Source of the DNA: Scedosporium boydii
Taxonomy: Eukaryota; Ascomycota; Sordariomycetes; Microascales; Microascaceae
Direction: 5' to 3'
Length of the DNA: 64,000 bases
Assembly (NCBI GenBank): GCA_002221725.1
Contig: NJFT01000147.1
Location: 1 to 64,000 of the forward strand
The position numbers were made by a program, and so were the translations under genes. The notes under the pieces were generated by a model. The model did not search any database. It was not told where the DNA came from and saw only the letters and a program-made list of their open reading frames with translations. Shown here one piece after another: positions 1 to 64,000 of the stretch. Position 1 is the first letter of the stretch. Every line of letters starts with the position of its first letter.

Positions 1-211
1 TTTTTCGCTCCTGGGGATTTCCGTCTGAGAGTTTTCGAATTTGTGATTTCTCTTCGCTTTTCCTTGTTTTACATTTATTCTTATTTTTTAATGTTTCATT
101 CTAATTTTTTATTGACCCAACCTCATTAGATATGCATACATAACGCGGACAGCTTACCACCGGCAATGGGTCTTCAAATGCTAAGACATACACAGGTACA
201 GCAGACTAGAC

Positions 212-952
212 CTAGACACTCTCGGCGTAATTATCCTTCGCCGGAGCGGCCTTCTTTCTAAACAGTTTGTTTCCAGCCCTGTCCGTCACTTCGTCCATCT
301 TATCTCCCAAGAAAGTCTTCACAGCTCCGTAGACCCCCGAAACCAACCACAGAATAACATTCACAAGATCAACCCAAACAGCAGTCTTCATAGCACCAGT
401 GCTACTTCCCTTATACTTCTCATCATCACCATCCCTCTTCAGGAAAATCGCTGCAAAAATCCCAAACACCACAATCCAGGCAACGAACAGACCCAAATCC
501 CAGGCAAAAGCACGATACGTCTTAAAGACCTTCAACTTGCTGCCGATGAAAGGAATGGCACCAAGAGGAGATGCAGCGATGAAGAGCATGGCAGAAATAG
601 CCGACAATCCGGCCACGACGATGGCGTACATCCACTCGGGCGAGAAGCCGTCGTCGGCCTTTCGATCGGCGTCGACGCGGTTGCCGTAGAAGCCGCAGGC
701 GATGAGGGCGAAGATGAATTGCAGGCTGCGGCAGACCATGCGCGGGATCACCTCGAAGGTCTTGAGCCAGGCTTTGCCGGCCTTCTTTCCCACGTCGGTG
801 CCCTCTCTGAAGGCATGGTGGCCGGCGGCGCGGCCGAGCTCGCTTTTGTCGGCGGAGCGGAAGGAGGAGGCGGCGCCGTGGAGGGATTTGGCGTTGTTGG
901 TGAGCTCGACGGCGGCTTGGCCGGCTTTGAGGGCGGTGCTGAGCTTTCCCAT
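212..952 (-). CDS. Four-helix membrane protein, MARVEL-like
   Basis: An intronless 246-residue ORF. The start ATG lies in a good eukaryotic context (CCACCATGG). The first 65 residues are hydrophilic and rich in Ala, Lys and Ser. Four hydrophobic segments follow: about 71-90, 108-130, 150-170 and 193-212. The charged tail ends in Lys/Asp-rich sequence. This 4-TM plan with an Arg just before helix 1 and the pattern FALIACGFYG in helix 1 resembles fungal MARVEL-domain proteins, which sit in plasma-membrane or vesicle membranes. No catalytic motif is visible. The family call rests on topology and pattern only; the role is unknown. Upstream lies an ordinary intergenic stretch. Confidence 0.6.
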   Translation of the reverse strand: MGKLSTALKAGQAAVELTNNAKSLHGAASSFRSADKSELGRAAGHHAFREGTDVGKKAGKAWLKTFEVIPRMVCRSLQFIFALIACGFYGNRVDADRKADDGFSPEWMYAIVVAGLSAISAMLFIAASPLGAIPFIGSKLKVFKTYRAFAWDLGLFVAWIVVFGIFAAIFLKRDGDDEKYKGSSTGAMKTAVWVDLVNVILWLVSGVYGAVKTFLGDKMDEVTDRAGNKLFRKKAAPAKDNYAESV

Positions 953-2096
953 GGTGGCGGTTGTATTGGGGTTCAGGCGGGAGAATGATTGGAAGGAATA
1001 ATTTTGGTGGTCTTGTTTTCTGATGGGTTGTGGATGGTGAAGAAATGCCGACGAGTCCAGCTCATCAATCAGAACGCCGTATCAAGATAAAACAAAAGTG
1101 AAAGAAACAGGCAATTTGGGATCAAACATAGGAAAGTGGATTAAGGATGGAAAGGAGAAGTGATTCTAGAGACAGCCAGGTCGTTCATGATGCCTTCCAG
1201 GCTGGTTCTTATACACCACCATGAACAAAGCATACAGACTCAGAGAGAGGCCTGAGAATTATAATTAGAACACTGAATGGCGCGCGGGTCAGGCCAGGCC
1301 ATCAGGATCGACAAACGATCCCAATTGAATCGCTCCACCACACAAGTCGAAACCCTGACGTACGCCCAACCGTTGCCAATCATTCCATTTCGCTTGATGG
1401 CTTTGAAGACGGTCAGTGGGCGGGACAAAGATGTTTTTGTTGGCTTGACTGGCCGAAACGCACCCGTTTGTCTGGCTTGTCTTTGTCGAATGAAATCGCG
1501 GGCGCTTGGTGAGACGGCACCCCAAAGATCCCCCCGATTTTGGCGGGCTGAGAGCCAACCATTCACTTGGCCATTTTTTGGCCTTCAGGGGCGATCGGAC
1601 GGTCATGGGGTATTTTTAGACGAGGGAAGATCGGGCTCGTGCCCTTCAGCGCTTTGTCGGGATGGCCCTATTACTACTTTCGCCTGCGGCAGCGCGTAAT
1701 GACACGGATGGCCGGGTTCTATCGGTATGTGTACCTTTGTATTGTTCCAAAGGACTAATTACTTCGTACGCACGCCAAGTTGTATTTCGGGCTCCTATGG
1801 TATAGAGATACTACAATTTCGACGAAGATTGGAGAGCAGACATAGATGATGTTACTTCCAGGTACGAAGTACGTCTGCCCTGAAATTCAATGAGCGGCTT
1901 ACGTTTCTCGAATTCAGCATAACCCAAGTCGGTTGATAATCTCAAGCGTCAAGACTGGAAGCTTTCACTGATGGATGATGGTCTCTAAATGACTCTGCTA
2001 TTCCTCAGAAGTGCTCCGCTTCCGCTTAAAATCAATACCCAGCGCTAGTCTGAAATCCTATAACTTTGTTAGCATGAGACGAAGCCGTCAATATTA
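953..2096. other. Intergenic region, no supported gene
   Basis: It lies between two minus-strand genes. Open frames of 100-140 codons occur on both strands around 1240-1700 but overlap each other, have no recognisable domain and no splice-supported extension, so I treat them as chance. The right part must hold the 3' end of the SNF2 gene transcript and the left part the promoter of the MARVEL-like gene. Confidence 0.5.
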
Positions 2097-5000
2097 TCAG
2101 GACCGCACCTCAAGTGTCTCTGAAACGTTTCCTTTGGTCTTTTCCGCGTCAAGGGTGAACTTTGCAAGGCGTCTCTTCTTTCGTTGGAGGTCGATGATAT
2201 TCTGTAAACAGTTAGTCGGGACTTAGATCAGAAGGAGTGCATCCCGGGGTCGAGTACCTGCTCCACAGTTTCTTTCATCATGTACCGGTAAATTGTGACT
2301 TCTCGAGTCTGACCCATGCGTAGGGCCCGCGCAATCGCCTGTTCCTCTACTGCTGGGTTCCATTGGGGCTCCACGATGTGCACGCTGTTTGCAACTGTGA
2401 GGTTCAATCTGTTGCGAGGTAAGTATCAATTGACTTGCCTAGGTAGAGGGTTGGACGATTGTGACGGGCATACCCGAGAGCACCAGTTCCAATGGTCATA
2501 AGTAGCACAGGTAGTTGGGGGTCTTCCTTGAAAGCCTTGAAGTGTTTGGATCTCTCTGCGTAACCCACCCGGCCGTCTACCTGACGGCATGGGATCTTTG
2601 CTTGTCTGAAGAGCTGGGAGAGGAGGTCCAGTGTCGATGTCCAATATGAGAAGATAATGCTGGCTAGGTTAGCGAGAGTTCCCTGAAATTAAGGGCAGAA
2701 TATAGTTACCTTTTGTCTCCCGGTCCGCTGCGCGCTACATGTTTCACGACAGCATCAAGTTTCGTTGAGAAGCCGCTGAGTGGGACAGGATTTTCCTGTG
2801 TTGCCGGAACATGATCCATCTCATTAGAGACCATGCTTGTATCACCAAATATGCCATCTGAGTCGCTCCTCCGGCTGCGGGTGGAGCCAGGGGTAGTAGC
2901 AATAGACGAATCCAATGGTCTGCCGCATCCTGGACAGAACGAGTAACTGTCCAGAAGCATTAAGATGTCTTCGTCAGTAGCAATACAGCGTTCGCATCCA
3001 GTTTCTGAACGCAACAGAGAACCCTCGCTATCTTCAACCAATGAGAATGTCCCAATGTTGCAGAGCATCCGCATCTTGAGCATTGCCGTGAAAAGCTTGT
3101 TGCACTTGATGGCGTCCCCCTTGCAGATGAGAGAATCGATTTCCCGCCTCGTTGTATCTAACACCAGATTATAAAGGCTTCGCTCTTCAGATGAAAGTGG
3201 GAAAACAACCTCTTCTTGCCGAGAAAAGGGAAGAGTTAGACACTTCTCACTCCTCCTCAAACAGTAAGTCTCCAGGTATTTTCGAAGAGGTCCTGCGAAG
3301 TTGGGGCCACCTTCCGAAAGCGGGCCCAGAACGTGTTTCTGGAAGGCTGCTTTTGTCGAAAGCGGAGGAAGTCGGAGGAATTGAGCCAGAGAGGTTAGAT
3401 CATCCAGTTTATTCTGGATGGGAGTGCCAGTGAGACACCATCTGCTCCTACTGGAGAGGCTCGCTGCCGCCCGAAATTGCTTGGAACCAGAATTTCGAAT
3501 GCAATGGGCTAGATTTCGTTAGCTATTGGACTTATTGGACCCCCACTTACGAAAAAGAAACACGGTAATAGAGTGAGTCTGTACCTTCGTCCAGGACTAC
3601 GCGGTACCACTCCATTTGCTGGAGGATGCCTTGGCCGGCGCCGTCTGCGACCAGCGTTGCGTATGTAGTCAATACCACATCGAATGACCTCAGAGTCTCC
3701 GGGTCTCGGGGTCGATTGGAACCATGGAAACTAACGGAACTTAGAGCTCCCGGAGAAAAATGCCTACCAAAGTTAGTAGCTGAAGATCAACTGCAGGTCA
3801 GAAGTATTTACGTTTGTATTTCCGACTCCCAACTTTCGAGAAGCTCTGCAAATGATTAGAACATTTTCAACTGTATGGCCTCTCCGACTTACGAGCCGAC
3901 GATACAATAACCAGAGTCGCTTTCGTGCGAACTTTGGCCGCCATGTATTCAACTTCAGACATCTGGTAAAAGTTGCCGAAACTTTCTGCTAGGGCCGCGG
4001 AATGCAAGATCGCCGTGAGCGTCGTAAGTGTCTTTCCGAGGCCCATTACATCTGCAATCAACCCGCCGAAAGAAATAGATGGCGTCTCTTCGATTCTGTT
4101 AAATGGTTAGCCAAAGAATCCACTAAGAGAAGGAGACGGACTTTCCATACACACTGACGATGCCTTGGCGTAGCCCTGACCAGAGTTGCTGGCAGAATCC
4201 TTCATCTTCCCTTTGAAGAATAAAGCGCACACCATCTTCCTGATGCCTGTAATATTTTTTTATTCCCTCTTTAGCACAACGTCTCCATTTGATTGCTCTT
4301 TTTGGTTCCAATGCTTACTTTTTGAGGGTTGAGGTGAGCCCGGCTGGTACCGCAAGACTCTCCTCTGCGGCCACATTTGTCAAAGACTCAAGTATATTCC
4401 CAACTTCTTCCGAAACCTTGATCTTCAGAGCCCATGGAGACTCGTTCCCTATACCGACGAGGTCATTCATATTCAAGTCCTCGTCAGAGAACGAGAGGAA
4501 TTGTGGGTTGCGGTATTCGACCCCTGCATTCAACGACTTGGGATGTTGGAGATACGCAGAGTGTCTCGACAGTTGGGATGCCACGTCGTCTGCGGTCGAC
4601 TCTCGGCCGAAGATGTTAATCGACACATCGAACGATTTTAGTCCCTGTTTACCCCCCCGCTGGCGCTTCGTAAAGACGCTGGACTCCATGACGGCTTCAA
4701 ACCGCACCTTTGGTGTGCCTCTAAGAGAATTCAACTTGGAGCCAGTCCGGGTATCCAAGACCGCAAACTCCTCGCCAGTTTCGGAGCATAGTACGTAATA
4801 GTGGTCCTGAGTCCGCAAACAAAAGCGCGCGAACGGTGCAGCGCTTTGGGTAGCAGACAAATGAGACGGTATCCTAGTTTTACCCAGGACTTTTGCCTTC
4901 GCATGATATAACTGAGAATAAAGCGTGAGATGTGTTAATCCAGTCTTTCTGGCAAATTCTGTGCCTTACCGAGCCATAACAGACCTCGTGGACAATCAAT

Positions 5001-5207
5001 TTGGGGCCAGGAGAACATTCAACTGCTCCCACTGGCTCTGTGTTCGATGTGTAAAGGGCACCCGACTCTCCAAGATACGCCCCCAAGGAACTAATATGCG
5101 CTGAGGTCAGTTGATGGTACGAGGACTATCTCATCTTGGAATCTTAGGCAAACCAGGACTCCTCACGTTCCGAGCCTGCCTTGGCCTTTGTTTTCAAGTT
5201 TCTTCAT
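2097..5207 (-). CDS. SNF2-family DNA-dependent ATPase (RAD5/RAD16-like)
   Basis: An 11-exon gene giving 838 residues with all phases consistent. Exons (minus strand): 5207-5167, 5090-4970, 4911-4319, 4246-4142, 4095-3893, 3845-3812, 3763-3585, 3508-2710, 2659-2474, 2408-2258, 2201-2097. Motif I is DVMGLGKT (about 302-309), motif II VLDEAH (about 420-425), motif III LTGTPIQN (about 450). Motif V is TGALGLNL (about 752) and motif VI lies in QAIARALRMGQTREV (about 772-785). A four-Cys element, CERC (about 596) and CPGC (about 616), sits where RAD5/RAD16 proteins carry a RING finger, but the His and remaining Cys of a full C3HC4 RING are missing. The family translocates on double-stranded DNA and remodels chromatin or acts in repair; the exact paralogue cannot be told. 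The N-terminal 250 residues match nothing I know. The donor after exon 4 is the weak GTCCGT. Confidence 0.88.
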
Positions 5208-6310
5208 AGTTAGGCGTTATGTTTCGCCAATCTCGTTATGCCTTCGGTTTTTTGGTGAAAGGTTCCATCGCATGCACCTTCTGCGTCTCGTTCTGCGTGA
5301 ATAGCATATCGAGGAGGTGAAAGAGATCTAGGAGGGCCGCTATCGAAACGATTTGGCTTTAAAACCAGAGGGAAATTGCTCCAACACTCGAGCCAGGCAC
5401 AGCACTTGGATGCGCCAACCAAGAAAAAAAGGAGAAAAAAAAAATTGTTGAGGCAGGGCTTTTTCTTGATTGTCATACCCAATGGGATAGGGCGTTGCCA
5501 ACGAGCAACAGGGCTTCGCAGATTGATGGCTAAGCCGCCGCCACGAAAGGTGGCGTCCTGTACGAACTTGGCATCTCACACGAGTTAGCGGACTAGAAAT
5601 CTCCCATACCAATCTGATATGTTTGTGGCGGAGATACCTATAACTACACCCCCCAAGAGGAGCTCGGCTTACACCCTATGGCCGAGATCAAAGCATGAGC
5701 CAGGCTTGGTGAGGGGGGAGGATAGGGCTTGGTAATGGGATATTAGACACCCTCGGATGACTGTGTCTACGCAGAGGTCGTGTTGGTCGCCAGCCCGGGC
5801 CTGACAATCGCTTTATACGATATCTCTGGGCGGCCGGAAGCACACAGAAGGATTGTGGTGAAACATGACATCTCGCTATAGTCGTGGTACTATACATTCA
5901 TTCTTTCTGCTCCGGAGACCGAGGACACACAGCAGCCAGGCAACAAGCGATATCATAGGGTGTAGACAGCGAAGCAAGTATAACGGGGTTCTTTTACGCA
6001 TATTTACTGATCCTTCTGGTTATGCACTGGTGCCCAACACACCTCAGTCGAGGGAAGGGCGTGCAGGTAACCAGCCACAAAACGCTCGCGGAACTCCAAA
6101 GCCTTGCATATCGTTTCCCCTCTTTCGCACCTCAAAGTGTGCCTTGGCGGCTTCACACAACGCACCGTCCTCTTTATTCATTTCGCACCGCGAATTCCTT
6201 TACCTCTTTTTCGAGTCATATCGCTCCCGCCGCCTATCCTAGAATATCTTGTTGCCGGCCACGTTTTCATAACAGTCTGAGGGAAGGGACTCTGGTAGTC
6301 TCCCTTGAAG
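5208..6310. other. Intergenic region between divergent genes
   Basis: Divergent promoter space between the SNF2 gene (minus) and the NLR gene (plus). No coding frame is convincing: the 60-125-codon frames here overlap one another and lack domains. An A-rich run lies at about 5410-5450. Confidence 0.5.
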
Positions 6311-9300
6311 ATGACGGGGCCAAATGCGGATAGCTTCCAGCGAGCTCTCAATCGATTCAAAAAGTCTCTCTCTCCGGACCTCGTCGATCAGTTTTCCGTC
6401 TGCACTTTGCAAGATGTCCGCGACATTTGCCGCGACATGCAGCAGAGTCACGGACGAGAAGGAAAACTCCGGTATATGCGACGACTTGAGGGTTTCGTCG
6501 AGGTCATGGAGCAGTTTGGGAAAGTAATTGATTTGTTTGTGAACGTAAATAACTTTGTATGCTTTATATGGGTGAGTGATGATAACCTTATTAGCGGTCG
6601 GTAGTTGCTGACGTTTGAAAGGGCCCGGTCAAGTTCCTCCTCGGGGTGAGTATTACCAGTGATGAAATTTTGCTTATTGGATTTTGAATCTTAACAGAGC
6701 TCTTGGTCTCAGATGGCACGAACTTATCTAGAATCCTTCGATAAGTTGCTCGATGTATATGCCCAAGTCGGCGAAGCCATTCCTGGTCTTCTGCGCTACC
6801 GGGCCACTTTCGAGGAACACCCCCCTATAGCCACTGTTCTCGAAGACTACTATTCAGACATCCTAGTATTCCATGAAGAAGCGCTCTCCGTCTTCAAGCG
6901 ACCCAGTATGCCCCCCTCCCCCTTCTCTCTTACAGGTGCAAGTGAAGGCTAAAGTTCCATAGCATGGAAGACAGTGTTCCGGTCGGCCTGGAAAATTTTC
7001 GACACGAAATTCAAACCAATTCTGCAAAGTCTGAAGAATCGACGCGAATTACTGGAAAGTGAGAAAGGCTCGGCAACTCTCTACGAGATCCAAAGGCTTC
7101 GGCGAGACGTTTCAGCCATGCAGGCAGAGCAAAGACAGCAAATGAAACAAGAGAGCCTTGAGAAGCATAGGGGACGAGTATCTTGCATCCGAGAAAAGTT
7201 ACAGGCCCCGAACTATCAGATTGACCAAGAGATCTCCACAGAAGACAGAAATGGAGACAGCTCTGGGAGGTGGATACTTGAGGATCAAAACTTCCGGGCT
7301 TGGTCCAACAAAAATATACCGGGCCATGGCGCCTTATATGTCAACGGAATACCCGGTGCAGGTGCGTCGCTCCTCAGTGTGACCGATCAAATGAAGTCCT
7401 AACGACGGTTTAGGCAAGACGACGTTGATGTCCGCTGTTATCGAGAAACTTTTAGATGAGAATCCTTCTGACGCGAACGGGTGCTGCGTCGCTTACTTCT
7501 ACTTCAAGCATAAGCAGGCAACCAAAGAGTCGCATAATAGTCTCCTCCGAGCGATTTTGGAGCAACTCATCGACAATGATACCACTATATGCGACCACCT
7601 CTACGGCGGGATAGTGTCTACTGAAGGGGTCAATTTGCGGTCGACGAAGACACTCGAGAAGCTGGTCATGACTGCCTTGAAAAGTTATCAGACGGCTTAT
7701 ATTGTCATTGATGGCCTAGATGAGTGCGCCTCTAATGAAGCATCAAGGTCGGTTAAATGGTTCCTGTCCCTTGTAAACGGACAGCTAGGGACCGCGGGCG
7801 CTGTATTACGTGTGTTGTTCTGCGGTCAGCGAGATGGCGTTCTCGACAAGTTGCTCGCAACTCAACCTTCAATCTCCTTGGAGACATCTGGCCATATCGA
7901 GGACATTCATCGGTATTGCCGAGATTTCTGTGAGAAAATACGAGAGAAATTCGACATTCCTCAGGAAATGGAAGAAGACGTTATCACACGAGTTAAGAAT
8001 GAAGCAAAAGGTATCTACTGAATCTAGGACGCGCTTGGTCAATGTTAACATGATTGTAGGCATGTTCCTCTATGCACGCGTCGTATTGGAAAATCTACTG
8101 AATCAAACAACACTTTCTCGCCTGAAGCAAGAAATTGAACCAGAAACCTTCCCGCAAGGAATTGAGAAGGCGTGAGTACACCATCACTAAAAAAAGGGTT
8201 GGTTTCAAGACCATGAAGTGACGAATACTCCTCCTACATAGATACGAAAGGGTGGCTGTGCGGATATTTGAAAAGTCATCGAACGCCGAACGCGAGGACG
8301 CAATGAAGATCTTAGGCTGGATCACTTGCGCCAGACGGCCCCTTCGATGGCGCGAGATCCAGGCCCTTTTCTGCATCGACCCAGTCAAGGGGGTCGTTGA
8401 CTACGAGGAAAGAAGGCTCAGGGTCACTTGCAAAGAGCTTTGTGGATCTCTCGTCGACGTGCATCATCTGGGCGAGAAAGAAGCGAGCCCCGAAGATATA
8501 ATAAAGATTGTCCATGAGACCGCTCGAGTGTAAGTCCTCATATACACTCCTTAGACGGGCATCAGCTAATTCGCGAAGATATCTTGTCCGAAGAAAGTGG
8601 GTCGACGCTAGTCTTGAACACGCCAAGGCTGCCATCTTCTGTTCGAGATATCTCACATCAGAGCCATTTGAATGTGGAATCGACGAGAACGATATTGATG
8701 ACTATGCAGGAAAGGGATACTATGCTTTTCAAGACTACGCCGTTCGGTATTGGTTCGACCATTTCCGGACGTGCGCCCAGTTATCCACAACCTCAGACCC
8801 ATGCCGATTTCAAGAGGTCATGGAATCAGCGCAAGACTTCATTAAATCTTACGGCCTATCAAAAATAGGAGAAATCCAGGAGATACGAGGACACGGGGAT
8901 GCTGCCACAGTCCTTCAGGGCCTTCCTGAAGACGGAAATGAGAGAAACGCATATTTCAATATCGAATTCAGAACTGCCTTAATTCGGGGGAGAATAGAAG
9001 TGCTTCAAGGTCGAGTTCTCGATCCTGCAGTGCAAGAGATTCTTGTCAACCTCCACGGAGCAGCGGCACTCTACAAATGTTCTAAGCCGTGGTGCCAATT
9101 TTTCACGACCGGCTTTGGAAATGCGGAAGACCGCAAACGACATGTCGACCGCCATGACCTCCCGTTTTACTGTCCCTTTGAAAGTTGCTTCGCATTTCAA
9201 CACGGATATGACACCCAGTCGAAACTGGACCGTCACCAGAAAGTTCACCACCCTGAGCTGGATGATGGATTTACGTTTCCTAAAATAACCACGAAGAAGG

Positions 9301-11034
9301 AGGTAAAACTCTGGAAGGCTTCCGCCCAGGGAGACTTAACCGTCGTCAGATCATTACTCGACTCCGGTGTTGATGTCAATGAACCAAGCAGGGCCGGTGG
9401 TAAGGATACTCCGCTTTATTTGGCAGCAAAAAGCGGTCACTTTGAAGTCTGCAAGTTGTTACTTGAGAGAGGTGCTAGTATCAATTTTGCTGGTAAAACA
9501 GAGACTGGTTCTAATGGTGGACGTACAGCACTGCATGCGGCCGTGGTGGCCGGCAACCTAGACATCGTTCATTTGTTTGTTGGCCAGAAAGAATGCCTAC
9601 CGGACAAGGTCGACTATTACGATCGGTCGCCGTTTTGTGAAGCATGTGTGCTTGGCCATTTGGGCACTGTCAAGGTGTTATTTGAAACAGGGAAGATACA
9701 AACGGATCTACGCCCAGTACGCCACCCCGACTGCTACAGTGACAGGTTTGACGAGTCATCGTTAACACCGCTTGGTTATGCTTGTATCGAAGGGCATTTT
9801 GCCGTGGTGCAGTATCTTTTGCAGCAGGGGCAATCCACCTTAGTTGATGAGGACCTCATAGAAAGAACTGCTGATGGGGGCCACGAGGATATCGCTGACT
9901 TGCTTCGTGCGGCAGTCGTGAAGCAATATCAGCCCCCAGGCGGGGACTGGTCCGTGGATGTCTTCCAATATGCTTCCCGTCCGCTAGACGTCGACCTCCT
10001 CCACACTCTTGAGCATGAGCGTGTTGTCGGGTGCATTAGCTTTAGCCACGATGGCAGGTATGTAGCGACCGGTAGCTATGGATCTGCTCAAATTTTTGAC
10101 GTCAAAACGGGCGATAAGGTCTATGGTTTTCAAGACGATATCATAGACGGGGTGGACGACAATCACGTCGGCAGCGTTTGCTTCAGCCCCAATGACAAGT
10201 ATCTGGCAGTCGCATGTGAAGACAAAGAGCTTCGCGTTAGTTTCTTTGCCATCTCCTAAGTCTTGTTGCTGCCCACATACTAACGCGTTCTCCTTCAGAT
10301 CTATGACATTGCCGCCAGGACAATTCGCAACATCTTTTCCCACTACGAGCAAAACATTCTTTCAGTTGACTTTGCCTCTGACGGTCGTACCGTTGCGTCG
10401 GCTGGTAAAGACCGTACCGTGCGCCTCTGGGATGTTGAGCAGGGACATAACACTCTCATTCTCACAGTCGACGCTGGCGTCTTGGGCGTTGCCTTTTCAC
10501 CCGACGCCAAGTATATCGCTGCCGGTTCTGTGGACGGGAGCATCCGCATTTGGGACGCTTCAGTTGGGTACCATCTAGAAACACTCGGTGCGGAAGGGCA
10601 CAGTGATGCCGTTTACAGTGTTGCATTCTCCCCTGACGGCAAGAATCTCCTCAGTGGTAGCCTGGACAAGACCATGAAGATGTGGCAGCTCGGCAGTCTA
10701 CGCACCCCCCCACTTAAGGGTAGCAAGTGTGTCAGGACGCTTTATGGCCATAAAGTAGGTTGTTAATGAGCTTTGCATTGGGACATATTGCTAACATAAA
10801 TATGTACAGGACACTGTTCTCTCGGTTGCCCCCACTCCCGGTAATTCTTGGATTCTCTCAGGATCGAAGGATAAGACTGTCCGGTTATGGGATCCTGAGA
10901 CCAGGGAGGTCCTGTTCACACTCCGGGGTCACAATGATACCGTTATGAGTGTTGCCACTAGCCCGACCGGCGACTACTTCGCCACTGCGTCCGGTGACAG
11001 GAGGGCCCGTATCTGGACTTATAAGAGAAAGTAA
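6311..11034 (+). CDS. NLR-like protein: DUF7708, NACHT, C2H2, ankyrin and a Tup1-type WD40 propeller
   Basis: Ten exons, 1403 residues, all phases consistent: 6311-6571, 6622-6645, 6713-6905, 6963-7361, 7414-8010, 8060-8171, 8242-8529, 8579-10235, 10299-10754, 10810-11034. Residues 1-200 match the fungal NLR N-terminal domain that I know as DUF7708. A coiled-coil-like linker follows. The NACHT NTPase has Walker A GIPGAGKTT (about 288-296) and Walker B VIDGLDEC, with the downstream winged-helix HETARVYL motif at about 620. Two C2H2-like fingers lie at about 789-846 and ankyrin repeats at about 865-1075. Residues about 1078-1403 form seven WD40 blades of the Tup1/RCO-1 type, including the linker DWSVDVF...LDVDLLHTLEHE before blade 1. 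Tup1's N-terminal tetramerisation and Cyc8-binding region is absent. Fungal NLRs act as STAND sensors in non-self recognition and cell-death control; that role is inferred here. No stop or frameshift is seen, so the gene appears functional. Confidence 0.9.
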
Positions 11035-12576
11035 ACGCACTAGCCAACAGTAAAACTTTGCTTTGAGCTTCCTGAGCTTAGCCAGTGCGAAAATGGTAAC
11101 CAACAACACGACAAATGGCAGAATCTACTGTGGATCTTGCCTTTTTCGAGCCCACAAGGGCAACCAAGTCCCACTCGATACAGAAGACAGAGTGATTCTC
11201 GTAGGTAGTTATCGAGCCGGGGCGGACTGAGGACTGCCAACATGTCAGATAGAAATTCAAACAATGGAACAAATAAAGTCCCCCCCCCCAACGGGGAGAA
11301 AAAACAAAGAAATGTAAGATCGATGGGCAGGCGAACAGAGTGAACAGTAGATATACCAGAGGGGGTGGAGGGGGGGTTGGGAATGGGCTGGCAAGAGATT
11401 GACGCAAACGCTAAACATTTAACACGGTCGCGCACTCTGGTTGTGGATACTTGAGTGTTACAGGCCTGTTTGGCCTCGCCTTCAAATCCATCCTTGCTGG
11501 GTGGGTCTGCCGACACTGCATTGTGCAAACAATCGAACAAAAGTGACAATCCCCACCTTCCCCAGTAAACATCAAGTTCCTGGGCGCAGGGCAGTTTCCC
11601 TGCAGGCATCTGATCGCTCGTAGGATGTCGTCAGTCATGGGTAAAACGGGGGGGGAGGGAATACAATGTTGGACCTCCCCGGTCAGTAGTGGATCCGCCG
11701 AGGGACAATTGTTCGAACAACTGCAGCATGACCAACAACGATTCAGTTGCAATTGCGACAAGGTCCAGACCTCGAAGGAGTCCTCCTCGGAATGGCCATG
11801 AGTCACTTAACTTGAGGGCAAGTTCTCTCGATACTTCGTAAATAGTTGCCCGCGCTGTTGCAGCGCCGTCGCAAGGACATGGATCAATATCACCGCATGG
11901 ACCAATAAGGGATGCCCGACATACTGAATATGGCAGGCGCCGCCCAGGACATGAGCTTAGAGTCCGTAGTGAGTGCGGCCCAGATAAAACAACAAGACCT
12001 TCCAGCTCAAAGGGCATCTCCTGATGCTGTACATAAGTTTACCTCCTGTCGAACCCATCAGGCAATCACGCAGGTCGAGATGCCCTTTTCGATCAAATGA
12101 CTAATAAAAGCTAGCCCACATGACATCACACTGGCAACCAAAGGTTTGCGAGGCGGATCAAATACGCCCGTGATACTCAAATGTCCGCGCCCTTAACCCC
12201 ATTCCACAATTCCGTCCGGGAGAACACGTCGAGAACTGTCGGGAGGATACATATGCATGCTCGGAAGCTTCTATTGAACCTACCACGGTCGGGCCTCTCT
12301 ACATAGACAAGACCCATTTCCCCCAATTCTACCCCATCTCCGCCGCCAGGCCATCCTTCATGGTTGCTCTTGTGGGCATTGGGGTCCTGTGACTCCTCTT
12401 CATTCATACTCTAGTTGGTAAACATATTGATTTTAGTCTTATCTTCCTCTAGTACCAATAGTACCGTATGCGACAACCATCACAACCGACCGCGACAGAC
12501 AACCCCGACGACGAACCACGACGACCAAACCGACGGCCAACCACGATCGCCATACAAATAAGCTGACAACCACTAA
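11035..12576. other. Intergenic region, no supported gene
   Basis: Several 60-190-codon frames overlap on the minus strand at 11040-12017, one of them Cys-rich (11411-11806), but none has a domain and I could not join them with sound splice sites. The stretch 12460-12560 is a low-complexity tract of CGAC/CCACGAC-like units just downstream of the ORF at 12577. Confidence 0.45.
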
Positions 12577-13940
12577 TCAAGAACATTCAGCATCCTCCAC
12601 TCCCTCTTCCCCCCCTTGCTGCTCATCATCAGCACACTTGTCTTCCGCCAACGAAAACCAGGTCTCAGGGTCAATAGGTGGCTCAGTAGAGCCATACTCC
12701 AACTTATATTTCGTCAAGTTGTCGCAAGTACGTCGTTGGAGACTGACAAGAGCATTCCAAGCCTTCTTCTGGCGCTTGTATGTACGGACTCTTGCCTCCT
12801 TTTCAGTCGGGGAAAGCGGCCGTTTCAGGAGGCGGGGGGAGACATGACTAGTAGGCGGGGAGAGGCCCGTTATAGCTGATGTCAAGTGTATCATAGAGTA
12901 GTTAGTAATAATCTCTTCGGCCCTCTTCTCAGAAACCTTCTGGAGTTTCTCGTGTTCCCTTGTCATTACATCGTGCCTTGCCTGTGTGTCGTTCATATCT
13001 GTCGTTATCTCAATCGATAATTCCTTGACCAACCAACGATAAAAATTGTCGTAATCCCCGTGGGCATCGAAGTATTCGTCAACGATGGTTTGTATGATTT
13101 CTTGCATGAGTGGGATTGTATGGGCGATGTTCGACGGTGCGACGGAGGGTAATTCCCTTAGGTCCCTTGCAAGCGTCGAACTAGCAAGATGCCAATTACC
13201 TCGTTTGACATACCTCAAAATTGAAGCATGGACAAGGCTGTTTCGATCAGTGTACATCGCGATGACTTGAAGAATGTTGTCGAAGTCAATGGCCATATGT
13301 TCACATGCATTGTATATGGCCAGGGTTTTCTTGACATCATCATCCGTCACTGTCGGGTCCCGTAGGGTCCTCCTCGTCCAGCTGGTTTGCTCAATGTTGA
13401 TTGAATGGTTGATATCCGTCCAATATCGGTCCCAGCCATGTAAACTCTCGTAGTACTCTGTTTTGTACTCCTTGGCAGTAGTCTTGAGTTTTTGACAGAC
13501 GTGGCTCATATACTCACCGTATCTTGTGGCGAATTCGTATCGTCGAAGTTCTGCTAACCTCTCGATCAAGCTCGCCTGCTCTTCTCCGTCGGGGCCGCGA
13601 AGGAAGCTCTTCGTATAGATATCCCGTTCGCACATTAGGACAGTTGAGAGCAGCATATTCTTCTCATCGTCACCATCGAAATCTTCCTCGAGGACTGCCT
13701 TAATTGTAGCGGTGTACATTAACAGACAGTGTGCGGTTAGTGGGGACACTTTTCTTCGCTTATTTCGTAGTGTCGTATCGGCGAACACGAGACCCCGTCG
13801 CAAGCGCCCATCTGTGTAATCGTCGTGTCTCTCTGGGGTGTTGGTAGTGGCGGGTTATCAATCACCTCTTCGGGGTAGTCTTGCCCAAGAATGCTCTTCG
13901 TCGAGGACCTGGTTTTCTTGATAAACTTCGAAAGACTCAT
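12577..13940 (-). CDS. Hypothetical protein, start region unresolved
   Basis: A long uninterrupted frame runs from about 13857 down to a TGA at 12577. It encodes roughly 425 residues that are highly charged and mostly helical, with an acidic Glu/Gly-rich tail (EEGVEDAE). I recognise no domain. The open frame has no good ATG at its head. The nearest plausible start, ATG at 13940 (MSLSKFIKKTRSS), is in a different frame, and no canonical intron joins the two in phase. Either an intron was missed, translation starts at an internal ATG (MYTATIKAV, about 13717), or a one-base frameshift has broken the gene. The length without stops supports a real gene; the function is unknown. Confidence 0.45.
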
Positions 13941-15514
13941 TTTCGATGCTTGAACCTTGAATGGCAGAGTTCGACGGCGATGGGATCGACGAGGATAGTG
14001 ACTGTTCCGACAAAACACAGGCAGCGATCGTTACGACGAAAGTAATGTCAATATTCTAAAGTGGTGATGGTTTTGATGAAGATGGTATTCGTTTGGTTTG
14101 ATGTTGATGATTGATGGTAGGGAGTTTGGTGAAAATGGTAGTTATTTTAGGGAATAACGGTTGTTAATTAGGAACAGGAAATTTCTTGCTGGGGAAAGCA
14201 GTTTCCAAAACGAATCAGTTCTTCGGAAAAGATTCGGAAGAATCTGCCTGCTTACCAGCCAATGAGAGATGACCGCCTGTGCTTTGTCATCGCGGCTTCT
14301 CCATATTCGAGCATTTTCTGGGAATTTGTTTTTGTACCCCCCATATTTTGCCTCCTAATTTGCCTGTAAGGTGACTTCTAAGTACTTAACTTTTTTGTTG
14401 GCGGCCAGGCTGGCTGTGGCCAGCTGGCTTGAGCTGCCGAGCTTCAGACCAAGTAGGGCACCGTTTTTCCTAGTTCCACCAGGAAATTCCTTTCCTGGTC
14501 AACAACGTTTGTTCTTTGAGGTCAGAGATAGCCCACTTATGGCGGGACCAACCCACTAACAAAAGATGGCACAAGTGTTGCGAGCGCGCAACACCCGATG
14601 TAAGTCCTCTTATAGCCCTTACATAGTTTTCCATAGGGCTCGTCTGGTCTAGTCTAGTCTGGTATGGAACGGCCCCTTCTCAATTGGCTGCGCTCTAGCA
14701 ATTATTCTTCTCTTTACAATTGTCCTCTTATTACTACTTGATCGCGGAAACCCAATAAGGTGACACCCCCAAGGAACTATGTAGTGGCAAGTGTCTTTGA
14801 CCCGAGGTTCACCTTGTTACCTCGATACATCAATCTGTTAAACGTTCTAGTAGGAGCAGTAAACCCGCCGGGGAAAGACCTCGAAAGATTGGGCGTGAGA
14901 ACGTAGAACGATTAGCCACAGAGTGATGCTGGCGAAGCATCGGACATTACCCCGGGTTATCACCCTCGAAAGGAACTTTCTTGAGCGGCGAAACAATCGG
15001 AGACCAAATAGTCCGACGAATTTAAGACGTCGAGGGCTGAGAGAGCACTGGGGCCTCAAAGTATGACACAAACACATAACCTGCCCGATCACGGAAAAAG
15101 AATTCCACAAAATTTAAAAGAAAAGAAAAATGGAAAAAGGAAAACGAAAAGATCAAGTTACACTCATGTCTTTGATGAGGACGATAAGCCCAGGTCTGTT
15201 CCATTCTATGCTAATAAAAATAAGAGCCCGACCTTGAGCTTCCCGTGGCTCTCTTGTTTCATTTGCTGCCTTTGCTTTACCCGCAAGCTGAAATGCCTCA
15301 CCGAAGCTTTTGGATCTCGTGCAGTAGTGAGTTTCCGAACTTTTCCCAGTTTCCAGCAATATGCGCCGACACGTATGCTTTTCAGAATTGGTATGGATTC
15401 GCGGTCGAACGTTTTCTCTGTGGAGAGGAATACTTTCCGGCAAGAGAGGTATTTCGGACTGCCACGGCGTCATCTACTTGGAGCTCTTTGAAAGGTGGAC
15501 CGTCACCGAGAAAT
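13941..15514. other. Gene-poor region upstream of tRNA-Ala
   Basis: The left end (13990-14140) is a degenerate GAT/GTT-rich tract. No coding frame stands out. The part 14700-15060 is rich in short self-complementary segments, for example CGAGGT/ACCTCG near 14801-14823 and GATGCT/AGCATC near 14925-14941, and might hold a structured transcript. I could not match it to any known RNA family. Confidence 0.35.
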
Positions 15515-15586
15515 GGGCGCATGGTTTAGTGGTATAATTCCTCTTTAGCATAGAGGCGGTCCCCGGTTCGATTCCGGGTGCGTCCA
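15515..15586 (+). tRNA. tRNA-Ala (anticodon AGC)
   Basis: A 72-nt intronless cloverleaf. The acceptor stem GGGCGCA pairs with TGCGTCC (one G-T pair), followed by discriminator A. The anticodon stem CCTCT/AGAGG closes the loop TTAGCAT with anticodon AGC (read as IGC for GCU/GCC/GCA). The T arm carries the B-box-type sequence GGTTCGATTCC. A T10 run starting 22 nt downstream fits an RNA polymerase III terminator. Confidence 0.95.
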
Positions 15587-15607
15587 AGAATCCTTTCCAT
15601 TTGATCG

Positions 15608-15617
15608 TTTTTTTTTT
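15608..15617 (+). terminator. Pol III T-run terminator of tRNA-Ala
   Basis: Ten consecutive T residues downstream of the tRNA, continuing as a T/C-only tract to about 15654. Confidence 0.7.
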
Positions 15618-16475
15618 CTTTCTTTTTCTTTTCTTTCTTTTTCTTTTCTTTTCTTGGCCTTTTTTTTGCAATTTAACTTTCCATCTGGCTTGAAAGTCGC
15701 ATTTCGTTAATTTGTTTAATTCCCTACACATTTTCCACCATCTCGATAGCTTCGGCGCCGTCCTCTAAAGCCTGGGTGGTGACCCGCGACAAGCTCGGGG
15801 AAACCAAGGCATCGATCTCATCCCTCGACCTCGACCTTGGCAGATGAGGCCGGTGATGCGCGGGCCTCAACTCGACGCACTCTCAACAGCGACGGCGCGC
15901 TTCTTAATCCCTACCATCACGTTCATACCAAGCAGCGGTCACTCGGCGAGAATAATAGTAGGCCGGGCGCGATGTCTGTCTTTATTCAATCCCCGCTCCC
16001 AGCGGGTGTTTTCTCTACACTTGCCCGGCGCTTCCTATGAGCTGGGTTGGCGTAGTTCGTTTTCGTTGGCCTGCCTGTTTCTTGATACACCATTTACTCA
16101 AGCTGCTACTGGATCAGAAAGGCGCCGTCGTAGTAACAATTGTCCATTTCCCAATACTTAACAAACTATACACATGGACACTTGCAACGGCGATGTTCGA
16201 TCGACGGCATCAAGCTGCAACGTTGAGTCCTCAAAACTGTTGAGGCATGTGGCCATTCAACTACACTATTAGTTAATATCCTCAGTCAGTATTCACCCAA
16301 TTTTCATCTCATAGTTTGAACTGGTACGTATGAACCATCTCTTCTCGGCGGTGTCGATTCTCGGAAGACCACCTATCAAAACCTGATATAAGACATCGGT
16401 CGATCTATATTCTGAAAATCCTTCCCTAAGCTACTCATAAAAGCCCCACATCCGGAAGGAAGACTGGAAGTCGAG

Positions 16476-16961
16476 ATGGAACCCTGTCAGAGGCAACATC
16501 ACCACCACTGCCACTCCCACCAGTGTCACTACCATTATCACCACTACCACTGTCCGGGTGACGATGGCCGAGGTCATCACCCGCGCGCGCCTGTTGGCAC
16601 GAATACTAAAGATGGGGTTCTTGCAGAAACTGAGACTATCCCCAGTAACTCTCCACCAGATGCATGGTCTCGCAAGGGCTTAATCCGGACGGTCCTGATC
16701 ATCGCAGTCGCTTACTCTGTGGCAATCTTCTTGGATTTTTGCCGATCGCTACACCCCGATCGACGTCTGACCAAAAGTAAGGGGAGCGGAGAGCGAGATC
16801 AATACACCACGCAAAGAAAGGCTCTGGTAACTGCTACGCAAGCAGAAAAAGATGCCGAGAAAAGTCACCGAGAGTTGCACCTACTCGAAACAACCGAGGC
16901 AAAGACTATCAGACTACGAAGAGCTATAGCGGATTCTGAAGGCGATAACCGACGGATATAG
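16476..16961 (+). CDS. Possible small His-rich membrane protein
   Basis: A 161-codon ORF with ATG. Residues 8-25 are almost entirely His, Cys and Tyr, encoded by a CAY trinucleotide tract. One hydrophobic segment lies at about 69-87 (LIRTVLIIAVAYSVAIFL), and a Lys/Glu/Arg-rich, coiled-coil-like tail ends in a stop. If expressed it could be a single-pass membrane protein with a metal-binding N-terminus. No homologous family is known to me, and a repeat tract can make an ORF by chance, so the call is weak. Confidence 0.3.
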   Translation: MEPCQRQHHHHCHSHQCHYHYHHYHCPGDDGRGHHPRAPVGTNTKDGVLAETETIPSNSPPDAWSRKGLIRTVLIIAVAYSVAIFLDFCRSLHPDRRLTKSKGSGERDQYTTQRKALVTATQAEKDAEKSHRELHLLETTEAKTIRLRRAIADSEGDNRRI

Positions 16962-17164
16962 GGAGTATCGGCTGAGTCCACCAGAGCAACGAATGCTGCC
17001 CGAGAGTAATAGGTAGAGAAGGGGAGGGGGGAGACTTCCAAAAGTTGTATCAGTAGCTGATCTTCTAGTTCCCATCGGCTGGGTGGGAAAGGAAAAGGGA
17101 TGAGGGCTCTCGCGATCATTATCTCGATCTCAGCCATCAACAATTGCTTCCAATCAATAAGATC

Positions 17165-17557
17165 TTACTTAGAAGAGGCTCTTAGGAGTGACTGTATCAT
17201 GTGGTCTGGGTCGGTTCCCGTTGCTTTCACTACTTCCCTCCTTCCTCCTCTGATTCTAGCGCTTTCCTTTCCCGTCGCCACGTTTCTTTCCGTCTTTGCC
17301 GGTCCTTCCTTCTTCACTGCGACGGCAGGAACCTCCTTTCCGTGTTTGGGATGTACGAGGACTGTTCTCGTTGGGTATTCTCCGCGGAACATTTTATTGT
17401 GTCCCGATTTCTTGACCAATCCATCATCACCATCTTCATCGTCATCGCCGCCGCATCGATACTCGGCAGCAACCAGTTTTCTTCTTTCATAATCGTAGCC
17501 CCCATTACTCTTTTTGAGACTTCGTCTTTGATTCTTGCTCCTTGCCCCAACTGACAA
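17165..17557 (-). CDS. Possible hypothetical protein, partial
   Basis: An open frame of about 130 codons that is Lys/Arg/Asp-rich, with protein-like segments (YDYERRKLVAAEY, MFRGEYPTRTVLVHP, DPDHMIQSLLRASSK) and a natural-looking terminus. There is no ATG at its head and the frame is open back to about 17625, so it would be the last exon of a longer gene whose other exons I cannot find. The function is unknown and it may be spurious. Confidence 0.28.
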   Translation of the reverse strand: MSVGARSKNQRRSLKKSNGGYDYERRKLVAAEYRCGGDDDEDGDDGLVKKSGHNKMFRGEYPTRTVLVHPKHGKEVPAVAVKKEGPAKTERNVATGKESARIRGGRREVVKATGTDPDHMIQSLLRASSK

Positions 17558-17725
17558 GATAACTCGCCGAATACACCGGAATCTAGCAATGGGGCTCTTG
17601 TCAGAGCCATGGCCGGTGACGATTTACCAATCTCCCAGCGTTATGTGAACCCCAGCTCTGTTTGCAAATCCTGCTGCAAGAACTGTCGAACGTAGCCACC
17701 AGCAGAAAGCCGAGCAACAACACCA

Positions 17726-17750
17726 ACACCACCACCACCACCACCACCAC
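17726..17750. repeat. (ACC)n microsatellite
   Basis: Eight to nine consecutive ACC units, with imperfect CAACACC units just before. Confidence 0.85.
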
Positions 17751-19313
17751 AGGCGTCACCCGCCAGTACACCAAGAGCACGTGCACAGGAACAACCGAGC
17801 AGGCAGCATGAGCATGAGAAGGAGATGTAGATGCCGACGGTACGAGCACGAGCAGCGCCCGTGAGACGACCGATAAGAGCACGAGATGCAGAAGCAACAC
17901 GGGTAGCGAATGCATGTGGAACAACTCCAGCCGGGACAGCATGACGTCGAGGCCCAACAACGACCGACACCAGCACTGGCATGAACGGCCGTCGAAGAGA
18001 AGGAACGACAGAAGACGGAGACCAGGAGACGATTGAAGAGTGGGCGAGATATATCCGAGAACCAACCAGCGTCCAGACCACCCGAGCAACCGCCACGACT
18101 TCGACTACTCGACTTACACAGGTAGCTCTTCAGGTCTAGTATTAAGGGCACATAGGCCCGTGCTATCCAGCTCTTCCGCTTTTCGCCGCCGTCATCTGTG
18201 CGATCGGCTTCACGACATAAAAGCCGATATTGAGCAATAGTTCGGCAGTGAAGTCGTGAATGTGGTCCTCGCCGCATTCTCCCGATACACTAGGTTATCC
18301 GTGTCTTTCCACGTCAGACCTCTCGGGAATCAGCAGTGCTGATGGATTGGGTCTATGCTGTCCCAGATGACGCCGCGGGGGCAGTTCTTGCATCTCGTGG
18401 CCGCACGGCTGATGATGGCCAGCGCGCTGGTCGCTGCGGGTATCAGCCCCTACGTCCTCGTACGCCCCGCTGTCACGACGCTTGGCAGTCCTGACTCCAG
18501 GCCGAGCAAGTCTGGATGGACTTGGGGGCTAGGCCGTGCTAGAGTGTATGCGGAGGGGACGTCTGGGGCTTTTGGGGATGGTGAGGGTGTTGTATCGGAT
18601 TCAGTCGACGCAGTGGTAGAAAGGGCGGTATTTGAATTCGGTGCATATTTAGGATCGGTCACTGGGGGAGGGCCTGGTGAGGTGGGGTGGACTGGGTCAT
18701 GATCTGCTCTTTTCATTTTGTGTATTATTATTTTTCAGCCTCGAAGCCTGAACGCCATTCTTGCCTGAGATCATCCAGAGGCATCTCGATAACTTTAGCT
18801 AGCGGCCAATCAATGTCATTCACCATCACGATTACAATGGATTAATGTCCCCAAGCCCAAAAAAGACTGTGTCTGCCTTTTGTGATTATGATCACTAACT
18901 AATAAGCCAAAAGTCATTTAACTAGGCTTCCCTGGCCATCTTCAGAACGAAATGCGCAACCTTCCACGATCGCCCACAGGAGTGTCTCAGTTCCGGCATG
19001 CCTCATAGATGATGATCTTGTGTTAAAGCTACCATCCGATACCCCGTCCTCCCCGATGCGGAGGTACGCCACTACATAGGTCTCGCACCTAGAAGCGAGG
19101 TGTACATGGATATCTGGCGGTGATCGGTTTCGAGCTACCTTGAAGGTATTGAGCCCCGAAGTGAACTGCGCAAGCAAAATGCTGCAAACATAGCCGATAT
19201 GATTTCTCTACTTCAAAACCAAGGATGGCGCGCATCGGCGAATTCGGACATTATTCCTACCAATCTAACCATCAAGGCACCAAGAAACAAAGTACTTGAG
19301 TTGGATAATATGC

Positions 19314-20093
19314 CTAAGAGGTTGCAGGCATCTCAGGCCAGAAAGCCTCCTCGGCCGACAATACCGCAGACCAAACCTTGACCGCCCTCTCGTACAGATC
19401 CTTCTTGATCGCCTGTCCATGAATGGCAACCTGCTCTTCCACCCCCTGGTCGATAATATCCCCCAAATCCTTCACAAACTGGACAAACTCGTCACAGGTC
19501 CAATTATTGATAAACTCCGTCCTCAACGCGCCACCGTCAGCATCTAGACTCGGGTCCTGTTCAACAAGCTGGGCCTTGGACCAAGTCCACGCATCCAAAT
19601 AGCACTTTTCCGTAGCGTAGAACAAAACCGCGCCCTCTAGCCAAGGAAGAATCTCGGGCCCAGCCTCAAGAGACCCAAACAAGCCCTCATACCGACGTAG
19701 ACCCTCGAGCTTATCGGCATCTTCGACTTTACCGCCACCCCGCGCTTTCAGACTAACCTCAATCCCGAACTTCCTAGCCACGTCAATGAAGAACTTTTCT
19801 TCCCGGCGGATGTTGACCATCGACGCGACGATCCAATCCAGCAGCTTAATAGAAGCGGGGTCGCGATCGGCGGGATTGGGAACTTGTTGGGGCAGATCGA
19901 GGATGGTGAGGAGGCGGCCGATGGCCTTGATGTAGCTGTGGATGTAAAGGCGATCATTGGCGAGCCATGTTCCTAGGACGTCCTTGGGGGTCTTCCCGAA
20001 GGCGGCGGATTTGAGAAAGTTGGATTGGGTGGCTTTTCGGAAGGCGGAGGGGTTTGAGGAGAGGAGATCGGCTGTGATGGCGTATTTGGACAT
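19314..20093 (-). CDS. TenA/THI-4/PqqC-type heme-oxygenase-fold protein
   Basis: An intronless 259-residue ORF. It begins MSKYAITADLL and keeps the all-helical pattern of TenA-like proteins: FGKTPKDVLGTWLANDRLYIHSY near residues 32-55, then FFIDVARKFGI (about 102) and YLDAWTWSKAQL (about 166). WTCDEFVQFVKDL lies near 199. TenA proteins hydrolyse aminopyrimidines in thiamin salvage. This fungal branch is often annotated only as heme-oxygenase-like, and the catalytic Cys of bacterial TenA cannot be confirmed here, so thiamin salvage is only one possibility. It is a monocistronic unit; neighbours give no pathway clue. Confidence 0.75.
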   Translation of the reverse strand: MSKYAITADLLSSNPSAFRKATQSNFLKSAAFGKTPKDVLGTWLANDRLYIHSYIKAIGRLLTILDLPQQVPNPADRDPASIKLLDWIVASMVNIRREEKFFIDVARKFGIEVSLKARGGGKVEDADKLEGLRRYEGLFGSLEAGPEILPWLEGAVLFYATEKCYLDAWTWSKAQLVEQDPSLDADGGALRTEFINNWTCDEFVQFVKDLGDIIDQGVEEQVAIHGQAIKKDLYERAVKVWSAVLSAEEAFWPEMPATS

Positions 20094-20742
20094 TGTGATG
20101 GGGATGGGGATGTGGATGGGATTGGAAAAACGGACTTGATTTAATTGGGGGGAGGGGGGGCGGTAGATGTGAAGCTTTATAGGCTAACAATATGAGAAGA
20201 GGTTGAGCTGGCGAGAGTGCGTGATAAAATTGATCGAGTGTGGTGTGCAGCGTGTCGTGCCTAGTGACGACATAATTTGATGGCAGGAGCGGGGCACAAT
20301 CGAAATGGCCTCAGTTCTCTGGGCACGAAGGAAGGTCGAGTGGGGGTTCCATGTGGGCTTGACAACTTTTTTGAGTTCCACTTCGTCTTGGGGGATTCGT
20401 CGAACCCAGCATCAAGGTTAAGCTTCATTTCGTCTTCGTCAGCTAGAACGCGCGTAAACCCGAAAAGTGTGGCATACCAACGCGGAGAAAGCAAGAAAAG
20501 TATTGTTATTATATGTGGCTGGGTACAGAATGCTCGAAGGCATGATATGAGCCATGAATTGCTTCTGTTTGTAGGAACACGATGCGCTGAATCGGGGAAA
20601 CAAGTCTTGAGTAGGAGAACCTGCTCTCCATCTGCCTTGACTATTATGGGACGGATAGGCATCAGCCCAGTCTAAACCACAAGGAAAAAGACGAACATCC
20701 CCGAGAAGACTCCCATCGAGAAGAGGAAGAAAATCCAAATAG

Positions 20743-20770
20743 GATTGAACCACAAATTGGTGGTTCAATC
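20743..20770. repeat. 11-bp perfect inverted repeat (hairpin)
   Basis: GATTGAACCAC (20743-20753) and GTGGTTCAATC (20760-20770) are perfect complements around a 6-nt loop. It lies about 110 bp past the stop of the minus-strand ORF ending at 20884, so it could sit in that gene's 3' untranslated region or termination zone. Confidence 0.8.
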
Positions 20771-20883
20771 TGGTCCATTCGTCTCTCCGCTTGCCATTCA
20801 AGCACTCCTAATTACCCCAATAGAAAAATTCAAGCCAGAACGCCCTTAGTGCAGAGGCCAAGCCTCAGGGCGCCTCCAAGCTC

Positions 20884-21653
20884 CTAGCGTGAGTCTTGGA
20901 CATTGTTTTCAGGCTCGTCTCGTTCTTCTGCTGTGGTTTCCACGGCCTCCACCGCCCAGCGCCGCAGCTGGTCGCGTTCATTCTCCTCCCACGTTTCGGA
21001 GCCGGCGTCAACACTTCTACCCTCAGTCTCATCATCCTCTCCATTCGGTGTGTCGTCGGTAGCAGCGCCGCAGATGGCAGCAACGCAAAGGAGATCCCAT
21101 GAGAGTGGAAGCAGGCCGATGCTCGGGGTGTTCTTCTGGCCGTCGGCCCTGAGGATGAAAGTCTGACCAGTCTCGAGTCTCAACCCACTCGAGCGGTAGG
21201 CGAGTCTTCGTCCCCAGGCGTGGTTGTCCACGAGGCCCGCGTCGGACATAATGTCGTCGAAGGAGGGCGTTTGGCGATATTTGCGCAAAGTCCTGCGTGG
21301 CTTGAGATTGTTGCTCTTTAGCCAACTTGGTGCCCACACCGAGGATCGTGATTTGGGAGTCTCGGAAGTCACAGAAGTCTGCGGCGATCGAGTGCCATCG
21401 ACGGTGATGGGGGGTTTGTATCTCGGAGGAGGGATGTCTGATTCGTTAGGGAGTGCCTCTCTCGGGAGAAACCTGCGCTTTCTTCGTCGGTTTATCACTG
21501 AGCGAGGAGAGATTAAGGGGGATGCCGCTTCTGACACACCGACGCGAGCCTCATCTAAGGTCCAGGCTCGGTGAGGACTAAAGGCGAAGAAGAACGTTTA
21601 GCGGAGAGCTTCTTACGTAGGATAGAGAGTGCTCCTCTGTTACCAAAAGACAT
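20884..21653 (-). CDS. Hypothetical basic/acidic protein
   Basis: A two-exon model of 235 residues: 21653-21617 and 21554-20884. The intron has a GTAAGA donor and a CTTAG acceptor, and the phases agree. The N-terminus (MSFGNRGALSIL) leads to a basic region with VINRRRKRRFLPRE. A central block (about 85-160) contains a hydrophobic stretch around GLLPLSWDLLCVAAICGAA. The C-terminal 60 residues are strongly acidic. The basic cluster could act as a nuclear localisation signal. No known domain is visible. Its ATG is only 8 nt after the stop of the upstream minus-strand frame (21662), which is unusually close for two independent fungal genes. Confidence 0.5.
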
Positions 21654-21661
21654 ACACGCCT

Positions 21662-21971
21662 TTATTCCTCGGACGGCTTTTTGCGCATAAAGTTGGCGAA
21701 TCCCTGGACCCACAACATCTGGTTCAAGTTAGAAGATTTGTCGAGGCTGCTCTTTATTTCTCTGACGGGTACCTGTGACCTCGCGATCGGGGCGGCCATG
21801 ACGATACCGAGTGTAATGGCGTTCAGCCCTGGTTCGTCGTAGGTCTTCGATAGCTTTTGAAGTTCTTGGAAATTTTCGCGTCTGGTTTCCAGGTCGGTGA
21901 TGTAGTCCAGCTTGTCGGAGAGCATATGTGACAAAGCATCCGGATTCTTGTTTACCAGTGCCTTGGGTCGC
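21662..21971 (-). CDS. Hypothetical small protein, 3' exon
   Basis: A coding-like frame of about 100 residues ends at a TAA (21664-21662). It contains helical, charged sequence such as LETRRENFQELQKLSKTYDEPG and a C-terminus FANFMRKKPSEE. The exon probably begins after the acceptor AAGCCAG at 21972; a GTACCAG donor at about 22019 and a GGACTAAG branch site would link it in phase to a short upstream exon reading HFVKKL. I could not find a firm start codon upstream, where a T-rich run intervenes. No family is recognised. Confidence 0.38.
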
Positions 21972-22791
21972 CTGGCTTAGTCCTCGCCCAGTCGCGATTC
22001 CATCTGGTACAGCTTTTTGACGAAGTGGCAGGGGTGGTGGAAGTGGAAAGGCGGAAACTGGAAGAGAGGGAAAAAAAAAAAAAGAAATGGGCTCTCATGG
22101 AATTTGAAGCCTCCAGTGTTTGTTTGCCCAGGAGATTCCCAACATTTACATGCCGATTTAATGATACCGACATGGGACCTTTTTCAGTCAATGCTCCTGC
22201 CAAACTTGCGGGCTGCGTCACGGCGAAGCATCTCGTATCTTTGATGGGGAAAGAGCAGAATGCTATTTTGCTTGTTTGGGGCCAGCCCCAAGACTGGGCA
22301 GGAACGTTTTTCCTCGCCTTCCCTAGATACGAAATCTTAGATAGCTAGAAACTATAGGCTCTGGCAGATTTTAGATTTCTACGTATTGGTGGTGAGTGAA
22401 ATGCCTGAGTGTGTCAGTGTCTTCTTGCAGTGACTCTGTGCTTGTCATCCGCCTTGCATGCTTCGAGCAAACCAGTTACCACCCGATGAAGGCACAATCC
22501 CATTTGACAAGTTGCAGTTTGCATCCATCACTTTGCCAATATGTTCAAGAGAGAAAAGGCAGACGAGTGTTTGTCCATTGCCGTGATATTAAACTATTCT
22601 TTTTCATCCTAGAGTCACGGAAACAGAACCTCCATTCCGAGAGAGTAAAAATCCATCTCCGGTGCCGCCGTCGGGGCTTGCCAATCGAAAAGGGGGGATG
22701 AGAAGAAAAGACAAGAGGAAGAACGAAAACCAAGCTAAAATCCAGACCCCTTAAGCCCAACCTAATTATCCATAATTCACACAAACATCAC

Positions 22792-23349
22792 TCATGAATC
22801 ACTCCCACTCCTCGCAGAATCCCCTGGCGTCGATGCCGACGGCGACGTGGACGAAGTCGCGCTCGACGAAGAACTCGACGGCTGCCCACGGCGCTCGGCA
22901 TCGCTGCCGACGTTCTTACCCATTGCTATGGCGGCGTGCTTGAGAAAGTCGTCGAAGCGCGCGAGGAGACCCGGTTCGCTGCTGAGGAGGAGCCTGCATT
23001 TGTCCTTGGCGGCCTTGATTTCTTCGCAGGTGGAGGTGGGTTTCATGGAGCCTAGGGTGGCCATGAGTTTGGTTTTGTCTTCTTTGCGGAGACGGGCCTT
23101 TGTGTTTGTTGGTTAGCCAGGATATACATGAAATTGATCGGAATGATGAGGGCTTAAAACGGGGGTGATGAGTGAAATGGACCTCGGGGGCGTGCTGAAT
23201 GGAGAGGAGGGGCTGGCTGGTCTTCTTTTATTTACCTCTACATCCGCCATATATCGAGCTACTTCGAGGTAGGAGACGGTCTTGGAGCCGGCCGCGAGAG
23301 TTTCATCGAACTCTCTGGCGCGGGCTTCGGGCGGGGGTGGACGAGACAT
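22792..23349 (-). CDS. Hypothetical small Ser-rich-tail protein
   Basis: Two exons, 23349-23236 and 23097-22792, joined in phase 0, give 139 residues. The intron starts GTAAAT and its acceptor is CACAAAG. The start MSRPPPPEARAREFDETL leads to a helical core of about 80 residues, including YLEVARYMADVEARLRKEDK, a charged segment EEIKAAKDKCRLLL, and ARFDDFLKHAAIAMGKN. The last 30 residues are nearly all Ser, Thr, Pro and Gly. I do not recognise the family. Clean splicing and an amphipathic core favour a real gene. Confidence 0.55.
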
Positions 23350-23955
23350 GATGGATCAATTGTGATTCACGGGGACTTGGGTCGTATGCTTGATGGGCTC
23401 GTTGTAAGGACGGTGTCTCCCTCTTATTTCTTCTTCGTCTCCGTCTTCTTCTCTTTCTTCCACTCTCTATTAAACTCGTCGTGGATGAGGCTGTCTTGGA
23501 GTGGTGAGACTGCCCCGCGGAGGAGATTGCTTCGTTCGTCCAAAGGGCTCAAATTCCTTGTCGAGGCCCGCGATGTTGCTGACCACAGTGTCGCACCTTC
23601 CATGACGCATTCGGCCTCCACACAGCCACTTTTGGCCAAATTAGAGAGCCGAAAGCGGCACAATCCCGAAATCAAGCCTGCCAGAAGTGCTTGTTCTCTG
23701 GAGAGGCAACAATTGGACGTATTGATTTCTCTTGTGTGACTGACCAGTGCCGAGTCTGCCTTGCCAAATGCGGGGCGACATGGAGATCAGAACGACACCA
23801 AACACCACGCGTACACACGCGATGTACGAAGCCCTTCTTCTGGGACCAATAATTTCGCGACAATGACATCTTGACAACGGTCATGAAGCTACTCTTTCTG
23901 CATAACACACCAGGACCCGAGTCTGGAGACCGGAGAAATAAATAATAGGGCGACG
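23350..23955. other. Intergenic region, no supported gene
   Basis: Promoter of the small gene at 22792-23349 on one side and 3' end of the esterase gene on the other. A C/T-rich tract lies at 23415-23470. No frame here has a domain. Confidence 0.5.
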
Positions 23956-25869
23956 CTACACTAAAAACAGAACCGCAAGGCACGTTCCGACAACCTGGGC
24001 CACGCCCGAAAACTGCCTTCCCATCGCGGCCACGCCACCACTCTGCACCGGTGAATTATCACCGCCCTCGCTAACACCAGCAGCATCAGTGGCCAGCCTG
24101 AGCTGCACAGAGCCCTTCTCCTCCGACGGCGTTTCTATTGCGGGCAGCATAGCATCGAGCATCGCGCAGTTGTCCTGCTGCGTGCGCGGCATCTCCTCCA
24201 TCTTCGTATTCCCCGTCTGGAAGAGCAGGCGCTGCTTCGCGTCCGTGGTCCAGGGCATCCACGTAGGCATGTCAGCCCTCTCTACTTGCGTCACGAAACC
24301 AGCTGTTTCGGCGTTAGGATTGAGCGATCGGACAAACTTGGCCCAGTAAGCCATGGTAACGGGAACGATGGGCGCATTGGACGTAGAGTAGCTCTTCGGC
24401 GGCGCTCCGTCCGTGTTGTTCGGTCCGAACACGCCGTTGAGTTCGACGGTGTGGTAGGCTCCGAAGCCGAGTTCTTCCTGCTCCGTGTCGAGCACGCCGT
24501 ATCGATAATTCCACGTCAACACGCCGTCGCGGGCCTGCGCATCCTGGAGCTTAGCCGTCACGCAGTGCGCGCGGAAGTCTCCATGCGCATTCGCCAACTG
24601 TCTCCAGAATCGTCCCGAATTATTAAACATGGGCTGCTCGACGTCGATGTACGTTTCGCGAATGAGCGCGAGCGAGTCGTCACTCAACGCGCCCGAAGCC
24701 TGGTCATTGACGAACTTGAGCGCCGCCTCAACGGTGTCCGTGTCCCGAGGAACGCCCTTCGTGCCCTCGTCGGTGCAGGACCCCGCGATCGTAGGCACGC
24801 GGAGGTATTTCCCTTCGGCGAACCGGCCCAGCATGGGCGCCGGCACGAGATCGTCGTCGAGGTGCGGGTTGAACTGACAGTTTTGGGTCTGGAGCGCCGA
24901 CGCGTTGACGGATCGGAGACAGGAGAGGGTGTCGGCGGAGGAGGAACAGCCGGCCGCTGAGACGAGGCAGGCGTATTGTTCTTGGCCTTGGGACATGGAG
25001 CGGACGGTGGCGAGGGAGACGGATTCCATTATGACCCCTTTGAAGAGGTTGGGGTCGTTGTCTGCGAAGGCGGAGAGGAGGAGGGCGATGGATGTGGCGC
25101 CGGCTGAGTCGCCTGCGAGCACGACTTGGTCAGGATTCCCGCCGAACTAGAGAAGTTGTTACTGTTTAGCCCTCCTTGTCTTTCATATGTCGCTCCTGCT
25201 CTTGCGTCCGTGAGAGGGAGACTTACTCCGGAGATGTGCGCCTGGAGCCACTTTAACCCCTGGATCAAATCCTTCAATCCGTTATTCAAGCTCCCTCTTT
25301 CCTTGACCTCTTCAGACTGCAAGAACCCAAAGGGCCCAACCCGGTAATTCACCTGCACAACCACGATATCCCCAAACATGGCCAGCGCGCTCCCGTTAAA
25401 GTTTGCGTTCGAATTCGACTCGAACCCGCCGCCCTGTATGAAATACATCACCGGCACGGGGTTCTCCGCCGTGGCTGCCGTGGGAGCGAAGATGTTGAGG
25501 TAAAGGCAATCTTCCGACACAGTGAAGCGGCGGTTCGGTTGCATCGTAAAGTCGTTGGGGCTCCTCGGGAGACAGATGGGTTTGAACTAATGTTGTTATT
25601 ACGATGAAGTCCTTGCGTGAGAAGAGGAATGCTCTTTTCTTTACCTGCGTCGCGTCGACAACCTGCTCAGTCGCGGGCGGGTCTATCGGCGCGGAAAACC
25701 TCAGCTCACCCACTGGCGGTGCGGCGTACCTGACGCCTAGCCATTGCGTTACGCCGCTCTGTTGGCTCACGCCTTGGAGGCGCGTGTATCCCAGGTCCAC
25801 GAGGGGGCCGACGGCCATCACGGGGCCGATGAGGCCAACGAGGCCCAGGGAGAGTACTAAGGGTCGCAT
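23956..25869 (-). CDS. Secreted type-B carboxylesterase/lipase
   Basis: Three exons (25869-25645, 25586-25227, 25146-23956), all phase 0, giving 591 residues. A signal peptide (LVLSLGLVGLIGPVMAVG) starts the protein. The alpha/beta-hydrolase core shows the family's SEDCLYLNIFAP motif (about 90-105), the oxyanion-hole stretch FIQGGGFES, and the nucleophile elbow LAGDSAGATS with Ser about 209. The acidic partner is likely Glu in GSCTDEGT (about 319) and the His is in YHTVEL (about 428). The mature protein has several Cys that can form disulfides. The last 20 residues are hydrophobic (GVAQVVGTCLAVLFLV) after a Ser/Gly-rich stretch, which resembles a GPI-attachment signal. It would hydrolyse esters outside the cell or at the wall; the substrate is unknown. 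Confidence 0.88.
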
Positions 25870-26875
25870 CTTTATCTCGAGCGATTGGAGACGAGTTTAC
25901 TGCATTTTTCTTTGATGATTCGATTCGGGAACATTTTCGTTCCAGGCCAGCAGTATTAACGTAAAAGACCTCAAAAGCTGATCGAGGTTTTGGTGCCGCA
26001 ACACCGATCTTGGCGTCCCTCACCTGGCAAAGAGTTGGCGGGTTTCATGTCCGTTTTGGTTCTCTTTGCGTATGATTGACGATCGTTTATTACATGATCT
26101 TTCTTTTAAGCCGTGGTGATCTAGGAAAAAAAAAGACCATTCGTTTGTATGGGAAAACGAAACGGGGGTTCTTTACCCGGACCGGACCCTTTCGTGTTGG
26201 GTGTCGGAGAGTGGAGATCATAGTTGGGAATAGCATCATTGCCGGCAGAACTCTGAGAGAAAAGGCCGAGAGGGGGGAATTGAGCATCTCAATCGGGAGA
26301 GACCTTCCTAATTAAAATTGAGGAGGAATAAAAAGAAGTGGCGGGAATTAGAAAGGAAGGAAGAAAAGAAGACAGCACCAGACGGCGTCGGAAAGGGTCA
26401 TATGAAGGCCAGCGTCCTCATCCAGTCCTGGGTGCTGCATGCGTGCGCGCTACCCCAAGAAGAAAGCTCTGTTCAATCTTCAGACAAGAACATTCAGAGA
26501 GACTGACCTGAAGCATTTCTTCGGTCTACCGCTCTCTCGACTGAGCCAATGTCAGATATCACAGACGCATCTGCCATTCGGTCTTGGTGGACCTACTAGG
26601 AGCCCGTGGGATCCAACCTCTCTCTCCTGTTCCTGAAACGTCGACCCGATCATATGGGGCACCCATTGGCGACTCAAGCCGACTTCTTCCACATCACTCG
26701 CAGGAGAGAATCATCTCATAACGTCTTTGAGACTCACCGTGATCGCAGGAAGGCTCACAGACAACTCTGCTGAGAATCCAGTGGTTGATTCGTTTCAAAG
26801 ACATGCAATCTCTCCCCAAATCTCTTCAGAAGGTTCACTGTACCTAAGATGCGAATTGCTAGGTACACATCTTTT
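25870..26875. other. Intergenic region, no supported gene
   Basis: It lies between the esterase promoter and the 3' end of the Zn2Cys6 regulator. No frame over 80 codons is convincing. On the minus strand near 26545-26500 a tRNA-like D arm (GCTCAGTCGAGAGAGC) occurs, but no matching T arm or acceptor stem follows. Confidence 0.5.
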
Positions 26876-29223
26876 CTAGAACCTCATACTTCCCAGAGAC
26901 AGAAAGAAGTTGTCTTCTTCATTTGGCGCCGGTGCCTGGTAGGGTAGATACTCGATGGGTATATCCGGTACGACGATGTCATCTTGGTTACGAGACTCAC
27001 TATTAACCTTGTCCAGCTTTCCCATAAGCGCAGCCACCGTTGCCGCCACCCGCCCAGCATCCTTTGAGACCGCGCTCTTCGCCTGCCAGATCTCGCCAGC
27101 GCGGGCGAGACTTTGCTTTACAGCAGTTAGTTGCTCATCGGCCTGTATCAGAGCGTTAGCTTCCTCCACGCTCCCAACACCCGTTACAGTTCTGTACAGG
27201 TACGTGCGAAGCACCGACGTAGCCGTGAGAAATTCGTGCGACACGAAAGAGGACAGCATCCACGAAGTCCCAGACAGAACCCCATTGGGTTGCATTTCCG
27301 AATACATGACGTATTGGTATTCGAGCGTCTTCAAGGCGGCTTGGACGCATATCTGAACGGAATTGGCGATTTCGGGAGCGGTAGCCCTATTCTGCGCCGA
27401 GTTTGCCCCGGGGGCCATGAACGCTCCCCTGGACATGACCCGCCAGCGGTGGAGGGTGATGAGGCCCTTCTGGAACATGGAAGACGTGCCGAGCTGCCGC
27501 ATGATATTCGGCGGAGAAGCCAAGAAGCTGTGCGACATGGACGTAAACTTCATCGAGTCGGGGATAGCCTCGTACATGTCCCGCAAAAGCCTATCCAGGC
27601 GATCGACCTCGGCGGCCGGGTCGGAATTCTGATCCCTGGTTGTGCTTAGCGTCATGTCGGAAATTTGGGCGATGATCTTGACCAGTTTGAAATTGTGTAG
27701 ATAGGGCGTCCTGGGAGTCATCTCCGTCATGGGTCTCGAGGGCGGAAGCTCCTTGCTGGTCTCATCAAAGTCAGTGTCGAGGAGGTTAAGAGGAGCCCTG
27801 GTATCCCACTGGCCCTCTTTGATCATCCGGGGTACACCCATCTGGGCGGAGAGAAGGAGGTCCGACGAATAAAGCGTCATCCAGAGATGTCTGCGTAACT
27901 CCCCTTCCATGGGTAACAGCTCTGGGAATCGAGACGGATCTCTGTGGTAGCCCATGCGGAGAGCCAGATGGAGAATTATACCAAGAAGAAGCCAGTTTCC
28001 AGGGACGGCGTCAGGTCTTCTTAAGTGTTCAACTAGGAGGTAGTGGAATAGAGCTGTGGGGGAATATTTCCCTCCGCAGGTAAAGTCTCCAAGAACCAAG
28101 CATTGGATCAAGTGCCTTAGATACATCGGCTGAGGTTCTCCTCGGCTAGGGTCTGCGTCTCCCTTGGATAGGTTAGCCGATGACTCGCTGTAGGACGCTA
28201 GACACATAATCCCATAGAGTAGGGCAAGCCGCATTGTGTCGACCTGTAGAGGGTCGGCCCAGAATTCCTCGTACTTTGGGATCATCAAATGTCAATCAAG
28301 GTGGGAGATTCAGAAGAGGGAGAGGTGTGATATACTAATAACTGCAAGAGCTTACCTGCCGAAGAAAAGACGGGCCATGAATAGAAAATGGGCCTAGCAA
28401 AAGAGGTTAGTAGCTCGATAATTTTGCTATTCTGGAAAGGAAAGCCGAGATAATCTTGGGCGAGGTATTATTACCTAGGGGACAGGCGTTGAAATAACGA
28501 TAGACAAGACGATTAACTGCCGTCCGACCGGGGATAGCGTTTACCAACTCCGCCTTGGATATTTCTGGAATAAAACCAGAAAAGAGCTCGGGCCCCTCGC
28601 GGGGTTCTCGCGGCAGAGACCCGGAGGATTCCCGGGTGCAAGTAGAGTCCTCTGGTGTCCCGCCCTGATCTTGTCGCTGAATGTATTCTCGTAGCTCAGA
28701 GACGTTTTCTAATATGGCCGTCCAATGCGTGCCGCTAACGTAGATTGTCTCGGTCGAATCAATGCGGAGCTTGCCCGGTTCGTGCAAGTTTGATTCGCGA
28801 GAAGGGTTGATGGGGACCGTCAAACCGCCGGGGTTACGCGTCGGAGATGAAGGAAGCACCGCGGTGGAACCGCTTCCACCACCAGCCATATCAGCCACAG
28901 ATGTGAGCATGGTTTCCAGCTGAAGCAGCCTGTCCGCCAAGGTAGCCCGGCTGTTCGCAGACCGGGGACGTGCCGATGCAGGGTTGATGGGGGGATATGT
29001 GCAAGTGAAGCCCCGGACTTGACAGCCATGGCACGGCCGCTGCCGGCCACACCTGACCCCGGGATGTCCCGTTGCTAGCCTGAGAATGGACGGGCCGTGA
29101 AAGCCATGGTTTACTTTTCTGTCTACAGGAGACGCATGAAAGTTGCTGTTTGTCTCTTCGCCGGCTTGGTGGAACTCTCGGGGAAGTGCTGCTAGACCCT
29201 TCGCAGTCCATCACAGAGGTCAT
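26876..29223 (-). CDS. Zn2Cys6 fungal transcription factor
   Basis: Four exons (29223-29115, 29074-28475, 28393-28356, 28273-26876) give 714 residues with all phases consistent. The zinc cluster straddles intron 1: CVSCRQK in exon 1, then RCGRQRPCHGCQVRGFTC in exon 2. With this splice the spacing between Cys 2 and Cys 3 is 11, not the usual 6. A linker with LADRLLQLETMLTSV (coiled coil, likely dimerisation) follows. The middle-homology domain (fungal_trans) spans about residues 250-520, with GIILHLALRMGYHRDPSRFPELLPMEGELRRHLWMTL-type sequence near 345-380 (given in two parts in the genome without interruption). It is a nuclear regulator transcribed divergently from an ABC-G pump, the classic arrangement for a pathway-specific regulator. 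The start could also be the internal ATG at 29211. Confidence 0.88.
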
Positions 29224-29367
29224 ATACCACAAAAGTTCCTTGTAAAAATGGCTTGTTTGGTGAGAAGCGCGATGGTCCCGGATTAGGAGGCCGGCGTTGA
29301 CAGGACCGGAGCCCGGATATCGTTGATGGCTTTGGACTTTTAGAATGCGGGATCCTTCTGATCTTTA

Positions 29368-29406
29368 TGTCCGACCCTCCGGAGCCCTTCACTGTCCGAC
29401 CCTCCG
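29368..29406. promoter_or_regulatory. 14-bp direct repeat with CCG/CGG half-sites
   Basis: TGTCCGACCCTCCG occurs at 29368-29381 and again, identical, at 29393-29406. The first copy is part of the palindrome CTCCGGAG (29377-29384). It is a candidate binding site for the adjacent Zn2Cys6 protein or another regulator. Confidence 0.5.
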
Positions 29407-29866
29407 AGACGTGCAGTGTGGCTGATCTGGTGAAAAAGGTGGGGTGAACGATGTCAAGGGCGGCAAACTACTGGAGAGATCGATCATCTAGTCTCACGCA
29501 TCTACGGGGGAGTAACCAGAGCTAAACTAGTTTTGTCGATAGCGAAACCGACTTTGCCCTACCAGGAAATTCTCCAGCGATCAGCTGGTCCGAAAGGACT
29601 TGGAGCTTTGTTCCATCTCCTGACCATGTAAAGGTGAAGCAGGAAGGCGAAGCATCGTGCCTTTTTCTGTTGCAGAATCTTTTTTTCCTTCTTCTCATTT
29701 TTGTATGGTATCGAGGCCTGGGCATTTCATGGTAATAACAAACAAACAATATCTCAATAATGCTACTCAAGACGAAAGCTGTGAATTCTTCGAGTTGCCT
29801 TTCCCCTTTTGCTTTTTAGATAGGAACAGTGTGGCCCGCGCCGAACCAGTGCCGGCCGGAACGAGC

Positions 29867-29884
29867 CCGGACGATCGGGTCCGG
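29867..29884. promoter_or_regulatory. Inverted CCGGAC-N6-GTCCGG element
   Basis: CCGGAC (29867-29872) and GTCCGG (29879-29884) are a perfect inverted pair with a 6-bp spacer, within a GC-rich cluster at 29851-29895 that holds further CGG triplets. It lies about 300 bp upstream of the pump's ATG, a position expected for an activator site. Confidence 0.45.
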
Positions 29885-30178
29885 ATGGTCGGGACCTTGA
29901 CAGCCCTGGTTCCCGAGCCCGCGCGGCGATCTAAACCAGGTTTTCACAACGCCAATCTCCGATGCATGCGTCATGTACGTCAATAGCTTCCCGGGGATCT
30001 CCTATTAAAGAGGTTGTTTTATTCCTGAATTCCCAACTCGAGCTTCTACCACCCATGCCTCCTCTCTCATTCCCTTCCCGTCTGGCCTAGGACTCCAGGA
30101 GACAGTCCGTTGCACTCACTCTTCAAACCTGGCCATCCACTCCTTTAGTCCCTCGCTCTTCTCAGGCTGCATTTGATC

Positions 30179-33100
30179 ATGCCTGCACAATCCCACTCTG
30201 ACTCCTCCGGGGAGGATACTCTCCGGGCCAAGAACCAGGATGAATCTGCCAACACACTCGCCCGCGTGGCCACGGACTTGCAAGCTCAAGGCATCTTGAC
30301 ACGAACCGGCGACACCCCCATAGACCCTCGATTAAATCCGGCGAGCCCACAGTTCGATCACTACCGCTGGGCGCAAACTGCGCTCCAATCCCTTAATCAG
30401 GATGAGATCACCCTCCAGCGCCAGGGCGTCGTCTTCTCCGATCTCTCCGTCAGCGGCTCCGGCGCCGCCCTCCAATACCAGGAAACCGTCCTGTCCATCT
30501 TCACGCTACCCTTCCGCAAGCTCGCCGAGCTCGCCCGCCGCAAGGACCGACCAACCGCCCGCCGGCGCATCCTCAATAAATTCGACGGTCTCCTCCAAAG
30601 CGGCGAGTTGCTGCTTGTCCTCGGTCGTCCGGGAAGTGGCTGCACGACGTTCCTCAAGACGCTCTGCGGGCACTTTTCTGGTCTCAGTCTTGAGCCCGAA
30701 AGTAATATCCACTACGAAGGAATCAGCATGGAGCAGATGACCAGACAGTATCGCGGCGACGTCGCCTACAACCAGGAAGTCGACGAGCACTTCCCCCATC
30801 TCACCGTCGGCGAGACGCTCGCCTTCGCCGCATCGGCTCGCACGCCCAGCCAACGCCCAAGCGGTCTTACGCGGTCCGTTTACATCGACACCGTCGTCAA
30901 GGTTGTCCTGGCCGTCTTTGGTCTCGTGCATACCGTCGATACCAAAGTCGGCGACAATTTTGTGCACGGTGTCAGCGGCGGGGAGCGAAAGCGCGTTAGC
31001 ATCGCCGAGATGTTCCTCTCTCGCGCACGCATCGGGGCGTGGGACAACAGCACGCGCGGCCTCGATGCGGCTTCCGCTCTTCAGTTCGTTAATGCTTTGC
31101 GTCTGTCGGCCACGATGGGAAAATGCTGCCACGCTGTTGCGGCGTACCAGGCTTCGGACTCGATGTACGACTTGTTCGACAAGGTCATCGTTCTGTACGA
31201 GGGCCGTGAAATCTTCTATGGACCTACGGACCGCGCCGTCGCGTACTTTCAGGAAATGGGCTGGCTCAAGGATCCTCAGCAGATCGCTCCCAACTTCTTG
31301 ACTTCGGTCACGAACCCCGGCGAGCGGCAACCGCGTCCCGGCATGGAGGAGAAGGTGCCGCGCACTGCGGCAGAGTTCTCGCAGTGCTGGAGGCAAAGTG
31401 AGGACTACCGCCAGCTGATGGTGGAGATCGAGAACTACCGAGAGAAGTACCCTCTTGATGGCGAAGCCCTTGCCCAGTTCCAAGAGACTCACACCAAGCA
31501 GCAATCGCGGTTCTCCCGGCCAACAAGTCCCTATCTTCTCTCCAAGTCCATGCAGACCAGGCTATGCCTTACAAGGGCGTATCAACGGATGCGCAACGAC
31601 CTACCCACGACATTGTCGACCGTCTTCGTGCAAGTTGCCCTGTCTCTAGTTATCGGATCCATGTTCTACAACTCGCCCAACACTAGTAACGCCTTTTTCC
31701 AAAAGGGCGCGGTGCTCTTCTTCGCCATCCTCATGAACGCTATCATAACCCTCAACGAGATTATGCTGTTATACTCCCAGCGGCCCATCGTGGAGAAGCA
31801 GGCAAGATACGCCTTTGTCCACCCATTCACCGAAGCCCTTGCCAGCATTCTTATCGATTTACCCATCAAATTGGCTCGCTGTACCGCCTTCTGCATCGTT
31901 CTCTATTTCTTGACAAATCTGCGTCGCGAGCCAGCTCAGTTCTTCGTCTTTTACCTCTTCGTGATCACCTCAATTCTGACCATGTCGGGCCTCTTCAGGA
32001 CAGTAGCAGGGTTTACCAAGTCGATCGGCACAGCCATGGGCGTCGCCGGATTGACGGTCCTCTGCATTGTCGTATACACGGGTTTCGCCTTACCGCCGAA
32101 ATACATGCATCCGTGGTTTTCCTGGATCCGCTGGATCAACCCCATCTACTACGCTTTCGAGGCCCTCGTCAGCAACGAATTCCACAGCCGTCAGTTCGAG
32201 TGTTCCGCATTCATCCCGCCCTACGGAACCGGCAACTCGGCCATATGCGCCTCGGTAGGTGCACTCCCGGGCCAGAGGTTCATCGGAGGCGACGAGTTTA
32301 TCAAGAACAACTACACTTACCGATACGCCCATCTGTGGCGCAATTTCGGCATTCTGTTTGCCTTTATGATTTTCTTCCATTTGACGTACCTGCTGGCCGC
32401 CGAGTTTTACCATGTCGGGCATTCCAAGGCGGAGACCTTGGTGTTTCGCCCCGGACGCGCCCCCCGCTCCCTTCAAGAAACCGATGTTGAAAGCCGTCCC
32501 GTCGAAGCTGATCTGAAAACTACCGCTGGCGATCACTTAATCAATCTGCCGGAGCACAAGAGCGTTGTCATGTGGCGAGGGATCAACTATGATATTCCCG
32601 TCAAGGCCGGAACGAAACGACTTTTAGACGGTGTCAGCGGTTGGGTCAAGCCGGGCACACTCACGGCTCTCATGGGCGTTTCCGGTGCGGGAAAGACGAC
32701 GCTTCTCGACGTTATTGCTCAGAGGGCGTCCCTTGGAGTGGTAACCGGTGATATTTTGGTCAACGGTCGCCCCTTTACAGCCAGCTTCCCGAGACGCACC
32801 GGGTACGTCCAGCAGCAGGATCTCCATCTAGAGACAGCCACAGTACGCGAAGCCCTCCAATTCAGCGCCATGCTCCGCCAAAGCCGGTCCACCCCGAAGG
32901 AGGAAAAGATGTCCTACGTGGAGGAAGTCATCCAGATCCTAGGCATGGAGGATTTCGCCGAAGCCGTCGTGGGCCGTCTAGGCGAGGGTCTCAACGTCGA
33001 ACAGAGAAAGCTGCTGAGCATCGGCGTCGAGCTCGCGGCCAAGCCCGACTTGCTGATCTTCCTCGACGAGCCGACGAGCGGTCTGGATTCCCAGAGCTCG

Positions 33101-34474
33101 TGGACGATCTGCGCGCTGCTTCGAAAACTAGCGGATCAGGGCCAGGCCATCTTGGCTACCATCCATCAGCCGAGCGCTCTGCTCTTCCAAACGTTCGATC
33201 GCTTGCTGTTCCTCGCCAAGGGCGGACGGACGGTGTATTTTGGAGATATCGGACCGCTGTCGAAGATCCTCTTGGATTATTTCGCTCGGTGTGGCGCTCG
33301 GTCTTGCGCATTTGGCGAGAATCCCGCCGAATACATCTTGGAAATGGTATCCGGAGACCAGGCAACGGATGTAGACTGGGTACACGAATGGAGAAACAGT
33401 CCCGAGCAGAAGGAAGTACAAGCTGAGTTTGACCGGCTTCAAAGCGTTGCTGCCGAGCCCGCTCAAGACGTCGCCACATCGAAAGAATCGAGAGAGGACT
33501 TCGCCATGCCGCTCCGCAGCCAATTTTACCTCGTCTGCATCCGCGCATTCCAGCAGTACTACCGCCAACCCGACTACATCCTGACCAAATTCGTTCTCGG
33601 CATCGCCACCTGCTTATTCGTCGGCTTCTCCTTCTTCGACGCCGACACTTCCCAGCAAGGCTTCAACAATGCCATGTTCAGCATCTTCTTGCCCTGCAGT
33701 ATCTTCTCCACCCTCGTCAACCAGATCATGCCCAAGTTCGTGGCCCAGCGAGCCCTCTACGAAGCTCGCGAGCGACCGTCGCGCGTGTACTCGTGGAAGG
33801 CCTTTATTTTCTCCCAGATCCTGGTCGAGATGCCCTGGCAGCTTCTTCTCGGCGTTTGCGCCTGGGCATCCGCCTTCTACCCCGTCTTCGGCACCAGCAA
33901 CACCTCCGAATCCCAGGGCTTAGTCCTGCTCTTCCTCGTCCAATTCTATCTCTACGCCGCCACCATGGCCCAAATGGCCATCGCAGCCATCGAGAACGCC
34001 AGCGTCGCGGCTATGCTGGGCACGCTGATGTTCGGCCTCTCCTTCGTGTTCAGCGGCGTCCTCCAGCCTCCCGACGCGCTCCCCCGTTTCTGGATCTTCA
34101 TGTATCGCGTCTCCCCGTTCTCGTATTACGTCGCCGGGCTGTTGTCAGCGGCTCTGCACGGTCGGGAGATCACTTGCTCGGACGTGGAGCTGAGCGTCTT
34201 GGATCCTCCTGCCGGTCTAACATGCGGCGAGTATTTTGCCAAGTTTCTGGCTGTGGCGCCCGGGAGGTTGTACAACCCCAACGATACGATGTCTTGCCAG
34301 TACTGCTCCATGTCTTCGGCTGACCAGTATCTTGCGATCCGCAACATCGATAACGATCAGCGATGGCGCAACTATGGTATTTTCTGCTGTTATTCTGTAT
34401 TCAATATCATCGCCACGGTTCTTTTGTATTATTTGTTCAGGGTGAAGGTTTGGAAGTTCCGCAAGTCGAATTAG
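30179..34474 (+). CDS. PDR-type ABC-G multidrug transporter
   Basis: A single-exon ORF of 1431 residues, full length for the family, starting at ATG 30179 (MPAQSHSD). Layout is NBD1-TMD1-NBD2-TMD2. NBD1 has the degenerate Walker A GRPGSGCTT (about 148, Lys replaced by Cys), signature VSGGERKR (about 264) and Walker B region AWDNSTRGLD (about 287), all typical fungal PDR substitutions. TMD1 has six helices at about 480-770. NBD2 has canonical Walker A GVSGAGKTT (about 833), the degenerate signature LNVEQRKLLSIG (about 937) and LIFLDEPTSGLD (about 957). TMD2 follows, ending at a Lys/Arg-rich tail. It exports lipophilic toxicants or drugs at the plasma membrane using ATP; the substrate is unknown. 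A Zn2Cys6 gene lies divergently upstream. Confidence 0.96.
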   Translation: MPAQSHSDSSGEDTLRAKNQDESANTLARVATDLQAQGILTRTGDTPIDPRLNPASPQFDHYRWAQTALQSLNQDEITLQRQGVVFSDLSVSGSGAALQYQETVLSIFTLPFRKLAELARRKDRPTARRRILNKFDGLLQSGELLLVLGRPGSGCTTFLKTLCGHFSGLSLEPESNIHYEGISMEQMTRQYRGDVAYNQEVDEHFPHLTVGETLAFAASARTPSQRPSGLTRSVYIDTVVKVVLAVFGLVHTVDTKVGDNFVHGVSGGERKRVSIAEMFLSRARIGAWDNSTRGLDAASALQFVNALRLSATMGKCCHAVAAYQASDSMYDLFDKVIVLYEGREIFYGPTDRAVAYFQEMGWLKDPQQIAPNFLTSVTNPGERQPRPGMEEKVPRTAAEFSQCWRQSEDYRQLMVEIENYREKYPLDGEALAQFQETHTKQQSRFSRPTSPYLLSKSMQTRLCLTRAYQRMRNDLPTTLSTVFVQVALSLVIGSMFYNSPNTSNAFFQKGAVLFFAILMNAIITLNEIMLLYSQRPIVEKQARYAFVHPFTEALASILIDLPIKLARCTAFCIVLYFLTNLRREPAQFFVFYLFVITSILTMSGLFRTVAGFTKSIGTAMGVAGLTVLCIVVYTGFALPPKYMHPWFSWIRWINPIYYAFEALVSNEFHSRQFECSAFIPPYGTGNSAICASVGALPGQRFIGGDEFIKNNYTYRYAHLWRNFGILFAFMIFFHLTYLLAAEFYHVGHSKAETLVFRPGRAPRSLQETDVESRPVEADLKTTAGDHLINLPEHKSVVMWRGINYDIPVKAGTKRLLDGVSGWVKPGTLTALMGVSGAGKTTLLDVIAQRASLGVVTGDILVNGRPFTASFPRRTGYVQQQDLHLETATVREALQFSAMLRQSRSTPKEEKMSYVEEVIQILGMEDFAEAVVGRLGEGLNVEQRKLLSIGVELAAKPDLLIFLDEPTSGLDSQSSWTICALLRKLADQGQAILATIHQPSALLFQTFDRLLFLAKGGRTVYFGDIGPLSKILLDYFARCGARSCAFGENPAEYILEMVSGDQATDVDWVHEWRNSPEQKEVQAEFDRLQSVAAEPAQDVATSKESREDFAMPLRSQFYLVCIRAFQQYYRQPDYILTKFVLGIATCLFVGFSFFDADTSQQGFNNAMFSIFLPCSIFSTLVNQIMPKFVAQRALYEARERPSRVYSWKAFIFSQILVEMPWQLLLGVCAWASAFYPVFGTSNTSESQGLVLLFLVQFYLYAATMAQMAIAAIENASVAAMLGTLMFGLSFVFSGVLQPPDALPRFWIFMYRVSPFSYYVAGLLSAALHGREITCSDVELSVLDPPAGLTCGEYFAKFLAVAPGRLYNPNDTMSCQYCSMSSADQYLAIRNIDNDQRWRNYGIFCCYSVFNIIATVLLYYLFRVKVWKFRKSN

Positions 34475-34653
34475 AGGGGGGAAGTATCCATCAAGCCCAG
34501 CATTTCTTTTAATCTTACAAGTTAGATAGAAACTAGATTATTTATTGAACAATATAACACTTTGCATTAGAATTGGAAATCTTGTCAAATAACTGTAGAA
34601 AAAGTTCGAGAAAGAAAAGGAAATAGACCCGCCAAAAAGAAAAAGAAATCGAC

Positions 34654-34660
34654 AAAAAAA
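34654..34660 (-). terminator. Pol III T-run terminator of tRNA-Phe
   Basis: Seven A on the plus strand, read as seven T just after the 3' end of the minus-strand tRNA. Confidence 0.7.
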
Positions 34661-34661
34661 G

Positions 34662-34715
34662 TGCGGTGAGTCGGGATTGAACCGACGACCTTCAGATAGA
34701 CTGAACCGAAGTTTT

Positions 34716-34748
<33 letters not shown>

Positions 34749-34753
34749 CCCGC
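34662..34753 (-). tRNA. tRNA-Phe (anticodon GAA) with 19-nt intron
   Basis: The 5' part GCGGGGATAGCTCAGTTGG gives a typical Phe D arm. The anticodon arm CAGACTGAAG is interrupted one base 3' of the anticodon by a 19-nt intron (34698-34716), and the remainder of the anticodon stem resumes with ATCTG. The intron contains TTCAGTCT, complementary to the anticodon region, as in other fungal tRNA introns. The T arm has GGTTCAATCC. The acceptor stem GCGGGGA/TCACCGC has one G-A mismatch at position 5:68. The mature length is 73 nt. Confidence 0.93.
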
Positions 34754-35281
34754 TTTGGATGCTTTTCGACGGGGCTATCAATGGCTATCAACAGCTGAGC
34801 ATTCCCCACCAGAAATGAAGCGATGGAACGTCGCGTTCATGAGTTTCCTTTCAGTACGAAAAACAGTTGAATCAGGGAAAAGAAGACTCGATGAGAGGAA
34901 TATAGGTCGACTCAAATATGAGCAAGAAAAACCGCACGTCCCCAGATAATACGGGGCCCTAGGGGATGTAAGACGGGTCCTCCTACGCCCTGATGCACTA
35001 ATGTGTCGGTCATTCAAGCAGCCAACCCCCAAAGTGCTGGTCGAATGCAGGCTTCATGTTCCTCTAATTCTTCTTTTGATACGACAGACATATCGTCTTA
35101 CCAAGGCCAACAGTCTTCGCCTAGGAACAAGTCCTTCGTACGCAGCAGAGCAGCGGCACTCGTTTCCGTAAATCATAACTCATAATTATATTCTATAAAG
35201 TATTGATACCCCATATTCTATACAATCTCATTCGTACACAAATCCCAGCCCGCCCCGTGGCTTACCGCTTTGTACTTCCCT
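34754..35281. other. Intergenic region, no gene seen
   Basis: A stretch between tRNA-Phe and the stop of the DysF protein gene. It probably includes the latter's 3' untranslated region. Nothing else is recognisable. Confidence 0.6.
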
Positions 35282-37625
35282 TCATTCAAGCGACATCCTC
35301 GCCTCGTCCCCGATGCCCCAAGACCCCTTCGAAAGCCCATGGTCCTGGTCTTGAATCGACATCGCCGCCGCCACCCCCAAGCCTGCTACCTCCACCTCGC
35401 TCCGCGCCTCGCTCGCGCCTCGGGACCTCTGGATCCGCTCCTTATCTGTATCCTGCGACCCGGGTATCCCCGCGGGTACCGAGCCGGACGACGACCCCGC
35501 CGTCGCTGACGACCGATCCGTAAGCTTCCGCCGAAGCGACGTCGGACGGAAAAATGATCGGGACGATGTCGAGTAGAGGGACGAGCTATCGTAGCTGTCC
35601 TTTTCGTCGGCACGCTTGCCGTTGCCATTGCCGGCGATGGGCACACCGTTGGCATGGGTATTATTGTTGTTGTTCGAATAGACGGCGGTAGTATTGGCTT
35701 CGTAGTCGTCGCAGTCATCCGCGGCCCCGTCTGTTTCTTGAACAGGCGCTAGGGTAGAAATTGCCTTGCCAAGGTTACTCATGATAGGTGATTCCATCCT
35801 TTCTCCAATCGTGCTGTAAGCTTGTATCCTTGGAGGCGTTGTGATCAACAAGGCAGGCGGTCCATTGGAGGCTACCTTTGATTGTGCGGGAGCTTCGCCC
35901 TCCGCCGCAGTAGTCACCACGCCAGAACTCTGCTCTTCCTCTTGCTCCTCGTCGTCACCTATCTCGACTAGTTCGGCATCGCGATACCACTTTCTTCGTC
36001 TCGTCCAGCGACCCCATCCATCTAGTCCGCGTCGCCCATTTTGCCACTGTGGATTGGTTGAGAGTGCGTGTTAGCTTAGCTTATTATTCCTCGACCCGAC
36101 CAACTTCACAACCTCATCCACGTCCCCAGGGGTATGCACCACCTACCTTATTATCGTAATACACCCACCCATTATTTCCCTCGGGCCCATCATAATCCAC
36201 CTCCTCCTTCCCATCATCCGGCACACCGTCCACCTTCCACTTGCTCCCGGACACCCACCGCCAGTGCATATGGCTCCCTTCCTCCGTCTCGGGCAGCTCG
36301 AAAGAGTCGCGCGCGGGCACGGGGTTGTTGTGCTCGTCGGTCCAGGCGCTGCGCTCGTAGGCAAACAGACTAGTCGTCCACCCGAGGCCAACCCACCGAC
36401 GCTGGTTTTCGTAGATGATGAACGTAAACTTGACGCCAGCGTCCTTGCCTACGCCAGCGTCGCCGGGGCCGCCGTGCTTGTGACCGTGGTGATGCGACTG
36501 CTGGCGCAACGCCTTGGTCAGCTCCGACTCTCGCCGCTTCGTCGACGTCGACCTGGAGAGGTTGTTGTTGTTGTTGTCGGCAGCTTCTGAAGCCGACGAC
36601 GCCACGGGAGCGAAGGAGACGGGTGTGGGTCGCATGGGACACTCAAAGGTGAGACCAGTCAGGAGTGCAGCTACCTTCCTGATCATGGAGCTCCTCCACA
36701 ACACCTCGCGCGCAACGCGCATAAACTTTGCGTGCCAGCTGAGGACGAGGGTGCCGAACACCAGCACCACGCGCCTCGTCGTGATAATCCTGAGGGGAGG
36801 TAGGGTAAGGGCAACCCAAAACGGCGTGCAAAAGAGGATACGGATAAACATTGTCGTCAGAGCAGGCCGCGTTGTAGCCGACGTGGGAGTGCGCTGAGTG
36901 CTGAGGAAATCCGTCATCTCAATCATGGGCTCCAGAAGCATGTTGCACCGGCTCGTAAACTCCTTGAGAGTTTCCACAATCTCGTCCAACGTCTTCTGGT
37001 GCCGCGTGTTTGTCACCTCCGAATTGCCTCTCCGATGGCCGGGCTTCGCAGCTCCGTTTGCCGCAGGCGGCTTCCCGCCATTCTTCTGCAGTCTCCCCGC
37101 GGCGGCAGCAGCCGCGGCGCCCGACACGCCCCTCGCAGACGAGTCCTTCTGCGCGGGCTCGCTCCATCCGCTTGTGCTCAACGGACTAAAGCGCCGCGCG
37201 TACATGCCGAGAATCAAAGCGGCAACGACAACAATGGGACCGGCCATGCGGATGACGACGTCGCCATACAGCACGACAGCCCAGAACACGAGGAGCATGA
37301 CAAAACTCTCCCACGGATCCCCCGTCGTCCATGTCAACAGTCCGGCAAACTTATTCAAGGGCAATAGGAACGGATGCGAGTAGGCGAGGGCTCGAGTAAT
37401 CTGAGGTGGTGTCGCGAGGAGTAGGGGGGATTTCTGGTGCACGAGGATAGTGGAGCGGCGCTTGGAGGAGGATTTCGCGGATGGATTCGAGGAGAGCGTG
37501 ACGGGAGAGAAGGCCGCGTAGGTGGGAGGAGGGTTGATGAGAGGCGAGGTGATGTCGTCGGGGGTGGCAGGGCCGAAGCCGCCGTCGGCGTCGGGCCCGC
37601 CGCGAGGACGTTTGGGGGATGTCAT
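35282..37625 (-). CDS. DysF-domain peroxisomal/ER membrane protein (Pex23/Pex24/Pex30 group)
   Basis: Two exons, 37625-36147 and 36046-35282, joined in phase 0, give 747 residues. Hydrophobic helices (SFVMLLVFWAVVLYGDVV, about 107-125, and PIVVVAALILGMYA) follow a conserved segment TRALAYSHPFLLPLNKFAGL. More membrane-proximal sequence lies at about 255-310. The DysF region is split by the intron: YENQRRWVGLGWTTSLFAYERS (about 400) and GNNGWVYYDNK before it, WTRRRKWYRD after it. The C-terminal 200 residues are Ser/Asn-rich and disordered. These proteins sit in ER-peroxisome contact regions and control peroxisome number and size. Which Pex paralogue it is cannot be decided from sequence alone. 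Confidence 0.88.
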
Positions 37626-39461
37626 TTGAACTAGCCACGGGGGCTCCTATTTGGACGACATCTAAATTAGTAATGCTGAAAAATAATATAGAATAATTGA
37701 AGATAGGCGAAAGATGGATAAAAAGATGAAAGTTGAAGAACGAAGACTGGGAAAAAAGGGAGCGTTGGCGAGATTAACATTCACATGGAGAAGATAGAGC
37801 GAGCGTAGGTTTAGGCCACGACCACGGGGAGAGGCTGATTGGAGGTCACTGCCAGTGCAGGGAAGGTGACCAGCTCGGCAATGACGTCGCGATTGGCCAT
37901 GGAAGGAGCACTTTGACCGCCGTCGGCGCAGACGCTTAAAACGCTGACTGAAGACGAAACCGGGCAGCACCATTATCGACCAGGACCAGCAGCACACACA
38001 AAGTTTCGTCTCGGAGCATGATTTTCGAGAAGGGGAAAACTCAAAACAAAAAGGAAGGGGAACCTTACAAAGGCGGCCATTTATCGAACTTCTTTAATCT
38101 CGATCGTAAAATTGTCCGATCTTTCTTTCTCCGCCGTTTCAGCTAGGCGCTGTTCCTTCGACGGGGGTGGCTGGTCACAGGTGCAGCAGCATGACAGCGC
38201 TGAGCACTTGAGGGCATAAAAACCGAGGGAGTGTGCAGTGCAGTGCAGTGGAGTGCACAGCACAAAAGGCTCAGAAGCTCGAGGCAGGCCGGGGTGGTTT
38301 GATTGAATCGTCTGGTGGATTGAATCGTGTAGGTGCGTGCGTGCAAGTCTGAGCTAACGAGGCGGGGTGAACACGGTCTCAGGAAGGGGAAGAACAGGGA
38401 AAGGCTAAAAAAAACTCAGGACCTGGGAAGATAAGTTCTGTCCGTTGCAAGGCAATAGATAACAATAGCAGGATTTTGTCTCTTCGTCTAGGAGAGGATT
38501 TTCGAGATGGGATGGAGGGTTAGAAAAGAGGTGGCCAGGTTTGTTGGCGGAAGAATGACTTGATAGTTTAAACTTAGTAGTGCATCGTACATGCATGCCT
38601 CACTTCGACTGTGTCTGGCCCGGCCTGGCCTGGCAATGACATGTGTAAATCCCACTGATCCTCAGGTCCTGATCCGCTCTTTCTCAACTCTGTCTTGCCG
38701 CTGGGCATTCTGGGCAGCCACTGCCTTAAGCCTGAGCACGTGAGGTGCCAAGATTCCCCCCCTCCTCACCTGCACCATAGGGACGTTACTTCCGTTCTTC
38801 GTTATTGCGGGGAAGCCTGACCTCAGGCACTCGTACTAGTGTCGTATCGCTGGCGTATCATTGGCGACTAGCGCAGGATCAGAAGCTTTTCACAGTCTTT
38901 GTGCTTCCAGTGTACCAAGTACCTGGGTCTAGACTTGGTTGCACTCCCGAGGTGCTCCAGACTCGTCTCTAGAACTAAGTACCGCCTACCTGCAGCCCTG
39001 CAACGGCACCACGCCTAACCTCGACTCTTACAATCACATGCAAATGCCGAGTCGAAGCTTTGTAGAAGTAGTGTGGTGTAATGCCGGTCCCAGCCCAGCT
39101 GTCCTCGTTGATCATTCATCGAGACTGAGACAATCAAATCACTGCATTTCAAGAACATCCCTTTCAAGAACTTCGATGAATTATTGATTGTAATTATCAC
39201 TCCGTACTCGTCGGCCCATGTTCTAGCCTTTGCAGACGAGACGAGACGCTCCCTACGACGGAAAGCAAGCCCAAATTCCTATTGTAAACTAGTTTAATAC
39301 GCCCCGTATAATATGATCCCAAGAACCCCAATTATGGTGCCACAGCCCGCAAACCCACGCCATAAGCAAAGATCCTAATAATAAATAAAAGAGACTCCAA
39401 TCTTACCGACGATTCCCATTACATAGAACATGCTCATGAGTTGTCCTTCCCCCCATCGTTG
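37626..39461. other. Long intergenic region
   Basis: About 1.8 kb without a supportable frame, presumably the promoter and 5' leader of the DysF gene plus the 3' end of the next minus-strand gene. A short GTGCA/GCAGT-type repeat lies at about 38230-38262, and GATTGAATCGT occurs twice, at about 38301 and 38318. Confidence 0.5.
38230..38262. repeat. Short GCAGT tandem repeat
   Basis: Three to four tandem units of GTGCA/GCAGT type in an otherwise non-coding region. Confidence 0.6.
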
Positions 39462-42400
39462 TCATACCCTCTTCTCCTTCGCCCACGTCCAAAATTCCCG
39501 AGCAAGCCGAGAACTTGTCTTTCCCTCCTCCTCGTCCGCAAAAAAGAGCACGCACTCTTTCTTCTCTCCGACCTCCTCGAGTATGAAAGTGAGCCTCACG
39601 TATCCCGTCTCGCGATCGCGGATTCGATGCTGTGAGAGGATATGTCTGGGGTTGATCTCAATTTCGGTACCGTCCGTTAGAGCCCCGCGTGCCGTTCCCG
39701 TCAGCTCGTCAATGCGGAGAACCAATTTATTGTTATCCGGCCCTTTGGACCATGTACCTGTCCCGTCGCTGTACCTCGCTAAGGGAAACGTCCCCGGTTT
39801 TTGCTCCGACCCCAGCGTCGCAGAGGATTTTGCCACAGGTCGAACGGCAGGCCGCGATATAGCAGCAGCCGGCTCCATGGAGGAAGTATCTCTCGCGGGT
39901 TGAGTGGCCGGGAAAGCCGTCATTGGTGAGGCTAGCCTGCTCGCGCTTCTGGCGTGTGATGTCGCTAGGGCCTCTTGCTTATCCGAGTCACATTCCCGTG
40001 CCCGGGGTTCGGTTGACACTTCCGGCTTGGGACTATTCTCTCGCTCCATTAAATGGTTGCCGGGGCCTTCGTCAGCCTCCTCGACTGTCCCTTCACCTAC
40101 CAGCTCGTCTCCGTCGTCATCGAGGTGCTCAGCAGGTCTGTCATCTGGCAACGAGGGCGTCTCTCTAATGACCCTGCGCCTGCTTGGTCGCTGCCTGCTA
40201 TTGATCCTACTAATCGGTGCGTCTGAGTCGCTGGGATTCCCATCGGCGTCGTCAACAGGGCCTACGGGAACTGTGTTCTCATCGGCATCACGAACCGGCC
40301 CTGCATGAACTGTTTGGTTCATTTCCCCCAGTTCCGGGCTGCCGCGAAGGCAACTGCCATTTGCATCCTCCGCACCCTTCTCAACCCCATCATTATCCTC
40401 ATTTTTCTCTCCTCCCTCTACATCATTCTCCATGGCCCAATCGGATGCTCCATCATCCTCCTCCCCATCCCACTCCGCATTCACGTTAACTCTCCGTAGA
40501 GACCTCCGCACGGCCCTCTGGTCCCGGCTACTGCCGCTTCTCGTCTGACTCTTCGGTCTAATACGCGGTGAGGGAGGAGAACTGTCCGCCGCCAGGGCAT
40601 GCGGGTGGGGGCTACTCTCTCTAAATTGTTGATAAGAGGAGAAGCCGCGGCATCTGGCGTAGGCTTTGAGAGCGAGCTCCACTTGCTCGGGCTCGATGAC
40701 GAACCGAGAATCCGTGGATCTGTAGATGGGATTCTCGGGGTCGAAGTGAGCCAAGTAACCTGCTTCTATCCAACCCCCGGTGTTCCGACTGTATTGTTCC
40801 CACGAAGTTAGCTCAAAACCTCGGCTTCGCTCTGTAAAACACACGACGCCTTTTGGATAGAGATAGAGATAGAGAAAGACAGCTTACGGAGTATCGAAAA
40901 ACATAATGGGAAACTCCCGCGTAGCCTCCTGCGACTCCCCGTCGCGGTACCCCTCAACCCATCCCAGAATACGGGGGACCTTCCAGTCGATTTTGTAGCA
41001 GGGCGGGATCCTGGTCTTGTTTCGGTCCAGGAGGCCGAAGCCGTTGAGCCCGCCCCAGGTTTCTGGAAGCCCAGAGTTGGGCGAGCCGTCCCATCCAAGC
41101 ACGAAGACCAAGTAAAAGACCTGGTCGGGAGGCCAGAAAGCATAGTAGATCCCCCCATCTTCGGGTCGTGTAATCGGGCTCTCGGGAAGAATATCGCTTC
41201 TCTTTATTGAGGAAGATGATTTCTTACCCCGAATAGCAACACTATTGTTGTTGTTGCTGTTGCTGTCTCCGGGGGTAAGCTTCTCATTCTTTTCGTCAGG
41301 CTGATCCCGTTGGCCAATCGATGTGTTCGTGGTTTTGGTCTTGGAGCTAGTCCCGCACTCAACTGTGTTGAGAGGTTTGTATCCCTCCTTAATGGCCTTG
41401 TCCATTGCGCGGTTGTTCAGCTCCGCCAGCTTCTCGTTGCAACCGACGACTTCCCATCCAAGGTGCTCAATAGAATTGCCATAAGACTTGTACAGCTCAT
41501 GCAAGCTGGATGCCAAATGTGACGCAGCGCTTCGTAAGACGCTCTTTTCACCTGCAAAATGGACTTTATGCTCAGATGTCTCGCATTTGACAATGTACCA
41601 CTTCTTCCGTCGCCCTTTTGCTGGGAATTGGACTATTGCATGCTTATATTCTGCCTCGCCGTTCTGGTACACCTCGTCAAACGTGATTTTGCGGAGCTCC
41701 TTGGGTGGATTTCCAGTCGCTGTGCTGTATGGTCCTTCGGCGCCGCCACTGCCATGTCTTGCCTTTTTTCGAACGGGGGCAACTTCTATTGTAGATTCGT
41801 CTTGTAGAGGCCGTTTTGCGGACTAACACTCCAAGTAGCAATAGATTAGCAATGGCTCGTTTGGCTTAATAATGATGACGACGATGATCGATACGCACCA
41901 AGAGCTGCTCGGGCGGCAATATGCCTGCCTCAACGAGGGACCGACCCTGGCTTAGACTCGGAGCTGCAGAGAGCACAGAAGAACCGTCGACAGAGTCATT
42001 CGAAGCGGGGTCATTGCTCGGCCGTTCCCTAAGGAAGTCGTTTTCCACACCGCAGAGGCTAATGCCAACAGGGCTAACTTCACCATCCCCAAAGAGAACC
42101 ATGCTATCCTCGGGTGTGTTCTTTAAACAAGTCGACGTTAGCAAGACCCCCTCCATTGACAGAAATTTTCTAGAAGTGGCCGAAACAAGAGTTAATCGAA
42201 GAAAACCTACCAAACCATCCGGCGGACTATTCGCCCGCTCCCCGCCCCTAATCTTCTTCAACTCCTCGTGTAAGTCGTTCCGGTACGCATCAATCTTCTC
42301 CAACGAACGTCTCCTGACCCAGCGGTACTCCGAGTCCTGGGGCATGAGCTTCATCCTAAGCAGTTCCGGGTCCCACCTCGGGTTCTCGAGCGCCGTGGCA

Positions 42401-42579
42401 AGAATCCGCCTGGTCTCGCGCTTGATTTTTTGTAGCTCGCCATCTTGAAGCTCTTCCTCGAGCCTGATCTTGGCTTCGCACTGGCGGATGAGATTCCGGA
42501 TTCGGGATCCCGGATCGTCCTCTTGCCGGTTGGGAGTATCCTCGCTCCTGGCCGGGTCCATGGTGCCGGTTGCTTCCAT
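39462..42579 (-). CDS. Large fungal protein of unknown function
   Basis: A four-exon model of 962 residues: 42579-42211, 42120-41899, 41822-40888, 40824-39462. The first two introns are canonical; the third acceptor (GAAG at 40825) is chosen because it keeps frame and is uncertain. Residues 1-120 are charged and helical. The segment from about 235 (EVYQNGEAEYKHAIVQF) to about 345 resembles an unnamed fungal module with a conserved GEAEYKH...WYIVKC...HF core and LNNRA. A second globular part includes YYAFWPPDQVFYLVFVLGWDG and GWIEAGYLAHFDPENPIYR. The middle 300 residues are acidic and disordered. The C-terminal 120 residues look folded again (KLVLRIDELTG...EFWTWAKEKRV). No catalytic motif is seen; a nuclear role is a guess. 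Confidence 0.65.
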
Positions 42580-44318
42580 GGTGCTGGCTGCTGCCTTACT
42601 TTAGGTATAGGGGCGTGTACGCTGCTATGTGGAACCGGATAGAGGGCAAGAGTTCAGAAGACAAAGAAAACAATAGATGGAGTAAAGACCTCGAAAGGAG
42701 TAGAAAAGGAACCAAGGGTGTGAGACCTTGACGAAGACAAAGTGCTGAAGCCCGGGTATGCTGGGACTCACTCCTGCAGGGCGATGAGAGCTGCAAGCGG
42801 GGAGCTGGTGGATGTATTGGAGCAAAAAAGTTTTCTTTTGGAACGGAGCAGAAGGACCAGAAAAGACAACTTGAGAAGAGAAGATTCAAGTTGCCAAGGA
42901 GATTAAAAGGCCTCGAGAGAAGCTCGAGGGGGAAAGAGAGGATTTCTAGAATCTACTCTGTGATAGTATTTCTTGAGAGGGAAGGCACTCCCTTCCCATC
43001 TCAGTCGAGGATAAGTCGAGGAAAAGTCCGGGATGCACCTGCCGTGCAGAACGCAGCCATGATACTTATTTTCCGTTTGCAGGAGCGACCGAGATGCAGA
43101 AACGCCATCGAATATTGCAATTATTCAAATGTACATCAGTCTGTACATGAGTCTGTACATGAGGAGTACATGATCTCCTTGAGCATGCAATATTGCTAAA
43201 CCAAAGAGAACTGCATCGTGGCCTAGAAGAGAGGTTGTTACAAGAAGGACATCCTGAGAAGGTATCGAATTGACTTGCATGAAGGAGCTTGAGATGATTA
43301 TGTGCTTGTTCTCTTGATTCCGTTTGTCTGCTAACACCAGAGCCAATAAGAGAAGTGATGGTCTAAAACGGGAATCGTTTGCTCTGTTCCCTCCCAAAAG
43401 CCAATCCCACCACGAGAATGCAGGCCTGCAAAGACGCCTGGACCGATGAGGATAAGATGAAATGCATATCACGGCTTCTTTAGTCTTCTATTCGCTGCTC
43501 ATTCAAGATCCACCTTGCAAACGACTTCGTCCTCAGAATACCCGTCTCAACTACTATTCCCGGCAATTACATAGAATGGGAATGTAGGCAAGCAACTCTT
43601 CAACTCGGCGCACACTCTCATCGACTGCCATGGTCAAGTTCGCTTGCAAGGAGGTGTCGGCGCGTCAGCAAACAAGCCGCTTTTGTGCAGCTGCTCTCGC
43701 CGGCATGCCAAAAATAACGGCCAACATGCGCGCATGGGCATGGAACATCGGCCTACTTATGTCGAAAGCAAACGCTCAGAGAGAAATGAGCCTCGACACT
43801 CTCCCGTGGGAGCTGGACGAGTCCAAGTGTCGCAGTGTCGTGCGCTTCTCCATACAAACCCGTACTTATTGATCCGTGTTTACACCTCTGGGACTTTCTT
43901 CGAACTGCATTAACCACATCATCGAGTAAGCCCACCCAAATATCAGAATAAGAAGTAATTCATTCAGATGGCGATAAAACACAACTGGATATATAGTAGC
44001 TAAAGGAGTCCTATAACCTCAACGCCAACAGCCATGCCATCAAATGCACCCCCCTTCGCGCTCTTCCCTCAGCAATGTTCCTTCATCAATTATGAAATAG
44101 GTCAGTCGGAAAGATAGGTTCGCAAGACGTGAAGGCCGGGGGGGGGGAAATGCCACCCAAAACTCGAGAAAATAGAATCGTCCTCCTCCTGCACATCAGA
44201 AATGTGAAAGAGCTACGCCAAGCTCGAAAAGAAAAAGGGAAAAAAAAGAAGGTAACGAAAAAAAGAGTCCATGGCATCAAAGAATCGTCCGAGATCCATC
44301 CCACTCCTTGCCTCCCTT
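42580..44318. other. Intergenic region, no supported gene
   Basis: The upstream region of the large unknown gene and the 3' flank of TOR. Overlapping plus-strand frames at 43630-43913 have no domain. A local repeat (TCTGTACATGAG units) lies at 43130-43172. Confidence 0.5.
43130..43172. repeat. Short GTACAT tandem repeat
   Basis: Three to four imperfect 12-bp units (TCTGTACATGAG) in tandem, non-coding. Confidence 0.6.
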
Positions 44319-47300
44319 CTACCAGAAGCTACACCATCCAATATAATGCTGGCAGAGATTCTCCAGCTTCGTTGCCTCAATGATCAGCTTATTAACCTGG
44401 CTAACCACATCTAGCTCCTCGGCGTTCTTGAAGTCCCGACCCGTAAGTTTCTGCTGCACACGGTCGAGCACCTCGAGAGCTCTAGCGTTCTGCACTTCGA
44501 CGACGTCGGTGTGACCGTTGCTGTTGCCGTTGACCACTCCGTCTCGCGCGACAGACGAGTTGGTCCTAGCCCGGGATCGCGTGCTTGGGAGGCCGGTTGG
44601 CATTCCGTCCATGCCTGCCTGGGCAGCCATGAGATCTTGCGGGCGACCGTCGAGAACCGAAGCTCGTCGACCACGGCCGCCATGCGGGCCCGCGATCGCG
44701 GCTTCTCGCGCCGACTGGAAGGGTCCAGCAGGACTTTGTGTGTTGGTGAGACGCCAGGTTAGGAGGGGATCGTGGATGAACTGAACCGAAAAGTTAGTAA
44801 CAATTATGGGACGAAAAGGGCAAGGGTAAGGGGAAGAAAAAAAGAACAGGGATAAATATGGATAGATCACTCACAGCTTCAAGGACAGCCATCACACTCT
44901 CCTTATTCTCCCGTAAAACTCTCATGACATGTTCACACGTAATCCTGAAGCTACCCTCGATATTGCTAACTTCCATGGCGTACGTGAGCATACGCGTGAG
45001 TCGGAACGGCACTCGCTCGGGGTACTTCTCTCGCTTCATGGCAACCTCGAAACAATCGCCGAAATCAATGTGGATAATCTTGCCCGTGATACGATCAAGC
45101 ATGAGATTCGATGGGTGGCGATCGCCGAGACCCAGGATGTAGCCCACCATCGACATGACGCCGAGCGACCGCGTGTAGTTGGTACGCCTCTCGAGCCAGG
45201 CTTCCGAGCTCTTGCTCTTGAGCCAGAGGACGCGGTACAGATCCTGACCCGTGGTGTTGTCCAGTGCATAGCCAAACACCTCCACCTTTTGCATGAGCGT
45301 CAAGTTATCATAGTCGGGCGCCATCTGCAGCATGATGCGGTGCTCGATGTTGAGGAGAATCTTGCGGCTTTCGCGGTATTCGCGAATAAGCACGTGAAGC
45401 GTGTCGCTATTGGGAACCCAGCCGAGAAGACCCGAGTTCTGCGACAGGGGAATCGCAGGGTAGCGCTGGATGTTGAGGTGGCGCTTGTAGCACTCCGAAT
45501 CATTGGCGAGGAGCGTGTTACACAGGCCGAATAACTGCATAACTCTTTCGTCTTGGCGGATATCTTCGTGGCCTTTGAGTAGGAACGCGTACGAGATGCC
45601 GTCGCTACCGCTAATGTTGAGCTTACGCGGTCGCTGCTTCGAGTTGATGACGGTGAATGTCGAGTCGAACCCTTGGATCCTGACGACCGGCGCACCGCTG
45701 CGGTACGTTCCGGGGACGGCAAGGTCGAGGTCCTTGGCTGCGAGGAGTTTGGGCGAACAGTAGGTGAGCTCCAGAGACGTCACCTGCGGAAGCTGTCTGG
45801 AAATCCGCCTGAACACCTGATAATAGAGGTCCCAGGCTTGGTTGAGGTCGTTGACATCCTGCGTCGTCTGGTACTGGCGGCACCACTCCCGCGCCTCCGT
45901 CAAGTCGCGACCAAAGGCCTGGACAAACGATATCTCTCGCAGTGTCTCTGGTCCTCGCTCTAGGAGATCGTGAAGGGGGCCGAGAACGGAAAACATGCCG
46001 TCAATGTTGTGATCGCCAAAGTAGAGGCGCGATGCCTCTTCCAGACCCTCGTGCCAAAGTTCGTGCCAGAGTACCGCGACCCGAATAAGCTCTTGGCTGA
46101 CAATTTCGGCTTGTGCGACGAGGTTGGCGCTGTGTTGACGCATGCTATCCATGATTTGAGCCGCCGACTTGGACCGCATCGAGCTCTGAGACGATTTCAT
46201 CGCCACGGTAAGCGGGTACACCAAGGCCTGGGGGTGCGCTCGACCGACATCAGCCAGGAGATTGTGAACCGACTGCTGCACGCGTCTGTTGGGCTGGTTG
46301 ATGCGGGCAATGAGCTGAGGAATCACCTCGAGCCAGGTGTCGACGCTAATGTTGGCGAAACCTTCGGTAACGGCCGAGTTGACCTCGGCGCTGCCGCCGT
46401 GAGCAAACCAAAGCGTCAGAAGACGCAGTGTGTCTTGCAGCGAGCTTCCCGCAGACAGGGCAATAGACTTGAAGAATCCGCGGACGGCGGGAACGACATG
46501 GTCCAGAATAATGGCCGGGTCAATACCAACGTGCTCCCTGTCTGCACGAGAGGTGATCTGGTTGACGATTTCAAAGTTGGCGAGCGCCCATCCGTGCCAC
46601 GCCTTGTACCAACGAGGGTTGTATTTTGTAGCCGCCGAGTACGCTGACAGAACCTCCCGAACCTGCTCCTGGTGCCAGGTATCGCGGTGAAGCGCCCGTA
46701 TCCACTCACCCTGTCGGAGGTAGCATTTCGCCAACAGCACCGTCTGGTCCTGAAGCGCCTTGTGAGTCTGAGGGCTCAGCACCGAAGGATCAAGAGGATG
46801 CTGGAAGTTGAAATCGCTCGAGATCTCGAACCCATTGGGCGCTTGAGCGCTCAACTGGTCCTTAATGTGCTCCAATCGAGCCGCCGTCTCGTGGGTAAAC
46901 TTTCGAAGGGAGTACAGAGCCCTGGAAGGTAGGTCGTTGGTTTTGATACCGCCAGACTGCACGCCGAGATCCCATTGATACTTCAAAATACCGTAGATGA
47001 CCTGAGCGGGAATGTTCCTATTGTGCACAGGTTGTTGTCGGTCTCCCCAGTAAGGAAGGACCGACTCCAGGGGCCCCTCGATGCCGACAAGCTGCTTGAG
47101 TGACTTGTCGGCCAAGCCCATCCGGCCAGACTTGCGGCACAGGTTCGCAAACTTGATCCACATGTGCATATTCTCGGCGGGTGAGATGACCAGAGCCCGC
47201 AACCTAAGCATTCGGTGCCAGACTTCGACGTTGCGCTGGCAGCCCTTAAGCCGTGCTTCCCATGTACGCCGCATGGTCGCTTGCTTGCGTTCGTCGCATT

Positions 47301-50300
47301 GTTTGTAGACAATAAGCTCCTCGAGCTCGGCAAGCATCTGCACGCGCACGACAACCTGGTAAGCTCGGTTGTACGATTCGCTGACAAGCGCGCTGAGCTC
47401 GGTATCCAGCCCTTCCCGCGCATGCTGGACGCTATTGAGGGCCTCGCGGAACTGATTGCGGTGCAGAGCAAGGATGGCGCTAAAGAATGAGCGATCTGTC
47501 GACGAGCGTCGCATGGACTGCAAGTAATTGTCCATCGAGTCCCACTTGCCTAGACCCCATGCAGCGGCCGTGGCAAGCGGTGCGATAAGTCGTTGTAGGT
47601 CAGGAGTCGCCGACTGCCATTTTTCGTTTGCGAGAGTTGCGAGGGTGTCCCATTCACCGAGGGCGTGCAGACACCTCATCTTGCCCATAATAACCTCGAT
47701 GGGGACGGCCTCGTTGTTATTTTCGGCATCTTCCAATCTCTTATCATAGAAGGCCAGGGCCTCCTCCCATCTCTCGAGCTTCTCGAACCAGGTCTCCCTC
47801 AGAGTGATTCCGTCCTTGTACAGCTGTGCGCGTCGAAGGATACCGATGGCAGCGTCAGACTGTTGCAGCTGATTGTTGATAACGATAAGAGCCTCAACAG
47901 CGCCACTGCTCTGGTCTTGAAGGAACTCGAGTTCCTTGTAATGAAGGGCCTTGGCGTATGCGTGGCAGCGGGCGGCCTCCCGACCGAGGACACGGATATC
48001 AATAGGGAGGGCCTTGTCGTCGTGTTCCATAAACTCGGCGAGGTTGAGCAGAAGTGCAAGCAGATCAGGAGGCACATTTTCGGACTTAATAGCACTCTCA
48101 ATATTTTGAATCAGCTCGTCCTAGAGTACATAAGAAGGGTTAGTCCTGCCAACAAATCGTTTGCTCAAAACTTCCTGTGGGTAAAACATACTTGAAACTG
48201 CTCATAAAGTTCCCCCCAGCATGACACAAATGCCGAGTTAAATAGTTCCCGGGCAAGAGGCAGGTACACGCTGGCCAAGCTCGCGCAAGCCCTGAGGGCA
48301 TGGTTCGGCGACTCGCTCAAGAGCGTTGTGCTAAATCGCCGGAGCCACTCCTGCCAATCCTCTTTCGTCGATTTGCCCTTCGTATCCCATGCGGCCTTGA
48401 GGTGCACGGGGTTCATCTCAAGCTTCTTAGACGCGAGATCACCAAACAGAGGCTCGTCCACCTGATCCGCAGGCCTTTCGGAGGTCAAATGCTGAGGCAG
48501 AGGTTCTCCTTTTTGGAGCTTGCTCACGAGGAGCTCGTAATTCTGGTGCTGAATTTGATTGCTTGCCAGAATTTTGTTAACGGAACTCATGAAGGGAATA
48601 TATTCCCTGCCGAGTCCTTGGATAAGGGCACAAAGTGTGTCGAGAGCCGCAATCCGCAGGGAGGATTCGCCAAGCGTCAGGACACGGGTAAGGGGGTGGA
48701 TGATTCTAGACGCAAAGTCGTTGAGATTGACCTCTCGTGAAAGCTTACCAATTGTCTCAATCGCGAGTTTCCGAATGTAGATCGGTTGACGCTGCTTTTC
48801 AAAGGTACGCACGATCACAGGGATGATCAAGTGCATGTACTCCTCACTGCTAGATCCAAAGACCAGGAACGCATGAAGGACTCGCTCAGAAGGAATTCGT
48901 TTGGTCGAAGCATCCCTCTCTAGGGCGCCAAGCATCAAGGGCAATAGACCAGCAAGGTATATCTTGAACTCGCCTTCCAAGGACCTCGAGATGGCTTCGA
49001 TCAGCTGCAGGATCGTTGTCTGAAGCGAGGACGACGTGTTCCAGTACTCCTCGAGAATCTCAATGATATCAGGCAGGTAGTTTCGAATGTGCTGTCGCAC
49101 GATGCTCACAAGCGTCGCGAGCTGGTTGAAGTAGGACTCGAGCCGCTGGGCGGTGGATGATCGAATAACGTGGAGGAATGCCGGGATAATCCTATCGAGG
49201 AATTGAACACATTCGAGTCCTAAGGTGCGGAAAATGTTCATAATCGCCTCGATCACAGCGGCGTGGTGCTGGACCAAAGAAGGGTCGTTTAGAATCTGCA
49301 GGAGAGCGTTTATCACAACAGTCGAGTAGTACTCCTTGTTCGAAGGCATCAGCCCCGTCATCATCAGGGAAATGTCGGTCATTTGGGTGGCCTCGACTCG
49401 ACGTTGCAGTTCCGGAGTGCGCTCCTCAACTTGCTAAGATGATAGAGATTTGTTAGTACGACGACGACGGCTTCTTGGGGTGCAGCCATCCACCCCATCA
49501 TAAATGGGCGGCAGCGGGATGCTGTGCTTGGGATATCTAATTGATGCGAATGCGCAAGGGGTTGACAGCTCGTCATGTCCCTCTTCATCATCTGAGACTT
49601 CAGACAGAGATTGTTGGATGATGTTGATATCCGCGTATGTAGTCGCGAAGGTGGGCTTTCGGGCAAGGCTATGGTAGTCGGAATTTACCTGGTGCTTGTA
49701 AGGGTCCAAAGCGCCCAGAATACCCATCAGCTTGATCGTTTCCTGCCTCAAAAGCCCATGATGGCCTTCGGACCGAATGATTCCTTGCAGCAACTCGAGC
49801 AGTTCGGGGTACTCGAGGTAAGGCTGAATGACGTATCCCGAGTTGCTCGCCAGTTGGCCAAGCGCATGGAGGGCGGCTTCTCGCTTCGCGTTCGAGCTTT
49901 GATCCTGGAGCGCACTAATGATGAGCGGCATAAGCTGATCCTTGTATGGCAAAAGGTCCTCGCCGCCGACAGTTGCCAGCTCGCCAATCGCGTTGAGGAT
50001 GGTGGCCGCCACGGACGCCGTTGCGTCGCTCGCCTTCGGTAGCAGAACGGCGATCATGGGTTGGACGTACGGCCGAATCAAGCCCTGGGCATTCTGAATT
50101 AGTAGGCTAAGCAACCTTGCGCTCTCTTCCTTGTTCCTGGCCACATCTGAAAACTCTAGCTCCGTGAGCATCTGGAGAAGAGACTTGCGCAGCGAGGGAA
50201 CGATGTAAGCAGGGTTGTACTTGGCCAGGCGTCCAATAATTGAAATGGCCACTTCGCGAATCGCAAACACCTCATCGTTCAACGCAAGGAGAAGGATCCT

Positions 50301-52640
50301 AATGTTCTCGGCCTTGGCGAGGTGCCTATCGAATCGTTCGTCGAGGGCAGCGAGCACCGTCTGCCGAATGGTTGGTTCGGGATCCGAGATTCCTACAGTA
50401 AGTAGTTTACCAATCACCTCACCTACAACCTGCAAGGCATGCTGGCTGGTCTGGCTGACAATGATGTCCTCCACGTAAAGCTGACAGCAGGTAAGGGCGG
50501 CGGCTTCTCGGATTTCGGGATCGTCATCGTCGACGTACTTTATGGCAACGTCGCGTACGAACTCGTTCAGGACGTGGCCTTGAAGGTGTGTTAGTTTCCC
50601 TCTTCCGTTGGGTTCGTTAGGAAGCGGCGAGTTTGTCAGATACGACATGCCAGGTGAGGTGAAGCTGAAATCAGAAAGCTGGGGTACAGGTGCAGTGGGC
50701 GTCAACGCCCGGATTGGAGAACTGTCCCCCTAGGACTTTGTAGGACCCGATCCTTGGCATGGTTGACGAAAATAGGAGGTCAGGCGGGGACCAGCACTCT
50801 GGAGCCGACGGTGCGCAGGGTTATCAGACGCGCTCAGGCCAAAAGTCTTCTTCACTGAAGAGAAGGCCGAATTTTTACGAGCCCGTCCGCCTCGGCCATA
50901 CTTATGGCTCTGACTGTCGGGAGGTGGTTGCCCTGGGGTAAGCTCAAACCGCCGTGGCGGAGGTAGATTCAACTGATATCGGGAAGGGAAAAGCACTTCA
51001 GTACCTGAAAAGTCGAAGCTGCCCAGAGTGTTGAGGGCTAATTTGATCTCAGCCTTCCTATGCTCGTAGGCTTGGGGGTCCTTGGAGTCTTTAGGGACGA
51101 CTGGTAAAGAATTGAGCGTGTTCGGCTGGGGTGCGCCGAGGGGTTTGAATGGCTCTCCGCAGAGCACAATGCTCAGCATATCGAGGAGCCTCTCTTGGAT
51201 AGTCGCTTTGACGGGAGGAATATAGAAGGCAATATCGACGAGCGCTTGCGTGAGCTTGGGTGTGAGCTCGCAGGCAAAGATTGGATCGAGCAACGCTTCC
51301 ATGTACTTGCTCAGGGTTTGGCCCACGGCCACTGCTAACCGGCTGATGCAGTCAAAGACCGGGTCGACAGATCCCCTCTTTCGAGAAGAGACACTGAGCC
51401 CCTCGCACACGTAAATCAGGACACCGTCGAGGTATGGCGCAATCGCACTCTTGACCGAATTCGCAATGTTTCCGATAGCAAGGAAGGCATCGTTGCGATC
51501 CTTGTCTCGCTTCAGCATGCCAGTCAAATAGAGCATAAACTGGTGGAGGTACCGGCCCGCAAACGCGGCAGGGGCATAGCTCGCAAGGTCGGGAATAAGA
51601 AGGACGATGGTTTTTCGTATCGTGGGATCCCGATGGTCCTTGTGTTTGAAGACGATATCGCAGGCATCATCGTACCGATCTTGCATGTACATTCCACCCT
51701 GTTCCAGGAGCTCTTTCAGCACGAGAAGCGAGCCGTGGATAGACTCGACAGTGTTGACCTTGAGGCCCTGGTTCATTTCGGTGTACATCTTGTTCATCCA
51801 GGTCTGCTTCAGCTCCTGGTCTCGCTCCCTGATAATCCTGAAGCAGGCGCTAACCGTCTCGGCAGCAGTAGTGCGGATGAGCTGGCGCTGGTCGCGGAGA
51901 CCCACCCAGATGAGGTCAAAGATGAGGCCCACGTAGTTGTACATCAGGGTTGGGGCATTCCTGGCCAACTCTCGGAGCTCGAGGACGGCACTATATCGTC
52001 GCTCTTCGATCCGCTCGGACTGGAGCCATTCAAGGGCCGTTTTTACCTCGGCCTCGACTAGTTCTGAGGTCAGGGTACCGCCGGGTCGGCACAGTTTGCC
52101 GAGAGCCATAGCAGCCGCCTGCATGGGGTTGATGTCCTTGCCCCGGAGGATGGTCTTCAGATTCTGCGTGAATCTCGTATATTTCAACGCAACGTCAACA
52201 CCTTCGAAGTCGATGAGGGCGTCAAGCGCATAGATGCCGCCTAGTCGTTCGGAGGAATCGCTTCCATGGGTGATGAGTTGTGTGATTCTGTTGTTGACGG
52301 CTGTGTAGAAGGCATGGAAGTGCTCGGGGGAGAGGTCTGGGGGAGGAGTACGTTAGCAGCCGGGAGGGATAGTGCGCGAGAGAGGGCGGCAGGGCAGAGC
52401 TGGATGGAGGTAAAGAACAAACCTCGGTGGCAGACGATTACAAGATCCCGCAGCTGCGCTGCGGCCCGTCTGCGGACATCATCAGAAGTTCTAGAGCAAA
52501 GAGGTTAGTCGGTGGGAAAGCGGAAAGCCCTCGCCAAGTTCGAGGAGCAGACGGAATTACCTAGACCGAAGCTCCTTCGCAATGACGTCCAGCCGCTCCA
52601 GCGCAACCACCTGTTGCTGCGTGAGCTGTTGCTGCGGCAT
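44319..52640 (-). CDS. tor: Target of rapamycin (TOR) kinase
   Basis: Seven exons, about 2539 residues: 52640-52561, 52490-52423, 52336-50856, 50729-49689, 49433-48192, 48120-44875, 44780-44319. All phases agree, but the donor at 50855 is the least sure. HEAT repeats fill the first 1250 residues. The FAT domain follows. The FRB domain (about 1980-2080) keeps EASRLYFG, with the Ser whose change gives rapamycin resistance, and [11 protein letters not shown]. The PI3K-like kinase has [16 protein letters not shown] (about 2152), catalytic GLGDRHPSN (about 2301) and metal-binding HIDFGDCF. The C-terminal FATC ends in [14 protein letters not shown] phosphorylates growth regulators in TORC1/TORC2 on vacuolar, endosomal or plasma membranes and couples nutrients to growth. 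The last intron lies just after the kinase core. The domain order and length are those of a complete, active TOR. Confidence 0.97.
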
Positions 52641-53524
52641 GGCTCCTCAGCTACTCATCAACAGCAAGCTAGAAGAAAAAGGAAGACATGGACTTGTAGC
52701 ACTACGGAGGGAGGTGCTTTTCAATGACGCTGTCGATTGAGTTCGTAGGAGTTGGAGATGGTTTGACGTTTGAAAGGAGGACTTCGATGCGAGGTGGGGA
52801 GGATGAATTAGACAAGTCGCGATGGCTTCGGCGGCGGTTTGGTTGTAAAGAAGAAATGGCGGGTCGAGAGAAGGTTGGTTCGTGAAGATAACTCTGTCTT
52901 GTGATTCCTTAACTGCACAGGGAGTGCAGCCAAGAGACGAAGAAGGCTCAAGAAGTCATTAGAGAAAAAAAAGTGGTGTGTTGGCGACAATGGCAGGACG
53001 ATGAACAAGAGAGAGCATCAAGCCTGGCTCGGGTCGGGGTTTCAAAGAAACGATAAATGAATTTAGGAATCAAGCGCAGGACCAACTGGAGTCTGGAGCT
53101 GCTGGAGCTTGACAGCTGGCGTCGCCAGTCGGGAACCTGGATCCAGTGGTACGAAGTACTTGATACAAAGTACATGGGCCCTAGGCGGGCGTTTCCTCTT
53201 GGCTCACCCACGTATGGTCACGTGAATTGGACCAGTTTCAATTCAAAATGAATTCATTCACCCAACATGCTGACATAAGCTATGCTGATGCTGAAGCAGC
53301 TTGACCAAGAATATTTACACGTGCGGGACGAACATGGGTGGTCTCGTATCTTATCTTGAATCCTGCATCTCCGCCACCCTCAACGGACTTGTCAATTCTC
53401 TTCACGCGACGTCAATCACTTCCCTTTAGCCACTTCTAAGGTCAACCGAAGTCCATATATTAATCGCAGCTCGCCGCTTTACCACTAATCTATCCCACCT
53501 TCACAAGCGCGATCCTCCACCATC
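52641..53524. promoter_or_regulatory. Divergent promoter region, TOR / rtf2
   Basis: An 884-bp region between two start codons pointing away from each other. It holds pyrimidine- and purine-rich tracts but no motif I can name with confidence, and no supported ORF. Confidence 0.5.
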
Positions 53525-54379
53525 ATGGGTAACGACGGTGGCTCAATCCCCACCCGCCGCGAACTCGTCAAATCCGCCACCCGCCAACCCACCGTCTCCG
53601 AGCTCAAAGCCACAGCCCTCGAGTCCCTCACCCACGCCTGGACCCACTGCCCGCTAACCGGCGACCCTCTCGACCTCGAAAACGCCGTGTCCGACTGGCG
53701 CGGCCGCCTCTACAACTACGAATCCGTCCTCAAAGCCCTCATCCCCTCCGACTCCGACTCCTCGAGCAACAATAATAAAGAAGCCGAAATCGGCGCCGGC
53801 GATGTCTCCTTCGCGTCGACGGGCATCAAGTCGCTGCGCGACATCGTGCGGATAAAATTTAAGCGCTACGTACCTCCCGAGGGGAAGAAGGCGAAGTGGG
53901 CGTGTCCGATTTCGCTTAAGGAGTTCGGCGCCGCGAATAGAGCTGTTTATTTGGTGCCTTGCGGACATGCTTTTTCGGAGGTCGCGATTCGGGAGATTCC
54001 TGGAGAAAGGACGTGTCCGGTTTGTAGCGAGGCTTTCGAGGAGGATAACGTGATTCCTATTTTGCCGACGGCGGAGGTGGATACGACGAGGCTGCTGGTG
54101 AGGATTGAGAGGTTGCAGGACGAGGGATTGGCGCATAGCTTGAAGAAGGATAAGAAGGCTGGCAAGAAGAAGAGGAAGAGGGGTGAGAGTGAGAAGGTGA
54201 ACGGGGCAGAGAGTAACGGCTGTGAGCACAACGGCGAGAGGTCACGCAAGGCTGCCAAGAAGGACGACAGGCTCAGCGGCATCAACAATGCCGTGGCATC
54301 GTCGCTGACGGCCAAGGTGTTAGCTGAACAGGATGAGCTCAGCAGGCGGCGGAAGTTGGCAGCAGTAGTTGGTAAATAA
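53525..54379 (+). CDS. rtf2: Rtf2 RING-like replication termination factor
   Basis: An intronless ORF of 284 residues starting MGNDGGSIPTRRELVK, the Rtf2 signature N-terminus. An early pattern WTHCPLTGDPL (about 39-49) is followed by LYNYESVLKAL (about 62). The C2HC2/RING-like part is WACPISLKEF (about 124), YLVPCGHAFSEVAIREI (about 141) and CPVCSEAFEEDNVIPI (about 163). The tail is Lys/Arg-rich with a KKKRKRG nuclear signal. In fission yeast Rtf2 stabilises stalled forks at replication barriers and also acts with the spliceosome. The gene is convergent with the glucosidase II beta subunit gene; the stop codons lie 211 bp apart. Confidence 0.93.
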   Translation: MGNDGGSIPTRRELVKSATRQPTVSELKATALESLTHAWTHCPLTGDPLDLENAVSDWRGRLYNYESVLKALIPSDSDSSSNNNKEAEIGAGDVSFASTGIKSLRDIVRIKFKRYVPPEGKKAKWACPISLKEFGAANRAVYLVPCGHAFSEVAIREIPGERTCPVCSEAFEEDNVIPILPTAEVDTTRLLVRIERLQDEGLAHSLKKDKKAGKKKRKRGESEKVNGAESNGCEHNGERSRKAAKKDDRLSGINNAVASSLTAKVLAEQDELSRRRKLAAVVGK

Positions 54380-54590
54380 GATGGCAAGGCAATATCTTTT
54401 TTGGAGTTTAGACACACAAGGTTCTTTTGCAAAGATTACGACTCAGATAGATGATACCCAAAGTATAGTAAATGTGTACATTCCCGTCTAAACGCTCTTC
54501 TCGCATATCCGCAGGCAAAGGTGAGAATGAATTTTTCGTGTTCAATTAGTAGAAAAACAAAACTCGCACGCCATGCCACCATCTACATAT

Positions 54591-56517
54591 CTACAGCTCA
54601 TCCTTCCCCTTCTTAGCGGGGGGAGCAGCGGCCGGACCCTGAGGTTCGCAAGCAGCTGGCGTGCCAACCTCCATCTTATACACGCACTTCTCCGACTCGG
54701 ATACGCGCCACAGCTCCTCCTTCTCGGCACAAGCGAGCCACACGTCCGTCCGTCTCCTGGGGCCGTTCCAGCAGCTCTGCCCATTCTCGTACCTCAGAAC
54801 CATGCGCTCGCCAGTGCCCAAGCCCTTACCGTCGAGGCGTTCCTCCTCGTCGGACATTTCGCGGTCGATGCGGGCAAAGTCGCCCATGTTTGTGTTTCCG
54901 TGGCCTTTCTTGCTCTTTTGCATCGTCTTTTGGAACCAGCAGAGCTCATATGTGTACTCGCCCGCGTCGGTGCTGACACACTTGCCCTTGAGGGCCCTGA
55001 AGACGTCGTCGGGGCCGTAGTCCTTTTCGAGATCATCCTCTTCATTCTTGAGAGCCGAGGTCTTGGAAGTAATTTCGCGATCGACGGCGCTGAGAGCATC
55101 GCGCGCGGCTTTGACTGCGGGAGATTCCGTGGTCGTGGTGCCCGAGTCGGCCAATATGCCATTGGATACGAGCCACTGTCGCAAAGCTGCCATCTGCTTA
55201 TAGAACAAGTCGAGGATGAACCTAGGCGCATAGGCCTCAAGCTTGTAAACTAGAAATAGATAGTTAGCACTTGGCGGTGAGAGCAAGGGAAGGGTGAATG
55301 GCAGAAGGAGACATACTGATATCCGTATCAGCAATATCATCATCCGAAGGCTCAAAGTCCTTCCAGTTAATACCGTTCATCTCTCCATCTTCGATGAGCA
55401 CATCCCTAACTTCGGCATCGCTAATGATCTCGCTATGTTCATTGGCAATCCTGGCGGCATAATCCTCCCAGGACTTGACAGCCTGCTTGACACCCTCATC
55501 GTTGAAGTTGGGATTATACTCCTCCTTGAAGCGCTTCAGGATACCCTCAAGATCGGCGACCTTGGTCCGCAGCTCATTACGCTGCTCAACCACCAGCTCG
55601 AGGGTGTCGCGAAGCTCCTCAACTCGCATCTTGGACTGCTCGAGAAGCTCGGCGAGCTTGCCGCCACCGGCACCAGCCTTGACGACCTTTCGGCGTTCTA
55701 CGCGCTCAGTTTCGTCGTACTTCTTTTGCAGCTCGATTCTCTTGAGCTCCAGATGGGCAATCTCCCCCTTAAGGTTGACAATCGTAGTTTCCGCGTTCCT
55801 CTTTGCCTGCTTCGCCTGGCGCACGAGCTCGGCGCGTGCAGCACCAGCCTGTTCCAGGGACTTACGCCTCTCTTCCTCGATGCGGCGGTACTCCTTGCCA
55901 ATCTCGGCGCACTTGTTCGGGCACTTAACGCCTCCGACGCTGGAGTACTCCTCGCTACCGTCGCAGCAGAGTTCGTAGTCGCAGGCTCCATCATTCACGT
56001 AAGCGAAGGGTACGTAGCCGCCAATATGGCCCTTGTTGACGCACCAGAAGCCGGGGAGCGCATTGGTGGTGTTAGTCGAGCCGGTCGGAGAGCCGGGAAG
56101 GGGCTGCGGCGGAGAGAGTGGATCTAGGTGGGCGCAGGCAGAGGTGCCAGGTTCATCGGAGCCGTCGGGGCAGTCGCACGAGTTGTCGTTGACTTGCTTG
56201 ACATCGAGCTTGATGGAAGGCTGGGTGATGCACGCAAAGCTGTCCTTTGAATCGTAAAACTTGGCGACTGAAATTCCCCTTCTGGTTAGTTGACGTAACG
56301 ATTGAGTAGAATTTTAGTAGTTAAAAAATTGAAGAAAATGTCAAAAGAGATTGTAGAGAGCAGCCGAGTGGGAAAATAAGATCAACCCATTGTGACGGAT
56401 ACTTGACGGGGAAAGGGGAAGCTTACAATCCGGGCTTACGCCTCGAGGCAAGCTCCCAGAGGCGGCGCCGAGCGAGGCAAGAGTGCCAACGACCACAGGA
56501 ACAACCAATTGCTGCAT
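54591..56517 (-). CDS. gtb1: Glucosidase II beta subunit (PRKCSH-like)
   Basis: Three exons (56517-56427, 56267-55317, 55249-54591) give 566 residues with matching phases. A signal peptide (QQLVVPVVVGTLASLGAASG) precedes RGVSPDFAKFYDSKDSFACI, split by intron 1. Two LDL-receptor-class-A-like Cys motifs follow: NDNSCDCPDGSDEPGTSAC (about 61) and NDGACDYELCCDGSEEYS (about 115). A long coiled coil with Lys/Glu-rich heptads spans about 140-270. The C-terminal MRH lectin-like domain includes GKCVSTDAGEYTYELCWF and ENGQSCWNGPRR, which bind mannose. The protein ends in GKDEL, an ER-retrieval signal. It anchors the catalytic alpha subunit in the ER lumen to trim the inner glucoses of N-glycans for glycoprotein quality control. 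Confidence 0.96.
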
Positions 56518-58464
56518 GATAGGTTCAGAGAAAACTAATATTCATCGAGAAGAGAAAGAAATAACCTGTCCAGGCAGGTGCTGAAGAGAAAATGAGCGTT
56601 CCGTCAAAACGTCAATGTTAGACCAGGGGGAGGTGTCGCAAAGCTGCAGGAATAGCGTCGTCGTGTCGTCCCTGGAATAGTGTCAACTTGTACTTTGTAG
56701 ACTGCACATTTCACAAGAGAAACGTGGAGCTTTCGGGTAAGTGTCGGCAGTATATCGAGGGTCTTGGCGTTGCAACGCAACAATACTGTGCTGTACCGCT
56801 TACGTAAGACCATAACTCTAAGGAGACGTCAATCATCTGTTCTTTTCTGGCGTCTCACGGAATCCTGGGAGAACTGGAATATGAGATATGAGAAGATAGC
56901 GATCTAGTGTTTTTTCTCCTATTTTTACAGTCATTATTTCTCATTGTATAGCACTCCAAGTCGCCAAGACAGAAGGCTTCTTTTCTTATTTTCTTTTCTA
57001 TCTTCTGCTTACAAGGTCAACAAGCTAATATAATTTAATCAGTTCAGTTATATATCATCAGTTTCACCTTCCTTCACATGTTATGCTCCTTTCATTCATT
57101 TGTTTAGCTAACAATCCAGCCCCCTTCATTATCATCTTTCAATCTTAGGACCTGGGATCCGAGTTCCCTATTTCTTGATGTAACGTACATAACCTAGAGG
57201 TCCTCTGTGACATCTATCTTTCAGACCCCTTTCTGTCCGATGCTTCTATTATTTGTTCCATTCCTGTATTCCATTGATTCATGCGACCGCCATAGTGGTT
57301 TCTGGCCGGAATTGTTCGTACCATTGGCCACGCATTTATTCCTCTTTCCATATGCGATGTTGCGATGTTGCAGTCAAGGCTGCGCCTATCCATCTTGTTA
57401 TCTCTGAGAGTCTGCGCTCCTGCTGATAATATTAATTCCTTTCTCTCTATTCTACAATATTTTCGGGAAGTGGCTTTTGTACTATGTGAGCATCTCTACG
57501 GCAAATTTATCCCAAAGTTGAGTGCAGTACCTCAATAGACTTCGTGTTTCCGCGTTTCTTGATATTCGGGTTTCTGCTGTGGCTGTTTCATCTGGAGAGT
57601 GACATCTATGTGTGTGAATTTTTGTTGGCTTCTAGAAACATTTACTTCGTATTCGGCTGTTGCGAGTTGAGTATTTCTTACCGACTCTCCGGTTACTTTT
57701 TCTCTCCGATTCAATCTCAATGCCACCAATCCGGCTGCCAGGAGAGCAGCATTGTAGTACAAGGAGGGGATTCCGTAATTGCGTGGGCAAACCGGGTAGC
57801 TGGGTATTCGCTCCCGTTGGAAGCCCATGTCATAGCTTCAGCCACGCCTTTGCGGTGAAGGCCGCCTTGTGACGTGTGGTGAATGCTGGGGCAAGAGCAG
57901 GTGTGGGTTGTAGACTCCCGTCCCGTTCTAACTTCAACATCATCAGGAGTGATTTCAAATTACCCGCGAGCCATCCTTTCCAGCACCTCGGCCACCGTAA
58001 GCGAAATGCAACGTAGCTTCAAGCGTTCGCTGGTGCCATTTTTGACGCCGAAATGACCCCCGAGGCACAGCAAAACAACACTTCCGTACTTTCCGGCGTT
58101 CTCGGTGGCTGCTCCCCCTTTGCGATTTTGGCCACGTATCTCTGTATCGCAGACGGGTCTGGCGCAGATGCGGAGCCGTGATTTTCGATGCTGAGGACCT
58201 GTTTGCCACAAGCCCAGATGCCAGGAACATTGGCGTGCAAACGAAAAACAATCTTTCGAGATGGGCTACCTTTACGGAGTGTCGGTATTTTATGGGGTGG
58301 GACATCTACAAAACTACGAAAGTAACGAGCACTCTAACATCTTGAAATAGGTGGTTTTGGAGGGTTCTCCTCAACCTAATACCATTCACTGCAGCTATTT
58401 ACAGCTATTACCGAACGCCCCCGCAAACTTAAGCAGTCTAGTCAGGTGGATAGTCGTGGTTCGT
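56518..58464. other. AT-rich gene-poor region
   Basis: T-rich between about 56900 and 57500. Minus-strand frames at 57955-58305 overlap in all three phases and cannot be assigned. Possibly a decayed region. Confidence 0.4.
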
Positions 58465-58853
58465 TCACAACAGGTTCACAACAGTGACTCCATGTCCCAT
58501 CTCCGCGGTAGGAGCATTATCCTTACCGCAATCTATAAGCCTAGACTCCAGGGAGTCTAATATAAAAGCGTCAGTTGCTAAGAACGTTCTACATAAGTGA
58601 TGATATCGAGATGCATACCTATGGTCTGTGGCAGCTGGGTGACTCCGCGGGCGTCGAGAGCCACCAACACATCCTTGACCCATACCCTACTGGATATAGG
58701 CTCGCGGGTCCTCAAAGACTTCTCGGTATCCGCAGGGATAGCTCTGATCACTTCTTCGGCCACCGTTTTGCTTGATACGGAACCCACCCGTATCAAGCAG
58801 AGGAGCGTTGCGGTTGACTTTGGGTCAACGGCAACCCCCCTTAACCGGGTCAA
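58465..58853 (-). pseudogene. 3' part of a DUF6914-like gene, probably decayed
   Basis: Two exons in phase: about 58853-58619 (sequence including CLIRVGSVSSKTVAEEVI and SRVWVKDVLVALDARGV) and 58556-58465 (DSLESRLIDCGKDNAP, ending at a TGA). The intron is GTATGC...TTATATTAG. The pattern of a hydrophobic strand with IRVG, then a CR/SRxWVKxxLxxLxxxGV block, reminds me of the C-terminal half of fungal DUF6914 proteins. No matching upstream exons can be found between 58854 and 59300, where frames are interrupted, so I treat it as a remnant. The family assignment is tentative. Confidence 0.32.
58769..58799. repeat. 12-bp perfect inverted repeat
   Basis: TGCTTGATACGG (58769-58780) and CCGTATCAAGCA (58788-58799) are perfect complements around a 7-nt loop. 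GCTTGATAC recurs at about 58882. It lies inside the DUF6914-like remnant. Confidence 0.75.
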
Positions 58854-59329
58854 TGCAGTTCATCTATTGCCTTCGCACTCGGCTTGATACAAAGGATAGC
58901 CCCTTTTCTAGATTGTATTTGGCCCGGAGTCCTGCGGTTATCAGCATTGATGAGACTCAATCCAGGGTACTGAGCGGTGCTCAAACCGTGAAGCGGCTCG
59001 GGTCGGAAACAGTTGCCTGATAGTCCGTCCCTAGGGCGATATGGTCGCTCAGTACAGGGCAGGTCATAATGAGACACATCATGATGCAAAGGAGCTCTCG
59101 GACCGGCTGGACAAGTTGGCATGATGAGGGCTGTTCTGGAGGGATAAGTTAGGCGAGGGTAGCAACGGTGGGGCTGGCAGGAAACGCACGAAAGAGACGA
59201 TAAGGCTCGCAACGAAGCAGCCAAGTTAGCAATCCGAGTTCCCGGAATCAGACCCGCTGGAATGAATGAGCCAACAGGAGCGCGGACTCTCAAAGGCCAT
59301 GAATGTAACCCCCCATCCGAGCGCTAGTC

Positions 59330-59560
59330 AATTATATCTTCCATCTTCTGGTATTCCCAGCATATCCGGCATTTGCAGCATTGGCATCTCCCACATCCCA
59401 TCACCTATATCCCGTATTCTAGTCTTCCCTGTTCCCCTCCTCCCGGCTCTTTTTAGTCCTTCCAGCATTCCCGATCTCTCATACCGCGTCTTCCGATATT
59501 CCAGCCGTATCCCGGCTTTCCCGGCTTTGCCAGTATGGACGCTAGGCATGCAGAGAGCGG
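59330..59560. repeat. Degenerate pyrimidine-rich minisatellite
   Basis: About 230 bp of loosely repeated 9-12-bp units related to ATTCCCGGC/TATCCCGGC/CAGCATT, on a C/T-rich strand. No ORF with a domain overlaps. Confidence 0.5.
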
Positions 59561-60379
59561 GATGTGGCAGGCAACTTTCAAAGCATTACTTTCCATAAAG
59601 TCTGTACCACGTCGTATAACAAAAGGATGCTACATTACACAACACCTCAATATAAGGACACGGGAGTACGCGTGAAGTGCCACATATACCCCCGATTCCC
59701 AATTTAAGATAGTTGCATCTGGTAGAATCCGTAACACTTGCCGAATTAGGACGCCATTTACCAAGGCCGTATATTCGCCATTGAAGAGGAAAATACTATC
59801 CAAAGTTAATCAAGGTATCGCTTCTGGTCAATTTTGAGGCGGAGATACCCAACTAGTACAAAAGCTACTTTCGAGAAACTCTACTCTTTAGACGGTACAT
59901 GAGCTATACGCGTGGCAAGAATGTAAACCAGGGTTGGGAAATGTTGTGTAACCATCTTGGTCACAGATAACAAGATGCGAGAGGAAAGACAGCTGGGAGA
60001 TAACACGACACCGGAACTGATGCTTGGCGAGGTTATGGGGTGGGTACATGTAACCCCCCCCCTCTCTTTTTATCGGCTGTGTTTTTGTGTTTTTGGTGTT
60101 AAACATGGCCCAGAGGATACACCATTGTCTCATAAACAAAGCCCATCATACCACGAGTCGAGGTAGGCTCAAATTCCGAGTCCGAACCCAATCCAAATCC
60201 GTACATGGGCGTTGCCATGGAATTCGAGTCTACCTGGTTTAGGAGATGGACCAGACTGAGCCGCTTCTCACAGCCCTGCACAGCATGCAATGCTTAATTA
60301 AAGACAGCATCCGCCCCTTGGCTGGACCTGTATTTTCCTTCTCATCCAACTTGCAGTGATCAAAATGGAACTTTTTTAG

Positions 60380-62315
60380 GAGCCCGGCATTTATGCCACC
60401 CGAGCCCTCGAGCTTATCCACCGTGCAAAGTTACCACACTCGAAAGGCGAGCTGCTCAAATGCTATGTCGAGGAATCCGTCGACAACGAGGTGGCCGCAA
60501 GATACTTCCTAAAAAGGTGCTCTCGCAGCAGGTGCTGCGAATGAACTGGCCTCCAAGGTTTCTTATCGGACTGGGAAAAACCAGTGTCATCCTGTGAGCT
60601 TCTGCATCGTACCTTCACTTCAATACACTCTCTGCTAACAGTATGGGGCTTTTTTTTTTTTTTTTTTCTTTTCTTTTTAGTTATCAGCGATTCACCGGCC
60701 CATCCCATCCTAGACAAGAGCCTTGCCTTGAAGGTTGCCGAACGAGATAAAGGGATCTGCTGCCTGACGAGGAAAAGGCACTCTTTCTGGGACCCGCTAC
60801 AAGTGTATCGCATCTTTCCACGCAAGGAAAATGCAATCAATAAGGTAAGGGTAGTTTTTTTTTCTTGACTTGGAAGTGCGCTAACCGGTAGCTAGCGCTT
60901 CTTTACAAAGACACTCCGCAACATGCTCGCTGCTTTTCTTACGCCAGACTTGCGAGACCGGGTTCTGGAGGAACATGAAGAATTGCACGCTAGCAGTCGG
61001 AATAGTTGGCTTGTCCGTCGGTCAGCGGCGTCCGCTTTTGCTCAGGGCTATTTTCAGTGCAAGAGAAGGGGATGGCGCGATCGAGATGTAAGAGATTCCT
61101 CTCCCTATCCTACCAGGCCCCGGTGAGTACCGACTAGATAATTGAAAAGCCTCGATAATAATCTAACACACGAATCCTTCGAATGCGTGACTTTTAGTAT
61201 TACGTTTCTGTTGTTATACTGGGGGGTCCCGTCCGCCCGCCAATTCTCTCACAGACTGAACCGTGGAAAGTGATGGACTTCGGAGACGGGCCTGGAGCGG
61301 AGGGTCCAGACCATGATTTACTCAACGTCCTATACCACTTCGCCAATCCAATCAGATGGATTTATATCTCCCAAGAAATCCTCCAAAGGCAGCAAAACCA
61401 GTCTAACACATACTTTGGCCTCAAGTCTATGACGTGCAGAGCCAACTCTGTGTTTAGATGCCTCGCTATGAGTCTTATTGTGGCGTTCTTCGCCGTCTGG
61501 CGGCTTATGCCCGGTCGTGCGCGTATGCTCGGCTACACAGCTTTAGCGTATATTGGAAGGCACGTGTACCCACCGGCGGGGCTATCCAAGGTCCAGCGCC
61601 TTCCGTTTGGTCTCTTCATCAAAGGGACGAGGTTAGGACGGCAGCAGAGCCTTATCAATGAATACCGTGCTCTCAAGATGTTGCGGCGTTACTGCACGAC
61701 GCCAGTTCCTCGCCCCCTGGACCTCGTGTCGGATTCAAGCCACATCTACATGGTGATGACTTGACCCGAGTTCCCGCTTATCAAGTGGGTTTCTGCATTG
61801 ACATACTCAATGATGCCGAGGTTGAAGTCCTCATTCGGGATTTGAGGAAGTTCGTCGCGGAGTTGCGTTCAATTACACGAGCACCCGGGGCGGACGGCAA
61901 AATATCCAACGCGACAGGGGAAGAGTGTTTTGATCAGAGAATCAACCTCGGGTTGACATATGGCGAGGTACGAGGCGATTTTGTCGGTCCCTTCGCAAAC
62001 GAGGATGAATTCAATGATTTCTTGACACATCCCCGCGTACCGGGCGTAAGGCATCGCAGAGGGCATCCAGTACGCTTTACCCATGGCGACCTTAACATGC
62101 GCAACATCATGATGGAGAATGGCAAGTTGTCTGGTGTCATAGACTGGGAGACCTCGGGCTGGTACCAGGAATACTGGGATTACACGAAAGCTCGCTTTGC
62201 AACGAAGCTTCACAAGCGATGGCTTGACATTGTCGATCGAGTATTTTCGCCTAATGGGGAATTCGATGCCGAGCTTGAGACAGAGCAGAAGTTTTGGGAA
62301 TACTGTTCCTTGTAG
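60380..62315 (+). pseudogene. HNH-like plus aminoglycoside-phosphotransferase (APH)-like gene, frameshifted
   Basis: From about 60380 the plus strand encodes IYATRALELIHRAKLPHSKGE-type sequence, then, after an intron ending in a long T tract (acceptor at about 60681), ALKVAERDKGICCLTRKR and DPLQVYRIFP, an HNH-nuclease-like pattern. NSWLVRRSAASAFAQG follows (about 60996). After 61200 comes VQRLPFGLFIKG, YCTTPVPRPLDLVSDSS, and finally RFTHGDLNMRNIMM...GVIDWETSGWYQEYWDY, the Brenner and DFG-like motifs of APH-type kinases. I know fungal proteins with this HNH-then-APH order. At 61755-61770 the frame shifts right after IYMVMT: an extra 5 nt (TTGAC) appears to interrupt what should be a continuous TRVP motif. 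Two more frame conflicts lie near 60535 and 61090-61125. No single splice model removes them, so the gene is probably dead. The last frame, 61761-62315, stays fully open. Confidence 0.62.
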
Positions 62316-62882
62316 CTCTAGTGAAGGAGCCTGGAATCAATTGATATCAAGAACTTGGGGAAATTGGGCTTTTGAGAAGGAACTGGAAACAAGGGCTGGA
62401 AGCTGGAATGGGAGCAAAACAGTGATTACTGAGGGGTATAGGAGGTGAAGAAAATAAACGTTTTCAGGCTGCCTGCCCGCCCCAGCTGGCAACATGAAGT
62501 CGAGCCGCCAACATACAATTGTCCTTGAAGACCAGAGACTTTATTAGTTGATGTTGTGTCTTGCAGTATAAACAATGAATAATTACAATTGTAACGACAT
62601 TTAATTTGGGAATAAACTTCAAGTTGACAATGGACTTGGCGCAAGCCAAGTGCAGTCCATTCGAAATTGTGTTAAAGGGAGGCAGGCGGCTACGCCCCGC
62701 AGCAAGATTTGGTGCGACTGGTTGTGACGGGTTCGGATTTGGCGGGGTTCAGCAGACTTCATCATATTGATCAATTTCTGAAGCTTTTTTCCTCAACACC
62801 CCGCTTCATGGCAAGACCTCAATACCTTTGTACTTCTTGACGACATCCCACACAACCCGCCCATTCTTCTCCATCCGCCATA
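62316..62882. other. Intergenic/promoter region
   Basis: It holds the promoter of the GCIP-like gene. No frame with a domain. Sequence 62820-62882 is C-rich just before the ATG. Confidence 0.55.
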
Positions 62883-64000
62883 ATGGTGACCGAAAAGCTT
62901 GATCCCGCTATCGAGCAGCTCAATGCTCTCGTTTCGAGCGTCACTGCCCTCCTAACCCAGCTCGAGGCCACCCTCACCGAACTCACCAAGGAGACCGAGC
63001 CCCTCATGACCGCCGAAGAGACCTCCAAATTCTACAGCAGCTTCGACAGCAAGCCCGTAGCCCCCGGCTTCGATTGCCTCAAGGCCGCCTCGGGCTCGGC
63101 CGCCCTGATCAAGGCCCACACGACCAAGCTCTCGCTGCTCATCATCACCGAGCCGTTCACGCCCACGGCCATCTCCAAAGTCCTGCGCGAGCTCGTGTCG
63201 GGCGCCGTTCCTTCTCTCGCCACCGCCGCCGAATTCTGCCGGCCCGCCGGGTACACCTTTATATTTAGCCAGGCGTTTCGTCTCAAGTGCCACTCGCTGC
63301 TTCGAGAGCTTCGGACGTTTGTTCAGAAAATCCCCGCCGATGGAATGGTGCTCTCCGAGGAGCAGAGACAGACGGCGACTGATGGCACCGGCAAGGGTAG
63401 CCTCCCCATGACGGGGGTTCTCTGGTCGATTTGCGACGACCTTGCGAGATTTGCCGACGCTGGAGTTGGGTCCTTTTTCGTCAATCGGATAGAGGAGACG
63501 AGGCTGACGCTGAAGGATATTGTGGACGAGCTCACGGAATGGCAAGAGGAGTCCGACAACCGAGGCGACGACGATGACGATGATGATGACGAAGGCTCAG
63601 ATGGGGGCGCCGCCGATTCGGACTCGGCCGTCGGCCTCGATGATAGCTTGCAGACCTTGAATGCCTCGACTAATGCCCAAGCCCTTCTCGACGACCTAAT
63701 GAACTCAGCCAAGCTGATCCCCCGCGACGATACCCAGAAGATCCGACCTCGGCTCAAGGAGTGTCTTCGCTCTTTGAAGTTGACCATGCTTATGTGTCAA
63801 GCAGTTTCCAAGAGACGATTGAAAACACTACCGCCCTTCCCCATGGAGAACTACAAGATTCCCATGACCCTTCAAAGGGTCTTTAGGCACCTGGGAATCC
63901 TGCCTCAAAAGTACGAAGACGTGGTGATGGCGTTTTACGAGCTCGACCCTACCTCAATCGACAAGAATCTCTCCGACGCCATCTCCGACGTCGTGGGAGT
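62883..64000 (+). CDS. Cyclin-D1-binding protein 1 (GCIP)-like protein, 5' part
   Basis: An open frame from ATG 62883 to the window end, 372 complete codons without a stop, so the C-terminus is missing. It starts MVTEKLDPAIEQLNALVSS and is almost all helical. Family-like blocks are LKAASGSAALIKAHTTKLSLLI (about 63-84), FTPTAISKVLRELV, and TGVLWSICDDLARFADAGV (about 178-196). An acidic Asp run (about 223-231) separates the two halves; the second half contains KIRPRLKECLRSLKLTMLM. GCIP-type proteins bind cyclin D and helix-loop-helix factors in animals; the fungal role is unknown. No intron is needed in the visible part. Confidence 0.7.
   Translation, partial: MVTEKLDPAIEQLNALVSSVTALLTQLEATLTELTKETEPLMTAEETSKFYSSFDSKPVAPGFDCLKAASGSAALIKAHTTKLSLLIITEPFTPTAISKVLRELVSGAVPSLATAAEFCRPAGYTFIFSQAFRLKCHSLLRELRTFVQKIPADGMVLSEEQRQTATDGTGKGSLPMTGVLWSICDDLARFADAGVGSFFVNRIEETRLTLKDIVDELTEWQEESDNRGDDDDDDDDEGSDGGAADSDSAVGLDDSLQTLNASTNAQALLDDLMNSAKLIPRDDTQKIRPRLKECLRSLKLTMLMCQAVSKRRLKTLPPFPMENYKIPMTLQRVFRHLGILPQKYEDVVMAFYELDPTSIDKNLSDAISDVVG

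Follow-up and report, generated by a model that had tools for sequence, protein, structure and literature searches.

A gene in the window, which is the whole 64,000-nucleotide stretch of Scedosporium boydii contig NJFT01000147.1 that was analysed, probably encodes a fungal NLR that carries, as its sensor at the C-terminal end, a propeller captured from the corepressor RCO-1/Tup1 and remodelled into a hypervariable recognition platform, as judged by sequence comparison. What is new here is the hypervariability of the fused propellers at contact residues that are nearly invariant in native RCO-1/Tup1.

The gene and the origin of its propeller

The gene model was built by hand and contains exons at 6311-6571, 6622-6645, 6713-6905, 6963-7361, 7414-8010, 8060-8171, 8242-8529, 8579-10235, 10299-10754 and 10810-11034. 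The nine introns are 49-70 nt long and all GT..AG, and the CDS of 4212 nt translates into 1403 residues with no internal stop. The rebuilt model thus agrees with the sequence-only reading, which had claimed ten exons with intact phases, and the three blade strings quoted in that reading are all found in the product. We infer that the gene yields a single transcript. A second open acceptor is possible in intron 2 and would add five residues.

The product has the composition of a fungal NLR, with a NACHT-type NTPase containing Walker A and B motifs, DUF7708 as the N-terminal domain and a C-terminal ankyrin/WD40 repeat sensor. NPHP3_N (residues 260-427) scores 113 bits in Pfam and NACHT (residues 285-417) 29.9 bits, with a cut-off of 26.7. 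The Walker A motif, GIPGAGKTT, occupies residues 288-296 and is interrupted by intron 4, and Walker B occupies residues 387-396, both as read from the sequence. Seven WD40 stretches are identified by Pfam. DUF7708, NACHT, the ankyrins and the propeller, all named in the sequence-only reading, are recovered by Pfam, whereas its C2H2 domain stands at motif level only, with no Pfam zinc finger at E 0.01.

Table 1. Features of the NLR gene and of its predicted product
Feature	Position	Strand	Residues	Basis
Whole gene, 10 exons, NLR with RCO-1/Tup1-type propeller	6311..11034	+	1403 aa	Splice model, full-length homologs
DUF7708, candidate N-terminal effector/signalling domain	6485..7066	+	59-194	Pfam PF24809, 44.6 bits, cut-off 25
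NACHT/NPHP3_N NTPase	7262..7817	+	260-427	Pfam PF24883, PF05729
Winged helix GPIID_WHD	8297..8591	+	548-629	Pfam PF22939, 34.3 bits
Two C2H2-like motifs	9078..9248	+	792-817, 823-848	Motif level only; Cys/His pattern also in family consensus
Ankyrin repeats	9297..9890	+	about 865-1062	Pfam Ank_2, Ank_4
Junction KQYQPPGGDW, counterpart of AHYKKAGDDW directly before the host RCO-1 propeller	9921..9950	+		By-eye comparison; one open frame
Seven-blade RCO-1/Tup1-type propeller	9942..11028	+	1080-1402	Tup1 HMM, blade order, 1erj match
Hot-spot example, blade 1	10023..10031	+	1107 (R1), 1109 (R1-2)	1109 is Gly; invariant Cys in native RCO-1
Intron 8, site and phase (KELR/IYDI) as in host RCO-1 intron 3 (KLIR/VWDI)	10236..10298	+		Exon borders

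The Tup1/RCO-1 profile was built from 119 of the 120 listed RCO-1 matches and the host RCO-1, with P0348 left out. The window propeller scores 436 bits against this profile over model positions 2-327, and generic multi-WD40 proteins score at most 208.5 bits (best 120 of 7987 matches). Every blade of the window propeller is matched best by the host RCO-1 blade of the same number (7/7), and two ordinary fungal NLR WD40 domains subjected to the same test give one of five testable blades each. The mean identity between blades is 0.32 in the window, with a maximum of 0.59, and the corresponding values for native RCO-1 are 0.35 and 0.52. The claim of a Tup1-type order of blades that are unlike one another is borne out by these numbers. 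The propeller is 58% identical to RCO-1 of the host genome (187/322) and aligns with the yeast Tup1 structure (1erj) as one stretch. PDB 1erj is also the best match of a predicted structure of the relative P0057.

Residues 1-1075 give matches to 15 Pfam families, none of which is Tup_N; as a control, the host RCO-1 does give Tup_N with 62.3 bits. The host genome retains an intact parental RCO-1 elsewhere, so that the source gene is kept, as in an integrated decoy. The capture of a corepressor propeller by an NLR, which had been proposed earlier, is supported by the profile score and the blade order, neither of which groups the propeller with ordinary NLR WD40 repeats. These comparisons show the putative sensor to be a captured RCO-1 propeller, taken over along with the segment that precedes its blades and a single intron position.

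Relatives and independent captures

The architecture is not a one-off: 31 of the best 33 database matches, mostly from Xylariales, have a propeller match (Tup1 profile >60 bits) behind the same backbone. Twenty-one of these relatives outscore every one of the 120 generic WD40 proteins listed. The other ten fall inside the generic range (e.g. P0032 with 186 and P0024 with 134 bits), so that for them it is the backbone and the position of the propeller that argue for an origin from Tup1. The blade order is imperfect in some fused relatives (6/7 in P0002, 5/7 in P0024), and two members of the main backbone group, P0020 and P0029, have no match >60 bits, as is the case for 79 of the 120 listed homologs. 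A WD40 core is discernible in the fused-family consensus. The propeller is the fastest evolving of eight regions, with a mean pairwise identity of 0.35 compared to 0.63 for NACHT in 20 sequences.

A search with the propeller alone gave no further fusion among the best 120 of 7987 matches, which are dominated by generic multi-WD40 proteins. All searches used RCO-1-bearing queries and would therefore miss captures of other WD40 proteins. Two Aspergillus proteins (P0055 and P0082) and two from Rhypophila (P0096 and P0106) have remoter backbones and scores of 140-219 bits, close to or within those of generic WD40 proteins, and were not counted as captures. P0106 has a blade order of 6/6 and 16 of 17 hot sites (defined below) changed.

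The capture occurred more than once. P0108, an NLR of Gaeumannomyces, has an RCO-1 linker that shares 113 of 132 residues with the linker in Gaeumannomyces tritici RCO-1. The P0108 propeller groups with Gaeumannomyces tritici RCO-1 with support of 100/95 in a site-heterogeneous tree of 35 rows, and a single clade of P0108 and the main group is rejected (p 0.0003). By sequence, this NLR took both linker and propeller from its own RCO-1 lineage. There were at least two independent captures of the RCO-1 propeller, and two further ones are likely, although the topology tests do not formally set captures 3 and 4 apart from the main one (p-AU 0.087 and 0.088). The main group as a single clade is borderline on the propeller data (p 0.047), which points either to long branches or to multiple origins.

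In a FastTree phylogeny that included three ordinary NLR WD40 domains, the window lies beside native RCO-1 and apart from these domains, in a tree disturbed by long branches. With generic WD40 as the outgroup, native RCO-1, and also the window with P0092, are nested among other fused rows in the same tree. This nesting is read as long-branch attraction, and the site-heterogeneous tree is preferred. The main group is not resolved in the latter, and the fused propellers have very long branches in both trees.

Variability of the top face

Hot spots were defined as 21 top-face positions (R1, R1-2 and D-1) before the variability of the family was computed. These are contact positions in the WD40/G-beta literature. 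A literature search for the yeast Tup1 residues known from mutants gave no paper. The native set comprises the host and yeast proteins and 49 of the 120 RCO-1 matches listed; across these 51 RCO-1/Tup1 sequences the 21 hot spots are virtually invariant, with 0.013 bit. In 22 hand-picked fused rows, consisting of the window and 21 of the 31 main-group proteins, they reach 3.04 bits compared to 1.91 for the rest (p 9e-10). A set of 32 fused rows gives 3.25 bits compared to 2.12 elsewhere (p 2e-10); it contains P0001-P0033, P0057, P0072 and the window, 36 rows in all, minus P0020, P0026, P0031 and P0033, which have less than 60% coverage. A smaller share of hot sites than of other native-invariant sites is retained in 31 of these 32 rows. 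The main group keeps 21% of the hot face on average, compared to 57% of the other native-invariant sites, and the window keeps 8/21 hot sites, with 13 altered, compared to 115/154 others.

When the mask is shifted from -6 to +6, variability peaks at 0. On a backbone tree that excludes the propeller, hot spots require 13.8 Fitch steps compared to 8.1, and bottom-loop registers, a set chosen by register and not by computed exposure, require 8.9 (p 7e-7). Ten tip-disjoint fused pairs give a Mantel-Haenszel odds ratio of 5.9 (p 3e-22), and eight native pairs show the opposite direction (2/162 vs 240/2384); both sets of pairs were picked by hand. Repeat positions 7, 9, 25 and 27, which are described as being under positive selection in the HET-D/HET-E family in the part of PMC1805685 available, correspond to the same registers as the hot spots according to our own mapping by spacing. 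A mask of these positions gives 2.93 compared to 1.89 bits in the fused propellers (p 2e-10).

There is no hot-spot excess in P0092 (4/21 vs 25/153), P0019 (7/21 vs 44/151) or P0023, which keeps 67% of hot and 63% of other sites. Three separate copies retain most of the face: P0108 (16/21), P0092 (17/21) and P0046 (15/21). The contrast could in part be due to lost Tup1 constraint and alignment noise. The aligned sequences show that change in the fused propellers concentrates on the predicted contact residues of the top face, which is described as the functional surface of Tup1 in the accessible text of PMC2882346. The passage from near-absolute conservation to maximal variability at the same 21 residues separates the scaffold from the candidate recognition surface and names the residues to swap.

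Interpretation and comparison with known systems

RCO-1 was captured, more than once, most likely because RCO-1 itself is attacked or bound; this is the reason that we propose. The captured copy would have served at first as bait, that is, as an integrated decoy, and would have diversified later. The top face would bind a fast-evolving ligand: an effector or toxin from a competitor, a bacterium or a virus, or else a polymorphic self protein from a different strain. Binding would free the NACHT ATPase for oligomerisation, which would gather the N-terminal DUF7708 domains and trigger a defence or incompatibility response. A decoy for Tup1-targeting factors had been suggested in the sequence-only reading. 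This is plausible, and independent capture elsewhere speaks in its favour. A broader proposal can be put forward only tentatively: RCO-1/Tup1 may be a recurrent target of microbial, viral or rival-strain factors, several NLR lineages may have captured the bait independently, and the mimic may then have become a fast receptor. Living proteins would form a series that starts with fresh bait in Gaeumannomyces, where most of the face is retained, and ends with the remodelled sensors of Xylariales and of the window. If this is true, an integrated decoy is seen turning into a recognition domain.

It is possible, if on the unlikely side, that the gene serves allorecognition and not defence, as a het (heterokaryon-incompatibility) gene. 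Its propeller would then recognise a polymorphic self protein from a different strain, in the way that HET-D and HET-E read HET-C, and RCO-1 would have been no more than a ready seven-blade scaffold. Both the coincidence of the hypervariable positions with those of the HET-D/HET-E family and the speed of the propeller, the fastest of the eight regions, fit such a role. Allorecognition alone, however, leaves unexplained why RCO-1 and not other WD40 proteins was captured independently, with the reservation that RCO-1-bearing queries would miss the others. A classical conserved decoy, still mimicking RCO-1 and reporting its binding or cleavage by effectors, is unlikely. We know of no factor attacking RCO-1 in fungi, and none appears among the titles found on Tup1 and mycoviruses. 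The origin of P0108 from the RCO-1 of its own lineage, the mostly kept face of P0108, P0092 and P0046, and the case of plant TOPLESS, which also belongs to the Groucho/Tup1 family and is reviewed as a hub targeted by effectors (PMC12886408, available in part), are in agreement with a conserved decoy, but the face of the main group is far less conserved than the other native-invariant sites.

Plain decay of a passenger propeller under relaxed constraint would account for the very long branches. This is improbable, because the propeller is retained in 31 of the 33 nearest relatives with its WD40 core seen in the consensus, and because the contact residues change more than the bottom-loop and other mask registers do. 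It is even harder to believe that the NLR acts on transcription through RCO-1 partners that its fused propeller would recruit. The corepressor origin and the two C2H2-like motifs would suit this function, but the earlier suggestion of signalling routed to chromatin is not borne out: Tup_N is missing, 13 of the 21 contact sites are changed in the window, and the face is hypervariable in the family. An artefact is scarcely credible. Ten of the 31 diverged relatives do have Tup1-profile scores like those of generic WD40 proteins, but in the window the blade order, the shared intron and the recurrent architecture rule out ordinary NLR WD40 repeats. A merge of two neighbouring genes in annotation is ruled out because the junction lies within one open exon, exon 8, which reads from the ankyrins into blade 2, and because the fusion recurs in other species. 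The preferred reading remains that of a captured bait remodelled into a recognition surface.

Fungal NLRs are numerous, and the ligand or bait is known for few of them. When the origin of a sensor lies in an identified hub protein of the host, ligand candidates can be listed, here whatever touches RCO-1. Furthermore, the parallel with the plant TOPLESS hub makes it a testable question whether Tup1-family corepressors are cross-kingdom immune battlegrounds. No report of an RCO-1/Tup1-NLR fusion was found in the available part of the open literature on fungal NLRs and on Tup1 with NACHT; in two papers that bring the two together, Tup1 serves only for comparison of structures or as a reference. 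Searches for DUF7708, and for rco-1 with NOD-like receptor, gave no paper.

The window protein resembles the RCO-1/Tup1 corepressor, of the Groucho/TLE/TOPLESS superfamily, in its seven ordered blades, the pre-blade segment and one intron site, but it lacks Tup_N, has 13 of 21 near-invariant face sites changed and is joined to an NLR. DUF7708-NACHT-ankyrin NLRs of Fusarium, Neurospora, Colletotrichum and Cryphonectria have a backbone ~31-53% identical over part of the query, but without the Tup1-type propeller. The HET-D/HET-E (HNWD) NLRs of Podospora anserina share the NACHT domain, the WD40 sensor and, from the accessible portion of PMC1805685, the variable repeat positions; unlike theirs, the window blades are not near-identical, and DUF7708, C2H2-like motifs and ankyrins precede them.

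In the available part of a survey of fungal NLRs (PMC12258605), WD40 is counted among the canonical C-terminal domains, so that an RCO-1-type NLR would not stand out there, and neither rco-1 nor corepressor is mentioned in that part of the main text. The RCO-1-derived sensor suggests that such WD40 domains can hide integrated host domains. The same source describes a CHK2/PRD-4 kinase integrated in nine Sordariales NLRs as a putative integrated decoy. As in those proteins, the C-terminal domain of the window NLR resembles a single-copy host protein. However, one integration with moderate divergence was proposed for CHK2/PRD-4, whereas the RCO-1 propeller was captured at least twice and displays a hypervariable face.

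The receptor gene and its propeller

The receptor was rebuilt from ten exons, separated by nine short GT..AG introns, into a protein of 1403 residues with zero stops. DUF7708, NPHP3_N/NACHT, winged helix and ankyrins score above the Pfam cut-off and are accompanied by seven WD40 stretches. The domain order proposed in the sequence-only reading holds for DUF7708, NACHT, the ankyrins and the propeller; its C2H2 part, two C2H2-like motifs ahead of the ankyrins, is seen at motif level only. Exon 8 is open from upstream of the ankyrins through into blade 2, so the NLR-propeller join lies within a single exon.

Receptor and neighbouring open reading frames (ORFs) in the window
Feature	Position	Strand	Remark
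ORF with SNF2-related helicase domain	2709-3518	-	88 bits; upstream of receptor
Receptor	6311-11034	+	
425-residue ORF	12580-13854	-	no Pfam match at E 0.001; large, downstream of receptor, opposite strand
Carboxylesterase ORF	23959-25146	-	107 bits
Single 1441-residue ORF	30149-34471	+	
Run of long ORFs	44797-52352	-	perhaps one large gene

Against a profile of 120 native RCO-1 propellers (119 database matches and the host's own), the receptor scores 436 bits over nearly the whole length, compared to at most 208.5 bits for the 120 generic multi-WD40 proteins listed by the propeller-region search. The blades follow the order of Tup1, as had been claimed: 7/7 find their best match in the host RCO-1 blade of the same number, against 1/5 testable blades in each of two ordinary fungal NLR WD40 domains. 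The order is also complete (7/7) in the fused proteins P0108, P0092, P0046 and P0018, and incomplete in P0002 (6/7), P0024 and P0055 (5/7 each); P0106 gives 6/6. The yeast Tup1 propeller (1erj) was matched by sequence in one stretch. It came fifth when entries were ranked by total score; ahead of it stood repetitive or designed propellers and a dynein-tail entry, the matched part of which closely resembles Tup1. The first three PDB matches of the predicted P0057 structure are the three 1erj chains. This model has a mean pLDDT of 81.5, mostly at least 85 in the propeller, and a pTM of 0.45, which makes its domain arrangement unreliable.

The host has a separate RCO-1 with a Tup_N domain (contig C11), which is 58% identical to the receptor's propeller over 322 columns. 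It shares 92% identity with Cephalotrichum gorgonifer RCO-1, which makes a Microascales origin of the genome probable. Its intron between KLIR and VWDI has the same site and phase as receptor intron 8, so the capture passed through DNA in which this intron was still present. The host RCO-1 has no intron corresponding to the last one of the receptor.

Distribution and origins of the fusion

The fusion, which the sequence-only reading had proposed to seek in related genomes, is found there. A Tup1-profile match above 60 bits lies behind the same NLR backbone (50-67% identity) in 31 of the 33 best database matches. Twenty-one of the 31 score above every generic WD40 protein scored, and the putative Tup1 assignment of the other ten rests on backbone and position. 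Going by their names, all come from the Xylariales (Xylaria, Hypoxylon, Daldinia, Biscogniauxia, Nemania and others) apart from Cosmosporella (Hypocreales) and a protein labelled Lasiodiplodia. The Tup1 profile is also matched by P0072 (Hirsutella) and P0090 (Cladobotryum), which are partial models on related backbones, and by P0057. Among the 120 backbone matches listed, 41 have a match above 60 bits and 79, including Neurospora, Fusarium, Colletotrichum and Cryphonectria, do not. In the backbone tree the receptor groups with the fused proteins, adjoining propeller-less relatives; P0020 and P0029 lie within the fused group, yet have no match above 60 bits. The presence of a Microascales gene in a mostly Xylariales group may reflect horizontal transfer or else loss in other lineages. 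Within the host genome, the closest relative by backbone, C318:17255-20453, is 33-48% identical by segment, and no propeller match to it is among those listed in the host-genome search.

Of three further fused proteins, known from database gene models, one has a different origin from this main group and the other two probably do. P0108 (Gaeumannomyces hyphopodioides) is built on another backbone (23% identity), and its RCO-1 part begins with the proline-rich linker. The linker shares 113/132 aligned residues with Gaeumannomyces tritici RCO-1, which the propeller joins in the tree with support 100/95. The tests reject a clade that unites P0108 with the main group (p-AU 0.0003) as well as a single clade of all ten fused rows (p 0.008). 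P0092 (Sclerotinia nivalis) and P0046 (Monosporascus) have backbone identities of 28% and 34%, and their propellers group with five Leotiomycete RCO-1 (94/96, inner forks weaker). For neither of them does the test formally reject a clade with the main group (p 0.087 and 0.088), and the main group is itself a borderline clade (p 0.047). At the level of sequence, at least two captures are established and four are likely. P0046 (Monosporascus sp. mg162) combines a Xylariales species, a propeller placed with Leotiomycete RCO-1 and a backbone sister to a Phaeosphaeriaceae protein; horizontal transfer is possible.

The contact face

In each blade of a WD40 propeller, the residues that contact partners are mostly those near the beginning of the first strand and ahead of the b-c turn (R1, R1-2 and D-1). 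The P0057 model predicts them in the b-c turn and at, or close to, the point where the d-a loop ends. The resulting 21 hot sites are almost absolutely invariant in 51 native RCO-1/Tup1 proteins, from yeast to Sordariomycetes (mean 0.013 bit). Their mean rises to 3.04 bits versus 1.91 elsewhere in 22 fused propellers (p 9e-10), and to 3.25 versus 2.12 in 32/36 fused rows (p 2e-10), where hot sites make up 10 of the 21 columns of highest variability (1.3 expected). The excess persists in less diverged subsets (2.32 versus 1.51, p 4e-6, in 11 rows above 300 bits; 1.61 versus 1.16, p 0.01, in 6 rows above 340 bits), and the value drops every time the mask is moved by 1-6 columns. On a 22-taxon backbone tree that contains no propeller, hot sites take 13.8 steps, bottom-loop registers 8.9 and the rest 8.1. 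Hot sites differ more in 10/10 tip-disjoint fused pairs (pooled OR 5.9, p 3e-22); eight native pairs show the reverse, with 2/162 hot and 240/2384 other sites changed. In P0108, P0046 and P0092 pooled, change was more frequent at hot sites than at the remaining native-invariant sites (OR 2.5, p 0.007). Taken singly, P0108 (p 0.011) and P0046 (p 0.039) show the excess, and P0092 (p 0.76) and the main-group P0019 do not.

Possible role and comparison with known receptors

Following NLR biology as described in PMC12258605, the propeller would be the sensor, the NACHT ATPase the switch and DUF7708 a candidate output domain; the ankyrins and C2H2-like motifs could provide extra contacts. The propeller may have originated as bait for factors attacking RCO-1, which would explain the repeated independent capture of the same hub protein. 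A review treats plant TOPLESS, a member of the same Groucho/Tup1 family, as a hub targeted by effectors (PMC12886408). In the main group the conserved face has been lost, which speaks against faithful mimicry of RCO-1 by the old copies in their present state. The main rival reading is a het-type self/non-self receptor, which would yield the same variability pattern.

That fungal NLRs can integrate host domains is a known idea, with the CHK2 kinase as a known case (PMC12258605 and PMC5658179), and hypervariable WD40 sensors are already known. The two together, in the form of a corepressor propeller that was captured and whose constraint pattern is inverted, did not appear among the papers listed by the literature searches.

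In the WD repeats of Podospora HET-D/HET-E, codons 7, 9, 25 and 27 are positively selected, in pairs flanking conserved codons (8, 26) at the top of the propeller (PMC1805685). By our own mapping of these positions, R1 and D-1 are 18 columns apart in 7/7 blades, which is also the distance from 7 to 25. Variability in the fused family peaks at R1, R1-2 and D-1 and is low in between; at position 27 the signal is weaker (2.6 bits), and native RCO-1 is not invariant there (0.26). HET-E has near-identical repeats, whereas the fused propeller lacks them: its seven blades differ from one another, as originally described, with a mean blade-blade identity of 0.32. A corepressor propeller has thus come to vary in the way that a fungal recognition domain does.
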